Below are positions 1-64,000 of a stretch of DNA of 64,000 bases, piece after piece; the stretch's first letter is position 1, and every line of letters starts with the position of its first letter. The stretch spans positions 1 through 64,000 of IMG/VR virus record IMGVR_UViG_3300025626_000007. One strand, written 5' to 3'. Below the pieces are notes generated by a model. It did no database searches. It was not told the DNA's origin and saw only the letters and a program-made list of their open reading frames with translations. This stretch comes from a virus. Both the position numbers and the translations under genes were made by a program.

Positions 1-52
1 AGAGTACAAGAGAATGGTTAACCGTATAAATGAAATCAGAGGTGCAATATAA
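1..52 (+). CDS. 3' end of an upstream gene (partial)
   Basis: An open frame enters from the left edge (first full codon at position 2) and stops at TAA 50-52. The visible C-terminus is EYKRMVNRINEIRGAI. The stop overlaps the next ATG as TAATG, the coupling used throughout this genome, which supports its being a real gene end. No function can be assigned from 16 residues. Confidence 0.5.
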   Translation, partial: EYKRMVNRINEIRGAI

Positions 53-345
53 TGTTGAAATTTGAGAATGTAGCGAATGTTGGTGACGCGATTAAAGCGT
101 TCGATTTCCAACCAATGGAAGGTCGTGATGATTCATACCTAATCGGAAGTGTCCTTGAAAAAGGCCCCATGTACGTAGAAATGAATGGTCGTCAGGTGCA
201 CATCTGTAACGGTTATAGAGTTTTTGTTAAAGACTCCTGCACAGCTTCATCTGGGTTTGATGCCGATCGAATCGGAACTGAGATGATCGTTCCATTCGAG
301 ATGGGTATAACCGAGTTTGATAATCGAGTTGAGGTGATTGTATAA
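52..345 (+). CDS. hypothetical protein, 97 aa
   Basis: I do not recognise this soluble, acidic 97-residue protein. There is no signal peptide or membrane segment. The ATG overlaps the preceding stop (TAATG) and the stop overlaps the next ATG in the same way, so it sits in the middle of a translationally coupled run of small genes. Codon use resembles the neighbours. A minus-strand open frame across its 3' part is a shadow. Confidence 0.7.
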   Translation: MLKFENVANVGDAIKAFDFQPMEGRDDSYLIGSVLEKGPMYVEMNGRQVHICNGYRVFVKDSCTASSGFDADRIGTEMIVPFEMGITEFDNRVEVIV

Positions 346-566
346 TGTTGACTATTAAAGATAAAGTAGAAGCGGTAGTGGGTGGATTGGTTGGAGCGAT
401 AGTTCTGGGTGTCGCAGTTAATTACGTGGAAAGTGTTCTGGATCAACCGGATGTGCACTTCAGTAATTCTACTGGCGAGTGCGTCAAGGTTCTGAACTAT
501 GCAGAGGGTGACCTATACTCGTGTGATGATCTACCAAAACGTTATAACCATGTATGGGTCTTATAA
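345..566 (+). CDS. small membrane-anchored protein, 73 aa
   Basis: A hydrophobic stretch at about residues 11-26 (VVGGLVGAIVLGVAVNYV) gives one N-terminal membrane segment, followed by a short polar domain with two cysteines (about residues 42 and 56). The start overlaps the preceding stop as TAATG. The stop lies within TTATAA, which also begins the conserved element ahead of the 598-626 promoter. Function is unknown; a small inner-membrane early phage protein is the simplest reading. Confidence 0.65.
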   Translation: MLTIKDKVEAVVGGLVGAIVLGVAVNYVESVLDQPDVHFSNSTGECVKVLNYAEGDLYSCDDLPKRYNHVWVL

Positions 567-597
567 CAAATTGTTCTAAAGAAAGTTAAAATAAGTG

Positions 598-626
598 TTG
601 CATTATTGTTTTAGTTATGAGATAAT
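598..626 (+). promoter_or_regulatory. sigma70-type promoter (cassette copy 1)
   Basis: TTGCAT (598-603), 17-bp spacer, GATAAT (621-626). The flanks and even the spacer resemble the promoters at 4537 and 19426. The upstream element ATAACA-N3-TGTTCT ends about 20 bp before the -35. It should drive the 681 gene. Confidence 0.75.
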
Positions 627-680
627 GTCTTTGTTGGTTGGGGAGTGTCCCCGTTGTTTTTACTTTGAAGAGACTATATT

Positions 681-1238
681 ATGAAAAATGAAATGATTGA
701 ATTGTTTGCGAAACACGACCTTGTTCTTACAATTGACGAAGAACGTTTGATTGCCAAGTGTGACCGTGTTGCTCCTCGTGCTCGTCTTGGTTTCAAGAAT
801 GAGTACCACGTTCGTTACCGTACTATTGAACGTATGTACGAAGCGCAACAAGAGTTCATTGATGACCGTCTTGCCACTATCGAATACCGTGCCAAAGCGA
901 AAGAAGAACGCAAAGTAAAGGCAGTAGAATTTGCCAACAACGTTAAGGTCGGTGACTTGTTCGTTGACTCTTGGGGTTACGAACAGACTCAAGTTGATTG
1001 TTACCAAGTCGTTGCGAAACCTACAGCGAAAACTGTCATTGTCCGTGAGGTTGCCACCGCAGTTGTTGAAGGTAGTGAAGGAATGATGTGTCAAAACGTT
1101 CGTGCGGTTCCCAACTCTTTCGTTGGTGAAGAGATGAAGAAACGAATCGACAACTACGGTGGTTTCAAGACTTCTTCTCATTCTTGTGCTCGTCCTACTA
1201 CTGCGGAAGACACTCACTACAACAGCTGGTACTACTAA
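681..1238 (+). CDS. hypothetical protein, 185 aa
   Basis: First gene after the cassette promoter at 598-626, so probably early. The protein is soluble: a basic N-terminal half with a long helical stretch (about residues 50-80, rich in E, A, K and R), then a beta-rich part with GDLFVDSWGYEQTQVDCYQV at about 92-111. It ends in a Ser/Thr/Tyr-rich tail. I do not recognise the family. A 220-residue minus-strand frame lies opposite it, but this strand has the promoter, and a TAAGGAG ribosome site for the next gene abuts its stop. Confidence 0.75.
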   Translation: MKNEMIELFAKHDLVLTIDEERLIAKCDRVAPRARLGFKNEYHVRYRTIERMYEAQQEFIDDRLATIEYRAKAKEERKVKAVEFANNVKVGDLFVDSWGYEQTQVDCYQVVAKPTAKTVIVREVATAVVEGSEGMMCQNVRAVPNSFVGEEMKKRIDNYGGFKTSSHSCARPTTAEDTHYNSWYY

Positions 1239-1247
1239 GGAGATATT

Positions 1248-1388
1248 ATGAGCGACTATGTTTACTACTTGGAAGAAGACGGAGAGTTTCTTCCTGAAAT
1301 GATCTTTGAGACTGAAGAACAAGCAATAGATTTTGCAGAAGAAAATGCAATGAAGAACTACAAGATTATCGAGTGGGACTGCGACTAA
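1248..1388 (+). CDS. hypothetical acidic protein, 46 aa
   Basis: A short gene starting MSDYVYYLEEDGEF and ending IIEWDCD. The AAGGAG at 1237-1242 is a strong ribosome site six bases before the ATG. It is followed within 60 bp by the rho-independent terminator at 1445, so it closes the operon started at 598. The protein is strongly acidic with no membrane segment. Function is unknown; such small acidic early proteins in T4-type phages often bind host factors, but nothing here shows that. Confidence 0.65.
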   Translation: MSDYVYYLEEDGEFLPEMIFETEEQAIDFAEENAMKNYKIIEWDCD

Positions 1389-1444
1389 ACTAGCGTAAAT
1401 TGGTAATGATTCCTATGAATAGTTTAGTTCCCCCCACCGTTTTA

Positions 1445-1469
1445 CCCCCGAGAAATCGGGGGTTTTTTT
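1445..1469 (+). terminator. rho-independent terminator
   Basis: Perfect 7-bp stem CCCCCGA / TCGGGGG (1445-1451 and 1456-1462) with a GAAA tetraloop, followed by seven T (1463-1469). It ends the 681-1388 operon. Confidence 0.9.
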
Positions 1470-1531
1470 ACATATAGATACTAAGTGAAAACACAAAAAA
1501 CCCTATATAGTTATAGTAAAGGTGAAATATA

Positions 1532-1966
1532 ATGGCCAACAATAGAACCCCCGACATTTTCGAAATCTTCGAAGAGTTTGGGAAACAAACAACTAAAACC
1601 AAAAGAAAGGATGTTCTGTTGAAATATCAGAATGTTGCTGCTTTAACAGATGTCCTCCGAGGCACTTTTGATGATACTCTTCAGTTCATCTTGCCCGAAG
1701 GCACTCCTCCGTATACCCCAAATAGACCTGAGTCAACCCCTTCTAGTCTCCTACGACTACATAAAGAATTCGGTTATTATGTTAAAGGTGGGCCAGGCAA
1801 AGATATGCAGGCGTTTAGACGCGAACTCAAATTCATGCGACTCTTGGAATCAATACATCCAAAAGATGCAGAGATAGTTTTGTCGATGGTGGCAAAAAAG
1901 TCACCAGTGAAATACTTAACCAAAAAACTAGTACAGGAGACCTTTCCAAAACTGATCCAGAAATAA
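1532..1966 (+). CDS. DUF6433-like conserved marine T4-type phage protein, 144 aa
   Basis: The protein resembles a family I know from T4-like cyanophages (DUF6433). Shared-looking features are FDDTLQFILPEGTPPYTPN near residues 46-64, a GGPG segment near 86, and LLESIHPKDAEIVLSM at about 104-119. The C-terminus TKKLVQETFPKLIQK also fits. Its function is not established. The ATG has AAGGTG nine bases upstream. It follows the terminator by 63 bp; I see no convincing promoter in the A/T-rich gap 1470-1531. The family call is from memory of the pattern, not from a search. Confidence 0.8.
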   Translation: MANNRTPDIFEIFEEFGKQTTKTKRKDVLLKYQNVAALTDVLRGTFDDTLQFILPEGTPPYTPNRPESTPSSLLRLHKEFGYYVKGGPGKDMQAFRRELKFMRLLESIHPKDAEIVLSMVAKKSPVKYLTKKLVQETFPKLIQK

Positions 1967-1996
1967 CCATCCCTTTAACTAACAAACGAGGTGTTG

Positions 1997-2158
1997 ATGT
2001 CAGAAAAACAATTGGAACGCTTGAAGCGAGACCGCCAGGAATTGGATTATTATATCCAACGAATGAAGAAGAAAGGAAGAGATAACTTGGTTTATAAACT
2101 AGCAAAGAAACAAGAGTATCTCAATCAAACTATTGTTGAACAACTAACGACTCAATAA
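1997..2158 (+). CDS. small basic helical protein, 53 aa
   Basis: Starts MSEKQLERLKRDRQELDYY and ends VEQLTTQ. The whole chain is predicted helical and highly charged, with heptad-like Leu/Ile spacing, so a short coiled coil is likely. Upstream ACGAGGTG gives a weak ribosome site. It lies 30 bp after the DUF6433-like gene and before a strong hairpin at 2180-2199. No function is recognised. Confidence 0.6.
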   Translation: MSEKQLERLKRDRQELDYYIQRMKKKGRDNLVYKLAKKQEYLNQTIVEQLTTQ

Positions 2159-2179
2159 GGAAGGTGATCCGTATCTCTT

Positions 2180-2199
2180 CACCCCCCACTCGGGGGGTG
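2180..2199 (+). other. strong GC hairpin without a T tract
   Basis: CACCCCCC / GGGGGGTG, an 8-bp perfect stem with an ACTC loop, between 1997-2158 and 2224-2460. No run of T follows, so it is not a normal intrinsic terminator. It could stabilise an mRNA 3' end, mark an RNase processing site or attenuate read-through into 2224. Confidence 0.6.
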
Positions 2200-2223
2200 T
2201 CGTATGGAAAACAATAATAAATT

Positions 2224-2460
2224 ATGCCAATATATGAATTTAAAGATAATGAGACCGGTGAAGTAATCGAAGTCATGATGAAAATATCAGAGTACGATGA
2301 CTACCGAAAAGATAACCCCCATCTAAATAGATGTTTCACTAAAGCGCCCGGTTTAACATCGGGAGTCAAATCCGCATTGACAATGGCTGGTAGCGATTGG
2401 CAAGAACACCTAGGCAACATTAAGAAAGGTGCGGGTAAAGATAACAACATCAAAACATAG
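2224..2460 (+). CDS. FmdB-like small protein, 78 aa
   Basis: Begins MPIYEFKDNETGEVIEVMMK, the opening of the FmdB-type family (normally MPIYEYxCxxCG). The zinc-ribbon cysteines are absent: the CxxC position reads DNETGE and only one Cys (about residue 37) is present. Similar cysteine-free versions are common in marine T4-like phages and are often labelled FmdB regulatory protein. Regulatory function is unproven. It lies eight bases upstream of phoH, probably in the same transcript. Confidence 0.7.
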   Translation: MPIYEFKDNETGEVIEVMMKISEYDDYRKDNPHLNRCFTKAPGLTSGVKSALTMAGSDWQEHLGNIKKGAGKDNNIKT

Positions 2461-2468
2461 AGAACTTA

Positions 2469-3152
2469 ATGCAAAAACCACAAACGTTAAAGATCGATCA
2501 TCTTTTGACAGTCGATCCAATGACTACTGGCCAAGAACAAGTGTTCTCTGCCTACAAGTCTGGTTCGCACTTGGTACTGAATGGATCTGCGGGGACGGGT
2601 AAAACTTTTAGTGCACTGTATCTTGGACTAGAGACTGTACTTGATAAAGGTAACCAGTTTTCATCTGTAGTTATCTGTAGGTCTATTGTACCTACCCGAG
2701 AGATTGGATTCTTGCCAGGAACTCTAGAAGAGAAGATGGATGCATATACCGCACCCTACAAATCAATATGCGCGGAACTATTCGATGATCCGGAAGCATA
2801 CCGAAAACTTTCGGAGAACAAGACGGTCGATTTTATATCAACGTCACATATTCGTGGAACTACAATCAACGATGCAGTTATCATAGTGGATGAGATGCAG
2901 AACTTGACATTCCATGAATTAGATAGTATCATTACTAGAGTTGGTCAGAATTGTCGGATCATATTCTGTGGTGATTATTATCAATCAGACTTCGTAAAAG
3001 AAGGTGATAGGAAAGGTATCGTGAAGTTTATCGAGATACTTGAGTTGATGAAGAACTTCACTGTAGTAGAATTTACATGGGCAGATATAGTACGTTCGGA
3101 CTTCGTGCGAGACTATATAATGACTAAAGAACTAATAGAGGAAAAGAAATGA
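2469..3152 (+). CDS. phoH: PhoH-like P-loop ATPase
   Basis: A 227-residue protein matching the ATPase core of PhoH. Walker A is GSAGTGKT at residues 39-46 and Walker B with the DEMQN signature is at 141-145. The CGDYYQSD segment near 183-190 fits the sensor region after Walker B. PhoH-like genes are very common in marine phages; the molecular role (RNA-associated ATPase, phosphate-stress link) is not settled. It overlaps the downstream lysozyme by 4 bp (ATGA). The N-terminal domains of long bacterial PhoH proteins are missing, as usual in phages. Confidence 0.92.
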   Translation: MQKPQTLKIDHLLTVDPMTTGQEQVFSAYKSGSHLVLNGSAGTGKTFSALYLGLETVLDKGNQFSSVVICRSIVPTREIGFLPGTLEEKMDAYTAPYKSICAELFDDPEAYRKLSENKTVDFISTSHIRGTTINDAVIIVDEMQNLTFHELDSIITRVGQNCRIIFCGDYYQSDFVKEGDRKGIVKFIEILELMKNFTVVEFTWADIVRSDFVRDYIMTKELIEEKK

Positions 3153-3595
3153 ACAGACAAGAAGTATTCGAAACATTAAAAGTGGACGAAGGAGTCAAGT
3201 ATGAAATCTATAACGACCACCTTGGCTATCCAACCTTTGGTGTCGGCCATCTCGTACTCGAAACCGATCCAGAACATGGACAACCAGTCGGAACCTCAAT
3301 CAGCGAAGAAAGAGTCGCAGAGTGTTTTGACAACGACCTCAATACAGCAATATCAGAGTGTCACGCTTTATACGGACAAGGGTCTTTTGACGACTTACCA
3401 GACGAAGTACAAGGTGTACTTGTTAATATGATGTTCAATATGGGACGTACTCGTTTGAGTAAGTTCAAGAACTTCAATGGTGCAATTGCAGAAGGTGATT
3501 GGAAACGTGCAGGTGTAGAGGGACGTGATAGTCTCTGGCATCGACAGGTTACAAACCGTGCAGAAAGACTAATGGTAACCTTAGAGAACGTATAA
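3149..3595 (+). CDS. e: T4-type lysozyme (endolysin, GH24)
   Basis: At 148 aa it is close to T4 lysozyme (164 aa). The catalytic triad aligns: E14 in the DEG motif, D23 in YNDHLGYPTFGVGHL, and T29. The segment VLVNMMFNMGRTRLSKFKN (about residues 91-109) matches the conserved C-terminal lobe. It cleaves the peptidoglycan glycan strand at lysis. No signal peptide is seen, so a holin would be needed to release it; no clear holin is in this window. It is translationally coupled to phoH through an ATGA overlap. Confidence 0.93.
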   Translation: MNRQEVFETLKVDEGVKYEIYNDHLGYPTFGVGHLVLETDPEHGQPVGTSISEERVAECFDNDLNTAISECHALYGQGSFDDLPDEVQGVLVNMMFNMGRTRLSKFKNFNGAIAEGDWKRAGVEGRDSLWHRQVTNRAERLMVTLENV

Positions 3596-3604
3596 GTAAT
3601 TAGT

Positions 3605-3751
3605 ATGGCCAAGTACAGTCGTCACGATAGTAGAAACAAGAAACGTAATAAACATAAACAGATGACCTTGAATGGGAACTCTGATACACGAAAAGTGAGA
3701 GATAATGAGAAACGCGATTTTTCAATACATGATCGTCAACGACAAGGTTGA
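3605..3751 (+). CDS. small very basic protein, 48 aa
   Basis: Starts MAKYSRHDSRNKKRNKHKQM. Arg, Lys and His make up more than a third of the chain, suggesting nucleic-acid binding. It begins nine bases after the lysozyme stop and overlaps the start of the 3705 glycosyltransferase by 47 bp in another frame. Similar short MAKYSR-type proteins occur beside lysozyme or structural genes in marine T4-like phages, as far as I recall. The long overlap makes it less certain than its neighbours. Confidence 0.5.
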   Translation: MAKYSRHDSRNKKRNKHKQMTLNGNSDTRKVRDNEKRDFSIHDRQRQG

Positions 3752-4523
3752 TGAACGTGGTGATATCGAAGGTAGAAAGAGAAGTCAAGTGTATCGAGAG
3801 TGTGCGGATATATCTCGCAATTCATTCTTACAGTACGCAGATCACGTAGATGCGGATTATCACTATTCCGATGAAGCGGTGTATTGTAAAGACGACCATT
3901 CTACTGCAATACTATTTGAATGTTTGCGTGTAATCTACGACCCGATGTTCGACCAGTACGACAAGGTACTCTTTGCTGATACTGATATTGTAGTAAACAC
4001 CGATGAAAACATCTTCGACATATGTGAAGACGGAGATGTTTTCGGTGTACTTGAGAGTGATATCGTCACCGCTGATGGTGGTGGATATAACTCTTGGGAT
4101 TATAAACAAAGTACCTATCTCGACTTTGTAAACAAGTTCCAGATGCACGGCATTCCGGTCGTGCCTTCTATGCCACCTAGCAGACCATCCAAAATAACCA
4201 TACTGAATACCGGTGTGGTTGTATGGACACGCGAGGCACGTCTACGTGCACGTGAGTTGTTTATGCCTTGGAAAGAATGGTTCTACGCTAAACCCGAATT
4301 CCATATGTCTGTAATGAATGATCAACCATACATCTCTGGTCAGTTGATGCAACACGACTTCGATCTGGTCACCATAGACCAGACATGGAATGATTCCCCC
4401 CACTACGCCACAGAAGAAGAGTTCTTCGAGAAGGCGAAGTTCTGTCACTATACTGGCGGAGGATGGAAGATCCTCATGCTAGACCACTATCACTCAAACA
4501 AATTCCGACTATTACCAAAATAA
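3705..4523 (+). CDS. glycosyltransferase, GT8-like (GT-A, DxD)
   Basis: A 272-residue protein with GT-A features. The segment YDKVLFADTDIVVN places a DTD metal and nucleotide-sugar motif at residues 92-94. An acceptor-side LNTGVVVWTREARL follows at about 167-180, and the C-terminus has the CHYTGGGWK pattern seen in GT8 enzymes. It likely transfers a sugar from a nucleotide donor. The acceptor is unknown. It opens the modification-gene cluster, and the cassette promoter at 4537 follows its stop. Confidence 0.75.
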   Translation: MRNAIFQYMIVNDKVDERGDIEGRKRSQVYRECADISRNSFLQYADHVDADYHYSDEAVYCKDDHSTAILFECLRVIYDPMFDQYDKVLFADTDIVVNTDENIFDICEDGDVFGVLESDIVTADGGGYNSWDYKQSTYLDFVNKFQMHGIPVVPSMPPSRPSKITILNTGVVVWTREARLRARELFMPWKEWFYAKPEFHMSVMNDQPYISGQLMQHDFDLVTIDQTWNDSPHYATEEEFFEKAKFCHYTGGGWKILMLDHYHSNKFRLLPK

Positions 4524-4536
4524 ATGTAAATAAGTG

Positions 4537-4565
4537 TTGACATCTTGTTTTAACTATGAGATAAT
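4537..4565 (+). promoter_or_regulatory. sigma70-type promoter (cassette copy 2)
   Basis: TTGACA (4537-4542), 17-bp spacer, GATAAT (4560-4565). Spacer and flanks match the copies at 598 and 19426; the leader after the -10 carries GGTACCTAATTGAGAGAGAG like the 19.1-19.5 kb copies. The upstream ATAACA/TGTTCT element is missing here. It drives 4596 onward. Confidence 0.85.
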
Positions 4566-4595
4566 GGGTACCTAATTGAGAGAGAGGTATTTATT

Positions 4596-4784
4596 ATGAA
4601 TTATGTAGAAACTGGTGCCATTGTTGTAAAGATGATTGAACTGATTCGTAAGGATAACGATAATCCAAATTATGCAATCGGTTACCTAGAATCTATGATG
4701 AGAACTCTAGGTGTGAGATATCCCGAAGTTCTTGAAGAATTTATCGAAACTATTGATTATTTAGAAAGTAAGGAAGTAAAGTGA
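4596..4784 (+). CDS. hypothetical acidic helical protein, 62 aa
   Basis: First gene of the transcript from the 4537 promoter. The leader contains GAGAGAGAGG, a good ribosome site, seven to eight bases before the ATG. The chain looks all-helical (TGAIVVKMIELIRKDND, then LEEFIETIDYLESKEV) with no membrane segment. I do not recognise it. The stop overlaps the GTG start of the HAD phosphatase, so the two are translated together. Confidence 0.65.
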   Translation: MNYVETGAIVVKMIELIRKDNDNPNYAIGYLESMMRTLGVRYPEVLEEFIETIDYLESKEVK

Positions 4785-5362
4785 ATAAAGAAAATGTAAT
4801 ATTGACAGACATCGATGGTGTAGTTCTTAACTGGTTCTACGCATTCGATATCTGGATGAACGAACACGGTCACAAGTTAGCTGACCCAACAAACCTAGTC
4901 TATGATGTCAGTGAAGCCTATGGTATTGACAAGGCGACAGGTAAGATGTTAGTCCGTATGTTTAACGAGAGTGCCCATGTCGGGTTCCTTCCCCCACTAC
5001 GTGATGCAATGCATTACATGAAGAAGTTGCACGAAGAACATGGTTATGTGTTCCATGCGATTACTAGTCTGAGTGACAATCCTAATGCGCAGAAGTTGCG
5101 TATCCTAAATCTTCAGAAGTTGTTCGGTGAGACTTTGTTCGAGAAGTTCGTTATCCTTGGTTGTGGTGATGACAAAGACGAAGCCTTAGAACCTTACCGT
5201 GACACCGAATGTCTGTGGGTAGAAGATAAGACTGAGAATGCCGAACTGGGTGTTGAACTTGGTCTAGAGAGTGTGTTGATGGAACATGGTTTCAACATGA
5301 ACCACCCAACTATCCCTTGCGTGAAGAACTGGAAAGAGATCTACGAAAAACTGGTTGGTTAA
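4781..5362 (+). CDS. HAD-superfamily phosphatase / 5'-nucleotidase-like
   Basis: The N-terminal LTDIDGVVLNW holds the HAD nucleophile motif I (D10 and D12). HAITSLSDN near residues 92-100 fits motif II, and CLWVEDKTENAELGVELGL at about 147-165 fits the motif III/IV acid loop. At 193 aa it has the size of 5'(3')-deoxyribonucleotidases and related phage HAD enzymes. It may act on nucleotides or on a sugar phosphate, given the sugar-modifying neighbours. The GTG start at 4781 follows AAGGA and overlaps the previous stop. Confidence 0.75.
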   Translation: MNKENVILTDIDGVVLNWFYAFDIWMNEHGHKLADPTNLVYDVSEAYGIDKATGKMLVRMFNESAHVGFLPPLRDAMHYMKKLHEEHGYVFHAITSLSDNPNAQKLRILNLQKLFGETLFEKFVILGCGDDKDEALEPYRDTECLWVEDKTENAELGVELGLESVLMEHGFNMNHPTIPCVKNWKEIYEKLVG

Positions 5363-5377
5363 AATGTGACTAAATAT

Positions 5378-5396
5378 CCTCATACAATCTATGAGG
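5378..5396 (+). promoter_or_regulatory. hairpin covering the ribosome site of the carbamoyltransferase gene
   Basis: CCTCATA (5378-5384), CAATC loop, TATGAGG (5390-5396). The 3' arm contains GAGG, the only good Shine-Dalgarno before the ATG at 5404. If formed, the 7-bp stem would hide the ribosome site. T4 uses similar stems to block translation of some late genes from early read-through transcripts. Confidence 0.6.
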
Positions 5397-5403
5397 TATA
5401 TTT

Positions 5404-6900
5404 ATGCGTTACGTTGGTTTCAGTGAGTATTATCACGATGCAGCACTATCAATTATAAACAAGGACGGTACTGTGGAGTTCGCTTCACAGGCCGAACGTT
5501 TTTCTAAGAGGAAGAACGACCCTATCATTCCCGAAAGTCTCTGGGAATATGTTAACGACAACGATCATGTATCATTCTATGAAGACTATGCACTTCGAGA
5601 AAAATACCGAGATACTTATCGAGGTTTAAAGGGCAGAACACTCCAAAGAGATATTTCTACACACGAAGAAATACCAATCGGTGAAAGTCTTGTCTATGAC
5701 AACTTCCACGAACATCACATATCACATTGCGCAACCGCATTCTACACCCGCCCTTGGAAAGACAAAGAAGATACTGTTATGGTGTCTATCGATGGTGCAG
5801 GCGAATATCAAACTGCGGTCATCTACGACCACAACTTCAACCTAATCAAAGAATGGCATTACCCCAAGTCTATTGGACTAGTCTACACGAGTGCAACAAA
5901 AACGTTGGGTTTACGTCCACTTGAGGACGAGTATGTCGTCATGGGACTGTCTTCATACGGTACTGCACCTCCAGACATGGTACAATGGTTAATCGATTGG
6001 TGGGAAGAGACACCAGACCTTGCACCAGAGATTGGTACATCCGAACTAATGGATAATCCTAAGAGTAAGAGTTTCGTAGGATTTGGTAAGATGCGAAATA
6101 AACTAATCGACTTCTTGGGACAGTACGGAGATAAAGATTTCGCAGCCGGTATTCAAAAGTTTGCAGAGTATGGTATTATGCAGATCATGCATATTGCAAA
6201 ACAACACGGAAACAAGTTAGTGTACTCTGGTGGTTGTGCACAGAATGTTGTTACCAATTCAATGATACACGAACTGTTTGAGGGTCAAGTACATATCGCA
6301 GTTGCACCAACTGACTCTGGTTCGAGTCTCGGTACTGCTGCAATGACATGGGCAAAGGAAACTGGGAAGGATCAACTGATTTGGTCTCCATATTCTGGTT
6401 ACAACATAGATAGGGAGGTCAATGTACAGGAAGTGGTCGATCACCTCTTAGAACATCATGTGTGTGGTCTGGCGAACGGTAAAGCGGAGTTTGGCCCACG
6501 TGCACTGGGTAACAGGTCTTTGATCGCGGATGTGAGGTTTGACGTAAAGGATACGGTCAACACAATCAAACGTAGACAGAAGTATCGTCCATTCGCACCC
6601 GCAATACTAGAAGAGTATGCAGAAGAATACTTCTCGGGCCCAATGAATGAGTACATGCAATACACCTCTATAGCAAAACATCCTTATACGTCAGTCACTC
6701 ATGTAGACGGTACCGCACGTGTACAAATAGTCAAGAAAGATTGTCCGTCTATATTCCGTAAGATCATCGAAGAGTATCACCGAAGAACCGGAGTTCCGAT
6801 GTTACTAAATACCTCATTGAACATTCGCGGAAGACCTATGGTCAACGATGAACATGACGCAGAATTGTGGGAACAGAAGTACGGAGTGAAAGTATTCTAA
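5404..6900 (+). CDS. carbamoyltransferase, NodU/CmcH/TobZ family
   Basis: A 498-residue enzyme with the two-part layout of this family. The N-terminal YrdC/Kae1-like part starts MRYVGFSEYYHDAALSI, has HHISHCATAFY near residues 104-114 and DGAG in VSIDGAGEYQTAV, then VYSGGCAQNVVTNS. The C-terminal part has GKAEFGPRALGNRSLIAD, KYRPFAPAILEE and NTSLNIRGRPMVN. Known members transfer carbamoyl from carbamoyl phosphate to hydroxyls of sugars or antibiotics. The end (YGVKVF) comes soon after the NTS motif, so the last strand may be short. The stop overlaps the next ATG. A hairpin at 5378 covers its ribosome site. Confidence 0.9.
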   Translation: MRYVGFSEYYHDAALSIINKDGTVEFASQAERFSKRKNDPIIPESLWEYVNDNDHVSFYEDYALREKYRDTYRGLKGRTLQRDISTHEEIPIGESLVYDNFHEHHISHCATAFYTRPWKDKEDTVMVSIDGAGEYQTAVIYDHNFNLIKEWHYPKSIGLVYTSATKTLGLRPLEDEYVVMGLSSYGTAPPDMVQWLIDWWEETPDLAPEIGTSELMDNPKSKSFVGFGKMRNKLIDFLGQYGDKDFAAGIQKFAEYGIMQIMHIAKQHGNKLVYSGGCAQNVVTNSMIHELFEGQVHIAVAPTDSGSSLGTAAMTWAKETGKDQLIWSPYSGYNIDREVNVQEVVDHLLEHHVCGLANGKAEFGPRALGNRSLIADVRFDVKDTVNTIKRRQKYRPFAPAILEEYAEEYFSGPMNEYMQYTSIAKHPYTSVTHVDGTARVQIVKKDCPSIFRKIIEEYHRRTGVPMLLNTSLNIRGRPMVNDEHDAELWEQKYGVKVF

Positions 6901-7400
6901 TGCAGTATATACGCAAATATAAAATTGATGATTGGGAAAGTGTTCAGGACAAGATATTACTTGCTATCGAAATGATAAAAGATAACAACGTATGTGAATA
7001 TGCTAACATGTCTCATTCTGATTACAAGGTTGATGCAAAACCTTTGTATTGGGAAGTATTTGAGAATGCTGTGCGGTCAAGTCTAGAGGACTACATGTCT
7101 AGTTGGAAGTGTACCGACATACGCATAGGTAATATGTGGTTTGCAGAATATAGTGAACATGGTGCAGACTTCAACTGGCACACCCATGAAGGTGCGAACA
7201 TGTCCGGTGTCCTTCAAGTAGTATTAGAAGATCCGGAAAACGGAACACAATTATTAGGAACACCAATAGATTTGGAAGAAGGGGATCTTGTAGTATTCCC
7301 TTCGATGTTACCCCACAGAAGTCCTATGATAACCGATAGTAAGAAACTTGTTATCGGTTTTAATTGGGACATACATGGTAGTGAATTACACGAACATTAA
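6900..7400 (+). CDS. 2OG-Fe(II) oxygenase-like protein
   Basis: I use the ATG at 6900, which overlaps the previous stop (TAATG), rather than a start 33 bases upstream inside that gene. The 166-residue product has NWHTHEGANMSGVLQVV (about residues 90-106) and DLVVFPSMLPHRSPMI (about 130-145), ending KKLVIGFNWD. This HxH...H layout with a double-stranded beta-helix matches the phage 2OG-Fe(II) oxygenase family PF13759. Such enzymes hydroxylate proteins, nucleotides or small molecules. The substrate is unknown; the neighbour is the carbamoyltransferase. Confidence 0.75.
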   Translation: MQYIRKYKIDDWESVQDKILLAIEMIKDNNVCEYANMSHSDYKVDAKPLYWEVFENAVRSSLEDYMSSWKCTDIRIGNMWFAEYSEHGADFNWHTHEGANMSGVLQVVLEDPENGTQLLGTPIDLEEGDLVVFPSMLPHRSPMITDSKKLVIGFNWDIHGSELHEH

Positions 7401-7414
7401 ACTAGGAGAATAAA

Positions 7415-7768
7415 ATGTCAGAAGAAAAAAAGAAGGTACAACTTACCGCAGACAGTGATGGGTTTTTAGCGGGAGCTGATGCGGACGGTGATGGTCACAT
7501 TACCGAACAAGAACTACAGATGCACTTAGAGTTCAAACGAAAGGAACTTGAAGACGCAGATGCAATGCGTGATGCACAACGTAACATGGCATGGTTTGCA
7601 CTTGGCGGAATGTTACTTTATCCCTTCGCTGTAGTACTGGCATCCTTGATAGGATTAGACCAAGCAGCAAATACGTTAGGTTCTATGGCACCTACTTACT
7701 TTGTATCTGTTGCCGCGATTGTTGCAGCGTTCTATGCGAAGGAAGCAGTCGGTAACAAGAATAAGTAA
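7415..7768 (+). CDS. EF-hand membrane protein, 117 aa
   Basis: Residues 22-33 read DADGDGHITEQE, a textbook 12-residue calcium loop with ligands D22, D24, D26, H28, T30 and E33 and the invariant G27. A charged helix (about 34-55) leads to two hydrophobic helices, about 57-78 (NMAWFALGGMLLYPFAVVLA) and 90-110. The likely topology is a cytoplasmic calcium-binding head on a two-helix hairpin anchor. Similar proteins occur in marine T4-like phages. A calcium-responsive holin or membrane sensor is possible but unproven. AGGAG precedes the ATG. Confidence 0.75.
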   Translation: MSEEKKKVQLTADSDGFLAGADADGDGHITEQELQMHLEFKRKELEDADAMRDAQRNMAWFALGGMLLYPFAVVLASLIGLDQAANTLGSMAPTYFVSVAAIVAAFYAKEAVGNKNK

Positions 7769-8658
7769 TGGAACTTATTACTTGGCGAGGTACGCCAGGA
7801 GTCGGTGATTTCATGTGGGCACTTAATTGTGCCCATAACTTTTCTTACAAAGAAAACAAGAAAGTTACTTTAGAGTTTCATTGGGAACATGAAGAAGACC
7901 ATCTACACCACTTCGAAGATCCAGAAACAATCATAGAGAGACTAGAGTACATCCATAACTTCTATCATAGAAAGGATGATGTGACGGTCATACACGTGTA
8001 TAATGAACGGACACGTTACAGTGATTGGAGATATAACGATGATGTTACCAGAGAGGACGATGGTAGTCTCAGAGTCATGGCCATAAACCGACCCAAGAAG
8101 AATAGGTTTTGGTTTCAGAGTGGAAAGTATTCGGATGAGGTAGGAGGAGATATTCCCAACAGTGATTGGATATTCCGGAAGGATGCATTCCGAAAAGTTG
8201 ACAATAATAAGATTGTTATATGGAGACCGCTGTTTAATGCAGAAACTCCAAAAACATGGAAAAGACAGTTGACAAATGACAAATGGGATGTTATAATAAA
8301 TCAGTTGGTTGCGGCGGGATTACATATAACAGAATTGACCTATAGAACTCCTGTTTCCGAAGCACTCTATCATATCTCTACGTGTCGTCAAGTCATATGT
8401 TATGATGGTATGTGGCATTACATTGCTCGTAACTTATATAGACCTACGATAGTTATAAGTAATGAGGGTATAACACGTTATCATACGCCTCATTGTGTAC
8501 GAACTACACACGATGAAAATGAAGAAATGAATATATTTTGGTGGGTGAATAATATCCCTGAGATGTTAGGTAACACCAAGAGAAAAGCAATAGAACATGA
8601 AACTAAAGCGAGAGGATTTTTCAGTGAAAGAAATAAACATAGACAGAGCGGTAATTGA
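7768..8658 (+). CDS. putative glycosyltransferase (GT9/GT-B-like), 296 aa
   Basis: Starts in a TAATG overlap with the EF-hand gene. The N-terminal TWRGTPGVGDFMWALNCAHNF resembles the G-rich GxxGDxxxAL opening of heptosyltransferase-like GT-B enzymes. The later part TPVSEALYHISTCRQVICYDGMWHYIARNLYRPTIVIS (about 197-234 in total) resembles their donor-binding half, where a genuine ligand-facing Gly-Met loop follows a buried strand. Function as a sugar transferase is inferred from this and from the neighbours. The last 35 bases overlap the radical SAM gene. Confidence 0.6.
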   Translation: MELITWRGTPGVGDFMWALNCAHNFSYKENKKVTLEFHWEHEEDHLHHFEDPETIIERLEYIHNFYHRKDDVTVIHVYNERTRYSDWRYNDDVTREDDGSLRVMAINRPKKNRFWFQSGKYSDEVGGDIPNSDWIFRKDAFRKVDNNKIVIWRPLFNAETPKTWKRQLTNDKWDVIINQLVAAGLHITELTYRTPVSEALYHISTCRQVICYDGMWHYIARNLYRPTIVISNEGITRYHTPHCVRTTHDENEEMNIFWWVNNIPEMLGNTKRKAIEHETKARGFFSERNKHRQSGN

Positions 8659-9604
8659 AGTACAGGGCGGCTGTAATTTTGATTGCACAATGTGTCCTCA
8701 AGATAAACGTACCGGAGGTAGACACAAAGGTTTCTTAACCAAGATGTCACTGATCGAGTTCGAAGATAATGTTCAAGACTGTGCACGACATGGACTGAAT
8801 GTTGTCAACCTAGATGGTTCGGGTGAAGCAACCATGAATCGTAACCTACCAGAATATATAAAAATCGTTAAGAGGTATGATGCAAAAGCAGTCATCTTCT
8901 CTAATGGTTTTCGTATGCATGGTCAATTCATGAAGGACTGTGTGGACGCAGGATTGGACTTCTTCCGATTCTCTTTTGTTGGTTCTACACCAGAGAAGTA
9001 TCAAGAGTGGATGAATAACACTCGGGGTAGTAATTATGAGTTGATCAAGAAACATGTAAAAGAAATGATGGATTATGTAAAGGAGTCTGGGTCGGATTGT
9101 GTTGTGGAGACATACCACCTGATTACAGACAATAATAATATTGAACAAGAACTAGAACAGTACAAGGCCTTAGTAGAAGAACTTGGTTGTAAGACCGAGA
9201 TCTGGAAAATGCACAACTGGTCTGGTGCATATGATATAGGTGAAACAAATGCTAGAACTGGTAATGTCAAAACTTGTGGTCGTCCTTTTTCTCCTGACGT
9301 TGTTATCCGTGCTGGTGGGGTGGATGGTCATCGGGGTGCAGTTCATCCGTGCTGTCAAGTACTTGGTCGGGATGAAGAAGCAGTTCTCGGACATACATCC
9401 GTCAATACGATAGAAGAAATTATTCGAGGTGAAGAGTACTCTGCACTACGCGAGTCTCATAGAACTGGAGAATACACGGATTATTGTAGAGACTGTGATT
9501 TTCTACTTGACACTCCGGAGACATTGGTGTATACTAATAACTCAAGATCAGAAATGAAAATGATTGGAACTTCTTTCGATCTTAATGATTATAGGAACGT
9601 TTAG
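8624..9604 (+). CDS. radical SAM enzyme with SPASM-like C-terminus
   Basis: The CxxxCxxC cluster motif is CNFDCTMC, followed by PQDKRTGG, close to the N-terminus. DGSGEATMN supplies the GGE-like SAM contact. The C-terminal part has further Cys groups (TCGRP, HPCCQV, DYCRDCDF) that fit an auxiliary iron-sulfur cluster of the SPASM type. I start at GTG 8624, which has AGAGGA seven bases upstream; an ATG at 8597 is in frame but lacks a ribosome site. The substrate is unknown. In this sugar-modification setting, dehydration or epimerisation of a sugar or modification of a peptide are options. Confidence 0.8.
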   Translation: MKEINIDRAVIEVQGGCNFDCTMCPQDKRTGGRHKGFLTKMSLIEFEDNVQDCARHGLNVVNLDGSGEATMNRNLPEYIKIVKRYDAKAVIFSNGFRMHGQFMKDCVDAGLDFFRFSFVGSTPEKYQEWMNNTRGSNYELIKKHVKEMMDYVKESGSDCVVETYHLITDNNNIEQELEQYKALVEELGCKTEIWKMHNWSGAYDIGETNARTGNVKTCGRPFSPDVVIRAGGVDGHRGAVHPCCQVLGRDEEAVLGHTSVNTIEEIIRGEEYSALRESHRTGEYTDYCRDCDFLLDTPETLVYTNNSRSEMKMIGTSFDLNDYRNV

Positions 9605-9605
9605 T

Positions 9606-10202
9606 TTGAATGACTCTAAACCACCGGTGTGGATGATCGTGATGAGTGGGAATCCCATCTCCGATTACTATAGAAAACTTGCATTACCTTCTTGGTTGAA
9701 AGCTGGGTTCGATGTTAATTTTTTCGAAGGTGTTACACCCGAGACTTACAAAGATCATTTTGATTTGCTCTTTGGGAACAAACATAGTAAAAGCACTCCG
9801 GATGGTGTAATGTTCACTGTCTCTGAAAAGTGTGTGTGGTACGGTCATTACTATCTTTGGAAAAAATGTATTGATACTGACACTCCTATGATAGTGTGTG
9901 AACATGATATTGAATTGGTTATGAATATTCAACCTTCAATATACACTAAACCTATGGCGTGTTTGGCTCATGATCCTCCAGACATACACAAGGAGAGACG
10001 TACATCTCTTGCGGGTGGTGCATATTATATAACACCAGATGTTGCAAAGGTGTTAATAAGAATAAGCGAGGATCGTATTAGAGTCAACTCTGATGGTTGG
10101 ATCTGGGAAGTGTGTAAGGCGCATGGATACTTTCATTATGACAAGTGTTCACATATAAAAGATTATTCTGTCGGATTTACGACCAAACATAACAAGAGTT
10201 AG
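9606..10202 (+). CDS. glycosyltransferase family 25-like protein
   Basis: The 198-residue product has VWMIVMSGNPISDYYRKLA at the N-terminus, then EKCVWYGHYYLWKKCI and PMIVCEHDIEL, the order seen in GT25 (LPS or collagen-type) glycosyltransferases: cut-off helix, then a strand ending in ExD. GGAYYITPDVAKVLI follows as in that family. I use TTG 9606, one base after the previous stop, with AGGA nine bases upstream; ATG 9564 would lie inside the radical SAM gene. The EHD replaces the usual DxD-like motif. Acceptor unknown. Confidence 0.65.
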   Translation: MNDSKPPVWMIVMSGNPISDYYRKLALPSWLKAGFDVNFFEGVTPETYKDHFDLLFGNKHSKSTPDGVMFTVSEKCVWYGHYYLWKKCIDTDTPMIVCEHDIELVMNIQPSIYTKPMACLAHDPPDIHKERRTSLAGGAYYITPDVAKVLIRISEDRIRVNSDGWIWEVCKAHGYFHYDKCSHIKDYSVGFTTKHNKS

Positions 10203-10205
10203 ACA

Positions 10206-10394
10206 ATGTATAACATAACATTCAAACACTATCGTACTGGCGCAGAACTCACCTTGACTGGGTACCCAATGGACGACTATAATAAACGCAAAGATTCTGA
10301 GATGTTCATATTCTATGATACTCTCAATGAACGAATCGAAGCCATTATAAGGTCATCCATTGTGTCCATGTTGGCATATGAGGATGAGTTGTGA
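10206..10394 (+). CDS. hypothetical protein, 62 aa
   Basis: A small soluble protein between two glycosyltransferase genes, starting MYNITFKHYRTGAELTLTGY and ending in a helix (ERIEAIIRSSIVSMLAYEDEL). It begins three bases after the previous stop and its end overlaps the GTG of the next gene (GTGA). The tight packing supports its being expressed. Family not recognised; a small partner of the transferases is only a guess. Confidence 0.6.
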   Translation: MYNITFKHYRTGAELTLTGYPMDDYNKRKDSEMFIFYDTLNERIEAIIRSSIVSMLAYEDEL

Positions 10395-11185
10395 AAAGAC
10401 TGATATATCAGGTTTGTCTGGGAAAACAGATAGATTCTAAGTTGTATGCGAAATGTATCGAAAGTGTTGCAGAGTACGCAACCCGTCATGGTGTCGAACA
10501 TCGTATTCAACGTACACCTATCCTCAAGGTCAAACCAGACCCTTTCACAAGTAACCGTAGTACCGAGAGTTGGCAGAAACATGGTGGGTTTCTACCTATC
10601 TATGAGAAAGAGAATGCATTTGACTTACTTGATGAGTATGACCAGATTGCAATCATTGATGCAGACATCTACATTCGACCAGACGCACCAAACATCTTCG
10701 AAGACTTTGGTACAGAGGATGCATTCGGTGCAGTGATTGAACGTGAGATGCCTATCACCGACAAGTACAAACAGAAGATTCAAAACTACTCTCGTATGCA
10801 GTACGAACAATTGCAAAACTACAACGTAGCAAATTTCTTTCCCAACTCACTTGGATATGAGTTTGCCAACATGGGTATGATTGTGTTAAACTGTAAGAAC
10901 TTCAAACCATACTTGAATGGTCAGACCGCAAAACAGTTTATTACTCGTATGGAGTTCAAGGACTTTGTTGATGGATTGGGGCCATGGAAGTGGTCAACTG
11001 ACCAGACTTTACTCAACTACTTTATTAAGAAGTATGATGTACCCACCAAGAAGATGAGTCATGTGTGGAATGGTTTATATGGTGCAAACACTAAGATTGA
11101 AGATTGTCACTTTGTACACTTCTTTCTAAAAGACTTGTTACCAAATCAAGGTGAGAACGTAGAAGAGTTGATGAAGAAGATATGA
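10391..11185 (+). CDS. glycosyltransferase, GT8-like (DxD)
   Basis: A 264-residue GT-A protein. YDQIAIIDADIYIRP puts the DAD metal motif at residues 90-92. FANMGMIVLNCKNF (about 156-169) and the long acceptor-binding part ending HFVHFFLKDLLP are as in GT8-type enzymes, and the overall plan parallels the 3705 gene. GTG start with GAGGA five bases upstream, overlapping the previous stop; its own stop overlaps the methyltransferase ATG. The donor and acceptor are not evident. Confidence 0.72.
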   Translation: MKRLIYQVCLGKQIDSKLYAKCIESVAEYATRHGVEHRIQRTPILKVKPDPFTSNRSTESWQKHGGFLPIYEKENAFDLLDEYDQIAIIDADIYIRPDAPNIFEDFGTEDAFGAVIEREMPITDKYKQKIQNYSRMQYEQLQNYNVANFFPNSLGYEFANMGMIVLNCKNFKPYLNGQTAKQFITRMEFKDFVDGLGPWKWSTDQTLLNYFIKKYDVPTKKMSHVWNGLYGANTKIEDCHFVHFFLKDLLPNQGENVEELMKKI

Positions 11186-11751
11186 AGTTGTATGATTATG
11201 AAAATTACGAAGAGTATCGAAAACTACAGATAGCAGCGAACAAACAAAAGTTACACGCTGTCTGGTGTAGTGAAAGTACTGTTGAAAAGGTGTGCGAGAT
11301 GTACCCCAACAGTAAGAATATATTGTGTCACGGTGCACGTAATGGTAGAGAAGTTGAATGGTTTATTAAGTATTTCCCTGATGCGACTGTGACAGGAACC
11401 GACATATCTCCGACAGCGAATGAATTTTCTAATATGTTTGAGTGGGATTTTCATGAAAGAAAGGAAGAGTGGGTTGGTAAGTTTGATATATTGTACTCTA
11501 ACTCATTCGATCATTCTTACTATCCAGAAAAGTGTTTGAAGACATGGACAGATCAACTGACCGAGGAAGGTATTCTTTGTGTGGAGTTGATGGTTGGGGA
11601 CAACAATGTTTCATCTCGCATGGATCCCCTACAGATAAGTAAAGGTGAGTTTCTGGGGATTATAGATGACTTAGGATTCGAAGAGGTTGTCGCCTTCAAC
11701 GTGACAGCTAAACATGGTTCAAGTAGAGTAGTGGTGTGTAAAAGAAAATGA
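11182..11751 (+). CDS. SAM-dependent methyltransferase (Rossmann fold)
   Basis: A 189-residue class I methyltransferase. NILCHGARNGREVEWF (about residues 46-61) is motif I with the G-rich SAM loop. VTGTDISPTAN (about 70-80) is motif II with the acidic residue that binds the SAM ribose. FDILYSNSFDHSYYPE (about 101-116) is motif IV, and GILCVELMVGD is the fifth strand. The target is unknown; its place among glycosyltransferases suggests O-methylation of a sugar. ATGA overlaps on both sides show tight coupling. Confidence 0.75.
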   Translation: MKLYDYENYEEYRKLQIAANKQKLHAVWCSESTVEKVCEMYPNSKNILCHGARNGREVEWFIKYFPDATVTGTDISPTANEFSNMFEWDFHERKEEWVGKFDILYSNSFDHSYYPEKCLKTWTDQLTEEGILCVELMVGDNNVSSRMDPLQISKGEFLGIIDDLGFEEVVAFNVTAKHGSSRVVVCKRK

Positions 11752-12461
11752 TTAAAGCATATGTGATAAGAATTGATGGACAAGAGAAGTCAGTTGAGAG
11801 GTTGTCTGAGAGTATCGTCAAGACCGAAAGTGATATCGATCTGAACATCTTCGAGGGAACTGTACCGAAGACGATACAGTCTCACCTAGAACGAGAGTTC
11901 ACGTCTTTCAATACTTCTAACTATAGATGGAACTGGCCCAAAGATCCTTCGGAAAACCACATGGATTTGCGGACTGGTATAATGAAGACTGCGTATCTCG
12001 CATCGAATCAAGAGAAAAAAGAGGCATGTTCGATCAGTCATATGCGTCTATGGGATCTATGTCTGACTATCAACGAACCTATAATTATATTTGAATCGGA
12101 TGCCCTCATGACTCGAAAGTTTGATGTCAGTGACGTGGAAGGATATAAACTGGTTGGGTTGAATGATCCTAGAGGTGCGACAAGACGAGCAGGATTGTTT
12201 CACCAGATCGTTGCTTCTACACCAGATGTCCAACCCGCACCACGTATTAACGATCCGGGCGAGATGTCTCCCCAAGGTATTGCAGGTAACAGTGCATACT
12301 ATATAGAACCAGATGGCGCATCTATGTTACTTGAGAAGGTCAAGGAATATGGAATGTGGCCCAACGATGCGTATATGTGTCGTGAATTATTTCCTTGGAT
12401 ACGAGTGGTGTATCCATATTATACTAAGGTGCAGGGAACTGTATCTACAACAACAAGGTGA
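11748..12461 (+). CDS. glycosyltransferase family 25-like protein
   Basis: The 237-residue product follows the GT25 plan: MIKAYVIRID with a RLSESI helix at the start, EACSISHMRLWDLC at about residues 91-104, then PIIIFESDALMTRKF with the ESD acidic motif. IAGNSAYYIEPDGASMLL (about 179-196) matches the later conserved block. Family members transfer hexoses to LPS or to hydroxylated protein residues. It overlaps the methyltransferase gene by 4 bp. The product most resembles the 12737 gene in this cluster. Confidence 0.72.
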   Translation: MIKAYVIRIDGQEKSVERLSESIVKTESDIDLNIFEGTVPKTIQSHLEREFTSFNTSNYRWNWPKDPSENHMDLRTGIMKTAYLASNQEKKEACSISHMRLWDLCLTINEPIIIFESDALMTRKFDVSDVEGYKLVGLNDPRGATRRAGLFHQIVASTPDVQPAPRINDPGEMSPQGIAGNSAYYIEPDGASMLLEKVKEYGMWPNDAYMCRELFPWIRVVYPYYTKVQGTVSTTTR

Positions 12462-12466
12462 TTTGA

Positions 12467-12736
12467 ATGAAAGTTTTACACGATAATGTTTTATTGACAG
12501 AAGATGATGCAAAAGAAACAACTACTGCCGGTGGACTGATTCTTTCCGCAGATATTACGACAGGTAATAAACCTGCTCGTGTTGTTGCGATGGGACTAGA
12601 AGTTGCAAATAAGAAAGAGATTGCAGCAGGTGATAAGGTATATTGTAATTGGTCAGAAGCAATGCCAGTAGAGATTGATGGTAAGAAGATGGCGATTATT
12701 AAGTACGAATTTATCCGGTTGAAAGTGGACGGATAA
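12467..12736 (+). CDS. GroES-like co-chaperonin (gp31-type)
   Basis: An 89-residue Cpn10 fold: MKVLHDNVLL at the start, the mobile loop region DAKETTTAGGLILS (about residues 14-27), then ARVVAMG, the GDKVYCNWSEA turn and the C-terminal YEFIRLKV strand. It most likely replaces host GroES as the GroEL cap for folding of the phage major capsid protein, as T4 gp31 does. In length it is closer to bacterial GroES (97 aa) than to T4 gp31 (111 aa). Its place inside the sugar-modification cluster is unusual. Confidence 0.85.
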   Translation: MKVLHDNVLLTEDDAKETTTAGGLILSADITTGNKPARVVAMGLEVANKKEIAAGDKVYCNWSEAMPVEIDGKKMAIIKYEFIRLKVDG

Positions 12737-13390
12737 GTGAAGTCTTTCGTTATTACGATTGAAGACAATCACCTATCCCAACAAGCTGCGGATAGGTGTA
12801 TTGCAAGTGCCAAACGATACGGTATCAAAGTTGAGAAGTGGTATGCAGTAACACCTAGACATCCAGACTTCGAGTCTATGGTCAAGGATGCGGGTCTTCA
12901 GGTTCATATGTTTCAGGGCGGTTATTCCAAGACCGAGAATGCACTTGCGTGTTTCCTTTCACATATGTCACTATGGAAGTATTCAGTCGAGACCAAACAA
13001 GATGTGATGATATTAGAACACGATGCAATATTCACTGGTCGTGTTCCGGTATTGTTTGGATTCCATAAGTGTGTGACAATTGGACAACCTAGTTACGGTA
13101 AGTTTAAGACACCGATGACACTAGGTACGTCTCCGTTAGTACAGGCAGATTACTTTAAGGGTGCACACTCTTATATTGTCAGACCTTCTGGTGCAGAAGA
13201 GTTTCTAGAAAAGGTCTCTGACTATTCTCGACCCACAGACATCTATCTTAATATAATGAACTTCCCTTGGTTAGAAGAGTATTACCCATGGCCTGTAGTG
13301 GTCGATGATTCTTTCAGTACTATTCAGAATCAACAGGGTTGTTTAGCAAAACACAACTATGGAAAAGGGATACACTTGGTAGACGCATGA
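12737..13390 (+). CDS. glycosyltransferase family 25-like protein
   Basis: A 217-residue product with MKSFVITIEDNHLSQQAADR at the N-terminus, ENALACFLSHMSLWKYSV (about residues 73-90) and DVMILEHDAIFTG (about 94-106, EHD acidic motif). AHSYIVRPSGAEEFLEKV follows in the usual order of GT25 enzymes. The GTG start directly follows the co-chaperonin stop, and its own stop overlaps ATG 13387. With 9606 and 11748 it is the third GT25-like gene in the cluster. Sequence differences suggest distinct acceptors. Confidence 0.72.
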   Translation: MKSFVITIEDNHLSQQAADRCIASAKRYGIKVEKWYAVTPRHPDFESMVKDAGLQVHMFQGGYSKTENALACFLSHMSLWKYSVETKQDVMILEHDAIFTGRVPVLFGFHKCVTIGQPSYGKFKTPMTLGTSPLVQADYFKGAHSYIVRPSGAEEFLEKVSDYSRPTDIYLNIMNFPWLEEYYPWPVVVDDSFSTIQNQQGCLAKHNYGKGIHLVDA

Positions 13391-14100
13391 TTAACTTAAT
13401 TACTGTATGTACAGATCAATACCCAATGGTATACGCACGTAAGTTGATCACTCGATTCAAAGAGTTGAGTGGTTACAAAGTGGAGGCGTGGTGCATCACC
13501 GACCGACCAGATGAGATTTCGGATATCGCAAATACCATCGAACCACCTTTTGGTGCAGGTAAAGGTTGGTGGAATAAGATGAAAGTATATGATTCATTCT
13601 ATGATGGATATGCTGTCTATCTTGATATTGACACTGTATTGATAAAGAACTTTGATGACGAGATACGAGAGGCAATCCTTGCCCTAGAGAGTGAAGTTGT
13701 TAAGGTCGCATGTGTATCCGATGCTATTGGTTGGAAAAATAACAAGTTCAGTTCTTCGATGATGGTTCTGAAAAGTGGTAAGATGCAGGAAGTTTGGGAG
13801 TTGTTCAACTTGGATAGTTGGAGACTGTTTGACTATGATGGGGGTGACCAAGTATGGACAGGTCGTCTACTCGAAGAATGGAAACCTGGCGGTTACTCGG
13901 AGATCTACTATATGGACGAAGAGTTCAATCAAAACCTCAAACTCAATCTGAAATTCCATCTGGGAAGTAAGGTTTTGGGTAATTGGATATTCCCTAAATA
14001 TATCCCAAGTGGGTGCAAGATTGTAGATTGTGGTGGTAAACCAAAACCACACGAACTAGAATACTTACCGTATATAAAAGAGGCGTGGCACGATGTTTAG
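13387..14100 (+). CDS. glycosyltransferase (GT-A, DxD)
   Basis: I use ATG 13387, which overlaps the previous stop (ATGA); an upstream in-frame ATG at 13339 lies inside the preceding gene. The 237-residue product has MINLITVCTDQYPMVYARKL, then YDGYAVYLDIDTVLIKNF with the DID motif at about residues 80-82. SSSMMVLKSG and GGDQVWTGRLLEEW follow. This resembles GT-A enzymes such as GT8/GT32-like phage transferases. The acceptor is unknown. The stop overlaps the next gene by 8 bp. Confidence 0.7.
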   Translation: MINLITVCTDQYPMVYARKLITRFKELSGYKVEAWCITDRPDEISDIANTIEPPFGAGKGWWNKMKVYDSFYDGYAVYLDIDTVLIKNFDDEIREAILALESEVVKVACVSDAIGWKNNKFSSSMMVLKSGKMQEVWELFNLDSWRLFDYDGGDQVWTGRLLEEWKPGGYSEIYYMDEEFNQNLKLNLKFHLGSKVLGNWIFPKYIPSGCKIVDCGGKPKPHELEYLPYIKEAWHDV

Positions 14101-14488
14101 TAAAATATTATTAGGAGTGGTACTTTGTATGGGTATCACGTTTGCAGGATTCTACCAGTTCATACACAAACCTTTGTTGGGTCAAGTTGCACAACAACAG
14201 GTACTTCTTGCGGCACAAGAGTTACGTGAACAGGAACAAGTAAAGACGATAGAAGCGTTACAGAATAACCTACAGAAGACTTCCGAAGCATTGAATGTGA
14301 TGTCCTCTCGTAATGCAGAGATTGAGGCAGAGTCTAAACGATACCTTGCAATCTTTGCACGACATAACCTAGCACGACTTGCAGCTGCAAAACCGACTCT
14401 AATAGAAACAAGAATCAACCGAGGAACTAAAGATGTATTCGACAGTATCGAAAACGACACTGCTGTTATTGATAACACTGATAAGTAG
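14093..14488 (+). CDS. probable inner-membrane spanin (i-spanin-like), 131 aa
   Basis: An N-terminal membrane anchor (about residues 4-22, ILLGVVLCMGITFAGFYQF) is followed by a long charged helix, about 30-85, rich in Q, E, A and L, typical of a periplasmic coiled coil. That is the Rz/i-spanin plan. The next gene, encoding a small lipoprotein, starts inside this gene in another frame, as in overlapping Rz/Rz1 pairs. Disruption of the outer membrane at lysis is the likely role. The evidence is architecture, not sequence identity. Confidence 0.55.
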   Translation: MFSKILLGVVLCMGITFAGFYQFIHKPLLGQVAQQQVLLAAQELREQEQVKTIEALQNNLQKTSEALNVMSSRNAEIEAESKRYLAIFARHNLARLAAAKPTLIETRINRGTKDVFDSIENDTAVIDNTDK

Positions 14489-14849
14489 TGGTTGTACGAC
14501 ACTAGGTAACTGGGGTAAAGTACCAGAACCTATACCAGTAGAGATTAAGACGGTAGAGATAAGAGTTCCAATTATCCATCCCGCAATGCCTAGACAGATT
14601 GACCTCAAAGACCCTCAGTGGTATGTGGTCAGTGACAAGAACATTGACACCTTTCTAGAAGATATTGCGAAACGACACGAAGGACAATTAGTCTTTGTTG
14701 CAATGTCGGTAGGTGATTATGAGTTGATGGCATATAACATGCAGGAAATAAAACGATATATAAATCAACTAAAAGAAGTTGTGATATACTATCGCACTAT
14801 GAATACAGATGAACCAGAGGTTGTAGAGAATGAGAAAACAGATAATTGA
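14433..14849 (+). CDS. lipoprotein, possible outer-membrane spanin (o-spanin-like), 138 aa
   Basis: The N-terminus KTTLLLLITLISSGCTTLG is a lipoprotein signal with the lipid Cys at residue 21. The mature protein begins with a Pro-rich stretch (VPEPIPVEIKTVEIRVPIIH) as in many o-spanins, then a mixed domain DPQWYVVSDKNIDTFLEDIA and a terminal helix. The gene starts 56 bp inside the preceding membrane/coiled-coil gene. At 138 aa it is longer than Rz1, so a second role is possible. The -3 lipobox residue is Ser, which is less common. Confidence 0.55.
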   Translation: MYSTVSKTTLLLLITLISSGCTTLGNWGKVPEPIPVEIKTVEIRVPIIHPAMPRQIDLKDPQWYVVSDKNIDTFLEDIAKRHEGQLVFVAMSVGDYELMAYNMQEIKRYINQLKEVVIYYRTMNTDEPEVVENEKTDN

Positions 14850-15027
14850 GTCGTTGACATCCCATGCGGTGGGTAAGATTAACAAACATAAAATGAACGT
14901 GGAAGTTTACTTGGCCAATCCTACCGGTATTGGTGAACATCCTGATGTGATGGAAGCGATAGAACACGAGTTGAAGATCATTGCGGACTACCATGAACAG
15001 TTAGAGATTTTGGAGAGGTACTTTTAA
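14830..15027 (+). CDS. conserved marine T4-like phage protein, 65 aa
   Basis: Starts MRKQIIESLTSHAVGKINKH and contains VEVYLANPTGIGEHPDVMEA, a pattern I recall from short conserved proteins of T4-like cyanophages. No function is known to me. It overlaps the lipoprotein gene by 20 bp and its TAA overlaps the ATG of the nuclease gene, so it is embedded in the operon. No membrane segment; likely two helices around the GIGEHPDV turn. Confidence 0.75.
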   Translation: MRKQIIESLTSHAVGKINKHKMNVEVYLANPTGIGEHPDVMEAIEHELKIIADYHEQLEILERYF

Positions 15028-15455
15028 TGTATGAATATTCTTGCAAAATTGTTAGAGTTGTTGATGGTGATACTGTGGATGTCGATATTGATCTTGGTTT
15101 CGGTATCATTTATGCTAATCAGCGTATTCGCCTATACGGTATTGATACTCCCGAGTCTCGTACTCGTGACCCTATCGAGAAAAAGTTTGGTAAACTCGCC
15201 TCCAGATTCCTTGCGGAGTCACTGGGAGAAACATCTGTCCTCCGTACAAGACTCGACAGTAAAGGAAAGTACGGCCGAATCCTCGGAGAGTTCCTCGTCT
15301 ATGACGCAAAAACCGACCGACAAATGACCGTTAATGAGATTATGATTCGAGACCATCTTGCGGTTGCGTACCACGGACAATCCAAGGATGATATCGAAGA
15401 TGAACATTTGCGTAATCGTAAAATATTAATTGAAGAACATGGATTCGAAGCATGA
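15027..15455 (+). CDS. staphylococcal-nuclease-like (thermonuclease) protein
   Basis: At 142 aa it matches the SNase fold. VVDGDTVDVDIDL (residues 11-23) is the OB-fold opening. QRIRLYGIDTPES (32-44) supplies R35, D40 and E43, the same numbering as the catalytic residues of mature S. aureus nuclease. SKGKYGRILGE supplies R84, the second Arg. No signal peptide, so it acts in the cell. DNA or RNA degradation for nucleotide supply is likely. Start and stop overlap both neighbours. Confidence 0.88.
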   Translation: MYEYSCKIVRVVDGDTVDVDIDLGFGIIYANQRIRLYGIDTPESRTRDPIEKKFGKLASRFLAESLGETSVLRTRLDSKGKYGRILGEFLVYDAKTDRQMTVNEIMIRDHLAVAYHGQSKDDIEDEHLRNRKILIEEHGFEA

Positions 15456-16081
15456 GATGGAATATCTTAGGCAATGGTGATAATGCCTTTCGGTTCGAAA
15501 GAGGTACCGAAGGTAAACTCCTGATCTGCAATATGCCCCCATTCGAGATTCCGAACAATGAAGTGTTCGCTACTTGTATGGTTGACTATAAGATGATGTT
15601 AGCACTCGCCAATGGTCATATCAAATTGGATATGTATGATTGGATATTGGGTACCCGTCCACGTCACTGGATGGAAATGCAACCCGCATTCTATCTGAAG
15701 TATGCGCAGAAGATCAAGGCAATGCACACACATATCCCGTCTTATGCGAAACTACAAGGACAGAACGAAGCACAGGCTGCGACAAATTACTCGTGTGGTC
15801 ATATGGCAGTAGACTACGCATGTCGTGTACAGAAGGCGACTGAAGTCCACATCTACGGATTCGATTCCATGTTCGATACAAGTCTCCGTAGTTATACTGA
15901 CTTGTTATTAGAATCAGATCGAAGTTCACAGAACACACATCGTCTCGCAAATAACTGGAGACCTATTTGGACAAAGATGTTCGAAGAGTTTGACAAGACC
16001 ACGTTTTTCCTGTATCATAGTCATAGTAAACTGAAATTCCCTGTAGGGGATAATGTCAAAATAGTTGTGGAGAAAAAATAA
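15452..16081 (+). CDS. conserved phage protein, possible GT29-like or nucleotide-sugar enzyme
   Basis: The 209-residue product begins MRWNILGNGDNAFRF, a Rossmann-like strand-loop with GNG. Later it has NYSCGHMAVDYACRVQKATE (about residues 112-131) followed by VHIYGFDSMFDTSLRSYTD. This arrangement recurs in marine phages and resembles sialyltransferase-like or MptE-like folds. I cannot assign an enzyme with confidence. Its place at the end of the sugar-modification cluster favours a role in glycan synthesis. ATGA overlap with the nuclease gene, TAATG with the next. Confidence 0.5.
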   Translation: MRWNILGNGDNAFRFERGTEGKLLICNMPPFEIPNNEVFATCMVDYKMMLALANGHIKLDMYDWILGTRPRHWMEMQPAFYLKYAQKIKAMHTHIPSYAKLQGQNEAQAATNYSCGHMAVDYACRVQKATEVHIYGFDSMFDTSLRSYTDLLLESDRSSQNTHRLANNWRPIWTKMFEEFDKTTFFLYHSHSKLKFPVGDNVKIVVEKK

Positions 16082-16230
16082 TGCCTAGTATAGATGATGT
16101 GATAGAAATCAGTAAAAAGTTCGGTGAGTTTATAAAGTACACTTGTGTTGATTTTAAAACTGTTTGGGAGTTCCGACCCAACGTACTTATTTGGTGTGGT
16201 GTTGCATTCTTGATTGCCTGTTTTGTATAA
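16081..16230 (+). CDS. small C-tail membrane protein, 49 aa
   Basis: Starts MPSIDDVIEISKKFGEFIKY in a TAATG overlap with the preceding gene. The last 15 residues (VLIWCGVAFLIACFV) form one membrane segment with a charged N-terminal helix in front. A late promoter TATAAATA overlaps its stop. Function is unknown; a small tail-anchored protein, possibly linked to lysis or membrane stress, fits but is not shown. Confidence 0.6.
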   Translation: MPSIDDVIEISKKFGEFIKYTCVDFKTVWEFRPNVLIWCGVAFLIACFV

Positions 16231-16233
16231 ATA
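16226..16233 (+). promoter_or_regulatory. T4-type late promoter
   Basis: TATAAATA, the exact T4 late consensus recognised through gp55/gp33/gp45, 35 bp before the 16268 gene. TATAA/TTATA arms make a weak stem around it. Confidence 0.7.
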
Positions 16234-16267
16234 CACTTATAAAATAACATTCGGGAACATAATTTAA

Positions 16268-17140
16268 ATGCAATCTTTTAACACATTCTTAAAAGAAGAG
16301 ACCTTCCTTTCAGAAGAATCGGAAGCGTTACTTGAAAAACTCATTACCTTTGGTGGTAAAGCATACCCTAAGTTTGGTAACATTGTTATCATGGCCGGTG
16401 GTGCGGGTTCTGGTAAAGGATTCATTCTGAGTAATCTGGTAGGTATCGAAGGAAAGACTTTCGATGTGGATGAGTTGAAGAAACTTGCCGCTAAGACACC
16501 TGCGATCCAGAAACGAGTCATGGACGAACTCGGTGTGGATATTTTTAAATTGTCACAGAACCTGAAAGATCCTAAGAATGTAGAGAAACTACACGAAATC
16601 ATTGGTATCTATCTAAAGACTGATAAGAACAAAGAGAAGTTATTCTATCGTTCAGTATTGACCGCGCCTGCTGATCGTAAACCAAACATCATCTTCGACA
16701 TGACCTTCAAGGAATTGTCTAAGTTGGAGAAGGTTGCGAATGATGCGTCTAAGTTGGGTTACGACAAGAAGAACATCCATATCGTATGGGTTGTGAATGA
16801 TATCGAAGTTGCGAAGGCACAGAATGCGAAACGTGCACGTGTTGTACCTACCGAGATTCTTGTCAATACTCACCGTGGTGCAGCTAACACTATGGGTGAT
16901 ATCATCAACATGGGTAACAAACTCAAGAAGTATATGGATGGGGATATCGTATTCGCATTCAACAAAGTTGGTGTAGATGCGAATCTGGCGAAGTCTGGTA
17001 AGGGTGGTTCATACGTCAAAGACGCAAACTACTTCTATGTCAAGAGAGCAGGTAAACCACCTACTCCCGTTGACAAATTAGATAAAGAGATTCGTTCTAA
17101 GATCGCAGGTTATGTACCTAAGAACGTAGACTGGAACTAA
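16268..17140 (+). CDS. P-loop kinase (zeta-toxin-like) with possible capsid-targeting N-terminus
   Basis: IVIMAGGAGSGKGFILSNL (about residues 39-57) is a Walker A motif, followed by FDVDELKK, a kinase-type acidic strand, and IIFDMTFKE and IHIVWVV as later core strands. NAKRARVVPTEILVNTHRGA resembles the lid and substrate-binding part of zeta toxins and related kinases. The first residues MQSFNTFLKEETFLSEE closely mimic T4 capsid-targeting sequences (MKTYQEFIAEA) and contain two LxE sites of the type cut by the T4 prohead protease gp21. A late promoter lies just upstream. It may be an internal head protein injected with DNA. It converges with the 17137 gene. Confidence 0.7.
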   Translation: MQSFNTFLKEETFLSEESEALLEKLITFGGKAYPKFGNIVIMAGGAGSGKGFILSNLVGIEGKTFDVDELKKLAAKTPAIQKRVMDELGVDIFKLSQNLKDPKNVEKLHEIIGIYLKTDKNKEKLFYRSVLTAPADRKPNIIFDMTFKELSKLEKVANDASKLGYDKKNIHIVWVVNDIEVAKAQNAKRARVVPTEILVNTHRGAANTMGDIINMGNKLKKYMDGDIVFAFNKVGVDANLAKSGKGGSYVKDANYFYVKRAGKPPTPVDKLDKEIRSKIAGYVPKNVDWN

Positions 17141-18012
17141 CCTTTGTGACACCGGATCATGTCATTGAGTATCGAATATTCAATGGCACGATCCTCTTCT
17201 GACATTTCTCTGAACTTACTGTCCCAAATAGAACGGTTCACAAACACCTGATTCAACCATTCACTATTCTCTTCTATCGCGCCTTCAATATACTTTGCTT
17301 TGTCTGGGTCTTGATAATTGATATCTATTATATCAAAAGATTCATCACAGTACGGTGCGAATACTGATTTCACATGATGATAAGTGAAAGCAGTATCTTC
17401 GGTCTCTTTAGGAACACCTGCAAGTATAACACAATCATATGATGTATCTGGTGGTGGTGTTAGTCCAAGGGTTTCTTGGCCACCTTTGTATTGTTTATCT
17501 GCCGGTATCAAATCGATTTCATATCTTTTATATAAAGAGTGCATCAATTTTCTATGTCTGAGTTCGGTTGGTACTACAGTATGCATTTCTATGTTATATT
17601 TGTATTCCATCTTAACAATGGGAATAAACTGTGTCCATACATTAGGATCTACCATAGTATCTTCGAGAGACTTCACTGAAGGAGTCTTATGTATCTGGCG
17701 ATCACTACCACGTTGGAATGTCCAACTAGTCTGTGCCGAATTGTAATGACCGACAAACAGTATCTTACGGTAACCCTTTAGTGCGATATAGTTTAATATC
17801 ATAGGGACATAGTTAAACACGTCATTGACAGTATTTGCATCCGCGTCATGCCATCTCAGGTTCAGATCGTTTTTTCTAACTTCGCCCCCTATCAGAAAGT
17901 TGAGTCTACCCCACACATCCTTTTTCATGTCACGGTGAATATATCTACTCATAGATGTACTGTTCACTCTAGGTGAATTGATAACGAGCTCGTTTGCTGT
18001 CCTATAATACAT
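17137..18012 (-). CDS. hypothetical protein, 291 aa
   Basis: A soluble 291-residue protein with MYYRTANELVINSPRVNSTS at the start and an internal ILNYIALKGYRKILFVGHYN that looks like a core beta-alpha unit. Later VILAGVPKETEDTAFTYHHV suggests a second Rossmann-like strand. No catalytic motif is clear. AAGGG lies seven bases before the ATG. It follows the 18016 gene by 3 bp in one late transcript and meets the kinase gene tail-to-tail with a 4-bp stop overlap and no terminator. Confidence 0.65.
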   Translation of the reverse strand: MYYRTANELVINSPRVNSTSMSRYIHRDMKKDVWGRLNFLIGGEVRKNDLNLRWHDADANTVNDVFNYVPMILNYIALKGYRKILFVGHYNSAQTSWTFQRGSDRQIHKTPSVKSLEDTMVDPNVWTQFIPIVKMEYKYNIEMHTVVPTELRHRKLMHSLYKRYEIDLIPADKQYKGGQETLGLTPPPDTSYDCVILAGVPKETEDTAFTYHHVKSVFAPYCDESFDIIDINYQDPDKAKYIEGAIEENSEWLNQVFVNRSIWDSKFREMSEEDRAIEYSILNDMIRCHKG

Positions 18013-18015
18013 GGG

Positions 18016-18279
18016 TTACCCTTTATAAATGTTTTGTATATGGTCTTCGAATTGTTCTATTTTCTCAAGACGATTAGGCCACAGAATATAATCTTTCTGG
18101 GGATTCTGTTTCAAGTTGTTTAGTAGAGGTTGTACCGCATTGAACAGATTGTCTAAACGTTTTTCGAGTTCGCTAACAGTTGTAGAATTCTCATTGGCGG
18201 CTGTCTGCGCCTCTTGAACCGCATCCAGTTCATCCTCGTCAACTATAGTGAAACCGAAATCAAAAATGTCGTCACTCAT
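18016..18279 (-). CDS. small acidic coiled-coil protein, 87 aa
   Basis: I use the ATG at 18279 (MSDDIFDFGFTIVDEDELDA), which has AAAGG about nine bases upstream. A longer start at 18300 would place the ATG close to the transcription start of the late promoter at 18308-18315. The product has an acidic N-terminus, then a heptad-like helix TVSELEKRLDNLFNAVQPLL (about 33-52). It resembles short conserved MSDDIFDFGF-type proteins of marine T4-like phages. Its late promoter suggests a virion or assembly role. Confidence 0.7.
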   Translation of the reverse strand: MSDDIFDFGFTIVDEDELDAVQEAQTAANENSTTVSELEKRLDNLFNAVQPLLNNLKQNPQKDYILWPNRLEKIEQFEDHIQNIYKG

Positions 18280-18307
18280 ATTTATACCTTTATTTTTCAT
18301 TTTCTTT

Positions 18308-18315
18308 TATTTATA
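18308..18315 (-). promoter_or_regulatory. T4-type late promoter (minus strand)
   Basis: TATAAATA reading leftward, about 30 bp before the ATG at 18279. It should drive 18016-18279 and 17137-18012. A second TATAAATA at 18279-18286 overlaps that ATG and is probably not used for it. Confidence 0.65.
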
Positions 18316-18317
18316 TG

Positions 18318-18346
18318 TTGCCTTACCTACAGAAATACTATATAAT
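18318..18346 (+). promoter_or_regulatory. sigma70-type promoter
   Basis: TTGCCT (18318-18323), 17-bp spacer, TATAAT (18341-18346), 26 bp before the ATG at 18373. It lies back-to-back with the minus-strand late promoter at 18308-18315. Confidence 0.75.
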
Positions 18347-18372
18347 TATCTAAGATAACTGAGGAAAGTATT

Positions 18373-18561
18373 ATGTCTGCAATGAGTACGTTAGTATTAG
18401 AAGTTCAAGAGTTCGTAGACCCGTTGGTCTACATGGGTGCAACAAACGAAACTATCATGGAACAGTTCGAGACCCTCTATAAGAATCATCCCAACTACAG
18501 CTACATGAAAGAAGTAGTGCAGAACCAGATTGTTGTTAGGCAATTCTTGAGAGAAGGTTAA
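18373..18561 (+). CDS. hypothetical helical protein, 62 aa
   Basis: First gene after the 18318 promoter; GAGGAAAG lies before the ATG. The chain (MSAMSTLVLEVQEFVDPLVY, then ETIMEQFETLYKNHPNYSYM) looks fully helical and slightly acidic, with no membrane segment. Its stop abuts the next ATG. No family recognised. Position and promoter suggest early expression. Confidence 0.65.
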   Translation: MSAMSTLVLEVQEFVDPLVYMGATNETIMEQFETLYKNHPNYSYMKEVVQNQIVVRQFLREG

Positions 18562-18849
18562 ATGAAGATGACCGAATATTATGTAGTTGAAGCATTACGT
18601 TGGGGTGATAGAGAAAATCACTCCTACATAGTCGGTGTTTATGATAACCTACATGATGCGTGTGAAGCATGTGTTGTTGAAGAGATGTGGCGTGGTGGTA
18701 AGTATGAATGCGTCATTAATGATTATACTAAAATAGGTATTGGCATCCAAGCACAGAAAGAAGAGTTGCTTAGTGAACGTGATGTAGCAGATTTTAACTT
18801 AGCAGTAATAAGTAGAGTTGACCAATATGTGGGTTTGTATGATACATAA
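18562..18849 (+). CDS. hypothetical protein, 95 aa
   Basis: Starts directly after the preceding stop; AAGG five bases upstream. MKMTEYYVVEALRWGDRENH and VGVYDNLHDACEACVVEEMW suggest a small alpha/beta domain of the kind that senses or binds a ligand, with three cysteines (about residues 34, 37 and 50). I do not recognise the family. It overlaps the start of the next gene by 11 bp. Confidence 0.65.
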   Translation: MKMTEYYVVEALRWGDRENHSYIVGVYDNLHDACEACVVEEMWRGGKYECVINDYTKIGIGIQAQKEELLSERDVADFNLAVISRVDQYVGLYDT

Positions 18850-19021
18850 GTGGTGGAGAATATGGGCGAAGAGTCTAGGTGAAAAGGTCGGAGAAACTGA
18901 TACCCAAGCTAATACTGTTGCTGGCATTAGGACTGTGTGGTGGTGTACTCATATGGCGACTTGTATCTTTATCATCCTCAATGCTATAGCGAATCATGGG
19001 TGGGGTCTCATTGGATTATAG
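18839..19021 (+). CDS. small membrane protein, 60 aa
   Basis: I use ATG 18839 (MIHKWWRIWAKSLGEKVGET). An amphipathic Trp-rich N-terminus is followed by a hydrophilic linker and one membrane segment at about residues 33-55 (TVWWCTHMATCIFIILNAIA). The opening W-x-I-W-A-K-S-L-G-E-K is a pattern I recall in small conserved membrane proteins of T4-like cyanophages. The function is unknown. After the stop, 19022-19118 is non-coding and includes a copy of a downstream gene end. Confidence 0.65.
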   Translation: MIHKWWRIWAKSLGEKVGETDTQANTVAGIRTVWWCTHMATCIFIILNAIANHGWGLIGL

Positions 19022-19083
19022 TACCAAGGGGTGGGTTCACCTACCCAATATAGTATCCCACTCTCGTTCCATATTCGAAAAAG

Positions 19084-19112
19084 TTATATGCATATAACAA
19101 AATGTTCTAAAA
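19084..19112 (+). repeat. relic copy of a gene 3' end (cassette element)
   Basis: The segment reads LYAYNKMF-stop in frame, nearly identical to the true 3' end of the 19180 gene at 19381-19409, 297 bp downstream. It contains ATAACA-N3-TGTTCT, an imperfect inverted repeat also found at about 543-557. Confidence 0.75.
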
Positions 19113-19118
19113 AAGGGG

Positions 19119-19147
19119 TTGTGCGATACATAGAGTGGTGGTATAAT
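19119..19147 (+). promoter_or_regulatory. sigma70-type promoter (cassette copy 3)
   Basis: TTGTGC (19119-19124), 17-bp spacer, TATAAT (19142-19147). The -10 and the following leader (about 30 bases ending GAGATGAGAGAGAA) are repeated almost exactly at 19450-19480. It drives the 19180 gene. Confidence 0.75.
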
Positions 19148-19179
19148 AGTACCCTATTGAGATGAGAGAGAAGATGATT

Positions 19180-19407
19180 ATGAAAGACAGAATATTCAAT
19201 TACGCCAAGACTGATGATACTCACGTGTTCTACTTCAATCGTGTTGCAGACCGCTTCACCAACAAGATGGATTGGTATGACAATGATAACGTTGACATGG
19301 TAGTTGTCGATGCAGCCAATACTTCACAAGAGACTGACAACATTTTCTCTTTCCTCTACCAAACGATACCAAACGATGAGTTATATGCTTATAACAAAAT
19401 GTTCTAA
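19180..19407 (+). CDS. hypothetical protein, 75 aa
   Basis: I use ATG 19180 because GAGAGAGAAG in the shared leader lies at the right distance; ATGs at 19162 and 19174 overlap or crowd it. The product (MKDRIFNYAKTDDTHVFYFN, later DNVDMVVVDAANTSQETDNI) is a small acidic alpha/beta protein of unknown function. Its last eight codons and stop form the element found ahead of three promoters, so its 3' end has been copied or shuffled with promoter cassettes. Confidence 0.65.
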   Translation: MKDRIFNYAKTDDTHVFYFNRVADRFTNKMDWYDNDNVDMVVVDAANTSQETDNIFSFLYQTIPNDELYAYNKMF

Positions 19408-19425
19408 AAATAAGTGAAATAAGTG

Positions 19426-19454
19426 TTGCATTCTTGTTCTAATAATGAGATAAT
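19426..19454 (+). promoter_or_regulatory. sigma70-type promoter (cassette copy 4)
   Basis: TTGCAT (19426-19431), 17-bp spacer, GATAAT (19449-19454). From the upstream ATAACA/TGTTCT element through the -10 it closely matches the 543-626 copy; its leader matches the 19142 copy. Confidence 0.8.
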
Positions 19455-19483
19455 AGTACCCTATTGAGATGAGAGAGAAAGTT

Positions 19484-19627
19484 ATGATTAAATATGTATT
19501 GAGAAACGTTGTTAATGACCAGTTAATAAACTGTAAGATGTTCGACACTATGGTCGATGCCCTTAACTACAGACATACTTATCTTGAACGTGATGTTGCT
19601 TGGGTCGATCAGGTGGAGGTGAAGTAA
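19484..19627 (+). CDS. hypothetical protein, 47 aa
   Basis: First gene of the 19426 promoter. Starts MIKYVLRNVVNDQLINCKMF and ends VAWVDQVEVK. GAGAGAGAAAG lies just upstream. The pattern (strand, helix DTMVDALNYRHTYL, strand) suggests a tiny alpha/beta fold. Unknown function. The stop overlaps the next ATG as TAATG. Confidence 0.6.
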   Translation: MIKYVLRNVVNDQLINCKMFDTMVDALNYRHTYLERDVAWVDQVEVK

Positions 19628-19794
19628 TGGAATTGTTAACTAATATACTAACTTGGTTGTTGGTAGTTATTTTTGCGGTGTTTTTGGTCAGTGGTTCTCT
19701 CGCTGCGATGTATGAAAGAGACGAAATTCGAAAAGGTATGCGTGAAGGTAAAAACGACTACTATGGTAATAAAATTGAAGAGGAAGATAAATAA
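19627..19794 (+). CDS. small membrane protein, 55 aa
   Basis: I use ATG 19627 in the TAATG overlap with the previous gene; AGGTGGAGGTG lies upstream. One N-terminal membrane segment (about residues 4-28, LTNILTWLLVVIFAVFLVSG) is followed by a strongly charged tail (ERDEIRKGMREGKNDYYGNK). A small single-pass early protein of unknown role; membrane exclusion or lysis-inhibition type functions are possible but unsupported. TAATG overlap with the next gene. Confidence 0.65.
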   Translation: MELLTNILTWLLVVIFAVFLVSGSLAAMYERDEIRKGMREGKNDYYGNKIEEEDK

Positions 19795-20153
19795 TGTTTA
19801 ATCAATATACTTGTAATGTTGTGTACGGTTCTACTGGTGAACGTTCTATGTTCATGGGAATGGACTTGACTTGTGATATGAAAGTCTCTCACGCACTTGG
19901 TGAACGCCCTGTCGTTGACAAAGAGATCCAACTCGGTCGTGAAAAATATAAAGTTGGTGAACTTTTGAATTCCGCAATTGGTTTGAAGTATGACTTGATC
20001 CTCCGCATGATGATGCGTGACGGAACTATCGATTACGACACGGTTGTTCGTGTTGGTTATGTTGGTCGTCTCCGTGAAGTCTACGTTGTGAAAGACAAAG
20101 AAGCATACCGCATCTTTGGTAAGACTTACTATGGGTTGTATAACAATGATTAG
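19794..20153 (+). CDS. hypothetical protein, 119 aa
   Basis: A soluble 119-residue protein, MFNQYTCNVVYGSTGERSMF at the start, with GREKYKVGELLNSAIGLKYD mid-chain and a beta-rich end (TVVRVGYVGRLREVYVVKDK). A barrel-like or OB-like fold seems likely. It starts in a TAATG overlap. The opposite-strand frame over it is a shadow. No family recognised. Confidence 0.65.
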   Translation: MFNQYTCNVVYGSTGERSMFMGMDLTCDMKVSHALGERPVVDKEIQLGREKYKVGELLNSAIGLKYDLILRMMMRDGTIDYDTVVRVGYVGRLREVYVVKDKEAYRIFGKTYYGLYNND

Positions 20154-20250
20154 TGGTGAGTTTCTTTTTTCTGATATTATTTCTCTTGCCATATTCTGTT
20201 TACTTATGGTAGTATGGTGGGAGGTAAAGGGGAAAGGAAATGACGAATAA
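20146..20250 (+). CDS. very small membrane protein, 34 aa
   Basis: MISGEFLFSDIISLAIFCLL followed by MVVWWEVKGKGNDE: almost entirely one membrane segment with a charged tail. It overlaps the preceding gene by 8 bp and the next by 11 bp. The ribosome site is poor, so expression would rely on coupling. Included because it fills an otherwise empty gap and has a sensible single-pass design. Confidence 0.4.
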   Translation: MISGEFLFSDIISLAIFCLLMVVWWEVKGKGNDE

Positions 20251-20536
20251 AAAGAAACATGGATTGGGTAAGACCTCCAATCCTGTCGCTAAGTTCGCTA
20301 AACGTTTCAACAAGTCTGCGGTTATGGTTGACCGTAAGAAAGAAGAGAGACGTACCGGTGGACGTTGGAACCTTGATGATGATTTTTATGATAGTGCAAG
20401 TACGGTTGTATCAAATGTTATTGGTATGTACGAAGATGGATATACCACCATTCAAATCGCCACGGAATTAAAATTGCCCATTATTAATGTAGAGAATATC
20501 GTTTCTTGTGTTTGGGATTGTGAGGACTTTGATTAA
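20240..20536 (+). CDS. hypothetical basic protein, 98 aa
   Basis: GGGGAAAGGAA before the ATG is a strong ribosome site. The first 35 residues are very basic (MTNKKKHGLGKTSNPVAKFA, then RKKEERRTGG). The C-terminal half ends in a helix-turn-helix-like segment, MYEDGYTTIQIATELKLPII (about residues 63-82), so a small DNA-binding protein is possible. The stop overlaps the next ATG. Confidence 0.65.
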   Translation: MTNKKKHGLGKTSNPVAKFAKRFNKSAVMVDRKKEERRTGGRWNLDDDFYDSASTVVSNVIGMYEDGYTTIQIATELKLPIINVENIVSCVWDCEDFD

Positions 20537-21081
20537 TGAATGTATTTCGATTAGATGATGATCCTGTGAAAGCTGCACAGTTGATGTGTGACAAACATGT
20601 AGTCAAGATGGTTATCGAATATGGTCAACTACTGTCTACCGCACATCGTGTACTGGATGGTGAGTTGTATTTGGACAAGACCAAGAACGGTAGTAAAATC
20701 AAACGGTGGAGGGTTACAGAATCTGCACGTGAGGAGTTGTTGTACAAGGCATCTCATGTCAACCACCCATCTAACATCTGGTGTCGCGAGAACGATAAGA
20801 ACTATCGTTGGTTATACAAACACTTCAAGGCCACTGCAAAGGAGTATGAACACCGGTATGGACGTGTTCATGCGACCTACGACAAACTATCCGGTATGTT
20901 ATGGTTTGCGCCTAAGAACATCAAACAGACCGCCTATGAGTCAGTTATGCCACAGTGTATGCCTGACGAATGTAAAAGAGATAGTGTAGTTGACGGATAC
21001 CGTACCTACTATGTACAGGAGAAAAAGTACTTTGCCAAATGGACAAAACGCGAGACACCAACTTGGTTTGTATCTCCTTAG
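20536..21081 (+). CDS. conserved phage protein of the CDKHVVKM family, 181 aa
   Basis: The N-terminus MNVFRLDDDPVKAAQLMCDK followed by HVVKMVIEYGQLLSTAHRVL is diagnostic of a family found across T4-like and other phages; HPSNIWCRENDKNYRWLYKH (about residues 76-95) and EYEHRYGRVH fit it too. Some databases link it with pyrimidine-dimer glycosylase-type proteins; I cannot confirm activity. The conserved Cys, His and Lys residues near the N-terminus suggest an enzyme. TAATG overlap with the preceding gene. Confidence 0.75.
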   Translation: MNVFRLDDDPVKAAQLMCDKHVVKMVIEYGQLLSTAHRVLDGELYLDKTKNGSKIKRWRVTESAREELLYKASHVNHPSNIWCRENDKNYRWLYKHFKATAKEYEHRYGRVHATYDKLSGMLWFAPKNIKQTAYESVMPQCMPDECKRDSVVDGYRTYYVQEKKYFAKWTKRETPTWFVSP

Positions 21082-21085
21082 AGTG

Positions 21086-21196
21086 ATGTTAATATTTTGG
21101 TTGGCGTTTAGTGTAGACAATGAGGATGACCTATATGGAGTGATGTCGAGTATTCGTAGACTGAATGAATGTAAAAAAGTGGTAAATTTAACTTGA
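21086..21196 (+). CDS. possible short protein, 36 aa
   Basis: MLIFWLAFSVDNEDDLYGVM followed by SSIRRLNECKKVVNLT: a hydrophobic N-terminus then an acidic and a basic part. There is no clear ribosome site and the end overlaps the -35 box at 21193. It may be chance reading through 21082-21219, which otherwise holds only a promoter. Confidence 0.25.
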   Translation: MLIFWLAFSVDNEDDLYGVMSSIRRLNECKKVVNLT

Positions 21197-21221
21197 CAGT
21201 GGTAAGGAAATGATATATAAT
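21193..21221 (+). promoter_or_regulatory. perfect-consensus sigma70 promoter
   Basis: TTGACA (21193-21198), exactly 17 bp, TATAAT (21216-21221): both boxes are perfect. It should be very strong and drives the 21348-22617 run, including gp33. Confidence 0.85.
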
Positions 21222-21384
21222 GTCTAAACAAATGAGATATCTTAAACTCAGATCTGCGCAACAAAGATTACAGAGTCAAAGAAGATCACGAAGAATGCAA
21301 GTTCTGCATGAACAAGAAATTAATAAAATTGAAGGAGAAGACCCGTTATGTCCTACACGGAAAAGCAGTTCAAAGAAGACGTAG
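21220..21384 (+). CDS. small very basic protein, 54 aa
   Basis: MSKQMRYLKLRSAQQRLQSQ followed by RRSRRMQVLHEQEINKIEGE: a basic helix that could bind nucleic acid. AAGGA lies 11 bases before the ATG. The ATG lies in the -10 of the 21193 promoter, so only upstream transcripts carry the full frame; a start at 21232 would be nearly leaderless. It overlaps the next gene by 37 bp. Confidence 0.45.
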   Translation: MSKQMRYLKLRSAQQRLQSQRRSRRMQVLHEQEINKIEGEDPLCPTRKSSSKKT

Positions 21385-21668
21385 AAGTAACTAAACGTAT
21401 TCTGAAAGACACTTATGTCAATAACATCATTTACGTCCAAGAACGTATTAAAGATGGTGCTGATGAAAGTGAGTTAAAAAACATCGAAGATCTTATCATT
21501 GCAAACGAACGATTAATCGTTTACTTTGATGAAGGTGATGATTGGGTAAAACAACTACATGAAGAGGCCTCAGGGTCAGGAGATGATAATGGAACAAGCA
21601 GTGAACGAACTAACACCGGAGATGATGAAGAAGCAGTCGCTCGAATTGAAGAAGCAAGGAATAGTTGA
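21348..21668 (+). CDS. hypothetical acidic protein, 106 aa
   Basis: AAGGAG lies before the ATG. An N-terminal helical domain (MSYTEKQFKEDVEVTKRILK onward, about 1-70) is followed by a disordered acidic tail (SGSGDDNGTSSERTNTGDDE). The tail encodes, in another frame, the start of the next gene. Unknown function; the acidic tail is typical of early host-interacting phage proteins, which is only a suggestion. Confidence 0.65.
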   Translation: MSYTEKQFKEDVEVTKRILKDTYVNNIIYVQERIKDGADESELKNIEDLIIANERLIVYFDEGDDWVKQLHEEASGSGDDNGTSSERTNTGDDEEAVARIEEARNS

Positions 21669-21897
21669 TGCTTTGAAAGAGGGTATCGTGCACCTACAGT
21701 TCAAGAAGGTGAATGGTGATCTTCGTAATATGATTGGTACTTTGAGTTCCGAACATATTCCGTTAGACAAGGTACCCGAAGAAGGTAAGGAACGCAAGAG
21801 TAATGAAGAACTAGTTGTTCTATTCGATACCGAAGTGAATGACTGGAGATCTTTCCGTACTGAAAACCTTGTAGAATATCGGTGTGAAGCATGGTAG
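21589..21897 (+). CDS. SH3-barrel-like (DUF2693-type) protein, 102 aa
   Basis: I use ATG 21589, nine bases after AGGAG; ATGs at 21559 and 21583 are too far upstream or too close to it. The middle VHLQFKKVNGDLRNMIGTLS (about residues 34-53) and the end VVLFDTEVNDWRSFRTENLV match the strand layout of small SH3-fold phage proteins (K-x-[ND]-G-x-x-R-x-M-x-G-T-L ... W-R-S-F-R). Function unknown. It overlaps genes on both sides. Confidence 0.65.
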   Translation: MEQAVNELTPEMMKKQSLELKKQGIVDALKEGIVHLQFKKVNGDLRNMIGTLSSEHIPLDKVPEEGKERKSNEELVVLFDTEVNDWRSFRTENLVEYRCEAW

Positions 21898-22466
21898 TAA
21901 AACGCAAACGTAAACCAATGTCTGATGCCCAACGTGCCGCTGCGAGTGAAAGACTCGCAAAAGCACGAGAGGCTCGTGGTCATGATGGTTCCAAATCTGT
22001 CCATCCTTTATTGTTGGATATGGATGAGGATAGTCCGATACATTGGAGAAAGGTTCGCGAGTGGGTTAAAGAAATAGGTGTGGAACTTCGATCCAAGAAG
22101 GCACAACGACTGTCGAAGGATTCTAAGGAAAGACATGAGTATCAGACACTAGAGGTATATCTCGGAAACCTGAAAAGGTATCTCGACTCTAGTATCTGGT
22201 TAGATGCACGTTATGGAAGACATCGAGAAGGTAAGATGGGTACTGTCGTTCATGCTATTGCATACTTTCCTAGTGGTCGTCCCAAGAGAGTTGTGGGATG
22301 GTTTTATAAAGATATCGGTGAATATACCGAGGAGATGAAAGAGAATGACGATAGAATTTACGGTACCGAATCTGAGTACCGAAGAGACGAACACAAGCGA
22401 AAACTTCATGAACAAGAAGAGGTTCTCGAAGATGGTGGAGAGGACAGTTCGGAGTTCGGAACTTAA
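21891..22466 (+). CDS. conserved marine T4-like phage protein, 191 aa
   Basis: Starts MVVKRKRKPMSDAQRAAASE, a basic N-terminus like AT-hook or nucleic-acid-binding tails, which I recall from conserved cyanophage proteins encoded next to gene 33. A helical middle (HWRKVREWVKEIGVELRSKK) and a beta segment TVVHAIAYFPSGRPKRVVGW (about residues 118-137) follow, then an acidic tail. The function is unknown. Its 3' part overlaps the long start of gp33 by 122 bp. Confidence 0.7.
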   Translation: MVVKRKRKPMSDAQRAAASERLAKAREARGHDGSKSVHPLLLDMDEDSPIHWRKVREWVKEIGVELRSKKAQRLSKDSKERHEYQTLEVYLGNLKRYLDSSIWLDARYGRHREGKMGTVVHAIAYFPSGRPKRVVGWFYKDIGEYTEEMKENDDRIYGTESEYRRDEHKRKLHEQEEVLEDGGEDSSEFGT

Positions 22467-22617
22467 CTATATGGACTCTATTGTTCATATGTGTGAACAG
22501 AACAACATGGAAGTCGAAGATGTTAAGAAGTACTTGACACCTTCAATTATAGATTGTCTTGAAACCGAGGCAATGAATTTGAACTTCCTAGAGAAAACTA
22601 ATTCTCTGGATGTTTAA
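22345..22617 (+). CDS. 33: late transcription coactivator gp33
   Basis: The C-terminal part YMDSIVHMCEQNNMEVEDVK followed by KYLTPSIIDCLETEAMNLNF matches the T4 gp33 family, which bridges host RNA polymerase and the gp45 clamp for late transcription. It lies next to gene 32; in T4 the two genes are also close. The frame is open from ATG 22345 (90 aa). A shorter start at 22408 (69 aa) would shrink the 122-bp overlap with the previous gene; neither has a perfect ribosome site. The many TATAAATA promoters in this window are its expected targets. Confidence 0.82.
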   Translation: MTIEFTVPNLSTEETNTSENFMNKKRFSKMVERTVRSSELNYMDSIVHMCEQNNMEVEDVKKYLTPSIIDCLETEAMNLNFLEKTNSLDV

Positions 22618-22625
22618 AATAACAC

Positions 22626-22654
22626 TTGACTTATGTGTATAAATAGGTTAGAAT
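22626..22654 (+). promoter_or_regulatory. sigma70-type promoter of gene 32
   Basis: TTGACT (22626-22631), 17-bp spacer, TAGAAT (22649-22654), 90 bp before the gene 32 ATG. The spacer contains a late promoter. Confidence 0.75.
22638..22645 (+). promoter_or_regulatory. T4-type late promoter of gene 32
   Basis: TATAAATA followed by GG, inside the spacer of the sigma70 promoter. This gives gene 32 both early/middle and late expression, as T4 gene 32 also has. Confidence 0.65.
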
Positions 22655-22743
22655 ACTATGGTACAATCAAGAAACATTTGAAAATACGCTGTGTAAAAAA
22701 ACTGTAAATAAACTGAAAACGCTGAACATACTGGAGAAAACAT

Positions 22744-23664
22744 ATGTCTTTTGCAAACCTAAAAAGTCGTTCTACCGACATTTCTAAATTAGTATCTGCC
22801 GCTCAAGAAGCATCTGGTACTAACACCAAAACCAATAAGTACGATGACGAACGTAAGTGGAAACCAACCGTTGATGATAACGGCAATGGTTACGCAGTAG
22901 TCCGTTTCCTTCCTGCAATGGAAGGTCAAGATATGCCTTGGGTACGATATTGGGATCACGGATTCAAAGGCCCTCAAGGTCAATGGTACATCGAGAAATC
23001 GTTGACTACCATCGGTCAGAAGGATCCTGTATCCGAACTGAATTCACGTCTGTGGAACTCGGGTATCGAAGATGACAAAGAAACTGCACGTAAACAGAAG
23101 CGCCGTCTTCACTACGTGTCTAATATCCTTGTGGTAAACGATCCTGCAAACCCATCGAACAATGGTAAAGTATTTTACTATGAGTTTGGTAAGAAGATCT
23201 TTGACAAGATCATGGATCTGATGCAACCACAATTCCCTGGCGAGACTCCGGTCAATCCTTTCGACTTCTGGAATGGTGCTGACTTCGAACTGAAGATTCG
23301 TAATGTTGCGGGTTACCGTAACTATGATAAGTCGGAGTTCAAGTCCACTTCTGCATTGTTTGATGCGGATGAGACTAAACTCGAAGCCACTTATAATCAA
23401 CAGTATGATTTGGGTGAGTTCGTAGATCCTGCTAACTTTAAAACCTATCAGGAATTAGAGTCACGTCTGGAATTGGTATTGGGTACTGCGGTAGGTGCTA
23501 ACACCACTATCCGTAATGAAGCATTAACTCAGACTGCGGAAGCGAACGTTGGACGTTCTGCACCACAACCAGAGATTGTTTCTGCTCCTGCACCAACGGT
23601 AGGTGCTGTCGCGGAGGAAGATGACACACTATCTTACTTTGCGCAGATGGCACAGGAAGACTAG
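22744..23664 (+). CDS. 32: single-stranded DNA-binding protein gp32
   Basis: A 306-residue protein (T4 gp32 has 301). The N-terminal region MSFANLKSRSTDISKLVSAA is the cooperativity part. The OB core includes YAVVRFLPAMEGQDMPWVRY (about residues 50-69) and WYIEKSLTTIGQKDPVSELN, then KVFYYEFGKKIFDKI. The acidic C-terminus (EEDDTLSYFAQMAQED) recruits replication proteins. Only H72 remains of the T4 zinc site: the three Cys are S86, a deletion and S97. It coats replication and recombination intermediates. The A/T-rich 89-base leader may serve autogenous control. The gene ends at a strong terminator. Confidence 0.93.
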   Translation: MSFANLKSRSTDISKLVSAAQEASGTNTKTNKYDDERKWKPTVDDNGNGYAVVRFLPAMEGQDMPWVRYWDHGFKGPQGQWYIEKSLTTIGQKDPVSELNSRLWNSGIEDDKETARKQKRRLHYVSNILVVNDPANPSNNGKVFYYEFGKKIFDKIMDLMQPQFPGETPVNPFDFWNGADFELKIRNVAGYRNYDKSEFKSTSALFDADETKLEATYNQQYDLGEFVDPANFKTYQELESRLELVLGTAVGANTTIRNEALTQTAEANVGRSAPQPEIVSAPAPTVGAVAEEDDTLSYFAQMAQED

Positions 23665-23670
23665 TAACAC

Positions 23671-23696
23671 GGGGGGACGCAAGTCCCCCTTTTTTT
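23671..23696 (+). terminator. rho-independent terminator after gene 32
   Basis: GGGGGAC (23672-23678), GCAA loop, GTCCCCC (23683-23689), then seven T (23690-23696). It stops gene 32 transcripts before the opposing tape-measure gene, whose stop overlaps the T tract. Confidence 0.9.
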
Positions 23697-25839
23697 ATGC
23701 TACAGCATAAGTCCTATCATTATAATCAACTGTTGGTTGATTCTGTGTCATAATCGCAGCAGTACTTTGATTGTTGTTGGTAGTCACGTTCTGTGACGAT
23801 GGTGCAACTACGGTAACTGCGTTTCTACCACTAGAACGTGCATTCTCTCTAGACATATTATCAACATCCATACCACGATTCTTTTTGATTGTTTCAATCT
23901 TTGCGAGTTTATTATCTGTGTTAGACAAGATGCGTTGTCCATATGCGCCGGACTCTTCTAGATCCATACCCTTGTACTTACCAGTAGACTTGATCTTTCG
24001 CAGTTTCTCTTCGTCTCTGAGCAATCTTTCTTCGGCACGGAGATCCATGTCTGCCTTTGCTTTGGCACGTTTCTCTGCTTTGGTCTTCTGTTTGGCGATG
24101 TATGCAGGATCGTCTTGATCTTTAATGAATGCCATAGTCTCTGCGTCAACTGGTTTCTTAGGATTAGTCTCTGCTTTGGCAACCGTCTTCATTACTTTAA
24201 TTGTCTCGGCATCCACTTCTTGGGTTGATGCAGCTGCCGCAGTTGGTGTTGCTACAGGTGTTGTCTCTGGCGCGACTGGTACTTCTTCATCCGAAGAGAA
24301 TGGATTCAACTTACCAAAGAATCCAGTAACCATATCTATACTAGGTAACTTACCTTTGATCCACTCAATAGCATCATCGATCAATCCAGAAAGCATGGCA
24401 CCTATGTCCTTAACAGATTCCATGAAGTCGAATCCTTCCCACCATGCTTTGGCGGCATCCATCATCTCACCTAGTTTTTCTCCCGGCCGCCTGATGAAGT
24501 CTTCGATCTCAACCATAATAGAGGAGAACATTTCTTCGAATGTAAACGAGTCTAAGAATGCTGATATCTTATCACCCCCTAACATACCTACTACCCAAGA
24601 GAGACCGTCTTTAAGAATATCCACCACACTAAAGATGGCGGCATTAAATCCCGCAGTAAGGAATGACATCACACCACCAATTATGTCACCTAACTTAAAC
24701 TTGTCTATTGATGCCTTGATTCCTGCATAGAGACCAATAGCAATAGTTAAAGGCCAACCTAATATTTTACCAAGTGCAGTGAATGCTCTGAATAATGAGG
24801 GAGCAATTGCTTTCATCTTCGTAATGACACCACCCATCTTACTAGTGGTATCCTTTAGTGTTTTACTTGTATCGCTTGCACCAAATAGTGCAGTCTTTGC
24901 TTTACTGAATGCATCACCAATTGCTTTGAATGGTTTCATAATGGCATCTTTCAATGCAGTTATCTTACCACCAATCATAGCGAAGAACCCAGTAACCGCT
25001 GTCTTAATTTTCCCAAACTGTGCTACAATCTTGGATGACTTAAAAGAATCCTTCAAATTTTCCACTGTCGTAAGGATTCCAAGGGCAATTCCTTTGACTG
25101 GTTTCATAATGGCATCTTTGAATGCAGTTATCTTGCCGCCAATCTTAGTGAAGAACCCACCAATGCTAGTGAAGAACCCAGTAACCGCTGTCCTAATGCT
25201 GAGTAATTTCTTTACGAACGAATTTGTATTGACAACTGCTTTACCGTCTACACCTAACTTGAATGAATTTAGAAATTTAGTGAACTTGGGGAATGCAAAT
25301 TTCTCGGAGAACCATGCCGATAAAGATCCTTTTAACTTATTAAATCCCTCCGTCATTTTCTTCATAACGTTTGAACCGAGTGCCTTATCAATTCCCAGTC
25401 TAATAACGTTACCTAGCGAGGTGATTATTTTCTTCATTGTGTTTCCGAAGAAATTAAAAGTACCCTTTACCACCTTACCGAGATCTTTGATGACACCGAA
25501 CCATCCTTGAACAAGACCATTAACAAAACCTGCGAAAGCAATACCAATTGTCGCAAGAGAACCAAGACCACTAAAGGCACCCTCTATCTCTGGTGTTGCA
25601 CCACCAGAAGGTGCAGGTGTTGCACCCCCTGACTTCTTATTACCATCACGCCTTGCTTCTTCGTTGTCACCGCGAGAACCTCTGAACTCTGCCAGAACTT
25701 CTTTCATAGTCTTATGTAACGAGGCATCATTGCGCAGACCTTCTGATCCTTGCTTTATAATCTGCTCGTTCTGCTGACCATTCGTGGATTGCAACGAATT
25801 GATTGCATTCTCTAGGGCATATGGTTTGTTTTCTGGCAT
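23695..25839 (-). CDS. 29: tail tape measure / tail-length protein (gp29 counterpart)
   Basis: A 714-residue protein with the composition of tape measures. It has a charged N-terminus, a long amphipathic and hydrophobic middle (IGIAFAGFVNGLVQG near 97-111, repeated FFTKIGGKITAFKDAIMKP units near 228-310), more membrane-like helices, and a charged Ala/Lys-rich tail. The repeat GGKITAxKDAIMKPxKxI occurs twice, suggesting internal duplication. It lies just downstream of the frameshift-linked chaperone-like genes, the standard place for a tape measure. T4 gp29 is 590 aa. The long plus-strand open frames opposite it are shadows of its composition. Confidence 0.8.
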   Translation of the reverse strand: MPENKPYALENAINSLQSTNGQQNEQIIKQGSEGLRNDASLHKTMKEVLAEFRGSRGDNEEARRDGNKKSGGATPAPSGGATPEIEGAFSGLGSLATIGIAFAGFVNGLVQGWFGVIKDLGKVVKGTFNFFGNTMKKIITSLGNVIRLGIDKALGSNVMKKMTEGFNKLKGSLSAWFSEKFAFPKFTKFLNSFKLGVDGKAVVNTNSFVKKLLSIRTAVTGFFTSIGGFFTKIGGKITAFKDAIMKPVKGIALGILTTVENLKDSFKSSKIVAQFGKIKTAVTGFFAMIGGKITALKDAIMKPFKAIGDAFSKAKTALFGASDTSKTLKDTTSKMGGVITKMKAIAPSLFRAFTALGKILGWPLTIAIGLYAGIKASIDKFKLGDIIGGVMSFLTAGFNAAIFSVVDILKDGLSWVVGMLGGDKISAFLDSFTFEEMFSSIMVEIEDFIRRPGEKLGEMMDAAKAWWEGFDFMESVKDIGAMLSGLIDDAIEWIKGKLPSIDMVTGFFGKLNPFSSDEEVPVAPETTPVATPTAAAASTQEVDAETIKVMKTVAKAETNPKKPVDAETMAFIKDQDDPAYIAKQKTKAEKRAKAKADMDLRAEERLLRDEEKLRKIKSTGKYKGMDLEESGAYGQRILSNTDNKLAKIETIKKNRGMDVDNMSRENARSSGRNAVTVVAPSSQNVTTNNNQSTAAIMTQNQPTVDYNDRTYAVA

Positions 25840-25845
25840 TGCATC

Positions 25846-26037
25846 TTATCCATTTTGTTGTTCTTGTTTAATTCGGTCATTCTCTTCCTTCACATAATCA
25901 ACTAACATACTAACGTATATCTCCCTTTCCCACGGCATCATTGTCTCTATTTCTGCTAGACTATAATTATGATGTTGCATCAACGAAAAGTTAGTCTTAT
26001 AATGATTGACTAAGTTATCGTGAGAAAGGTTTAGGAT
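25846..26037 (-). CDS. frameshift extension ORF, tail-assembly-chaperone-like second part
   Basis: The open frame entered by a -1 slip at 26037-26043 adds 63 residues (ILNLSHDNLVNHYKTNFSLM, then QHHNYSLAEIETMMPWEREI and a charged helix) after the gp26/gp51-like protein. Its only ATG, at 25980 (44 aa, MQHHNYSL), has no ribosome site. A stand-alone conserved ORF with this sequence type follows gp26-like genes in related phages as far as I recall. It ends 7 bp before the tape measure start, as the T part of lambda GT does. Confidence 0.65.
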   Translation of the reverse strand: MLNLSHDNLVNHYKTNFSLMQHHNYSLAEIETMMPWEREIYVSMLVDYVKEENDRIKQEQQNG

Positions 26038-26738
26038 AAAAAATCCTGCATCCCCTTCAATACCACCGTGTTAGTCTCTCCGCAACTTTCGCAAGCAAAC
26101 CTTTCGGTGTGCATTAGGGCTGGCATTGCTTCGAGGTAGTCACCAACTTTCTTAAACTGTTCTTGTGTCATTGACTCGATGAACTCTAGCACTTCGGCAT
26201 GGGTTGCATCTTTAGTGTCGGTTCGTTCGTCTTCGGTTAGGATCGCGGCAATGGAGTTGGCAACTAAACCAAATCCTACCTCTATCTGATTACCTTCAAA
26301 GTTTGTATTCTTTACTTGATTATACTTCGGATATGTCATCTCCAAACTAATATCATCTGTTAACTGTATGATGTTACTGACACCTTCGGGAACAATAACC
26401 TTGATAGACGATATATCAATAGGTCGTTCGTTCTGATGTTCGCATTCAGTACACTTCAATAAGATTGTTGATGATTCGCCTACTGACTTTGATCTGACTT
26501 GAGTAAACATATACTCAATATCAAATGTTGTTAAGTCTCCCTCATCAATGTCTTCGTATACACACGCAAGTAGAGTATCGACTACTGCGCCTAACGTTTG
26601 TTTCTGATCACCTGTCTCGAATGCTATCATCAATACCTTCTCTTCCTTTACTAAGTAAGGGCGGTACTTGATCTTCTGTCCTGATGATGGTATAATCAAT
26701 TCATACTTTGGTGTTGCGTTTAGTTTTGGTAATGCCAT
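26031..26738 (-). CDS. 26: baseplate hub assembly protein, gp26/gp51-like (T4_baseplate family)
   Basis: I use ATG 26738 (MALPKLNATPKYELIIPSSG), six bases after GGAG; a start 12 bases earlier would overlap that site. The 235-residue product has the T4_baseplate family (PF12322) pattern: YRPYLVKEEKVLMIAFETGD (about residues 25-44), then CTECEHQNE and a matching ACESCGE pair near the C-terminus that could bind zinc. It is expected to help assemble the hub with the tape measure. The last codons GAT TTT TTA TCC stop contain a -1 slippery heptamer. Confidence 0.8.
   Translation of the reverse strand: MALPKLNATPKYELIIPSSGQKIKYRPYLVKEEKVLMIAFETGDQKQTLGAVVDTLLACVYEDIDEGDLTTFDIEYMFTQVRSKSVGESSTILLKCTECEHQNERPIDISSIKVIVPEGVSNIIQLTDDISLEMTYPKYNQVKNTNFEGNQIEVGFGLVANSIAAILTEDERTDTKDATHAEVLEFIESMTQEQFKKVGDYLEAMPALMHTERFACESCGETNTVVLKGMQDFLS
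26037..26043 (-). promoter_or_regulatory. candidate -1 programmed frameshift site
   Basis: On the minus strand T TTT TTA, a canonical X XXY YYZ heptamer in the gp26-like frame, two codons before its stop. An internal AAGGGGA lies about eight bases upstream, like the stimulatory site of dnaX. Confidence 0.7.
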
Positions 26739-26753
26739 AATATTCTCCAATAA

Positions 26754-27482
26754 TTAACCAAATAATTTTGCAAAGACTCCGCTTATCGCACCACGTGCAA
26801 TATCTTCGCCTTCTTTAGTGTAGTCACCGACCACACTTTCCCAATCAGTGTACGACAATTGTACACTCAATTCCATCACACCTTCTTCACCATTTCCCAA
26901 TGTTTGATCGGTCAATGTTGTTGGATAACACTCCAACAGGTTGCATGTGTATGTAGTCTTCATAGAAAAAGAACCACCGAGATCTAGTTCACCTTGCGAG
27001 AGGTCAAATGGCCCCACGTTCGGTAATCTGTTTCTTAGGAACGATGGTATCTTATCTACAAATCCCAATTGTTTCTTAATAAGACTTAATCTCAGACCTC
27101 TCTCCAAGGTCGAAACCTTAACATCCCGCACATATTCATCGAAGTACCCAATCTCTCGGGTAACAGGATCATGTGCTAACGCTTGCCATGCTTCGAAGTA
27201 CTGACGAACCACGTGGTTATTTGCCACAAGGAATGTCATGGATATATCAGTAGTTGCATAACCATTTGCGATCTTGCGCATGGTCGTACCCATCTGATAA
27301 TCAACAGAGGTTATCTGTCTGCCCGGCAATGAAGCAACTGTACAGAATAGATTTAATTCTCTTGCATCTACCGAGAAGTTTGGTAGTTGAGGTAATTGCA
27401 CCATGAACTGGTTTGCTTTCGCAAGTCCACCCGAACCACCTATTTGACCCTTTAGGTCTTCTATCGAAAATCCTGCACTCAT
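26754..27482 (-). CDS. 54: baseplate tail-tube initiator (gp54-like)
   Basis: The 242-residue product has the tube-protein-like fold pattern: NQFMVQLPQLPNFSVDAREL, then ASLPGRQITSVDYQMGTTMR (about residues 50-69) and a strand-rich end VMELSVQLSYTDWESVVGDY, as in gp54/gp19-related proteins. T4 gp54 is 320 aa and starts tube polymerisation on gp48. It is encoded in the minus late block with the tape measure, while gp48 lies on the plus strand. A role as another tube-like cap cannot be excluded. Confidence 0.7.
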   Translation of the reverse strand: MSAGFSIEDLKGQIGGSGGLAKANQFMVQLPQLPNFSVDARELNLFCTVASLPGRQITSVDYQMGTTMRKIANGYATTDISMTFLVANNHVVRQYFEAWQALAHDPVTREIGYFDEYVRDVKVSTLERGLRLSLIKKQLGFVDKIPSFLRNRLPNVGPFDLSQGELDLGGSFSMKTTYTCNLLECYPTTLTDQTLGNGEEGVMELSVQLSYTDWESVVGDYTKEGEDIARGAISGVFAKLFG

Positions 27483-28063
27483 CGTATCATCTGCCTACTA
27501 TCGTAATGAACCTTGTAACTGTTTCGTTTACGGAATTGTGCGGTCGGTAGAAAGATTGCAATCTCCCACTCAGGTGCAGGTACTTCCGCAAAACGACTAG
27601 TGACCTGAGAGTTCAAATAATGTTTTACACATGGTTTGAAGTATCTCAGGTTCGAAGATTTCTTTAACATTCGGTATGTCAATGAAAACTTTGCATCGTC
27701 TGTCAACTTACTACCTTGAATGTCCATGAGGTTGGCAAAGAATTGCATCCTCAACTTGGGTGGAAGGTAGTGTAGATTCAATCCTAAGAATCCACCCTTC
27801 GCAGGCCCAATGACAATCACCAATGGAAATTCATCATAGTATGGTAGTTTGTCTTTATGTTTAGGATCATAGGTAAACATGAACATACCACCAATGATCT
27901 GTTTAGATCTTGCCTTGAGAGGTTCTTCCTTCATCAAAGCTTCACGGTTGATACTACGCATGTTCTGTGCTTTCTTCAGAAACCAAGCACGACTTTCATC
28001 GGTGCGTGGTTTAATACCCGCACGGAATGCTTGTCGTTCTAATCTGTTAAAAATTTCAGACAT
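27479..28063 (-). CDS. conserved phage structural protein, 194 aa
   Basis: A pattern I recall from marine T4-like phages: GGMFMFTYDPKHKDKLPYYD (about residues 58-77), then FPLVIVIGPAKGGFLGLNLH and YLPPKLRMQFFANLMD. It likely sits in the baseplate or tail, given the gp54 neighbour, with which it overlaps by 4 bp. No T4 gene name can be given. It is driven by the late promoter at 28091-28098. No catalytic motif is visible. Confidence 0.65.
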   Translation of the reverse strand: MSEIFNRLERQAFRAGIKPRTDESRAWFLKKAQNMRSINREALMKEEPLKARSKQIIGGMFMFTYDPKHKDKLPYYDEFPLVIVIGPAKGGFLGLNLHYLPPKLRMQFFANLMDIQGSKLTDDAKFSLTYRMLKKSSNLRYFKPCVKHYLNSQVTSRFAEVPAPEWEIAIFLPTAQFRKRNSYKVHYDSRQMIR

Positions 28064-28089
28064 GTGTCTTCCTGTTAAAATCCATGTCT

Positions 28090-28692
28090 TTATTTATATG
28101 TTTTCCCATGAACCCCCCAATCTTTTTCTCTGAGTATAAAGTCGGGTTTGACGAAATCTATAAACTTAGATATAGGGTCTGTGGTGAGATTCCACTCAAG
28201 GAAGTTTGCATACTTCTTGTTTGCAAAAAAAGAACGGACGGTATCTTCATGTTCCTCTCTATCATTACGGAACCATTCCAACATCTCATCGTGTTCGAGG
28301 TCATGATATTCGCAACAACGTCTCATGTAGTCACCGTCTTTGTGTCTACGTTTACTGTCCAACCATGCTTCCATCTCGCGAGTCTGCAATATGAAATAAG
28401 AATCTGGATGTTCGTTGTAGATCCTCTGGAACCACTTGACACCATCTACCCACGCATATTCACGATGGAAAAACAAATCACTGTATACTTGTGCATGATC
28501 AATAGAACTCATCACATATTTGTTTTCGTCAACATTCTGTCCCATCTGTTGTGCGAGCATCAATGGTTCCCTAGTCACTGCATCCATACAGGAATAGTGC
28601 CATGACCTATATCCTGATGATTTGAACAACTCGTGGAATGACGTGGTTGCAATCTTGTTCATTCCTATAAAATATACTTTCTTGTTAATCAC
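28090..28692 (-). CDS. sulfotransferase-like protein
   Basis: MINKKVYFIGMNKIATTSFH contains the PAPS-binding 5'-phosphosulfate loop (about residues 10-21, GMNKIATTSFHE). SYFILQTREMEAWLDSKRRH (about 98-117) matches the second PAPS-binding part, with R and S after a beta strand. The 200-residue size fits single-domain sulfotransferases of marine phages. It could sulfate a glycan or protein, extending the list of modification enzymes. Its start overlaps the gp4 gene by 4 bp. Confidence 0.72.
   Translation of the reverse strand: MINKKVYFIGMNKIATTSFHELFKSSGYRSWHYSCMDAVTREPLMLAQQMGQNVDENKYVMSSIDHAQVYSDLFFHREYAWVDGVKWFQRIYNEHPDSYFILQTREMEAWLDSKRRHKDGDYMRRCCEYHDLEHDEMLEWFRNDREEHEDTVRSFFANKKYANFLEWNLTTDPISKFIDFVKPDFILREKDWGVHGKTYK
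28091..28098 (-). promoter_or_regulatory. T4-type late promoter (minus strand)
   Basis: TATAAATA reading leftward, 28 bp before the ATG at 28063; it overlaps the 3' end of the sulfotransferase gene. Likely drives the minus block 28063 to 23695. Confidence 0.7.
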
Positions 28693-29195
28693 TTCTTTCT
28701 CTTATACGGTTTCATTTTCTTCAATGGTTTAATTGGTTTCTTTCCTAATGGTTTGGGTAGTATCCCCATAGCCCTTAGTTTATGTTCGTCCCATATTTCA
28801 AAGTGCCATCCTCTATCCGCAACGTACTTCTCGGTTGCTGTCCACTTACTTATATTCTTAATATATGTCAGTGTTTCGTTGAGTACCTGTCTCCGAGGTC
28901 TTCCTTGTCCGGACTTAGGTTTGACAGTTTCTTTGTGTGGTTTGACTTCGATCAGTACAGTGCGTCCATCCTTATACTTGACCATGAAGTCCATGAAATA
29001 ACGATGGGGACGCTTGTCAGTCTCGCAAATATATGGTATAATAACTTCTTCACTTACCCAACCAACCACATTGGGATTGTCGTCACACCATATCATGACA
29101 GCCTTTTCCCATCCCGAACGATACACCACATTCTTGGGATCACCAAGATACTTGGATTCATTCCGGATTTTGTATTTTCCTTTGTAAGTTTTCAT
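28689..29195 (-). CDS. 4: head completion protein gp4 (nuclease fold)
   Basis: The 168-residue product resembles T4 gp4 (150 aa). The TnsA-like endonuclease fold is visible as NVVYRSGWEKAVMIWCDDNP (about residues 23-42), YFMDFMVKYKDGRTVLIEVK (about 66-85, the D...E-x-K active site) and a helix with QVLNETLTYIK. The C-terminus is very basic. It trims or caps the packaged DNA end before tail joining. It starts the minus block; a CATAAATA late-type promoter lies at 29229-29236. No clear ribosome site precedes its ATG. Confidence 0.82.
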   Translation of the reverse strand: MKTYKGKYKIRNESKYLGDPKNVVYRSGWEKAVMIWCDDNPNVVGWVSEEVIIPYICETDKRPHRYFMDFMVKYKDGRTVLIEVKPHKETVKPKSGQGRPRRQVLNETLTYIKNISKWTATEKYVADRGWHFEIWDEHKLRAMGILPKPLGKKPIKPLKKMKPYKRKK

Positions 29196-29202
29196 ATAAA
29201 TA
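29195..29202 (+). promoter_or_regulatory. T4-type late promoter
   Basis: TATAAATA followed by G, 44 bp before the gp48 ATG. It overlaps the start codon of the oppositely oriented gp4 gene. Likely drives the plus-strand baseplate genes. Confidence 0.7.
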
Positions 29203-29228
29203 GTTTTAAAGTTTTAAAGATTTTAACC

Positions 29229-29236
29229 TATTTATG
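29229..29236 (-). promoter_or_regulatory. variant late promoter (minus strand)
   Basis: CATAAATA reading leftward, followed by GG, 34 bp before the gp4 ATG. It diverges from the plus-strand late promoter only 26 bp away. Confidence 0.45.
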
Positions 29237-29246
29237 GATCGGATAA

Positions 29247-30356
29247 ATGCCTGATAATATATATGACGTAAAGGTCGGAGATAAACTCACTCCGGAACAG
29301 ATTAGACTTGCCGCTGGTGGTGGTGCAAAACAACAACCACCGGTACCAGTCGGAGAAACTGTGGGCGGTGAGGGTTCTATCAAACAACTCAGGTATCCAT
29401 TAGATGATACTGATTACAAGGCACGGGTCATTTTCAGTATTAGAGAAGACAAACCCACCGGTAATTTTAATGTCTTTTCCAGGCAGACTAAAAAGTTGAA
29501 AGAAGACTTGAAAGCACTGGAGGGAAGGGTTGACGAACTTAAAGCCGAAGGTGATGAAGAAGGTTTACTAAAAAATATCGAGGAATCAAAAAAACTCACC
29601 GAACAAATAAGATCGTATGAAGGACTTGAGAAACAATCCAGTCAGACCAAAGAAAGTATTCCAATCACTACTAGTGCGGTCAGTTTATATCTTCCTATGG
29701 GTCTGGCATTCCGTGACAATGTAACCTACGAGAACTTCGATCTTGGTTCTACCGGTGCAACGATGGAAGCGGGTCTTGGATTCGCATCGTCTATGGTTAA
29801 AGGTCTTGGTTCATTTGTAAGTAATCTTACAAGTGGGGATAACAGTGACCTTGCGAAACTTGCAGGTGTCCAACTCGCATCACAGGCGGGTTCATTCGGT
29901 GCAGAGGCACAAGCAGCAGGTAAACTTGCAGGTGGTGTTACACTCAACCCCAATTCACGTATATTGTTCAAACAACCAAACATTCGTGAGTTTGCGTTCA
30001 CCTTTAAGATGATTGCCAAGTCTAAGGATGAAGCAAGAGAAATAAGTGAGATCATCAAACTGTTACGGACAGAATTATATCCGGACGAGATTACTGCGGA
30101 TATTGGTGCACCCAATCCAATATCATTGGGTTATAAATTCCCCAACAAATTCAACATTGTATTCGAATATGACGGACGACAGATTCCTGGCCTTGCCAAG
30201 ATCAAACCGTGTTACCTTCGTGATGTATCGACAACGTATAACGCATCTCAAATGGCGATGCACTCTGATGGTAACTTCATGGAAGTTGATATGACTCTGA
30301 GTTTCCAAGAGACGAAAGCACTGGTACGTAAAGACGTATCTGAAGGAGGTTACTAA
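29247..30356 (+). CDS. 48: baseplate tail tube cap gp48
   Basis: The 369-residue protein matches T4 gp48 in size (364 aa) and layout. VSLYLPMGLAFRDNVTYENF and NSRILFKQPNIREFAFTFKM are typical, followed by SKDEAREISEIIKLLRTELY, GYKFPNKFNIVFEYDG and the closing YNASQMAMHSDGNFMEVDMT. It caps the hub and carries gp54 for tube assembly. A Lys/Glu coiled-coil insert lies near residues 85-130. The stop overlaps the next ATG as TAATG. Confidence 0.88.
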   Translation: MPDNIYDVKVGDKLTPEQIRLAAGGGAKQQPPVPVGETVGGEGSIKQLRYPLDDTDYKARVIFSIREDKPTGNFNVFSRQTKKLKEDLKALEGRVDELKAEGDEEGLLKNIEESKKLTEQIRSYEGLEKQSSQTKESIPITTSAVSLYLPMGLAFRDNVTYENFDLGSTGATMEAGLGFASSMVKGLGSFVSNLTSGDNSDLAKLAGVQLASQAGSFGAEAQAAGKLAGGVTLNPNSRILFKQPNIREFAFTFKMIAKSKDEAREISEIIKLLRTELYPDEITADIGAPNPISLGYKFPNKFNIVFEYDGRQIPGLAKIKPCYLRDVSTTYNASQMAMHSDGNFMEVDMTLSFQETKALVRKDVSEGGY

Positions 30357-31420
30357 TGTCTTATTTCTATAACTTCAGACCGACACTCTATAAGTTCGGT
30401 GATGAAACTTCACTTTCGGTTACGACCAATCTGACACAATACGTGGATATGATTGACCAGATAAAGACACGTGACCTATTTCTTTCGGATTATACTATAC
30501 CTGTAAACGAAAGACCTGACCAAACTTCATTTCGTTTGTACGGTACCACAGATTACTACTGGACATTCTTTCTTGCGAATGATAAAATAAGAGAGAATGG
30601 TTGGCCATTGACGTTGAATGAAATCGACACTGCGTCACGGAAAAGATATCCGCACCGTATGGTAACGGTACAATTACAACAACAGGATGTGGTTGACTAT
30701 TATGACGAAGACAACCAACCCATCTATCGTACTAAAATTATAGGTACTGCACCTGACCAATTCGAGGTTGGTGCTATCGTCACCGGTAACGTATCTGGTA
30801 CGAAGGGTGAGATTATCAAGAGAGATCTATCTCTCGGTACATTTGTTATTGACACGATAAACGTAGTAACAACTTCGGAAGTTACTGAACAAGTGGTGGT
30901 ACCTAACTCTAACGGTATCATAGAAATAGAAAGAACAGATGTACAGCAAGCCGAAACTTACACCCAACCACTTAATTGGGTGTTAGTGAAAGACGGTATT
31001 CAGTTGACCACTCCTGAAGTATCTTTAGACTTCTTCAAACGTAAGGCAACTATCACAGGTGTCGCATTCGATCCTACTTCGGAATACAAGTTGACCTATT
31101 ATATCGATACCAAGAACTTGACTGATGGAACATTCCAGACCGGAGAAGAGTTGTCATATACCAATCCTGCGGGTACTGCGACCTCAATGTTGGTATATGG
31201 CGAAATGCCACAGTACTTAGGTACACATCACTACGAAGATGTCGATGGTAATTGGATTGATATAAACCCATTAGACCAAACTAAACCTGTAGGTGCAGTT
31301 GAAGTTACTATGAAAGACTATTTGGCGAATGAGAATGAGAGTCTCCGTCAAATCAAACTTATTAAACCTAATGCCATAAAGGGTGTTGTGAATGAGTTTG
31401 CTGACTTAATGAGGCAATAA
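30356..31420 (+). CDS. 53: baseplate wedge protein gp53
   Basis: The N-terminus YLTT-like block TQYVDMIDQIKTRDLFLSDY with FRLYGTTDYYWTFFLANDKI (about residues 58-77) and the end NESLRQIKLIKPNAIKGVVN match both ends of T4 gp53 (LRQIKII...). At 354 aa it is longer than T4 gp53 (196 aa); the extra 150 residues in the middle look beta-rich (EVTEQVVVPNSNGIIEIE). It joins wedges around the hub. TAATG overlaps on both sides. Confidence 0.85.
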   Translation: MSYFYNFRPTLYKFGDETSLSVTTNLTQYVDMIDQIKTRDLFLSDYTIPVNERPDQTSFRLYGTTDYYWTFFLANDKIRENGWPLTLNEIDTASRKRYPHRMVTVQLQQQDVVDYYDEDNQPIYRTKIIGTAPDQFEVGAIVTGNVSGTKGEIIKRDLSLGTFVIDTINVVTTSEVTEQVVVPNSNGIIEIERTDVQQAETYTQPLNWVLVKDGIQLTTPEVSLDFFKRKATITGVAFDPTSEYKLTYYIDTKNLTDGTFQTGEELSYTNPAGTATSMLVYGEMPQYLGTHHYEDVDGNWIDINPLDQTKPVGAVEVTMKDYLANENESLRQIKLIKPNAIKGVVNEFADLMRQ

Positions 31421-32778
31421 TGGAAAGACAATCACAGTTTAAATATCAAACTGCGGAGATAACTTCGGATAGATTGACGGACTTTAAAGTTGATGTCCGT
31501 TCTTTGATCGTGGAGTTGGTGTTCTATGAGAATCTAGACAAACCATATATCTCAGGTCAAGTTGTGATATCTGATGACCAAGGTATATTTGATAGTTTGG
31601 GTTTCAGTGGTACCGACAGATTACATATCAAGATGTTGAGTGAGATGAGTAAGTCCGAATCCGAAGAAGTTGTTATGGATCGTTCTTTCTTGTTGACCGG
31701 TATTGATAACATCGTCAAGTCTTCTAACTCAGGTAACTCCTCGTTATACGTGTTCAGTTTTATGGATGAACATGCATTCGTGAGTAAGACCAAAAACATT
31801 TCACGTGCCATACGAGATGATCTGAATACCGAGATACTGAAATTATGTCAGAATGAATGTGGTAAGAATGTGGATCTTTCTTATGCAGGAGAGTCTGTTC
31901 AGAATAACTTCAAGGGTATTATCCCATACATGCACCCCCTCGAAGCCGCAACTTGGTTGACAGGTAAGGCAACTACTGACTTGGGTATGCCGTTTTTCTT
32001 GTATGCATCTATCCACGACCAGAACCTAAGACTAGGTAGTTTAGATAAGATGTTAGAACAACCTGCATGGAACAGAGAGATTCCTTTCTTGTTCTCTCCT
32101 GCCAATACACAGGCACAGGAAGAAGGGGGAGATGCTTCAATGCAATACTTCCAAGTCCAAACAATGAAGACTAGTAAGATGCAGAACACACTTAACCAAC
32201 TTATGTCGGGTGGTGTGGGTTCATTATATACTGTCACAGATATTAGTAATGGTCGTACTACCGCACAACACTTTAGTTTAGATGCATTGTTACTGAAGGC
32301 GAGTGAGAATGGATTGATTAGTTATGCAAAACAAAATGTATATGACCCCTATTACAAATCTCCGGATTTCGTTGATGTGAACATCGAAGGGGATCACCTA
32401 CATAATACTAATGCAAAGATATTCCATAATATCGTTTCTCGTGGTGTATACAGCGATAAGAAAAGTATTCATGACGAAGTAAGTCCTGCTATGTTTCTCA
32501 AGAAGATAGAGAACCTTGCATACCGAAATGCTATATTTAAAAACATGATGGACGTGACAGTGCCAGGGCCTGGTTTCATTGCCTCGGGTGGTTCTGTTGG
32601 TGATAAGATTCGTATCAATGTGTTGAATGATGATAACAATCCGGAAAGTCAAGACCAACTCGACTCCTTGAAGAGTGGTGACTTTCTTATTTACAATACA
32701 AGACACACCTTTAGAGATACCCGACACGATGTTGCAATGACGGTATTCAAACTGGAGAGAGGGCCGAACATTGATTAA
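31420..32778 (+). CDS. 27: baseplate hub protein, gp27-like
   Basis: At 452 aa it is near T4 gp27 (391 aa) and in the expected place before the gp5-like gene. The beta-rich N-terminus SLIVELVFYENLDKPYISGQ with VVISDDQGIFDSLGFSGTDR and the later GPGFIASGGSVGDKIRINVL (about residues 383-402) fit the tube-like domains of gp27/gpD hub proteins. It would form the trimeric hub that holds gp5. The family call rests on these patterns and gene order. Confidence 0.7.
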   Translation: MERQSQFKYQTAEITSDRLTDFKVDVRSLIVELVFYENLDKPYISGQVVISDDQGIFDSLGFSGTDRLHIKMLSEMSKSESEEVVMDRSFLLTGIDNIVKSSNSGNSSLYVFSFMDEHAFVSKTKNISRAIRDDLNTEILKLCQNECGKNVDLSYAGESVQNNFKGIIPYMHPLEAATWLTGKATTDLGMPFFLYASIHDQNLRLGSLDKMLEQPAWNREIPFLFSPANTQAQEEGGDASMQYFQVQTMKTSKMQNTLNQLMSGGVGSLYTVTDISNGRTTAQHFSLDALLLKASENGLISYAKQNVYDPYYKSPDFVDVNIEGDHLHNTNAKIFHNIVSRGVYSDKKSIHDEVSPAMFLKKIENLAYRNAIFKNMMDVTVPGPGFIASGGSVGDKIRINVLNDDNNPESQDQLDSLKSGDFLIYNTRHTFRDTRHDVAMTVFKLERGPNID

Positions 32779-33640
32779 CTATTATGGTGATAAGGTTCGT
32801 TGGTTTGTTGCTGACGTAATCGATACCACTCCTCCTTATGGTTTGGAGGGTCGTGTACGTGTGCGTATCCACGGTATCCATAATCCGTCAACTCGTGAAG
32901 TACGACAGAATGATCTCCCGTGGGCACAGGTACTATTACCTACTACCGAAGGTGGTGTGTCCGGACTAGGTTCAACTCCAAGACTAGAGGCAGGTTCTCT
33001 TGTTTTCGGAATGTTTATGGATGGTACAGAGTCACAGGTACCTATTGTTATAGGTTCACTACCACGTACCGAGTATCCCACTGCGATTCAAAAGTCTATT
33101 GCATACGATGACTTACTCGAAAGAATAACACCTGACCAAGAGTTTTACAATCAAACCACAGGTTCTATTGATGAGTCCTCGGCCGCACTGAAGAATGAAC
33201 TTAGAGACGAACCTCTCGATGAGTTTACTTCTAAGTTACGCAGAGATGTTGCGGTCAAGTTCTTCTTATCTACCGGATACAGTATCAAACAATCATGTGC
33301 AATCGTAGGTGCAATCTCCCGCACAAACAGTAGTTTCAATACCACATACACAAATGTCGGTGGTACCGGACTGATGGGTTGGAGTGATGTTAGGTTTACT
33401 CGACTGAAGTCATTCAGTAATGAATGGTGGCATTTCAGTACCCAATTATCATTCATAGCATATGAACTAAATACTACCCATGTAGATGCAAACATTCGCA
33501 TTTTGAATTCTGACGTTATTGATAAGTCCAAACCAAAATCTTTGGGGAACATCATGGGTCGTCATTATGCACCTATTCAAGATGATTATAACAGTGAAGT
33601 AAAAAGAGTATATGAATTATATGCGAATAAGAAGGTATAG
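32771..33640 (+). CDS. 5: gp5-like hub protein: OB domain plus degenerate tail-lysozyme domain
   Basis: TTG start with GAGAGGG eight bases upstream, overlapping the hub gene by 8 bp. Residues 8-110 form the gp5/VgrG OB domain (GRVRVRIHGIHNPS, DLPWAQVLLPTTEGG, GSLVFGMFMDG, QVPIVIGSL). Residues about 150-250 match Phage_lysozyme2 (FFLSTGYSIKQSCAIVGAIS, GLMGWSD, STQLSFIAYELNTTH). The catalytic Glu expected in the xxESGxNP motif is missing: the place reads SRTNSSFNT. It is probably a structural hub that lost lysozyme activity; the next gene carries an amidase. Confidence 0.75.
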   Translation: MINYYGDKVRWFVADVIDTTPPYGLEGRVRVRIHGIHNPSTREVRQNDLPWAQVLLPTTEGGVSGLGSTPRLEAGSLVFGMFMDGTESQVPIVIGSLPRTEYPTAIQKSIAYDDLLERITPDQEFYNQTTGSIDESSAALKNELRDEPLDEFTSKLRRDVAVKFFLSTGYSIKQSCAIVGAISRTNSSFNTTYTNVGGTGLMGWSDVRFTRLKSFSNEWWHFSTQLSFIAYELNTTHVDANIRILNSDVIDKSKPKSLGNIMGRHYAPIQDDYNSEVKRVYELYANKKV

Positions 33641-33642
33641 AA

Positions 33643-35604
33643 ATGTCTGATCTCCAAACAATAAATTCGAATCTCAAGGCGAAAGCAACCGCAACTGCGG
33701 ACTTGGATGTCCTCAATGCTCAGGTCACAAAGTCTCGGGATGCGAACCTACTCGACACTGCCACTGTACTCGGTACAAATGTTGAAGTTGATATCAATGG
33801 TTTCAAGAGTTTAGACAACAATCCCCAAAGTAATACTACCGGTTCATTGACTCAGGTACTGAGTACTGCATCAATCTATCCTAGTACAAATCCTTCTGAT
33901 ATGATAACTGATGTAGGTATTCCTACTATTACCGTGACGAATACAGCCACTCAGATAGAAGAATTTATCTTAAATGGTAATGGAGAACCTACCGAAGACT
34001 CTTCGGGAAACCCTATCACACAACTGGTCGATGGTGGATTAGTACCTACCGTAGTACAGACCGGAGAAAATGCACCAAGTACCGTTCCAGAGATTACTGA
34101 ATCATTGACAGGTATCATTCCACCGGCAGAAACTATTACTATTGTTTCATTGGGTGGTTCTGCACTTGATGAACTTGCGGGTGCAATCGAAGACGCATCT
34201 GAACGAAAGGGTACTTTGTTGAGTTCTATCAAGTCAACTGCTTCTGCTGCAAAGGCAGGTGGTGGTGAACTTGGTGCATCAATAACCGAAGGTATCGGAA
34301 AGGTACAGGGTGCATTAGACGAAGTTGCCGATAAAGCGAAGAGTGGCGCATTACTAGATGAAGTTGCGGGTGCAGTATCCGCAGTCGAAGGTGTTGGTAA
34401 TTCAGTCGCGTCTGCGGCTGCGAGTGCAGCAGGTACACTCACTTCCGCAATAGAAACTGGACTGAACGAAGCAAAGAATATAATTCAAGATGGATTCGGT
34501 GCAATTACAAATAGTATTGAAAGTGCAGTAACAGATTTGGTCAACACTTCTCTACCCGATATAAGTTTGGGATTCGGTACCGCACAGGATCTATTCGAAG
34601 ATCTGACGGGTTCGGTAGGTAGTATTCTTACCGGATTGTTTGGTGCAGGAGAAGAACTTGACAAAGATTTCTTGTCTGGTATAATGAATGATGTTATGAC
34701 TGGCGGAGATATAAATCTCACCAAAGCAACCAAAGCACTTTCACTAAAAGACAAGACCCTATCTCCTGAGTTAAAAGAGATTATCAGAAATACTGATGCA
34801 AATACCGTTGATGGGTTCAATAAAGAAGTCAAGAGTAAAGCGGCAGCTGCGAGAATATCTGATACCGAAATTCAGAACTTCAGTAATATATCCAATAAGA
34901 TTGAGAATGCACTTGCACAGGTAGACACCACAATATCAGGAAGTGTTGTATCTGAAGCGGGTGATTTCTTCACTGAAGACTTAGACCTCCAAGAACTCGT
35001 GAAAAGATATTCCGCAGGTCAAATTAGAGAATTTTCTTACATAGACTCCAAAGAAGAACTTGGGTTGGAGTTTGTTAAAATGACTCGACAGATATCTGAA
35101 GTCGTGGTTCATGCAAGTGAGACATATACTAATGCAAACATTGGTGCCGAAGAGATTCAGTTGAGACACAACGATGCAGGACATCTTGGTATCCAATACC
35201 ATCTAGTTATTAGACGTGACGGTACACTTCAACGTGGACTACCATTAGATAACGTTTCTGATGCAAGTGACATCAACCGACACAAGTTCAACTGTATTGA
35301 TGTGTGTTTAGTTGGTGGCGTGAATGTTGCAACCGAAGCTGACAACCCTTTATTGAATTTGTCTGCAAGTTCTTTCACAATATCTCAGATGAAGACCTTA
35401 GAGTCTATTCTGGAAATATTCTATCAAATAGTTCCGGGCGGTCAAGTTATGGGACATAATGACATTGACCTCTCCTCTCAAGATCCATACTTTGATGTTA
35501 TATCTTTTGTTGAAAATAAGTTTGGTAAGAAGAGTGTGTATGCAGATCCATTGACAGAAACATCATTAGACCGAAATGGTCTGAAACTGAAGAAGGCCGT
35601 ATGA
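33643..35604 (+). CDS. tail-associated N-acetylmuramoyl-L-alanine amidase
   Basis: A 653-residue protein. The first 280 residues are Ser/Thr/Ala-rich and low-complexity (AGAVSAVEGVGNSVASAAAS). The C-terminal domain (about 485-640) is Amidase_2: VVVHASE with zinc ligand H490, HLGIQYHLVIRRDGTLQRGL (about 514-533), CIDVCLVGG, and GHNDIDLSSQDP with H605 and a likely acidic ligand D614. It would cut the peptide stem of peptidoglycan during tail penetration. Between the gp5-like hub and the needle it seems to replace the lost lysozyme activity. Confidence 0.8.
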   Translation: MSDLQTINSNLKAKATATADLDVLNAQVTKSRDANLLDTATVLGTNVEVDINGFKSLDNNPQSNTTGSLTQVLSTASIYPSTNPSDMITDVGIPTITVTNTATQIEEFILNGNGEPTEDSSGNPITQLVDGGLVPTVVQTGENAPSTVPEITESLTGIIPPAETITIVSLGGSALDELAGAIEDASERKGTLLSSIKSTASAAKAGGGELGASITEGIGKVQGALDEVADKAKSGALLDEVAGAVSAVEGVGNSVASAAASAAGTLTSAIETGLNEAKNIIQDGFGAITNSIESAVTDLVNTSLPDISLGFGTAQDLFEDLTGSVGSILTGLFGAGEELDKDFLSGIMNDVMTGGDINLTKATKALSLKDKTLSPELKEIIRNTDANTVDGFNKEVKSKAAAARISDTEIQNFSNISNKIENALAQVDTTISGSVVSEAGDFFTEDLDLQELVKRYSAGQIREFSYIDSKEELGLEFVKMTRQISEVVVHASETYTNANIGAEEIQLRHNDAGHLGIQYHLVIRRDGTLQRGLPLDNVSDASDINRHKFNCIDVCLVGGVNVATEADNPLLNLSASSFTISQMKTLESILEIFYQIVPGGQVMGHNDIDLSSQDPYFDVISFVENKFGKKSVYADPLTETSLDRNGLKLKKAV

Positions 35605-37037
35605 CAACTACAACGAATAAAACCACGATAGGTGACAATCCGGCAATTGAAAATACCGAAGGTGTTCCAATTGATGGTTTCCAAGATCCCACCGGAGAAT
35701 TTCCCAAGAGGGAATATCACTATGGGTCATCGATTAACCGTTCTGCCCGTGGACTCAAGGTAGAGAATCTTTATCTTGGAGGTGGTACCGAAGGGACTGA
35801 CTTAGATCTTGAAGACCAAGAACCTTCTAGATTCCCGTTCAACCAAGTAAAAGAAACTGCGTCCGGACATATCATCTCCTATGATGACACTCCTGGCGGT
35901 GAACGTATTCTTATCAAACACCGTAAGGGTGCGGGTGTAGAAGTCCGCGCAGACGGGTCTGTAGTCATCTCTGCGGTCAATAACAAGGTCGAGGTTACTG
36001 GTGGTGACCAAACTGTTATTGTCGAAGGTAACGGTAAACTAGTATACAACGGTAACCTAAATCTAGAAGTTACCGGTGATTATAATGTCAATGTTGGGGG
36101 TGACTATAACGTCAACGTTGATGGTAACAGTAATACAGAAGTACGTAAGAACAAAAATACGACAGTTGGGTTGAATACCGACTATACAACTAAGGGTACT
36201 GCGGTAAACAAGACAGTAGAACATAGATCTGATATTGTTCTAGGTAACTGTTACGGTACTATCAAAGGTCACTGGAAGAACAACGTAGGTGCTGAGATAG
36301 AAATGTTCACCGGTAATCGTTTCCATGTGTCTGCCGAAGAAGAGTTCGTGATGACTGCATTGCAGGGGAATATCTCTGCGACTGAATTATCTGTATTAGG
36401 TATGAAGGGTGCGATTGGTGGTGAAGCGGTTGAGTTCACTGGCCCAGTTTACATGGGGCCTCAAGGTGCGGTACCGTTTACTTCGGGTGCATCATTCTAT
36501 GGTTCGTTCCACGGACAGGCACTCGAAGCAATCAAATCCAAGTATGCACATAAAGCAGAGAATGCAAAGACTTCACAACTTGCGTCCAAGGAGAAAGGTG
36601 GACAACCATCTGGTGGTGCACCTGACGTTCCTACTAATATGGAATCGTTATCTCCGGCAAAACCAATACCCAAGACAGATGCAGTTGCAGGTCTTCTATC
36701 AGACGGACACTTGTCCATACGTGCAATATCAATTGATAGTAAGGATGCAATACGCAATCACATATTGTTACGAGATGATTATGCGGGTCTGTTCGAAAAA
36801 GAACCTACCATAAATGAAATAAGATCTACCCTGAGAGACGAAACAAACAGAACTATCATGAATGAGAAGGGTATCAAGTTTCCTGACTCATTGATAAAGA
36901 ATGGTCTGATTGCATCTGATTGGCGGAATCCTCTACCTGCGAAGGTAGGTCGTATTGCCAAGAAACAAACCTCTCCGAGATTTGGTTACACTGCACTTGG
37001 TAACTCCGTGAACAATAGAGGCAAGAGATTCAAATGA
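35601..37037 (+). CDS. gp5 C-terminal-like beta-helix (puncturing needle) protein
   Basis: Residues about 90-260 contain the repeated short strands of the gp5/VgrG needle (VEVRADGSVVISAVNNKVEV, then TGGDQTVIVEGNGKLVYNGN and LNLEVTGDYNVNVGGDYNVN), a trimeric beta-helix pattern with GDxNVNV repeats. The C-terminal 170 residues are a separate helical domain. It would form the cell-puncturing tip. T4 gp5 carries OB, lysozyme and needle in one chain; here they are separate genes. ATGA overlaps on both sides. Confidence 0.75.
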   Translation: MTTTTNKTTIGDNPAIENTEGVPIDGFQDPTGEFPKREYHYGSSINRSARGLKVENLYLGGGTEGTDLDLEDQEPSRFPFNQVKETASGHIISYDDTPGGERILIKHRKGAGVEVRADGSVVISAVNNKVEVTGGDQTVIVEGNGKLVYNGNLNLEVTGDYNVNVGGDYNVNVDGNSNTEVRKNKNTTVGLNTDYTTKGTAVNKTVEHRSDIVLGNCYGTIKGHWKNNVGAEIEMFTGNRFHVSAEEEFVMTALQGNISATELSVLGMKGAIGGEAVEFTGPVYMGPQGAVPFTSGASFYGSFHGQALEAIKSKYAHKAENAKTSQLASKEKGGQPSGGAPDVPTNMESLSPAKPIPKTDAVAGLLSDGHLSIRAISIDSKDAIRNHILLRDDYAGLFEKEPTINEIRSTLRDETNRTIMNEKGIKFPDSLIKNGLIASDWRNPLPAKVGRIAKKQTSPRFGYTALGNSVNNRGKRFK

Positions 37038-37651
37038 TAACAATTGTACCAGATCAAAAATATAATCCTGCTTTGGTTGATGCGAAGGACATTACCTCGT
37101 TCACTAAACTCGCGCCTGGAGTATCACTCTCTAAGTTTCTTGGTAGTAAAGGAAACCCGTGTAGTTTATCGACTATAGACAAATACCAACATGACCCTTC
37201 TGCAAGACAACAACTTGCGTACAATCTCTATCTACATGCAGAGTTTTTCCGTAGAATCAATGGTAACATAGACATGTTCAAAGATGTACGTCTTATTGTT
37301 GCCGAAGGTGTGTATCGTGGTGGCCCTCTCGAAACTGTTGCAGGAGAGAATATTCTGAAACAAGATGGTCGAATGGTAAGTTATAAAGTAGTAGATGAAC
37401 AAGGACAGATAGACTACGAACGAACATTCGATCTCGCAGAGTATGTGAAGGACTATGTTGGTTACGAGAAACTTATTCTAGAATACGACAAATGGGATCC
37501 AACCGGAAAACTCAATGCGCAAGTGACTGTTGTAATGCCAGAGGTAGACGGTATTACTTGGAAGTTATACTATAAAAATGATTTGGAAACAAGATACAAT
37601 GGGATACTTTTTGCGAAGAATGAGTTGGTAGAAGTCCTAGAAGATGTATAA
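37034..37651 (+). CDS. baseplate-region protein, 205 aa, weakly peptidase-M15-like
   Basis: Residues about 28-95 (PGVSLSKFLGSKGNPCSLST, then ARQQLAYNLYLHAEFFRRIN and KDVRLIVAEGVYR) have the order of the N-terminal part of M15-type peptidases and peptidoglycan-binding tail proteins. The zinc ligands expected after the GYR-like turn are not seen, so it may be structural. The second half is beta-rich (AQVTVVMPEVDGITWKLYYK). It lies between the needle and gp25 genes, so a baseplate role is likely. A late promoter overlaps its 3' end. Confidence 0.55.
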   Translation: MITIVPDQKYNPALVDAKDITSFTKLAPGVSLSKFLGSKGNPCSLSTIDKYQHDPSARQQLAYNLYLHAEFFRRINGNIDMFKDVRLIVAEGVYRGGPLETVAGENILKQDGRMVSYKVVDEQGQIDYERTFDLAEYVKDYVGYEKLILEYDKWDPTGKLNAQVTVVMPEVDGITWKLYYKNDLETRYNGILFAKNELVEVLEDV

Positions 37652-37654
37652 ATA
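37647..37654 (+). promoter_or_regulatory. T4-type late promoter
   Basis: TATAAATA followed by G at the end of the 37034 gene, 27 bp before the gp25 ATG; TTTTAGGAAAG follows as ribosome site. Confidence 0.7.
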
Positions 37655-37680
37655 GAATTATAATATTTTAGGAAAGACAA

Positions 37681-38130
37681 ATGGCCAGAGCGTTTTCTAT
37701 AGAAGACGGTGGATTAGGAAACTTCTCAACCGTCAAATCAACACAAAATAAAGAGTATGTTGATATCGACCTTTCGTTTGCAGCGAAGGGTGCGGGTGAC
37801 GTGTATAAGAAAAACGCGGTATCTTCGGTCACTCAATCTCTGAAGAACTTGTTGATGACTAACCGTACCGAGAAACCATTTTCTCCATACTTTGGTGCTA
37901 ACCTCAATAGTTACTTGTTTGAGTTATTAGATCAAGGTACTGTTAATGAAATGCAAAATGCGATAGTACAAAACATTGAGGTTTTCGAACCAAGAATAAA
38001 TCCCGACACATTACAAGTGATACCGGAAGCGGACATCAATGGGAACAGTGTGACACTCACTATAATTTTTAACATCGTAAATTCCTCGAAGACTGTTGAA
38101 TTTACAACCAGACTGAATAGGTTACGATAA
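37681..38130 (+). CDS. 25: baseplate wedge protein gp25
   Basis: At 149 aa it fits T4 gp25 (132 aa). The gp25/lysozyme-like fold shows as YKKNAVSSVTQSLKNLLMTN (about residues 42-61), PFSPYFGANLNSYLFELLDQ and the signature NIEVFEPRINPD with the EPR motif at about residues 102-104. This is the sheath-initiator and wedge part at the baseplate core, also conserved in type VI secretion (TssE). Late promoter at 37647. TAATG overlap with gp6. Confidence 0.9.
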   Translation: MARAFSIEDGGLGNFSTVKSTQNKEYVDIDLSFAAKGAGDVYKKNAVSSVTQSLKNLLMTNRTEKPFSPYFGANLNSYLFELLDQGTVNEMQNAIVQNIEVFEPRINPDTLQVIPEADINGNSVTLTIIFNIVNSSKTVEFTTRLNRLR

Positions 38131-39977
38131 TGGCAACGACTATCAATTCTTCATCTTTAGATTTTGATGCGATCAAGAACAATCTAAAGACATATCTACA
38201 ACAACAGTCAGAGTTTTCGGACTATGACTTCGAAGCGTCTGGTCTATCTAATCTATTGGATGTATTGGCCTACAATACACACCTTAATGGTCTGACCGCA
38301 AACATGGCGTTGAACGAGTCATTCCTAAACACCGCACAGTTAAGATCTTCGGTTGTGTCCCATGCAGAAACTTTGGGTTATGTCCCACAGTCAAAAACTG
38401 CGGCACAGGCAAATATCAATATGTCATTCAATATTGGTATCGATCAGGCAGACGTACCCGAGACTCTACAGATTGCATCCGGATATAAGTTCACTGCATC
38501 TGTTGATGATGCATCATATACATTCCAGACACAGGGTTTGATTGAAGCGACCAACGATGGTAACAACTTCTTCCAATTCCAAACACTGGATGGTTCTACC
38601 AGTATTCCTGTATTCGAAGGTATTGCAAAAACCAAAACGTTTTTTGCCGGAGAAGATGCAGAAGACACATTGTATATAATTCCAGATGTTAATCTAGATC
38701 GTGCAACTGCGGTAGTTAAGATATTCGAGAGTGCAACTTCCGATGACTTTACAACTTATGTCAACCTAGAAACTGCAACTAATATCACTGCAACCACCCC
38801 CGCATACATTCTCAAAGAAGCCCCGAATGGTTTCTATGAGTTGACATTCGGTAATGGTTCTACACTTGGTGCAGTACCTAAAGCAGGTGCAAAGATTACT
38901 GTAGAGTATCTATCGGTAGACGGTGCAAATGCCAATGGTGCAAGACTATTCGAACCTGTAAACACTGTAGAAGTGACCGAACCAACGAGTGGTATTGGTC
39001 TACAGAGACTACCGGTTGTATCAACGGTCAATAGGTCTGTTGGTGGTACTAACAAAGAGACATTGGACAGTATTAGACGAAACGCACCATTCCGATATGC
39101 AACACAGAATAGAATGGTAACTCACGTTGACTATTCTAACTTGGTGTTACGTACATATGGTGCATTGATTAGTGACATCATTGCTTGGGGTGGAGAAGAC
39201 AATCTTATACCGGAATACGGTGAAACCTTCTTGTCCATAAAATTCAAAGGTGATGTTACTGCATCCCTTGAAGATATCACCAAAGACAATATCCGAGTAC
39301 TTGTCGATCAACTTTCTATCGCATCGTTCGGATTGCAGTTTACAGATCCGGTCGAGACTTATGTCGAGACAAACGTATTCTTCCAGTACAATCCAGATTA
39401 CACTAACCTGTCTATCAATGCACTTCAGGAACAAGTCAAAGGTGTGATGACAGATTACTTTACAACCAATACTGGTAATTTCGGTCAAGCATTCCGTAGG
39501 TCTAATCTGTTATCTCTTGTGGATGATGTCAGTCCTGCTATCCTATCATCTCGTGCAGATGTTAAAATGCAACAACGTTTCACTCCTTCGGCTGGTGTAG
39601 AACAGGACTTTAAGTTTAGTTTCCCGTCTTCTATTGCCAATCCCGATGACGTGAACTTCATCATCGAGTCTTCTACGTTTAAAAGAACCTATGGTGGTAG
39701 TGCACTGAACTGTAAGATCAGAAACCTTCTGACAACCAACAAACTACAAATCATTGATGTAGGTACTGGTGATGTTAAATCAGATAATGTAGGTTTCTAT
39801 GATGCAGGTAGTGGTGTTGTTAATCTGGTAGGATTCAAATCAGATGAAGCGAAACTAATCAAGTTGTCATGTACACCCGCAAATGCAAGTGCGATTGTAC
39901 CACAAAGAGAATACATTCTGGATTATGATAATACCAGATTGAGTGCGAAAGGTTTACGTACTACAGCGAGTAACTAA
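38130..39977 (+). CDS. 6: baseplate wedge protein gp6
   Basis: A 615-residue protein (T4 gp6: 660 aa). The Baseplate_J-like opening SGLSNLLDVLAYNTHLNGLT (about residues 43-62) is followed by AETLGYVPQSKTAAQANINM. The middle KEAPNGFYELTFGNGSTLGA and RNAPFRYATQNRMVTHVDYS (about 313-332) are conserved in gp6/gpJ proteins. It forms the inner ring of the wedge with gp7, gp25 and gp53. Coupled to gp25 and the next gene by overlaps. Confidence 0.88.
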   Translation: MATTINSSSLDFDAIKNNLKTYLQQQSEFSDYDFEASGLSNLLDVLAYNTHLNGLTANMALNESFLNTAQLRSSVVSHAETLGYVPQSKTAAQANINMSFNIGIDQADVPETLQIASGYKFTASVDDASYTFQTQGLIEATNDGNNFFQFQTLDGSTSIPVFEGIAKTKTFFAGEDAEDTLYIIPDVNLDRATAVVKIFESATSDDFTTYVNLETATNITATTPAYILKEAPNGFYELTFGNGSTLGAVPKAGAKITVEYLSVDGANANGARLFEPVNTVEVTEPTSGIGLQRLPVVSTVNRSVGGTNKETLDSIRRNAPFRYATQNRMVTHVDYSNLVLRTYGALISDIIAWGGEDNLIPEYGETFLSIKFKGDVTASLEDITKDNIRVLVDQLSIASFGLQFTDPVETYVETNVFFQYNPDYTNLSINALQEQVKGVMTDYFTTNTGNFGQAFRRSNLLSLVDDVSPAILSSRADVKMQQRFTPSAGVEQDFKFSFPSSIANPDDVNFIIESSTFKRTYGGSALNCKIRNLLTTNKLQIIDVGTGDVKSDNVGFYDAGSGVVNLVGFKSDEAKLIKLSCTPANASAIVPQREYILDYDNTRLSAKGLRTTASN

Positions 39978-41086
39978 TGTCAATATTCGATAAAACATTA
40001 AAAGATACGACTAGACGTGACATCAATCTGCGAGAGAATCAGATTGAGTCTGTCTTACCTTCGCATATTCTGTCAGAGTATCCTAAGTTCGTAAGTTTCA
40101 TCAAAGCGTATTTTGACTTCGAAGATCAAGAAGATTCACTAACTCGTTTTCTGAACAACATGTTCGAGACACGTGATGTCTCCCAAACAGATTTGGATCT
40201 TCTTACTTATTTTGAAGATGAGTATTTGTTAGGTCAGAATTACTTTAAAGGATTTGTTGATAAAAGAACTGCGGTAAAATACTCAAGTTATTTGTACCGT
40301 GCAAAAGGTACTCGATATAGTATCCGACAATTCTTCAAAACGTTCTTTGATATTGAACCAGATGTTGTTTACACAAAACAATATATATTCAAACTTAATG
40401 ATTCTAAGATAGGCGCAGAGAGTGCTCGTTACATAACGGATAATAAATTATACCAAACATATGCAATACAGATTCGTTCTGAACTTTCTCTTGCACAGTG
40501 GAAAGATGCATATAAACTTATGGTACACCCTGCCGGTATGTATCTTGGTGGCCTGACACAGATCGTAGGTACTGCATCTATTGATGCACTACAGTATGAT
40601 CCAGGCGAAGCAATCAAACCACCGATTGTATTGGAAGGTATTGGTGGATTATCACCACTTGGTTTCCAACAACATACCGCACTATTCGACTTTGGTGCGA
40701 CCGATGAAGGAGGAACTTTGAAGTTCCGAACAAATATGGGTAGTAGTGCAGGTCTGGCCAGAGACTCAAGTGAGTTGTATCTGGGTATACCTATGGGTAA
40801 TGACCTGAATGACGTGCAAGATCTTACAATCGATAACCTCGATAGACTGTATTCAAGTCTTGGTGAATACCTCACGCCTGATTCCCCAACGTTGGATGAT
40901 GATAGTGACGGTTCAACTACTTACTCTGGATTCGATTTATCATCTACAGAAAGTATAGATCAAGAAACCTTCACGTGGAACCCACAGGTTTCTCGTATAG
41001 ATTCTGATAATAATCTATTCCAGACTCCGGTCGGAGATTCTGATGGAGAAATTTCTCTCCGTGAAGTAATAGATAACAACAATTAG
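39977..41086 (+). CDS. baseplate wedge protein (gp7 counterpart?), 369 aa
   Basis: Follows gp6 as gene 7 does in T4 but is only 369 aa (T4 gp7: 1032 aa). The N-terminal helical domain, ENQIESVLPSHILSEYPKFV and SFIKAYFDFEDQEDSLTRFL, then KGTRYSIRQFFKTFFDIEPD (about residues 113-132), recurs in virion proteins of marine T4-like phages. The C-terminal 130 residues are Asp/Ser-rich and look disordered. It could be a shortened gp7 or a phage-group-specific wedge protein. TAATG overlap with gp6. Confidence 0.65.
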   Translation: MSIFDKTLKDTTRRDINLRENQIESVLPSHILSEYPKFVSFIKAYFDFEDQEDSLTRFLNNMFETRDVSQTDLDLLTYFEDEYLLGQNYFKGFVDKRTAVKYSSYLYRAKGTRYSIRQFFKTFFDIEPDVVYTKQYIFKLNDSKIGAESARYITDNKLYQTYAIQIRSELSLAQWKDAYKLMVHPAGMYLGGLTQIVGTASIDALQYDPGEAIKPPIVLEGIGGLSPLGFQQHTALFDFGATDEGGTLKFRTNMGSSAGLARDSSELYLGIPMGNDLNDVQDLTIDNLDRLYSSLGEYLTPDSPTLDDDSDGSTTYSGFDLSSTESIDQETFTWNPQVSRIDSDNNLFQTPVGDSDGEISLREVIDNNN

Positions 41087-41094
41087 TATAAATA
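41087..41094 (+). promoter_or_regulatory. T4-type late promoter
   Basis: TATAAATA followed by G immediately after the preceding stop, 29 bp before the ATG at 41123. Confidence 0.7.
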
Positions 41095-41122
41095 GAACAT
41101 ATAATCTTTAGGTAAAAAGAGA

Positions 41123-42124
41123 ATGACTAGACAAGTATTAAACAGAGGCACAATCGCGAACGATGGTACGGGTGATACACTTCGTACTGCATCGTTGAAG
41201 ATTGAACAAAACTTCCAAGAGATCTACAACAAACTTGGAGATGGTGCATCTCTGATGGCGTTGATCGACTTTGACTCTTCGGGTATTATATTCGAAGGAT
41301 CTGTCGAGAACAATTTTGAGACTCGTTTGCAAGTCGCTAACCCAACAGCAGATAACACGGTTACAATACCGAACTATTCTGGTGCATTGGTTATGGACTC
41401 TGCAACACAAACATTGTCTAACAAGACTTTACTAAGTCCTATTTTGACTACCCCACAGATTAATGACACTTCATCGAATCACAGATATGTGGTTGCAGTG
41501 AATGAGTTGGCTGCGAATAGAACAATTACATTACCACTGTTGGGTGCGGCAGATACTTTTGTATTTAATAACCACACCGCAATATTAAAGAACAAGACAC
41601 TTCAGAATCCTACTCTTAACTCTCCGGTTATCGGTAAAGAGATTCTTGATAGTGCGGGTAACGAATTAATACAATTCCAAGACTCCGGTTCTGCAACAAA
41701 CTTTATTCGAATTGGTAACTCCCCCACTAGCGTACCTGCAATAGTGCAAGCTGCGGGTGAAGCAAACTCCGCACTATCACTCAAGGGTTCGGGTAATGGT
41801 GGAGTTAAAGTTGACTCTAAACTTGTATTAAAAACACAGGGTATTTCGACAAATGGTGGTACCGTGAGTGCAAATTCACCAATAACATTATTCACCAATA
41901 CAACTACTGGCGCACATAGTCTCGCAAGTGGTACCAGTGGACTAAATGGTGAAGTTAAGTATCTTGTTAATAAGGGTGCGGGTACACAGACCATTAATGA
42001 AACTTCAAGTAATCTTGCTGCATACGCAAGTCTTATAATACCACAGAACGAATCGGTTACTTTGATGTGGTTTGGGACTCAGTGGATTGTGATAAATAAA
42101 ACTGATAACGTAACAACTTCGTAG
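41123..42124 (+). CDS. virion / short tail fiber-like protein, 333 aa
   Basis: MTRQVLNRGTIANDGTGDTL followed by RTASLKIEQNFQEIYNKLGD is a very common N-terminus of T4-like marine phage structural proteins. The rest is beta-rich with Ala/Ser/Thr/Asn and short repeats (LSNKTLLSPILTTPQIND and LKNKTLQNPTLNSPVIGK, residues about 97-175, are two copies of one motif). The C-terminal WFGTQWIVINKTDN looks like a fiber tip or collagen-like cap. It probably attaches at the baseplate next to gp8. Confidence 0.7.
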   Translation: MTRQVLNRGTIANDGTGDTLRTASLKIEQNFQEIYNKLGDGASLMALIDFDSSGIIFEGSVENNFETRLQVANPTADNTVTIPNYSGALVMDSATQTLSNKTLLSPILTTPQINDTSSNHRYVVAVNELAANRTITLPLLGAADTFVFNNHTAILKNKTLQNPTLNSPVIGKEILDSAGNELIQFQDSGSATNFIRIGNSPTSVPAIVQAAGEANSALSLKGSGNGGVKVDSKLVLKTQGISTNGGTVSANSPITLFTNTTTGAHSLASGTSGLNGEVKYLVNKGAGTQTINETSSNLAAYASLIIPQNESVTLMWFGTQWIVINKTDNVTTS

Positions 42125-42137
42125 GAATATATAAAAA

Positions 42138-43508
42138 ATGCCAGTAATCACCGATCAATTTAAAAAGCAGGTCTTAGATGACCTTCTTACGGACTTGGAT
42201 TCAACTTCCGTAAGATACTATGCGGCCATTGGTAGATCCGAGGATTGGAATGCTTCTGACCTTGCGACTGTTCCTACTAATGATGCACGTTCTGTCAGAG
42301 AGTCAAGAGGATCTTTGCAGTCTATCAAACTCATCGAAGATGCATCATATGTGATTCCTCGTAGAATATGGGTTGCAAACCTTATCTACTCTCCATATGA
42401 TGACAACGATGTAGGTTTCCCCGAGAACCCTTTCTATGTAATCAACTCGAACAACGAAGTTTATGTTTGTTTGGAACAGGGTAAGAAACAGGATGGTTCA
42501 TCTCAGTTATCTACTCTCCAACCTACAGGTAACACTACCGGTACACCTTTCCGTACTGCGGATGGTTATACTTGGAAGTTCTTATACTCTATCGGTGCAC
42601 TTCGTGCAGATAAGTTCCTGTCTTCTGCGTATATGCCAGTTAAATTTGTTGCTTCAACTGACTCGGATTCTCCGGCAGAAGATCTACAACAACAACTAGT
42701 TCAGAATGCAGCGGTTAAAGGACAAATCCTTGGTTATAAAGTAACTAATGGTGGTTCTGGATATACCTCTGCACCTTCGGTAAGTATCGTAGGTAATGGT
42801 ACTGGTGCAATTGCATATGCAGTACGCGCAGGTGAGACCATCGTTGACATTAAAGTCAAGGCTGACTCTGCGGGTAACTCTGGTAATTCTTACTTCGGTT
42901 CGGGGTATGAATATGCGAATGTAGTTATATCTGGAGGTGGTGGTGACTCTTGTATTGTTCGTCCTATACTCGGACAATACAATGGTATTGGTTCAGACCC
43001 TGTTATTGACCTGAAGGCAAATGGTGTTATGTTTAACTCCAAACCAGATGGTATTGAGGGTGGTGACTTTATTACTGGTGACGAGATATTCCGTCAAGTA
43101 TTGTTGTTACGTAACCCTAGAGTAGATAGTTCAGAAGGTACTTTACTTACATCTACTTCTGCCCGAGCACTTGATAGTATTATACACGATGGCAGTGGAT
43201 TTGTCAAGTCTACAGTTCAGAAATCTCAGATTCAAGGTGTTACCTCTGGTGCTAAAGCAATCATCGATGACACTAATGATTCGGATACAATCTGGTATCA
43301 CCAAAATGAAACAACCGGATTCACCTCCTTCCAAGTTGCAGAAGAGATTCAGGTGGTGGGAAACACAAATATCAACGGAACAATAAGTAGCAAAGTAGAC
43401 GGTGGGTTTAATCCGTACACTGGAGATCTACTATATATTGATAACCGTTCAGCAGTCACGCGATCCACTGATCAAACCGAAGACCTGAAAATCGTAATTA
43501 CTATCTAG
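42138..43508 (+). CDS. 8: baseplate wedge protein gp8
   Basis: A 456-residue protein with the gp8 opening MPVITDQFKKQVLDDLLTDL, then SVRYYAAIGRSEDWNASDLA and WVANLIYSPYDDNDVGFPEN (about residues 74-93), NPFYVINSNNEVYVCLEQGK and GYTWKFLYSIGALRADKFLS. T4 gp8 is 334 aa; the added middle contains a Gly/Ser-rich beta part (GGSGYTSAPSVSIVGNGTGA) seen in cyanophage gp8. It links gp7 and gp10 in the wedge. Confidence 0.88.
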   Translation: MPVITDQFKKQVLDDLLTDLDSTSVRYYAAIGRSEDWNASDLATVPTNDARSVRESRGSLQSIKLIEDASYVIPRRIWVANLIYSPYDDNDVGFPENPFYVINSNNEVYVCLEQGKKQDGSSQLSTLQPTGNTTGTPFRTADGYTWKFLYSIGALRADKFLSSAYMPVKFVASTDSDSPAEDLQQQLVQNAAVKGQILGYKVTNGGSGYTSAPSVSIVGNGTGAIAYAVRAGETIVDIKVKADSAGNSGNSYFGSGYEYANVVISGGGGDSCIVRPILGQYNGIGSDPVIDLKANGVMFNSKPDGIEGGDFITGDEIFRQVLLLRNPRVDSSEGTLLTSTSARALDSIIHDGSGFVKSTVQKSQIQGVTSGAKAIIDDTNDSDTIWYHQNETTGFTSFQVAEEIQVVGNTNINGTISSKVDGGFNPYTGDLLYIDNRSAVTRSTDQTEDLKIVITI

Positions 43509-43517
43509 GATTAAGAA

Positions 43518-46500
43518 ATGCCAAACACATTTACAGAACAAACATTCAGATCGACCTATAAGGATGATCATGCGGATAGTGATAATTATTCACGAATCTT
43601 GTTCAATGCCGGCCGTGCATTGCAAGCACGTGAACTTACGCAGATGCAAACCATCATCCAAAAAGAAATCAAAAGGTTTGCTGATAACATATTTCAAAAG
43701 GATGGTGTTCCTACTAAGTCTGGTGGAATCGCACCCAATAACACTTATGCTTTCGTCAAGATAGAGAATGATCAGAACAACTCTTTTGATGATATTGCAG
43801 CACTGAAGGGTGTTGTACTGACTGGTGCAAATTCTAGTATCAAAGTCAAAGTTTATGAGGCAGTTGCTTCAGAGAACAGTGATCCGGATACTCTTTATGT
43901 ACAATACTTAGATAATCCAAATACACAAAGTCCTTCGGTTGCTCTTACGTCATCTGCGTTTGTTACGCCTGGCGAAGTACTCTCTAACGGGTCTAACATC
44001 AACCTAACTGTTCAGACTACCAATACCTCTACCAATCCCGCAGTTGGATTTGGTTCACAGGTCGAAGTTGGTCAATCCGAATTTTACGTTCAGGGACATT
44101 TTGTATTCTGTCCTAAACAAAATGTATTTCTCAGTAAGTATAACAACAACCAGACAGCAGATATTGGTTTCAAGGTTGTTCAAGATGTTGTGACGGTAAC
44201 AGATACCGATGCACTATACGACAATCAGAATGCGACACCTAACCGTTCTTCGCCTGGCGCAGACCGTTATCGTATCCGACTTGTTCTTACTAGACGAGAT
44301 CAGATAGTAACCGGAGATACTTTCGTATACTTCTGTCGTATCGAATCTGGTCAACTAGTTGATCAACAATCAGCAGACGAAAGTTTTGATAAAGTAAGAA
44401 ACCACGTTGCTACACGAGTAAGAGAAATCAACGGTGACTTCATTCAGAAGTACTGGAAACTTCGTGTAGAACCTAATGGTACAAATGCAAGTTCTACTTT
44501 AATGTTGAAGGTAGATCCAGGCACTGCATACATCGATGGATTCCGAGCTGCAACTACTGCAACTCGGAATATACCTATTCCTAAGGCAAGAGATACAATA
44601 CTTAGAGAAGAAGAACAAATAGGTATCGACTACGGAAACTACTACTATTTCGATAGTGGTGTTGGTATGTTGGATATCGATACTTGCGAAGAAGTAACTC
44701 TATATGCAGGTTTCGATGGTGCAGATAGTGCAATTGGTACTGCACACATTCGTGCGATTACCGAAGGAACAAGTTCACTTCGTACTGGTGGATATACGTA
44801 TACTCGTGCACCTTTATACAAGGCACACCTATTTGACATCTTCCGAGACAACTATAACTATAGTTTACGTGATGTTAAATCTATCAAATCTACTACCAAC
44901 TCACACCTAGTAAACCTTGTTCAAGTAACAGGTAATGTGGGAAGTGTTGTACATGAACCTAAGAAAAATGCGTTGTTGTTTGATACTCCGTTGAGACGAC
45001 CCAAGTCTTTTACTGATGTCACACTGACGTTCATGAAGAAGTATAACTTTACTGCTTCAGGTACTACCCATACTATTACTCTAACCGATTCTGGTGAGAG
45101 TTTTGTAGGTGAGTCTGACATTATTGTTGCATCCGCAACTGAGTTTGCTCCCGCAGGTATTACCCCAAATATTCAATCAGGTAACAAAGACGTTTTGTTC
45201 TCTGGTCTTACCAATGGTGTTGCGTATGAAGCAATAGTATTTGTACGAAAGACTAATGCAAGTGCCAAGACAAAGACACTGACCGAAACTACTGTTACAA
45301 CATCATTAGATTCTGATGGAAAGGGTGTTAATTACCTTGCCCTCGGTAAATCAGATGTTTACAGTGTTGAACGTGTAACACTCAATGACTCTGATGGTGC
45401 AGATGTATTCACCAGTTTCTTGTTTGATGCAGGTGGCCGTGTTACTCACCAAGATGACAGTAGACTCATTTACTCTGGTGGTGGTTTTGATAGTGCAGGA
45501 CAATCTATATTTGTACGATTCAAGTACCTAGAACCTTCGGTAAGTGGACAGTTCTTTGCTGTAAACTCTTATGATGGTCAACTAGATTATCTGAAAGTTC
45601 CTGGCCAGAAATTACCGGATGGTGGTATCCTATCTTTACGAGATGCAATCGACTTCCGTCCATCAACTGATGGTTCTGGTTCGTTCTCCTCGGGTAGTAT
45701 ATGTCCTCTACCAGTACCTACAGACACTATCATTACCGATGCAGAGTATTACTTACCTCGTGCAGACCGTTTGGTTGTATCTAAACAGGGTGAACTACGT
45801 TATATCACTGGTTCTTCCTCGTTGAATCCGAAATATCCTGATGTTCCTGTGGATTGTATCGACCTTTATAAACTGAGACTGAATGCTAATACCATGCATA
45901 CTCAGGATTTAAGATCAACTCTTATTCCACGTAAGGGTTATACGATGCAGGACATCAACAAACTAGAAGAGAAAGTTGATCGTCTTGAAGAGATGACTAC
46001 ATTATCACTTCTCGAACTGAATACCAAGATGATGAACGTTTTGGATTCTGCGGGTAATGATCGTGCCAAGTCTGGTTTCTTTGTAGACAACTTTAAGTCA
46101 CACTCTCATTCTCAAACTAAGTCTCCTGAATATCGTGCTGCGATTGATAAGAGAGGAAAACTGTTACGTCCTACTTTCGTAGAAGACTGTGCAGATCTTT
46201 TCTATGACAGTGACCATGTTGGTCAACTACGTACCGGTGTATTCGGTGACTTCGTTATGTTGGATCATACTGAAATTGCATATGAAGCCCAAGAACTTGC
46301 CTCTGGTACAGAAAACCTTGCACCCTTCTATGTTCCTACTATTGTCGGTAATCTAGAACTTTCTCCTGAAACTGATTCTTGGAAAGAGACTCAGAAAATT
46401 GGTGAGACTGTTGTTGGTCGTTCAAGTGAATTTGACCTTAGACATGCATTGAACTGGAACAACTCAGAGAACGAGTGGTTCGGTGTAGATCCTTCTGACT

Positions 46501-49391
46501 TAGAAGCAGGTGATGCCGCAACTTCATTTGTAAGTGGTACCGCAACTTCTGTTGTACATAATAGTTCTGACCCTGTTCTCATTGGTAGTGAGACAACCGA
46601 AACTCTTGGTGAGTGGGTTGAAGTCGGTCATGTGACTGATGTTGAAACTCTCTATACCGAAACCGTAGAAGTCTCGCGTGAACGTGAAGAAGAAATCTCT
46701 CGTACCGTAATTGACTCTGGGTGGAACAATGATTATTGGAATGGTTGGTATGGTGGTTGGGCTGGTAACTGGGGTGGTTCTTACTTTGGTCTAGGTGGAT
46801 CGGGTTATGGTTATAGTTATTCCATTCCTTGGACACAAGAACAAATTACCACTGATATGTGGGATGTTGTTACTACCGAAACTAGAGACAAAGTTAAAAC
46901 TGTTAACACCTCTACTTACGAAACTACACGTACAATCGAAACTGAAAACGCATATGAGAGTACTACTGACACCACGACTACGACTACTACCTCTAATACA
47001 GTAAACCGTATCGCGAGTGAGTCTACTATCCGTGACGTAGTTGGTAAGAAGATTATTGATGTGTCGGTCATTCCTTTCATGCGTTCAATCGATATTCGAT
47101 TCAAGGCTGAAGGTCTTCGTCCTAATACACAGTACTTCCCATTCTTTGATGGTTCTAATGTATCTTCTTTCTGTAGAGAAGAGACTGATTTCAAGACTTA
47201 TCAAAATAGAAAATACCTAGACTCTAAAAGTACTAGTGATGAAGAAGGGGTACAACGTACTACCCAAGAACATAGTTCTGGTAAGACCAACCTCATATCT
47301 GATGCTGAAGGTACTATCACGGGTTCTTTCGAGGTACCGAACAACCAAGCGATGCGTTTCTATACGGGTCAACGTGAGTTCGCATTACTTGATGTGAATG
47401 TTAACGATTTCTCTGCCGCAATGTCATTCGGTAAAGCGGTGTTCCACTCTAGAGGTGTCCTCGAAGAGTATGAAGATGAAATCGAAGTAACTCGTGTACT
47501 CAAGGTTGTTGGTAATAGTACAACTGATGTTGATAGATCAGTGACTACTAAAAACACCGTATGGACTGAATCTGTAATTTCAACTGAAGTTGCAACTGAT
47601 GTTAAGTCAACCGAAACATACACGACACTTACTGGTGATACAACAACTACCACAGAACATGTGGGCGAAACTTCGGAACTCAATTACCAAAATCAAATCA
47701 CTCCGGTAGATCACGTTACGGATACCACTACTCCTCCAGGCGGTTCTGGAAGTGTTGGTTTCAGTAAAGGTGGTTACCATTATGATAAAAATGTTACTGC
47801 GTATAACGATCATTATACTTACCACGATCCGGTCGCACAGACTTTCTTGATTAAACAGATTGCGGGTGCGTTTATTACTTCGGTTGATGTTTACTTTGCA
47901 ACTAAGTCTTCTAGTGCTCCTGTATTCTGTGAGTTGAGACCTACCGTAAATGGTGTTCCTTCTTCAAGTAAGATTATTGCAACTAAGAAACTGTCTGCTA
48001 GTCAAGTAAATCTTGTTCCTCAAGGATCTAACAACAAACAGATGTTACAGAATGCTACTACATTCTCATTCGATCATCCGGTATTTGTTGCAGGTGGAGA
48101 GTACGCCATTGTACTGAGACCCGGCAACAATGATCCAGATTACAATGTATATGTTGCGACTGTTGGTGAGAGACAATTGAACTCCAACGAAGCATTCATT
48201 TCACAACAAACAACTCTGGGTGGATTCTTTAAGTCTCAGAATGGTAAGTTGTGGGAGCCTTCTTCTGGTCAAGATCTTGCATACAGAATCAACGTTGCTA
48301 GGTTCGAAACTTCTGGTAATGCGATTCTTGAGAATGCAAACATACCTCCGGTGTCTCTGTCTAAAGACCCATTGGTCGTAGATTCTGGATCTGACACTGT
48401 ACGTGTTATGTTCAAAGGTCATGGACTTAGAGATGGAGATAAGACTTGGATTCGTGGTATCGACTCTGCAACTGATTTCGGTAATGGATTGACCGGTGCA
48501 GATGTGAATGGTGTGCGTACTGTTATCGCCTTTGATAACTCGGGTTACACATATCAAGCAACTTCTTCTGCAACTTCACGTAAGTGGTTCGGTGGACAGT
48601 CTGTAACTTCACAGAGAAACTTGAACTACGAAGTGTTGAGACCAGAGATTGATATCAAACAACCAAGTGAGACTAACTATACAATGTCTATTAAGACTAC
48701 TAGTCAGTCTGCATTGGCTGGAAGTCAGACCAGATTCGTCAAAGATGCCTCATATCAAATCATCGAGAACAAGAAGAATAATGAGTTTTCAAATCCTCGT
48801 GCACTTTATAACAGACGTACCGAGAACCTAACCGGTGCAGGTAAACTTGTAGGAGAACGTTCTGCAACTGTACAGGTAACAATGAAGACAACTAACCCAT
48901 ACTTGTCTCCAGTAATTGACTTGCAACGTGCCAAGGTGAATACCATTCACAACTTGATATCTAAACAAGACTCTGCTGCGACTGATGGGTTCAATGTTCC
49001 GTTATCTTATGTCAATGAGTTAAATCCTCTATATGGTACTGAGTCTGCGAAACATGTTACTAAGATAACAACCCTTACGGAAGAGGCTGTTGGTCTGAAG
49101 ATCTTACTTGCTGCGAACAGACCTCCTGAGTCAGATTTCCAAGTTTATTGGAAAACTGCAAGTGCGGGTGACGACATCAAGAGATCTTCATGGAATTTGG
49201 TCAACTCAGAAACTACTTTACCGGTAGATACTAACAGAAACATTTTCCGTGAGTATCGTTATCTTGTCGGTGGTGATGGTGGTACTATGGCACCATTCAC
49301 ACAGTTCCAAGTAAAAATCGTTATGAGATCAACTAATAGTGCGCAAGTACCTAGTTTCCGTGACTTGAGGATTATATCACTGGCAGTATAA
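43518..49391 (+). CDS. giant baseplate/fiber protein, DUF4815-type, 1957 aa
   Basis: The N-terminus SDNYSRILFNAGRALQAREL (about residues 21-40), then TQMQTIIQKEIKRFADNIFQ and KDGVPTKSGGI is the DUF4815 signature of large marine T4-like baseplate proteins. A central helical bundle (MQDINKLEEKVDRLEEMTTL) connects two beta-rich halves. A 37-residue Trp/Tyr/Gly loop lies at residues 1069-1105. The C-terminal half has VGKKIIDVSVIPFMRSIDIR, as in gp10-like proteins. It occupies the place of T4 gp9-gp10 and probably connects the wedge to fibers. Confidence 0.8.
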   Translation: MPNTFTEQTFRSTYKDDHADSDNYSRILFNAGRALQARELTQMQTIIQKEIKRFADNIFQKDGVPTKSGGIAPNNTYAFVKIENDQNNSFDDIAALKGVVLTGANSSIKVKVYEAVASENSDPDTLYVQYLDNPNTQSPSVALTSSAFVTPGEVLSNGSNINLTVQTTNTSTNPAVGFGSQVEVGQSEFYVQGHFVFCPKQNVFLSKYNNNQTADIGFKVVQDVVTVTDTDALYDNQNATPNRSSPGADRYRIRLVLTRRDQIVTGDTFVYFCRIESGQLVDQQSADESFDKVRNHVATRVREINGDFIQKYWKLRVEPNGTNASSTLMLKVDPGTAYIDGFRAATTATRNIPIPKARDTILREEEQIGIDYGNYYYFDSGVGMLDIDTCEEVTLYAGFDGADSAIGTAHIRAITEGTSSLRTGGYTYTRAPLYKAHLFDIFRDNYNYSLRDVKSIKSTTNSHLVNLVQVTGNVGSVVHEPKKNALLFDTPLRRPKSFTDVTLTFMKKYNFTASGTTHTITLTDSGESFVGESDIIVASATEFAPAGITPNIQSGNKDVLFSGLTNGVAYEAIVFVRKTNASAKTKTLTETTVTTSLDSDGKGVNYLALGKSDVYSVERVTLNDSDGADVFTSFLFDAGGRVTHQDDSRLIYSGGGFDSAGQSIFVRFKYLEPSVSGQFFAVNSYDGQLDYLKVPGQKLPDGGILSLRDAIDFRPSTDGSGSFSSGSICPLPVPTDTIITDAEYYLPRADRLVVSKQGELRYITGSSSLNPKYPDVPVDCIDLYKLRLNANTMHTQDLRSTLIPRKGYTMQDINKLEEKVDRLEEMTTLSLLELNTKMMNVLDSAGNDRAKSGFFVDNFKSHSHSQTKSPEYRAAIDKRGKLLRPTFVEDCADLFYDSDHVGQLRTGVFGDFVMLDHTEIAYEAQELASGTENLAPFYVPTIVGNLELSPETDSWKETQKIGETVVGRSSEFDLRHALNWNNSENEWFGVDPSDLEAGDAATSFVSGTATSVVHNSSDPVLIGSETTETLGEWVEVGHVTDVETLYTETVEVSREREEEISRTVIDSGWNNDYWNGWYGGWAGNWGGSYFGLGGSGYGYSYSIPWTQEQITTDMWDVVTTETRDKVKTVNTSTYETTRTIETENAYESTTDTTTTTTTSNTVNRIASESTIRDVVGKKIIDVSVIPFMRSIDIRFKAEGLRPNTQYFPFFDGSNVSSFCREETDFKTYQNRKYLDSKSTSDEEGVQRTTQEHSSGKTNLISDAEGTITGSFEVPNNQAMRFYTGQREFALLDVNVNDFSAAMSFGKAVFHSRGVLEEYEDEIEVTRVLKVVGNSTTDVDRSVTTKNTVWTESVISTEVATDVKSTETYTTLTGDTTTTTEHVGETSELNYQNQITPVDHVTDTTTPPGGSGSVGFSKGGYHYDKNVTAYNDHYTYHDPVAQTFLIKQIAGAFITSVDVYFATKSSSAPVFCELRPTVNGVPSSSKIIATKKLSASQVNLVPQGSNNKQMLQNATTFSFDHPVFVAGGEYAIVLRPGNNDPDYNVYVATVGERQLNSNEAFISQQTTLGGFFKSQNGKLWEPSSGQDLAYRINVARFETSGNAILENANIPPVSLSKDPLVVDSGSDTVRVMFKGHGLRDGDKTWIRGIDSATDFGNGLTGADVNGVRTVIAFDNSGYTYQATSSATSRKWFGGQSVTSQRNLNYEVLRPEIDIKQPSETNYTMSIKTTSQSALAGSQTRFVKDASYQIIENKKNNEFSNPRALYNRRTENLTGAGKLVGERSATVQVTMKTTNPYLSPVIDLQRAKVNTIHNLISKQDSAATDGFNVPLSYVNELNPLYGTESAKHVTKITTLTEEAVGLKILLAANRPPESDFQVYWKTASAGDDIKRSSWNLVNSETTLPVDTNRNIFREYRYLVGGDGGTMAPFTQFQVKIVMRSTNSAQVPSFRDLRIISLAV

Positions 49392-49392
49392 T

Positions 49393-49626
49393 ATGAAAAA
49401 GAGAGAACTGGTACACGTAAAAGATGAACCCGATTTTGCAAGAGATGCAGAATCGGGTGCCATTATTAATATAAATAGAAGTGAAATACAACTTGCACGG
49501 GAACAGAAGAAACTCCGTAAACAAAAGATGCAAGATGAAAAGAATCTTAAAGTAAAGGTTGATAGACTAGAGTCAGATATCCATGATATCAAATCCTTAC
49601 TTTCACAACTAGTAGAGAAACTATAG
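49393..49626 (+). CDS. small coiled-coil protein, 77 aa
   Basis: MKKRELVHVKDEPDFARDAE and then SGAIININRSEIQLAREQKK: a short N-terminal motif I recall from cyanophage proteins (VKNEPxLxRDxxSxAI), followed by a helix with heptads ending in VDRLESDIHDIKSLLSQLVE (about residues 56-75), a trimer-type coiled coil. It may be a small fiber adaptor. A late promoter lies inside it. It starts one base after the preceding stop. Confidence 0.75.
   Translation: MKKRELVHVKDEPDFARDAESGAIININRSEIQLAREQKKLRKQKMQDEKNLKVKVDRLESDIHDIKSLLSQLVEKL
49470..49477 (+). promoter_or_regulatory. possible internal late promoter
   Basis: TATAAATA followed by G, inside the coding sequence at the codons for NINR, 150 bp before the 49627 gene. 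Position in a coding region lowers certainty. Confidence 0.4.
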
Positions 49627-52600
49627 ATGTCAAGACCATTTACGAAACTAAGTGACTCGTTCAAGACAATGCGAGACAACCAGAACACTGTCTCTTATAA
49701 TATTGGCGATCCGGTGGATCTTCTCACTCACGGTGATAGTGATGTGGTCATGGCCATCAACGAAATCGAAAGGGTGTTTGACGCATCTTCCGGTGAAATC
49801 ATTTATCCTACGGGAAATGCCCTCCAAGGGGAAACTCAAACTCGTTTACTAATCAGTACTAATCAAGCAAGTGGTACTGATGTACAATTCAATGTCGGTG
49901 CAAACTTCAACGTTGATGCGGTAGGTGATATTAATTTAGATGCCGGTGGATCTAACATCAACTTCCTTGATGATTCGGTCAGTCGTATTGCATTTACTTT
50001 GGGTGCGACTAACACTGTTGGTGTGACTGGTGTACTTGACCTTGATGTCTCTTCTAATCTCGACATCGATGTGTCTGGTAATACGACTCTTACCTCCACC
50101 GGCACAACTACTATCGAAACAACTACATTCACTGTAGACGCATCCGGAGATGTAATCCTTGATGCAGATGGCGGAAATGTAACTTTCAAAGATGGTGGTG
50201 TCACAGAGTACGACTTTGCTACTGACGGTACAGTTTCTCGTACCGGAAACTTGACATTTGACATCTCGGGTGATATAATCTTCGATGCAGATGGGGCAAA
50301 CATTACATACAAAGATGGTGGTGTTACTCGTATTGCATATACGATGGGTACCACTAACACCGAAACCATAACTGGTAATTATACTCTTGATGTGTCTGGT
50401 AATATTATACTAGATGCGGACGGTGGAAACATCGACCTAAAAGAGAATGGAATATCTAGATTTGAATATGGTTTGGGTTCATCTAACACCGTAGACGTAA
50501 CAGGTAATCTAGCCCAAACCGTCTCAGGTAACTTCTCAGACAGTGTTGGCGGTGCTTATGATATCACCTCAACTGGTGGAATGTCTCATACCACTCTTGG
50601 TACTCTCACCACAACCTCATTGGGACAAACCCATAATGTGACAGGTGACTTCACTGTTGATGCATCCGGAGATATTACTCTCGATGCTGATGGTGGACAA
50701 CTATATCTAACAGATGGTGGTGCCAATAAGGTAACATATAATTTCGGTACGAATCAAGAGATTGATATTGTCGGTTCGTTGATCTTTGATGTTGCCAATG
50801 ATATTGTATTGGATGCCGGTGGTGGTGACATTGACCTCAAACAAGCTGGAACGACTCGTTTTGCTTACGGACTAGGTTCAGCAAATACTTTAGATGTTAC
50901 AGGTACACTCACTACTACTACTTCGGGTAACAACACCCTTACAGTGGCAGGAGATCACTCTGACAGTGCTTCTGGTACTCGTGACATCTCTTCGACTGCC
51001 GGTATCAATATCGACACTCGTGGCCCGATGACGAATACTGCGGGTGGTGCATTCAATCTTGTTACCGAATCAAACATGGGTCTTACCGCTGGTGGTAACC
51101 TAACCGCAGATATTGAGGGTGATATCAACCTTGATGCGAACGGTGGTAATGTTACACTTAAAGATAATGGTGCAGTAAGATTTGATTTCCAGATGGGTGC
51201 GAATCAAGAGATTGACGTACCCACCGGCAACTTAACTGTCGATGTGGCAGGTGATATAGTACTGGATGCAGGTGGAAACGATATAGACCTGAAAGGTGCG
51301 GGAACAACTCGTTTCGCATATGGTCTAGGTGCATCGAACACATTGGACGTAACTGGTAATCTTGCACAAACAGTATCAGGTAACCAGTCTGACAGTGTTG
51401 GAGGTACTTACTCAGTTACTTCTATTGGTGCAATGTCTCATACTACTTTGGGTACATTGACCACAACATCATTGGGACAAACCCATACAGCAGACGGTAA
51501 TTACTTGATCGATGTTTCTGGTGATATTACACTTGACGCAGATGGAAACGACATTTACTTCAAAGACGGTGCATCCACACGCATCCGTCATCAATTAGGT
51601 GCAACAAACAACATCACTGTTACCGGAGATTATAATATATCGGTAAGTGATTCTGCATCTTTGTCTACTACAAATGGTTATAGTCTAACTATTGGTGGTT
51701 CGGTAAAAGAGAATATTACTGTAAACAAAACTACTACTGTTGGTGGCACATTAGTAAATGCCATCATCGGTGCATTAAATGATAGTGCGGACTCGTATGG
51801 TCTGACTACTACAGGTAATATTATACAGACTGCCGGTGGGTCTACATCTACTACCGCAGGAACAACTGCAACCATCAATGCAGGAACAGATATTCTTCTT
51901 GATGCATCTGGAGATATTACTCTCGATGCTGATGGTGCGGACATCTACTTCAAGGATGGCGGTGTAACTAAGTTCACCTATAACCTTGGTGCAAACCAAG
52001 AAGTTGATGTTGTAGGAAATCTGACGTATGATGTCTCCGGTGATATTACACTTGATGCAGACGGTGGTGACATATATCTCAAGGATGCAGGAACTCAGTT
52101 TGGTCGTTTACAGAACAGCAGTAATCAACTAGATATCTGGTCTGGATCTACTCTTGCAATCGAAATGGATTCAAGTAAGGTAGAGATTCATGGTCGTGCA
52201 TTCTACACTGACGAAGATCTAGACACTACCGCACAAGATGTTGCGGGTGGTATCAATGAACTTCATTTGCAACTAGATAGTGCAGTTGGCGAGATAGAGT
52301 CCGAGAAACTTATAACCCGTGCGCATCTGGACATTATACAGTCCGGTGGTACAACTGCGAACATGTCAGGAACAGGTATCTCTACACTGGATACAACAAG
52401 TAAGTTTATTGTTCCGGCTATCAATGAGATCCACACACAGTTGGATAGTGCAGTTGGTGAGATTGAAGTTGTAAAGGGTAGAGTCACAAGTAATGACACG
52501 GACATTCTTAACTTGAGTAATCGAGTAGGACAGTTGAATCAACTTGATAGTTCTGCGCCAGGCAACTTCTTTGAAGGTATAAATAATGATAGTATTGTTA

Positions 52601-52668
52601 AAGCGTTAAATGAACTGGCATCTAGAACTGTCTTAATCTATGACGAAAACGGTACTCTTCTAAACTAA
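49627..52668 (+). CDS. repeat-rich tail fiber-like protein, 1013 aa
   Basis: MSRPFTKLSDSFKTMRDNQN is a common start of marine phage fiber proteins. About residues 95-850 hold eleven copies of a unit of roughly 35 residues: DITLDADGGDIYLKDGG, then a TRFxYxLG segment and NTLDVTG, separated by variable spacers (SQTV-SGNxSDSVGG, THTTLGTLTTTSLGQTH). The pattern is that of a parallel beta-helix or trimeric beta-prism fiber. The C-terminal part has helical segments (GINELHLQLDSAVGEIE, twice). It ends RTVLIYDENGTLLN. Likely a long tail fiber or whisker-like component. Confidence 0.75.
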   Translation: MSRPFTKLSDSFKTMRDNQNTVSYNIGDPVDLLTHGDSDVVMAINEIERVFDASSGEIIYPTGNALQGETQTRLLISTNQASGTDVQFNVGANFNVDAVGDINLDAGGSNINFLDDSVSRIAFTLGATNTVGVTGVLDLDVSSNLDIDVSGNTTLTSTGTTTIETTTFTVDASGDVILDADGGNVTFKDGGVTEYDFATDGTVSRTGNLTFDISGDIIFDADGANITYKDGGVTRIAYTMGTTNTETITGNYTLDVSGNIILDADGGNIDLKENGISRFEYGLGSSNTVDVTGNLAQTVSGNFSDSVGGAYDITSTGGMSHTTLGTLTTTSLGQTHNVTGDFTVDASGDITLDADGGQLYLTDGGANKVTYNFGTNQEIDIVGSLIFDVANDIVLDAGGGDIDLKQAGTTRFAYGLGSANTLDVTGTLTTTTSGNNTLTVAGDHSDSASGTRDISSTAGINIDTRGPMTNTAGGAFNLVTESNMGLTAGGNLTADIEGDINLDANGGNVTLKDNGAVRFDFQMGANQEIDVPTGNLTVDVAGDIVLDAGGNDIDLKGAGTTRFAYGLGASNTLDVTGNLAQTVSGNQSDSVGGTYSVTSIGAMSHTTLGTLTTTSLGQTHTADGNYLIDVSGDITLDADGNDIYFKDGASTRIRHQLGATNNITVTGDYNISVSDSASLSTTNGYSLTIGGSVKENITVNKTTTVGGTLVNAIIGALNDSADSYGLTTTGNIIQTAGGSTSTTAGTTATINAGTDILLDASGDITLDADGADIYFKDGGVTKFTYNLGANQEVDVVGNLTYDVSGDITLDADGGDIYLKDAGTQFGRLQNSSNQLDIWSGSTLAIEMDSSKVEIHGRAFYTDEDLDTTAQDVAGGINELHLQLDSAVGEIESEKLITRAHLDIIQSGGTTANMSGTGISTLDTTSKFIVPAINEIHTQLDSAVGEIEVVKGRVTSNDTDILNLSNRVGQLNQLDSSAPGNFFEGINNDSIVKALNELASRTVLIYDENGTLLN

Positions 52669-52682
52669 TAGTAGGAAAGAGA

Positions 52683-55600
52683 ATGTCAGATAATAAGACA
52701 TTACCGTTAAAATTAAAAGACATTAATGGTAATCTCCAACAGATAAATGCAACCGAGAAAAATTATGTTGCCTACCTCGCAGGACTACAGAACGCAATTG
52801 CGGACAGTAGCGATGTAGGGCTTCTTACGCTCAGTGCAAGTGGAAATAGGTCTCTTGGGTCTCTGACGGATACCTATTATCCAGAACCCGTTGGAACTCA
52901 TCCATATAATGCCCAATCGGTTATTACCACCACAACAAATTTATATCAGATCAATGGTACCGCACTAGAGAATGATAGTGATTGGAGAAAACCAGTCGGA
53001 CATTATGAAAGTAATGTATATGAAATGTCGGATAATGATCTGAACACTTTCATCGATGATATCAATGGTCGTATCGCACTATCTGACTATCCAGGCTCTC
53101 TCAAGTTGTCTTCGACCAGACCTAGTGCAGACTATGACATTCTAGTCCCTAGTGTTTTGCATGATCAACGTGCTGACTCTTCGGGGAACCCATATACTGT
53201 AAATGACTATAGTATATGGCGTAGAACTGCAATGACTGCTCCAACTTCGGTCACTCTCGCGGGACTGAAGAGAAGTAGTGGCGACTCTGGTACTTATGAA
53301 GGATTACAAGCATTAACAAATCGTCAAGTTCAAGTGACTATTGGTCAACGTGCAAAGACTAGACGTGCAATTGATGGTGCGGTCGGATCATATGAACTTA
53401 GAACTTCTTCGCAGGGTATACCTGTCGGTGGTACTTGGAAGAATGTAGGTAGTGCTGCAAACACCATTCGTGTTGTCAGTGAACAGAACTATACTCGCAC
53501 ACGAGCATCTTTATACACGAGAACTAGACCTTCGGCTTACGCTGATGATTACACTCGCACAGGGACAGTTTCATATGCAGGCAACTATACTGGAAATTAC
53601 ACCAGAGACTTTATAGGAGACTATACCAGAGAATTTACGGGCAATTATACCGGTGATTATACTGGCGACTATGGTAGAACTTTTGTCGGAGACTATTCTA
53701 GAGACTTTGCAGGCAACTATATTGGAAATTACACAGGTAACTTCAATCGCAACTTTTCACGTACCTTTTTTAGAGATTTCATAGCGACACGTATCAGTTC
53801 ATTTGCCGGTGAATTTATAGGCAATTATACCGGAGCCTTCACACGGACTCGGGAATCGACTTATAGTAGATTCCGTTCATCTAGTTATTCCAGAGACTTT
53901 GCAGGCGAATATACTAGATTGTTTCTTGGCAACTATGCTGGTAACTATGTAGGTGAATACACACGCATCTCGACACGTGATAGACAATCTACCTATACCC
54001 GAACAAGAATAGTAAGTAGAAATTCCAGTTACACTGGCGATTATACCAGATTTTTCTCTGGACAATATTCACGTGACTTCACTAGAATTAGGGCATCAAC
54101 TTACACTGGCAATTACTCCAGACTTTTCTCTGGACAATATTCACGTGACTTCACTAGAATTAGGGAATCAACTTACACTGGCAATTATACTGCCACATAT
54201 ATTGGTAACTATGCACGTGACTTCACTAGAGATAGAGGTTCTTCATACTCCAGAAGTTTCATTGGTAACTATGCACGTGACTTCACTAGAGATAGAAGTT
54301 CTTCATACTCCAGAAGCTTCATAGGTAACTTTTCACGTGACTTCACAAGAGATAGAATTTCTACATATAATAGAAACTTCAGCAGAACTCGTTTCTCAAC
54401 ATATATTGGCAACTTCACTCGAATATTAAACTCTACACGCACTTCGACATCCACATATGGTGCTGTTAGAGTAAGTAATTATACTCGAATCCGTTCATCA
54501 CTCCTAAAAGCTTCTGTATACTATACTGGTGATTACACAAGAGACTTTGTGGGTGCTGGTTATTTAGGAGTGCCGGGGGCAACATATACTCTTAACCGTA
54601 CATCTACTTTTGCGGGATTTACGTATTATACCAGATTAGACAAATCGGGTGGTACACTTGCCTTTGCTGGCCCTGCTACGTATACCGGTGACTTTATAAC
54701 TACTAGGACGGTTCCTTCATACATTGGTGATTACACAAGAGTCAGTTCATATTTGCAGGGATTCACTCGCGAATTTACTAGGACTCGGGTATCTACTTAT
54801 TCTAGAGAGTTTGCTGGGGAATACTCAAGAAACTTCGAAAGAGCCAGAGTATCAAGTTATAATAGATTGTTTGTTGGCGAATACTCAAGAAACTATGAAA
54901 GAACTAGAAATTCGAATTACAACAGATCGTTTGCTGGGGAATACTCAAGAAACTTTACCAGAAATAGAGATTCTAGTTACATAAGAGTTAGATCTTCTAC
55001 TTTTGCGGGAGAATATGCGAGGGACTTTACCAGAAATAGAGATTCTAGTTACATAAGAGTTAGGTCTTCTACTTTCTCGGGACAATATGCAAGAGACTTT
55101 ACCCGAGAAAGAAACAGTAATTATATACGGACTAGGGTTTCACTCTATACTGGTAACTATACCGGTGAATATACGAGAGACTTTGCCGGTAACTATACCG
55201 GTGATTATGCAGGTCTATTTACCAGAGTTAGTTTAAATGATCGTTATTCGACATATATCAGAACTCGGGTATCGTCTTACCTTAAAGCGTTTGCTGGGAA
55301 TTATACAAGAGACTTTGCCGGTAACTATACCGGAGATTTCCTACGAATATCAACCAGAACAAGGTTCGATTCTTTCAGTAGAACTCGGGCTTCGTCATAC
55401 ATAACTTTGAGAGCATCTACATACGTTGGAGTTTATGCTGCGGATTATGTCGGTGATTATACTGGTGAGTTTACCAGAGATAGAAACTCCAACTATACCC
55501 GAGAAAGAAACAGTAATTATATAAGAAATCGTGGGTCTACATATACCAGAACTAGAGGATCTTCATATACTAGAGAGTCTACTCGAACAAGTACTGTAGA

Positions 55601-55745
55601 TTTTGGCGGCAACTATATTGGTAATTATAGTAGAAACTTTGCCGGTAATTATTCCAGAGACTTTGTAGGAGACTACGTGGGTCAGACTATTAGGGATACT
55701 ACATTCTCAGTTGAAACATATACTCTGTATGTAAGAACCGCATAA
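52683..55745 (+). CDS. tetrapeptide-repeat fiber protein A, 1020 aa
   Basis: Residues 1-269 are a globular head (LPLKLKDINGNLQQINATEK, later ALSDYPGSLKLSSTRPSADY) shared with the 55794 protein. Residues 270-1000 are tetrapeptide repeats of the form [Y/F]-x-[G/R]-[N/D/T/E], as in YTGNYTRDFIGDYTREF, mixed with YTRTRxSx octets. The last residues (ETYTLYVRTA) are also shared with the paralogue. Such a regular aromatic ladder suggests a long beta-solenoid or trimeric beta-fiber. A distal tail fiber is likely; the family is known to me only as an uncharacterised structural type in marine phages. Confidence 0.7.
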   Translation: MSDNKTLPLKLKDINGNLQQINATEKNYVAYLAGLQNAIADSSDVGLLTLSASGNRSLGSLTDTYYPEPVGTHPYNAQSVITTTTNLYQINGTALENDSDWRKPVGHYESNVYEMSDNDLNTFIDDINGRIALSDYPGSLKLSSTRPSADYDILVPSVLHDQRADSSGNPYTVNDYSIWRRTAMTAPTSVTLAGLKRSSGDSGTYEGLQALTNRQVQVTIGQRAKTRRAIDGAVGSYELRTSSQGIPVGGTWKNVGSAANTIRVVSEQNYTRTRASLYTRTRPSAYADDYTRTGTVSYAGNYTGNYTRDFIGDYTREFTGNYTGDYTGDYGRTFVGDYSRDFAGNYIGNYTGNFNRNFSRTFFRDFIATRISSFAGEFIGNYTGAFTRTRESTYSRFRSSSYSRDFAGEYTRLFLGNYAGNYVGEYTRISTRDRQSTYTRTRIVSRNSSYTGDYTRFFSGQYSRDFTRIRASTYTGNYSRLFSGQYSRDFTRIRESTYTGNYTATYIGNYARDFTRDRGSSYSRSFIGNYARDFTRDRSSSYSRSFIGNFSRDFTRDRISTYNRNFSRTRFSTYIGNFTRILNSTRTSTSTYGAVRVSNYTRIRSSLLKASVYYTGDYTRDFVGAGYLGVPGATYTLNRTSTFAGFTYYTRLDKSGGTLAFAGPATYTGDFITTRTVPSYIGDYTRVSSYLQGFTREFTRTRVSTYSREFAGEYSRNFERARVSSYNRLFVGEYSRNYERTRNSNYNRSFAGEYSRNFTRNRDSSYIRVRSSTFAGEYARDFTRNRDSSYIRVRSSTFSGQYARDFTRERNSNYIRTRVSLYTGNYTGEYTRDFAGNYTGDYAGLFTRVSLNDRYSTYIRTRVSSYLKAFAGNYTRDFAGNYTGDFLRISTRTRFDSFSRTRASSYITLRASTYVGVYAADYVGDYTGEFTRDRNSNYTRERNSNYIRNRGSTYTRTRGSSYTRESTRTSTVDFGGNYIGNYSRNFAGNYSRDFVGDYVGQTIRDTTFSVETYTLYVRTA
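53490..55683 (+). repeat. 12-bp-based tetrapeptide repeat array (fiber A)
   Basis: About 180 tetrads. Synonymous codons vary freely in most units, so they are old, but blocks are freshly duplicated: two 72-bp units at 54052 and 54124, three 60-bp units at 54201, 54261 and 54321, and two 72-bp units at 54961 and 55033. All are multiples of 12 bp, preserving the register. Confidence 0.85.
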
Positions 55746-55747
55746 AT

Positions 55748-55771
55748 AAACTTATAAATAGAAATAAGTTT
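55748..55771 (+). other. stem-loop enclosing a late promoter
   Basis: AAACTTA / TAAGTTT, a 7-bp stem with a 10-base loop; TATAAATA at 55753-55760 straddles the left arm and loop, immediately after the fiber A stop. CATAAATA at 55741 lies just before. Confidence 0.55.
55753..55760 (+). promoter_or_regulatory. T4-type late promoter
   Basis: TATAAATA followed by G, 34 bp before the GTG start of fiber B. Confidence 0.7.
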
Positions 55772-55793
55772 AATAAATTAGAGAAGTGAATTT

Positions 55794-58700
55794 GTGGCCG
55801 CATCTGATATCCCACTAAAGTTAGAAGGTACGAATGGTGATCTGAAGGAGATGACTCCTACGGAAGAGAACTATCTCGCCTATCGTGCAGGTATTCAACT
55901 AAAGAATTCTGCGGGTTCTTCTGCTGGAGACTTGCATCTCTCTAGTGGTACTATCATTGGTTCTTTCGTTGATACTTTCTACAATGAACCTGATGGTACC
56001 CATCCCGCATCATCTATCACTTCCGGCACAACTACGACTAATCTAAGACAACTATCTAATGATGCGAACTATAATGGTGGTTTTTATAACAGACCGGTTG
56101 GTTGGAACACTTCGGGTGATGTAGGTATTCATGAATTCACTGATTCAGATATGGATACCTTATGTACTCGTCTGAATGCACGTATTGCAATATCTGATTA
56201 TCCAGGCACCTTTTACCTTGGTTCTTCTGCACCTAGTGCGGACTATGGTACATTTATCCCTACTGTATACACAGACACATTAGGTAACGGAACTTCTACA
56301 GTATACAATATCTATCAACGTGATGCAATGACTGCACCGACAGCCACGTCTCCGATTGGTATGATTGGGTCAGATTCTGCCGCCAGTTTTGGTGGATTAC
56401 AAGAACAATCTGTTAACCAGATTACTTACACTTATGGACAACACTGTAAAACTCTTAGGGGAAAGGTGGGTAATATTGGTTCTTACCAATTAAGATCTGC
56501 GACTCAGGGAACTCCGGTAAGTGCAGGAACTTGGGCCGCAAAAGGTACTGCGACCAATACTAAAAGAACAACTTCAGAACTTGCATATGTTCGTACTCGT
56601 GCATCTTCTTATACTCGTGATCGTTCATCCGCATACGCAAGAACAAGAACTTCACTATACACTCGTAATAGCACAAATACGTTCACCCGAGATTTTAGTG
56701 GAAATTATATTGGCAACTACACTCGAAACTTTTCGGGACAATATATCAGAGATTATGTGGGTGAGTATGTCGGTAATTACGTAGGTGAGTACACAAGAAA
56801 CCGTGCTTCAACTTTCACTAGAAACAGTACTGATACTTTCTCTAGAATCTTTGTGGGCGAGTATGTTCGCAATAGATCTTCTGCATATACCAGAGATAGT
56901 ATCAATACTTTCACAGGTAACTTTGTAGGCAATTATTCTAGAACAAGAGTATCTGCATACAGTAGAAATAGTATTCGCAACAGGTTGAGTACATATACTC
57001 GTAACAGAACATCTACATACACAACCGTGTTTTCGGGAAACTATATTGGTAATTTTGTTGGGGATTATTCCCGTACTAGAGTATCCGCATACGCAGGAAC
57101 ATACTCACGTAATCGCATATCAACATATTCGCGAACACGTACCAGTGCATATATTCGTGATCGAGTAACATCCTTTATTGGCGACTTTGTTGGCAACTAT
57201 GCACGTAACAGAGTATCATCATACTCTAGAATAAGTACCCGTACTCGTATCTCCGCATATACCCGAACTAGAAGCTCCACATACACCAGAGATCAACTAA
57301 CGACTTTTACCGGTAACTATGTTGGTAACTACGGCCGTACTCGTATCTCTGCATACGCAAGAATTCGTGTTTCTAATTATGCAGGTAATTATACAGGCAA
57401 TTATACACGCACGAGAATATCCGCATATACACGTGATCGAGTAACAGACTTTACCGGTGACTTTATTGGTAACTACACTCGTGGCCGAGTTTCCAATTAT
57501 GTTCGGGATAGACTTGTAACTTTTACCGGTGACTATGTTGGTAACTATAATAGAACATTTGTTGGTAATTATAATAGAACATTTATAGGTAACTATTCAC
57601 GTGGGTTTGCGGGTGACTATACCGGCAACTATTCTCGTATATCAACACGTATTAGTGCAAGAACAAGAGGTTCCAACTACACTCGTATTTCTTCACGGAA
57701 TTCATTGGTAACATATACTCGCGACAGATTCCAAGGATATGTCGGTAACTTTGGTGGTAATTACGCAAGAACATTTGTCGGTAATTATGTCGGCGACTAT
57801 GGTAGATCATTTGCTGGTAACTATACCGGAAATTATAACCGTGCGTTTGCTGGCGACTATACTGGTAACTACCAAAGAACATTTGCCGGAAACTACATTG
57901 GTAACTATACCGGAAATTATACTCGTGCGTTTGCTGGCAATTATACTGGCAATTATAATAGAGGGTTCGTAGGAGAATATGGCCGTACTCGTCCTTCTGC
58001 ATATACCAGAAACAGCACACGTATTTCAGTTCGCACACTCAACTATATCCGAACGAGTCTTCGAACTTCAGTTCGCACACTCAACTATATCCGAACGAGT
58101 CTTCGAACTAGTAGTCGAATTTTAACATATACTCGTGATTCGACCTATACTGGTAACTATACCGGAAATTATACTCGTATAAGAATTGCAACTGGTGACT
58201 ATATCAGAACCAGAACTGCCACCGGAACATATATTCGTACCAGAACTGCCACCGGAACATATATTCGTACCAGAATTGCGACTGGTAACTACCAACGTAT
58301 ATCAATAAGAGACAGAATTGCTACATTATACTACCAACGTACATCATATTATGCAGGTGATTTCACAGGTAACTACACTCGTACATTGTATTACATTGGT
58401 AATTTCACAGGTAACTACACTCGTACATTGTATTATGTTGGTAATTTTGTAGGTAACTATAATAGAATAGTTAACTATGTAGGTGACTATACTCGAATAG
58501 TTAAACAGACAGTGTATTATACCGGTGATTATTTGGGGGTTGCGAATTACCTGAGATATTCTTCGAGAACCAGAACTGCGACCGGATATTATATCAGAAC
58601 ATCTATACGTACTAGAATTGGAACCGGTACGTACATTAGAACAAGTACCCGTACTTCGAATCGAATCGATACCTATATCCGAACCGGATATTATATAGGT

Positions 58701-61154
58701 AACTTTACGGGCGACTATACTCGAACTCTATATTACACCGGTAACTATACTCGTACATTGTATTATACAGGCGACTATACTCGAACTCTATATTACATCG
58801 GTAACTATACTCGCACATTGTACTATACCGGAGACTATACTCGCATATCTATTCGTAATAGAATAACTCCATTATACTTTACTCGCATTGGATATTACGC
58901 AGGTGACTTTACGGGTGACTATACTCGCATTGGATCTTATGCAGGTGACTACATAGGCGACTACACTCGCATTGGATATTATACCGGAGACTACATAGGA
59001 AACTATTCGCGAAACTTTATAGGTGACTATTCGCGAACTCGCATCTCTGCGTATACTAGAATATCGACCCGTAGTAGAAATTCTTCATATATTCGCACTT
59101 CAATAAACCCATCGACCCGCGGCCGTCTCTCCACATATACTCGTATATCGGCACGTAGTAGATCATCCGCATACATTAGAATATCTACACGCAGTAGACC
59201 TAGTAATTACACAAGAACTCGTATTCAAAACAGAAGTTCTACGTATACTCGTACATCAACTCGTGATAGTATCGTTCAGTTCGTAGGTACAACTGGTACA
59301 CGTTACTCAGATCAATCTAACTTGTTGTGGCAGAACTTTCCTGCTTGGACAGTTGGTACTGGTTCTGCAACTAACTATAATCAGAACGGGGACGGTAACT
59401 CACGTATTTCCGACACTTCTCCGAAGGGTACTGATATCGTTTGGGATGTGTCAAATCAAGATGCGACATCTAATGCAGATGGTGGTTGGAATACTTCAGC
59501 TTTCTCAGTTGATAAAACCAAACTATACAGATTCTCTACATGGGTAAGACGTAAAGTTATTGGTAATGGTTCATTCTATCTTGGTGTTGGCGGAACAGTA
59601 TTGAACAGAAGTAATGGTGCATCTAACAGTAATCCGTACTTCCAAGCGAGAGGTTGGTGGTATGGTACCGAATCTCAAAACGAATGGTTTTTGGTAGTCG
59701 GTCACGTTTTCCCCGAAGGTTCTGGTACCGGTGCGGCTCATGCTGACTCTGGTATCTATAATATGGCGGGTGAGAAAGTTGTATCCGCTCAGAATGATTT
59801 TGTCTGGAGTGGTAACACTACTGCATACCACAGAACATACTTGTATTACTCAACAGATACCGCGACCAATCAACAGTTCTGGGAACCTCGTGTAGATGAT
59901 ACTACAAACGCAGCAAGTCCTAGTATCACTGATATGCTCACATTGTCATCGAACTATACTCGCACGTTCGCAGGTAATTTCACTGGTGATTATACTCGTG
60001 GATTTGCAGGCAACTACACCGGCAACTATACTGGTGAATATACTCGTATATCGACCCGTAGTAGAATATCCACATATATACGTACTCGTGCATCGTCTTA
60101 TATTCGTAATCGTGTATCTGCCTACGCAAGAACTCGTATAACCGACTCTATTGGAAACTTTGTTGGTGACTATGGTAGAACCTTTACCGGAAACTATACC
60201 AGAAATAGTATCAGTACATTCGCAGGTAATTTTGTCGGTAACTATAATAGAGGATTCGTTGGTAACTATACCCGTATATCTCTCCGCACTTCGACTCGTG
60301 CATTTGAAGGTAACTATGCTCGTGCATTCGCAGGTAACTATTCTAGGACTCGGGTAACCGACTCTATTGGAAACTTTATTGGTGACTATGCTCGTGCATT
60401 CGCAGGTAATTACAATCGTGGATTTGGGGGTAATTATACCGGCAATTTCAATAGAACTTTTGTTGGGGAATACACAAGAAATAGTATCAGTACATTCGCG
60501 GGTAATTTTGTCGGTAACTACAATAGAGGATTTGTTGGTAACTATGCAAGAGGTTTTGCGGGTAACTATGTCGGCAACTACAACAGAAACTTTGTGGGAG
60601 AATATGCAAGAACTCGTGCGACTGATTTTGTAGGAGAATACACTGGTAACTTCTCAAGAATATTTGGTGGTAATTATGGCCGGACTTTCGTAGGAGATTT
60701 TGTTGGTAACTACAACAGAAACTTTGTAGGAGAATATACTCGGGATTCTACTTCAGACTTTGCGGGTAACTTTGTGGGTAACTACAATAGAACCTTTGTT
60801 GGTGAATATGCAAGAACCCGATCTTCTAATTATGTCGGAGACTTTACTGGTAACTATAGTAGAACTTTTGTTGGGGACTACTCAAGAACTTCGGTCAGAA
60901 CCTCTGCACGAACTAGAGTATCCACTTTTAGTAGAAGTCGAAATTCAGCATATACCATAGATTCTACTAGAACTAGAACCTCGTCATACTTAGGTGACTT
61001 TACTGGTAATTATAGTAGAGGTTTTGCGGGTAACTATAGTAGAACATTCGCAGGAAATTATGCCAGAAACTTTACTGGTAATTATACCGGAACAACTGTT
61101 GATTCCGGAACAGGAGTGATTGAGACATATACCTTGTACGTAAGGGTTGCTTAA
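55794..61154 (+). CDS. tetrapeptide-repeat fiber protein B with globular insert, 1786 aa
   Basis: GTG start after AGAGAAG. Residues 1-264 repeat the head of fiber A (IPLKLEGTNGDLKEMTPTEE, then IAISDYPGTFYLGSSAPSAD). Residues 265-1162 and 1388-1766 are tetrapeptide repeats (NYTGNYTRAFAGNYTGNY type). Residues about 1163-1387 are a globular domain (WNTSAFSVDKTKLYRFSTWV, GNGSFYLGVGGTVLNRSN, NEWFLVVGHVFPEGSGTG) that looks like a carbohydrate-binding jelly roll. The end ETYTLYVRVA matches fiber A. It is probably a long adhesin-type tail fiber paralogous to A. Confidence 0.72.
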   Translation: MAASDIPLKLEGTNGDLKEMTPTEENYLAYRAGIQLKNSAGSSAGDLHLSSGTIIGSFVDTFYNEPDGTHPASSITSGTTTTNLRQLSNDANYNGGFYNRPVGWNTSGDVGIHEFTDSDMDTLCTRLNARIAISDYPGTFYLGSSAPSADYGTFIPTVYTDTLGNGTSTVYNIYQRDAMTAPTATSPIGMIGSDSAASFGGLQEQSVNQITYTYGQHCKTLRGKVGNIGSYQLRSATQGTPVSAGTWAAKGTATNTKRTTSELAYVRTRASSYTRDRSSAYARTRTSLYTRNSTNTFTRDFSGNYIGNYTRNFSGQYIRDYVGEYVGNYVGEYTRNRASTFTRNSTDTFSRIFVGEYVRNRSSAYTRDSINTFTGNFVGNYSRTRVSAYSRNSIRNRLSTYTRNRTSTYTTVFSGNYIGNFVGDYSRTRVSAYAGTYSRNRISTYSRTRTSAYIRDRVTSFIGDFVGNYARNRVSSYSRISTRTRISAYTRTRSSTYTRDQLTTFTGNYVGNYGRTRISAYARIRVSNYAGNYTGNYTRTRISAYTRDRVTDFTGDFIGNYTRGRVSNYVRDRLVTFTGDYVGNYNRTFVGNYNRTFIGNYSRGFAGDYTGNYSRISTRISARTRGSNYTRISSRNSLVTYTRDRFQGYVGNFGGNYARTFVGNYVGDYGRSFAGNYTGNYNRAFAGDYTGNYQRTFAGNYIGNYTGNYTRAFAGNYTGNYNRGFVGEYGRTRPSAYTRNSTRISVRTLNYIRTSLRTSVRTLNYIRTSLRTSSRILTYTRDSTYTGNYTGNYTRIRIATGDYIRTRTATGTYIRTRTATGTYIRTRIATGNYQRISIRDRIATLYYQRTSYYAGDFTGNYTRTLYYIGNFTGNYTRTLYYVGNFVGNYNRIVNYVGDYTRIVKQTVYYTGDYLGVANYLRYSSRTRTATGYYIRTSIRTRIGTGTYIRTSTRTSNRIDTYIRTGYYIGNFTGDYTRTLYYTGNYTRTLYYTGDYTRTLYYIGNYTRTLYYTGDYTRISIRNRITPLYFTRIGYYAGDFTGDYTRIGSYAGDYIGDYTRIGYYTGDYIGNYSRNFIGDYSRTRISAYTRISTRSRNSSYIRTSINPSTRGRLSTYTRISARSRSSAYIRISTRSRPSNYTRTRIQNRSSTYTRTSTRDSIVQFVGTTGTRYSDQSNLLWQNFPAWTVGTGSATNYNQNGDGNSRISDTSPKGTDIVWDVSNQDATSNADGGWNTSAFSVDKTKLYRFSTWVRRKVIGNGSFYLGVGGTVLNRSNGASNSNPYFQARGWWYGTESQNEWFLVVGHVFPEGSGTGAAHADSGIYNMAGEKVVSAQNDFVWSGNTTAYHRTYLYYSTDTATNQQFWEPRVDDTTNAASPSITDMLTLSSNYTRTFAGNFTGDYTRGFAGNYTGNYTGEYTRISTRSRISTYIRTRASSYIRNRVSAYARTRITDSIGNFVGDYGRTFTGNYTRNSISTFAGNFVGNYNRGFVGNYTRISLRTSTRAFEGNYARAFAGNYSRTRVTDSIGNFIGDYARAFAGNYNRGFGGNYTGNFNRTFVGEYTRNSISTFAGNFVGNYNRGFVGNYARGFAGNYVGNYNRNFVGEYARTRATDFVGEYTGNFSRIFGGNYGRTFVGDFVGNYNRNFVGEYTRDSTSDFAGNFVGNYNRTFVGEYARTRSSNYVGDFTGNYSRTFVGDYSRTSVRTSARTRVSTFSRSRNSAYTIDSTRTRTSSYLGDFTGNYSRGFAGNYSRTFAGNYARNFTGNYTGTTVDSGTGVIETYTLYVRVA
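56586..59280 (+). repeat. tetrapeptide repeat array, fiber B block 1
   Basis: About 225 tetrads. Besides 12-bp units it holds arrays with a 10-residue (30-bp) period (TYIRTRTATG near 58211; YTRTLYYTGD near 58710-58850) and a 14-residue (42-bp) duplication at 58025 and 58067, where LN or LY adds two residues between tetrads. Confidence 0.85.
59283..59954 (+). other. region encoding a globular, lectin-like insert in fiber B
   Basis: A non-repetitive 225-residue domain between two repeat blocks. Trp-rich, with FSVDKTKLYRFSTWVRRK and SFYLGVGGTV strands and an acidic YEPR/WEPRVDD-like end. It resembles the carbohydrate-binding modules inserted in some phage fibers; the specific family cannot be named by eye. 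Confidence 0.6.
59955..61092 (+). repeat. tetrapeptide repeat array, fiber B block 2
   Basis: About 95 tetrads, mainly the NYxGNY/NYNRxF type, ending NYTGT before the unique C-terminus. Runs such as FAGNFVGNYNRGFVGNY recur at about 60216 and 60495. Confidence 0.85.
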
Positions 61155-61175
61155 TCTTTTGATATATAGTATAAT
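61147..61175 (+). promoter_or_regulatory. sigma70-type promoter
   Basis: TTGCTT (61147-61152), 17-bp spacer, TATAAT (61170-61175), overlapping the fiber B stop and 28 bp before the ATG at 61204. An early-type promoter among late genes. Confidence 0.65.
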
Positions 61176-61203
61176 GTAAATAATATACAATTGGAGAACT
61201 GAA

Positions 61204-61659
61204 ATGAGTTATAAAAGATGGATGGATAATGCGTTCTGGGAAACAGAGGAGAAAGAAAAACTCAACTGTATCCTAGAAATGAAAGATGATCTGGATCGCG
61301 AGACCCGACAAGTAATGATGTTGAGTCGCAAGAATAAGGATGGTAGTGAAAATGAATTGTTCAATGAAGTCATTGATGCTTTAGGTGAAGAGTCTGTAGA
61401 TAGAAATACCGAAGACCGTAAGATTCGTAAAGCTGCCGAAAAAGAAGAAGATAAACAACGTGATGTGGAACACGCACGTGCACGTAAGTTAGAAGAACTC
61501 TTTAACTATAAATTAGAAATCTTCGAAACCGAAGAAATTAAAAACTCTAAGAACAGAAAACTCAAGTCTAAACTTAGACGAGCAAAGTCCAAGGTAGAAG
61601 CGAATCTTTTTGCTATGTTGCTTTTAAAAGAAGAACTTGGAGTTGAGGAAGATGTCTGA
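61204..61659 (+). CDS. charged coiled-coil protein, 151 aa
   Basis: TTGGAGAACTGAA gives the ribosome site. The protein is mostly charged helix: MSYKRWMDNAFWETEEKEKL, then RKIRKAAEKEEDKQRDVEHA (about residues 75-94) and LKSKLRRAKSKVEANLFAML. I recall similar hypothetical proteins next to fiber genes in marine T4-like phages. A fiber chaperone or assembly factor would suit the place, but that is inference. It overlaps the next gene by 8 bp. Confidence 0.65.
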   Translation: MSYKRWMDNAFWETEEKEKLNCILEMKDDLDRETRQVMMLSRKNKDGSENELFNEVIDALGEESVDRNTEDRKIRKAAEKEEDKQRDVEHARARKLEELFNYKLEIFETEEIKNSKNRKLKSKLRRAKSKVEANLFAMLLLKEELGVEEDV

Positions 61660-62386
61660 GAAGTCTAAAGGTTATGTGTTGGTTGCATCGAATAAGATTA
61701 ACTTCTATCGGTATGCGATCAATCTAGCAGAATCTATTCTGGATTATTACGAAGATGCGAAGATTACACTATTCTGCGAAGAGTGGATGTTCGAAGAAAT
61801 ACACCGAGATTTATTTGATAATGTTGAATGGTGTTCATCCCACTACCGTGCAAAACTAGATGGTATGGCTCGTTCTCCATATGACCTAACCATGTACCTC
61901 GATGTTGATATGGAAGTGGAACACGAAGATATCCGCATTTGTTTTGATGAATTGGAAAGACGTGACGAAGACATCTTATTCTCTGAATTGACCGATGATC
62001 GTGAATATGTCTATGCCGAAAGAAGTTTTGATACTCCCGATGGCCCATCCAAGTTCACTCTATGTGGTGGTGTTGCACTTTACGATATGACCAAACCTAT
62101 TGTACGTGAGTTCATGGATGATTGGTGGGATCTCACACGCAGACAAATGGATCGTGACTGGTGGCCTGAAGGATATATAGAAAGTCTTCGGTCATGGGAT
62201 CAGTTCAGTCTTTGGTGGTTGACCGAGAAAGAACCTAAATACAAAGACCTGAAGTATGGTATCTTGGAAGATGATTTGCGTTGGAACTATTATAACGCAT
62301 TCAACTGGGCAAGGACTAGACCAGAAGGTGAAGTTATTGTCAGACATTATTCCTGTGGATTAGATAAGGACGGATATATTATATGA
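61652..62386 (+). CDS. glycosyltransferase-like protein (GT-A, DxD)
   Basis: I use ATG 61652, nine bases after GGAG; TTG 61637 is in frame but inferior. The 244-residue product has VLVASNKINFYRYAINLAES, then SPYDLTMYLDVDMEVEHEDI with the DVD motif at about residues 89-91, TLCGGVALYDMTKPIVREFM and SWDQFSLWWLTEKEPKY. This is the GT-A plan of the 3705 and 10391 genes. It directly follows the fiber genes, far from the main cluster, so a fiber-specific sugar transfer is worth considering. The stop overlaps the next ATG. Confidence 0.7.
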   Translation: MSEKSKGYVLVASNKINFYRYAINLAESILDYYEDAKITLFCEEWMFEEIHRDLFDNVEWCSSHYRAKLDGMARSPYDLTMYLDVDMEVEHEDIRICFDELERRDEDILFSELTDDREYVYAERSFDTPDGPSKFTLCGGVALYDMTKPIVREFMDDWWDLTRRQMDRDWWPEGYIESLRSWDQFSLWWLTEKEPKYKDLKYGILEDDLRWNYYNAFNWARTRPEGEVIVRHYSCGLDKDGYII

Positions 62387-63078
62387 GTTATATGCAAGAC
62401 ATTCCGGTGATGAACCAAGACTTATTGGTGAAATTAAATGCCTATCGAGATTTCTTGACCAGAGATATCCCTGACTTCGAGGAAACATTTCATAAGAGTT
62501 GTTCTCACGAATCACGGAATAGACATTTCTGGGCGGGTAAAGGTCATCTGGAAGAAATATTAGATCAAGGAACCCGACACGAAGGATTTCCCGATCAGAT
62601 GTATGGTTATGAAATGAGTGTTGGTCGCAAGGGACATGAATTTTTCAATAACGGGGTTCATCCCTCGGTAAGAAAAGATAGAACCGCAGAACTCGCGCAC
62701 ATGAATCAAGGACTTATGAATTGGTTGGGTGTGAAAAATAATGCACTAACCGCATGGTATCCGCCCGGTGGTTTTATCTCTTGGCACAATAATGCAAATG
62801 CAGCAGCGTATAATTTGATCTTCACGTGGTCGGAAACTGGAGAAGGTCAATTCGAATATGTAGATCCTATATCAAAAGAAGTTGTGGTGATGGAAGATAA
62901 GCCAGGGTGGCAGTGCAAGGCAGCATACTTTGGTCATTACGGTGAACCCGAAAGATTGTTCTATCATGCCGCGAAGACTGACTGTTGGAGATGTACAGTA
63001 TCTTTCACTTTCGATACTTCCCAACTATCCGCTGAACTTCGCGAAGATTTACTCGAAGAAATTAGTTCAGACGAATAA
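62383..63078 (+). CDS. 2OG-Fe(II) oxygenase-like protein, 231 aa
   Basis: ALTAWYPPGGFISWHNNANA followed by AAYNLIFTWSETGEGQFEYV (about residues 121-160) and ERLFYHAAKTDCWRCTVSFT (about 189-208) fit a jelly-roll 2OG oxygenase. The first ligand His lies in SWHN, where N replaces the usual D. The second lies in FYHAA, and R in WRC is placed for 2OG binding. The H-x-N variant leaves activity uncertain. It forms a two-gene unit with the glycosyltransferase. Confidence 0.6.
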   Translation: MSYMQDIPVMNQDLLVKLNAYRDFLTRDIPDFEETFHKSCSHESRNRHFWAGKGHLEEILDQGTRHEGFPDQMYGYEMSVGRKGHEFFNNGVHPSVRKDRTAELAHMNQGLMNWLGVKNNALTAWYPPGGFISWHNNANAAAYNLIFTWSETGEGQFEYVDPISKEVVVMEDKPGWQCKAAYFGHYGEPERLFYHAAKTDCWRCTVSFTFDTSQLSAELREDLLEEISSDE

Positions 63079-63105
63079 ATATCTCGTTTTCCAGTTTCCA
63101 AAACA

Positions 63106-63113
63106 TATAAATA
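63106..63113 (+). promoter_or_regulatory. T4-type late promoter
   Basis: TATAAATA followed by AA, 37 bp before the ATG at 63151. Confidence 0.65.
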
Positions 63114-63150
63114 AAACCATAGACACAACTTTGGTTTGATGGGAACTGGA

Positions 63151-63510
63151 ATGGCAGATTACGAAGACTTTACAATTGATCAAGGCGCAGACGTTGCAAT
63201 CGAGTTGCACCTTCAGGAAACTGACGGTTCCAAGAAAAACTTGACTGGACATACCGTTAACGCAAAAATGAAACGTAGTTACACTTCTGTTGACAGTGAT
63301 GAGATCCTAGATTTCACCACTATCGTTAGCGAACCCGCAACAGATGGTATTGCAGTTTTATCCCTCACAAATACTCAAACTGACACCCTCAATACCAGAA
63401 CACGTTACGTCTATGACGTTGAATTAGCGGTCAATGATAGTGACGGTAATATTCTCATTGAACGAATTTTAGAGGGTAAGATCAAAGTCTCACCTTCGGT
63501 AACAAGGTAA
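63151..63510 (+). CDS. small virion protein, BppU N-terminal-like, 119 aa
   Basis: I use ATG 63151 (MADYEDFTIDQGADVAIELH); TTG 63136 and ATG 63139 lie close behind the late promoter and GGGAAC is better placed for 63151. The chain is an all-beta Ig-like domain (VAIELHLQETDGSKKNLTGH, then SLTNTQTDTLNTRTRYVYDV and the end RILEGKIKVSPSVTR), the pattern of BppU-N or similar domains that join fibers to baseplates in many phages. Likely a small fiber adaptor. Confidence 0.65.
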   Translation: MADYEDFTIDQGADVAIELHLQETDGSKKNLTGHTVNAKMKRSYTSVDSDEILDFTTIVSEPATDGIAVLSLTNTQTDTLNTRTRYVYDVELAVNDSDGNILIERILEGKIKVSPSVTR

Positions 63511-63514
63511 ATAT

Positions 63515-63739
63515 ATGGCTGTCACGGTATCCCTTAGAGGAAAAACTAAAGTTAAAAGGGTCGTTGTTGGGAAACCAATCAGACGTATCACATCAACTAC
63601 AGGCAATATCAATAATATCGGTGGTGTAGATACCAGTAATGTTACGGATGGTGCAGTTCTAGTATTCAGTGAATCCACAGGCAATTTTGAGGCAAAAACT
63701 GAATTAAACAATCAAGAAGTTAACGGAGGCCAATACTAA
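63515..63739 (+). CDS. small structural protein, 74 aa
   Basis: MAVTVSLRGKTKVKRVVVGK, then NINNIGGVDTSNVTDGAVLV and a FESTGNFEAK-like end: the pattern GVDxSNVxDGAVLVFSxxTGxF is common in marine phage fiber subunits. AAGGTAAATAT precedes the ATG. It sits between the Ig-like gene and the next fiber gene (TAATG overlap), so it is part of a fiber or whisker set. Exact role unknown. Confidence 0.65.
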   Translation: MAVTVSLRGKTKVKRVVVGKPIRRITSTTGNINNIGGVDTSNVTDGAVLVFSESTGNFEAKTELNNQEVNGGQY

Positions 63740-64000
63740 TGGCATCATTATTAAGAATAAAACGGTCGGGGACTTCGGGAGATCCGTCCACACTTGGCCA
63801 AGGTGAATTAGCATATTCATACTTGCCCGATAATGGTTCCAATGGTGGTGACCGTTTATATATCGGTACTGGTACTGAAATCGCAGGTAATGCAGTCAAC
63901 CACGAAGTTATTGGTGGTAAATTCTTCACTCAAATGCTCGACCATGACAAAGGCACAGTTACCCCGAATAGTGCACTCATTGTTGATGCGGATAGCAAAC
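63739..64000 (+). CDS. tail fiber-like protein, 5' part (partial)
   Basis: Starts MASLLRIKRSGTSGDPSTLG, then QGELAYSYLPDNGSNGGDRL and YIGTGTEIAGNAVNHEVIGG. This is the common N-terminal domain of marine T4-like and other phage tail fibers (KRSGxxGxPSxLxxGELAxNY...LYIGTG). The frame runs past the window end, so size and repeats are unknown. TAATG overlap with the preceding gene. Confidence 0.75.
   Translation, partial: MASLLRIKRSGTSGDPSTLGQGELAYSYLPDNGSNGGDRLYIGTGTEIAGNAVNHEVIGGKFFTQMLDHDKGTVTPNSALIVDADSK

Follow-up and report, generated by a model that had tools for sequence, protein, structure and literature searches.

Two giant paralogous genes in a baseplate gene block

The window, meaning the whole stretch of 64,000 bases that was analysed (bases 1-64000 of a virus record that is 105,044 bases long), carries two very long neighboring reading frames on its plus strand. 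Gene A (52683-55745) starts with ATG and encodes 1020 amino acids, while gene B (55794-61154) starts with GTG and encodes 1786. The original prediction of two giant paralogous repeat proteins at 52683-61154 is borne out by the reading frames, by the motif counts given below and by the 43% identity of the two N-terminal base domains; in addition, both proteins end in the C-terminal motif ETYTLYVR[TV]A. The pair sits in a tail and baseplate gene block of a T4-like phage and, as predicted, probably encodes fibers. It is preceded by baseplate genes of the T4 type and by a gene for a DUF4815 protein, and downstream are three short genes followed by an LtfC-like gene. Directly before the fibers, positions 49627-52668 encode a repetitive protein of 1013 residues with matches to baseplate-hub PHROGs and DUF2345, and with a match to the gp5 trimerisation domain that falls below the cut-off; this protein is maybe another fiber or a connector. 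Farther away, the window contains a carbamoyltransferase gene (5404-6900; PF16861/PF02543), a gene for a radical SAM protein with a SPASM domain (8597-9604) and a match to the kinase-like Pfam family Zeta_toxin (16268-17140).

A two-residue alternation underlies the four-residue repeat

Strict [YF]x[GR][NDTE] units occur 92 times in A and 181 times in B, compared with a mean of 9.5 and a maximum of 17 in 200 shuffles of A, and a mean of 17.9 and a maximum of 29 in shuffles of B. Aromatic residues are found at 2.7-3.5 times expectation at lags of 4, 8, 12, 16, 20 and 24, and below expectation at all remaining lags to 23. The excess at lag 4 is 3.26 in A and 3.06 in B, versus 0.26 and 0.55 at lag 5, and by these lag counts neither protein has a period-five (pentapeptide-type) repeat. 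When the residues are laid out by parity, an alternation of two residues emerges beneath the period of four: one face (face 1) is made mostly of R, Y, G, F and S, and the other (face 2) mostly of T, N, A, V, S and D, with I as well. No phase slip interrupts this alternation between residues 265 and 627 of A or between 228 and 1167 of B. Among 63 non-redundant relatives (53,952 residues), the longest in-phase run has a median of 371 residues versus 83 in shuffles. The period of four is a second layer, in which aromatics tend to occupy alternate face-1 places. Tandem units in the two proteins measure 4, 8, 10, 14, 20 and 24 residues.

The four-residue unit that had been proposed for both proteins thus exceeds chance, with the two-residue alternation as its deeper rule. 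The copy numbers of about 180 and 320 given with it correspond to the approximate number of four-residue slots in the repeat regions, strict matches reaching only 92 and 181, and the repeats do not span the whole chains, given that about the first 265 residues of each are separate and B contains a non-repeat domain of about 219 residues. The notion that a period of four is not easily matched to beta strands finds no support, since four residues are two cycles of in/out alternation, as seen here. That the repeats carry no known signature is supported: besides the absence of period five, Pfam returned no match at E<=1 for A and a single sub-threshold poxvirus row (E 0.34) for B, and PHROGs returned one family of unknown function for each (E 0.0053 for A, 0.00048 for B), none of them confident.

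The two halves of each repeat region share an antiparallel register

When residue i is set against residue c−i, the pairs Tyr:Arg, Phe:Ser, Gly:Ser and Gly:Arg are favored while Arg:Arg, Tyr:Tyr and Arg:Ser are rare; one of the pair tables behind this is partly circular because its pairs were picked by the scoring matrix. In the inner half of B, pairing i with 1808−i (counted from 0, as are all registers unless stated) makes Y face R 51 times and yields no like-with-like pair among 105 face-1 pairs. For return-arm residues 909-1166, 101 of these 105 pairs are favored and none is forbidden, this being the stretch that defined the pairing code. The hairpin scoring matrix was trained on B residues ~641-1166 only. 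Applied to A, this matrix from B gives a score of 118, compared with 68 ± 7 and a maximum of 90 in 30 tetrad shuffles; the resulting hairpin covers the entire repeat region, and 243 of its 316 pairs fall in one register, i+j=1268. In B, 609 of 615 pairs fall in two registers, 1808 and, for the outer arms, 2029. The offset of 221 between them is close to the length of the domain inserted in B.

The registers can also be ranked without alignment. Register 1268 then comes first of 270 in A, with 77.7% of face-1 pairs favored and 59.8% for the next best, and the outer-arm register 2029 comes first of 230 in B (90.3%, next 64.6%), where 158 of 175 face-1 pairs in the outer return arm are favored and 1 is forbidden. 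When the four-residue units of the partner arm were permuted, 0 of 10,000 trials equaled the observed favored fraction in any of three stretches, namely A 266-580, B 267-640 and B 641-898, of which the third had served for training. Over the same three stretches, the mutual information between paired face-1 residues is 0.73, 1.18 and 1.19 bits, versus shuffled maxima of 0.18, 0.16 and 0.26 bits. In contrast, the mutual information of face 2 never rises above its shuffled maximum (0.399 versus 0.400 in the outer B arms), and the code of face 2 (Thr, Asn, Ala, Val, Asp), if there is one, is weak. Raw mutual information compared over registers, which is noisy without a length correction, left register 1268 of A outside the ten best, ranked 1808 second in B before the insert and did not list 1808 in B minus the insert.

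Layout of the two proteins

The base domain of A comprises residues 1-265 (52683-53477) and consists of related helix-plus-hairpin modules. It is followed by the outgoing arm (residues 266-626; 53478-54560), which forms the 316 pairs with the return arm, and by an irregular tip region (residues 627-677; 54561-54713) that holds the sole phase switches past residue 265; the innermost scored pair is 626/637. Tandem arrays in the DNA of A are mirror-ordered, with a 72-nt array (54029-54187) and a 60-nt array (54201-54367) in the outgoing arm, an irregular centre, and then a 60-nt array (54809-54981) and a 72-nt array (54946-55103) in the return arm. A predicted C-terminal strand (residues 990-1020; 55650-55742) closes the protein.

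In B, the base domain (residues 1-265; 55794-56588) leads into an outgoing arm placed by the pairing alignment at residues 267-901 (56592-58496) and a tip at about residues 902-908 (58497-58517), next to the innermost scored pair 901/909. The return arm is split. Its inner part (residues 909-1166; 58518-59291) lies in register 1808 and its outer part (residues 1386-1764; 59949-61085) in register 2029, each assigned by face-1 pairing, and between them is the non-repeat inserted domain of about 219 residues (approximately 1167-1385; 59292-59948). The final segment (61086-61151), judged by its sequence and by analogy with A, is a likely C-terminal anchor strand. The inserted domain is 31-37% identical to 15 Vibrio phage records (37% in Vibrio phage F86), a similarity that covers 10-11% of B; the counterparts are annotated as virion structural proteins, except for one hypothetical protein. 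The same Vibrio phage records gave no match to the repeats or the base domain (E 1e-5, low-complexity filter on), and Pfam and PDB searches gave no name for the inserted domain. It is worth noting that the insert-bearing protein of F86 adjoins long-tail-fiber genes and also has a Laminin-G-like lectin domain.

The hairpin signal across the family

Of 63 non-redundant family members, 56 beat all 25 of their shuffles, 53 of them with z>4. The seven that fail are Arg-poor (L105, L120, L127, L148, L150) or truncated (L112, L153). In gap-free windows of 60 residues, antiparallel pairing scored above parallel pairing in 53 of 55 proteins; out of 849 such windows, 455 lay within 40 of the modal register.

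Insertions and deletions follow the same geometry. Among close relatives, 62 of 65 are even in length and 49 are multiples of four. For insertions of at least four residues with a defined partner position (11 lacking one were dropped), 67 of 161 had an insertion of the same length at the predicted partner, compared with a mean of 4.3 and a maximum of 12 in 1000 random placements; the remaining 94 had no equal partner insertion at the predicted place, and the events are partly non-independent. Sequence identity of the arms in 32 ortholog pairs, with gaps counted as differences, is 0.92 in the tenth nearest the base and drops to 0.57 in the tenth at the tip, which is what a host-binding tip would predict.

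Two other tests were weak. In an arm-swap control with gapped scoring, a protein's own return arm came first just 11 times out of 42, at a median rank of 4, which means that arms of other proteins score well too. Compensatory double substitutions numbered 6 against 3.3 expected, too few to decide, and all 6 retain a favored pair, versus 1 of 9 in eight shifted registers. A register anchored on the base Trp and the Arg of the C-terminal motif coincided with the outermost scored register in 32 of 79 proteins and came within four of it in 53, in a redundant set from which two further proteins lacking an anchor are absent; part of this agreement is built in because the scored region stops near those anchors. 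The outermost scored register is one less than the anchor in 12 of the 79 and one more in 5, an offset that is possibly a one-residue bulge between base and repeats. Nine proteins were checked by hand at the anchor register. In L148, 1 aromatic:aromatic pair falls at this register and 13-14 fall at a distance of two residues from it, with the same trend in L105, L118 (first fiber) and L120. L104 is reversed, with 17 such pairs at the anchor register and 2 two residues away, indicating that its anchor is off by two, and L127, L150, L151 and L166 gave no clear trend.

One further locus, L169, was obtained after the rule had been fixed, although it is still kin of members already used. Its hairpin score is 102, versus 45 ± 6 and a maximum of 63 in 100 shuffles, and its commonest register (53 of 244 pairs) is the one predicted from the base Trp and the C-terminal Arg. 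In its gap-free scan, the predicted register lay outside the best six.

Predicted structure and fold searches

An AlphaFold2 monomer run on A with 37 sequences gave blocks in the base mostly at pLDDT 87-97, with one at 74, and block means at the C-terminal end of 62 (residues 991-1000), then 90 and 97 (1001-1020). The AlphaFold2/DSSP strand list places the last strand of the base at 252-278 and the C-terminal strand at 990-1018. Counted from 1, the end sums i+j of these strands are 1270 and 1268, and the pairing register in the same count is 1270. Read from strand lists rather than coordinates, this suggests that the C-terminal strand of A docks on base strand 252-278. A natural relative of only 409 residues behaves like A, with strands at 241-260 and 386-407. 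In the arms, pLDDT was under 35 almost throughout for A and under 50 for the short relative, and the prediction therefore supplies no structural model of them. Within the base of A, hhalign relates module 2 to module 3 at 97% (E 4e-11), 1 to 3 at 91% and 1 to 2 at 83%. Judged by position, the giant hairpin would stand in for the third module's short hairpin.

Searches against solved folds produced no confident homology, in agreement with the original prediction. Foldseek found nothing at E<=0.001 for the models of A and the short relative in the PDB, or for the short-relative model in BFVD; phmmer with B against PDB chains found none at E<=1, and the base-domain profile had just two weak, unrelated matches. 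In VIA-align with full-protein models, the best row was the MACPF-linked domain 2qp2 (Z 6.4, rmsd 3.7, 117 aligned), and MPEG-1 reached Z 4.2. Such middling rows are not taken here as homology to MPEG-1 or 2qp2.

Three linked genes and the distribution of the family

The three short genes downstream of B are all on the plus strand. Linked gene 1 (61204-61659, 151 aa) has no family match in PHROG, or in Pfam with the window sequence; an assembly factor is one possible guess. Linked gene 2 (61637-62386, 249 aa) is glycosyltransferase-like, with an invariant DxD motif (Asp89 and Asp91 in 20/20) and weak Pfam matches to PF00535 in 6/20 (best E 0.0018) and to PF01501 in 1/20 (E 0.015); a PDB profile search returned nothing relevant. 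Linked gene 3 (62383-63078, 231 aa) has a motif order like that of 2OG-Fe(II) oxygenases. These enzymes hold their metal with an HxD...H triad and have an Arg for 2OG. In linked gene 3, His135, His195 and Arg203 are invariant in 20/20, and the HxD position is Asn137 in all 20 aligned relatives, giving HxN, so the full motif set is not present, nor is there a supporting Pfam match. Judged by these residues, the protein could be inactive or an unusual Fe enzyme. Pfam, PHROG and PDB-sequence searches gave neither gene 2 nor gene 3 a confident name. Taking the first possible starts, genes 1 and 2 have 23 bases in common and genes 2 and 3 have 4, overlaps that suggest coupled translation.

In tblastn searches (E<=0.01) of 50,697 phage records with the A base domain and linked genes 2 and 3, the record of phage C48C1 was the only match for each. 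Relatives were collected from viral contigs through linked gene 2, and among the best 80 of 96 matches, 75 loci have a repeat ORF upstream of it; in the remaining five (L036, L038, L044, L071, L100) the contig ends within ~600 bases of the match. The repeat DNA pattern identified 64 stretches, 58 of which have the base domain or at least one linked gene, neither being found around the other six (L125, L136, L147, L155, L161, L165).

From 172 3'-complete repeat ORFs we obtained 115 distinct ones and then 78, after dropping 16 that precede another complete fiber ORF and 21 with less than 2.2 kb downstream. All three linked genes follow 70 of these 78 fiber-like ORFs. In four of the exceptions (L117, L124, L149, L018), the ORF is an A-type gene and the B gene after it extends past the end of the locus. 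Of the others, L162 overlaps with another repeat ORF, the ORF of L143 ends atypically and is followed by two of the three linked genes, and L164 has an end resembling the DUF4815 gene rather than a fiber. In the last, L136, the repeats stand behind a different N-terminal domain, indicating that the repeat is modular; this ORF (6236-10408, minus strand) shares its contig with fiber locus L080. A scan of genome contigs added one distinct related locus, the L169 described above, with two repeat fibers and the linked genes on a 142-kb contig of a metagenome bin labeled Sphingobacteriales. This binning is a possible hint of the host and may be mis-binning.

Discussion

The alternation, the register, the matched indels and the base-to-tip gradient together point to a giant beta-hairpin whose two termini sit at the base and whose tip is encoded mid-gene. 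We propose, at a probability of roughly 0.88, that A and B are tail-fiber (adhesin) proteins of a T4-like marine phage, each predicted from its sequence to form one such hairpin. In this model, approximately the first 265 residues would be the base that joins the particle. The chain would exit from one beta-hairpin of the base, extend outward for about 365 residues in A and 635 in B, turn at the variable mid-sequence tip and come back antiparallel, a course that would bring the C-terminal strand back to dock on the base. One face of the ribbon would zip the arms together, with Tyr, Phe or Gly opposite Arg or Ser, chiefly as Tyr:Arg, Phe:Ser, Gly:Ser and Gly:Arg. What the original prediction envisaged as an aromatic stacking ladder would rather be a ladder across strands, with Tyr/Phe/Gly facing Arg/Ser on the two antiparallel arms of one chain. 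The original prediction missed the mirror symmetry, the base domain, the mid-gene tip, the insert of B and the linked downstream genes.

Presumably, the arms are beta strands throughout. An extended strand spans ~0.33 nm per residue, and the fully extended fibers would reach up to ~120 nm for A and ~210 nm for B. Several hairpins may bundle, perhaps three to give six strands, by analogy with the needle of T4 gp37. The tip would bind the host, and the placement of both proteins on the virion as tail fibers is likewise probable. From their linkage, the glycosyltransferase-like and oxygenase-like enzymes might modify the fiber. Fiber length would often shift by equal gain or loss of residues in both arms; the arms would evolve by matched duplications, so that the length could change while the register holds.

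Other explanations of the repeats have to be weighed. A beta-solenoid or a constant-turn coil with four-residue faces, the new repeat fold suggested originally, would suit the strict period of four and the low-complexity Thr/Asn/Gly content, which some solenoids share. We regard it as very improbable: the longer period is inconstant, with tandem units of 4-24 residues, such a fold predicts neither a constant i+j over hundreds of residues nor paired indels, and parallel pairing lost to antiparallel in nearly every protein compared. Equally hard to credit is the reading in which the mirror pattern arose as a side effect of the way the genes evolved, by inverted duplication or cassette recombination, rather than from folding. 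Although local tandem duplication does enlarge the arms, A has no inverted DNA repeat of at least 20 bases, the arms are complementary rather than copied (Y lies opposite R, not Y), and among the matched-pair insertions listed the two sequences differ.

Two further alternatives leave the antiparallel pairing untouched. It seems unlikely that A and B are other filaments, such as head fibers or whiskers, or non-virion proteins, given that they sit between baseplate-wedge genes and an LtfC-like gene, in an order that C48C1 repeats, that the tip is variable, and that the domain inserted in B also occurs in proteins of Vibrio phages, in one case beside long-tail-fiber genes. A domain-swapped trimer, in which arm 1 pairs in the same antiparallel register with arm 2 of the neighboring chain, is a possibility to be taken seriously, if a doubtful one. 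The register statistics fit pairing within and between chains alike, and the chains of T4 gp37 intertwine (PMC9659904). However, the AlphaFold2 strand lists suggest docking within the same chain, although a monomer run is blind to swaps.

If the self-zipping hairpin is correct, long-range pairing in a low-complexity protein could be read from its sequence by a simple rule, as in RNA stems, through a pairing code akin to the complementarity of nucleic-acid strands, and changes in protein length could be traced as paired events. It would also suggest a principle for building very long, register-locked protein fibers, give the giant proteins of marine T4-like phages that still lack a name a structural class open to testing, and place host specificity mid-gene rather than at the C terminus. 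The conserved downstream trio makes fiber assembly and modification testable. We are inclined, somewhat more cautiously, to see here a new class of fiber, in which one polypeptide self-zips over hundreds of residues through a one-face code, with arms grown by matched duplication and a host-binding tip mid-gene; a dedicated glycosyltransferase and an unusual HxN oxygenase might go on to modify the fiber. A phage fiber needle of antiparallel strands with a head at its tip is already known. Within the reach of our searches, the pairing code, the size and the protein family have no earlier description: the accessible portions of the literature on repeat and hairpin tail fibers, cross-strand pairing, cyanophage oxygenases and C48C1 contain none that matches. 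The novelty suggested originally is partly supported and takes another form, a self-complementary giant hairpin in place of a coil of tetrapeptides.

The nearest annotated relative is a hypothetical protein of 3347 aa in phage C48C1 (OQ984149, Kyanoviridae). Its base domain is 39.6% identical over 98% of the query, it shares the repeats and the hairpin signal, and the downstream genes follow in the order of the A/B locus. C48C1 differs in having a single giant fiber gene instead of two, and its best-scoring hairpin stops short of the C terminus. Among known systems, the closest resemblance is to the needle of T4 gp37, with no sequence homology detected with B or the base-domain profile as query. 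The gp37 chain follows an out-and-back course, and A and B would do the same, with antiparallel arms evident in their constant i+j and in the paired indels of their relatives, arms that are presumably strands. The gp37 needle also contains HxH iron-binding sites. These are absent from the arms of A and B, which have no His; A contains 3 His and B contains 7, all in the base or inserted domains. In gp37, six antiparallel strands form a needle that carries the receptor-binding head at its tip (PMC9659904, PMC7291167), the receptor-binding elements being the last 215 residues of the protein (PMC9659904). In contrast to gp37, the arms of A and B are hundreds of residues long and pair Tyr/Phe/Gly with Arg/Ser, and their C terminus would dock on a dedicated N-terminal base.
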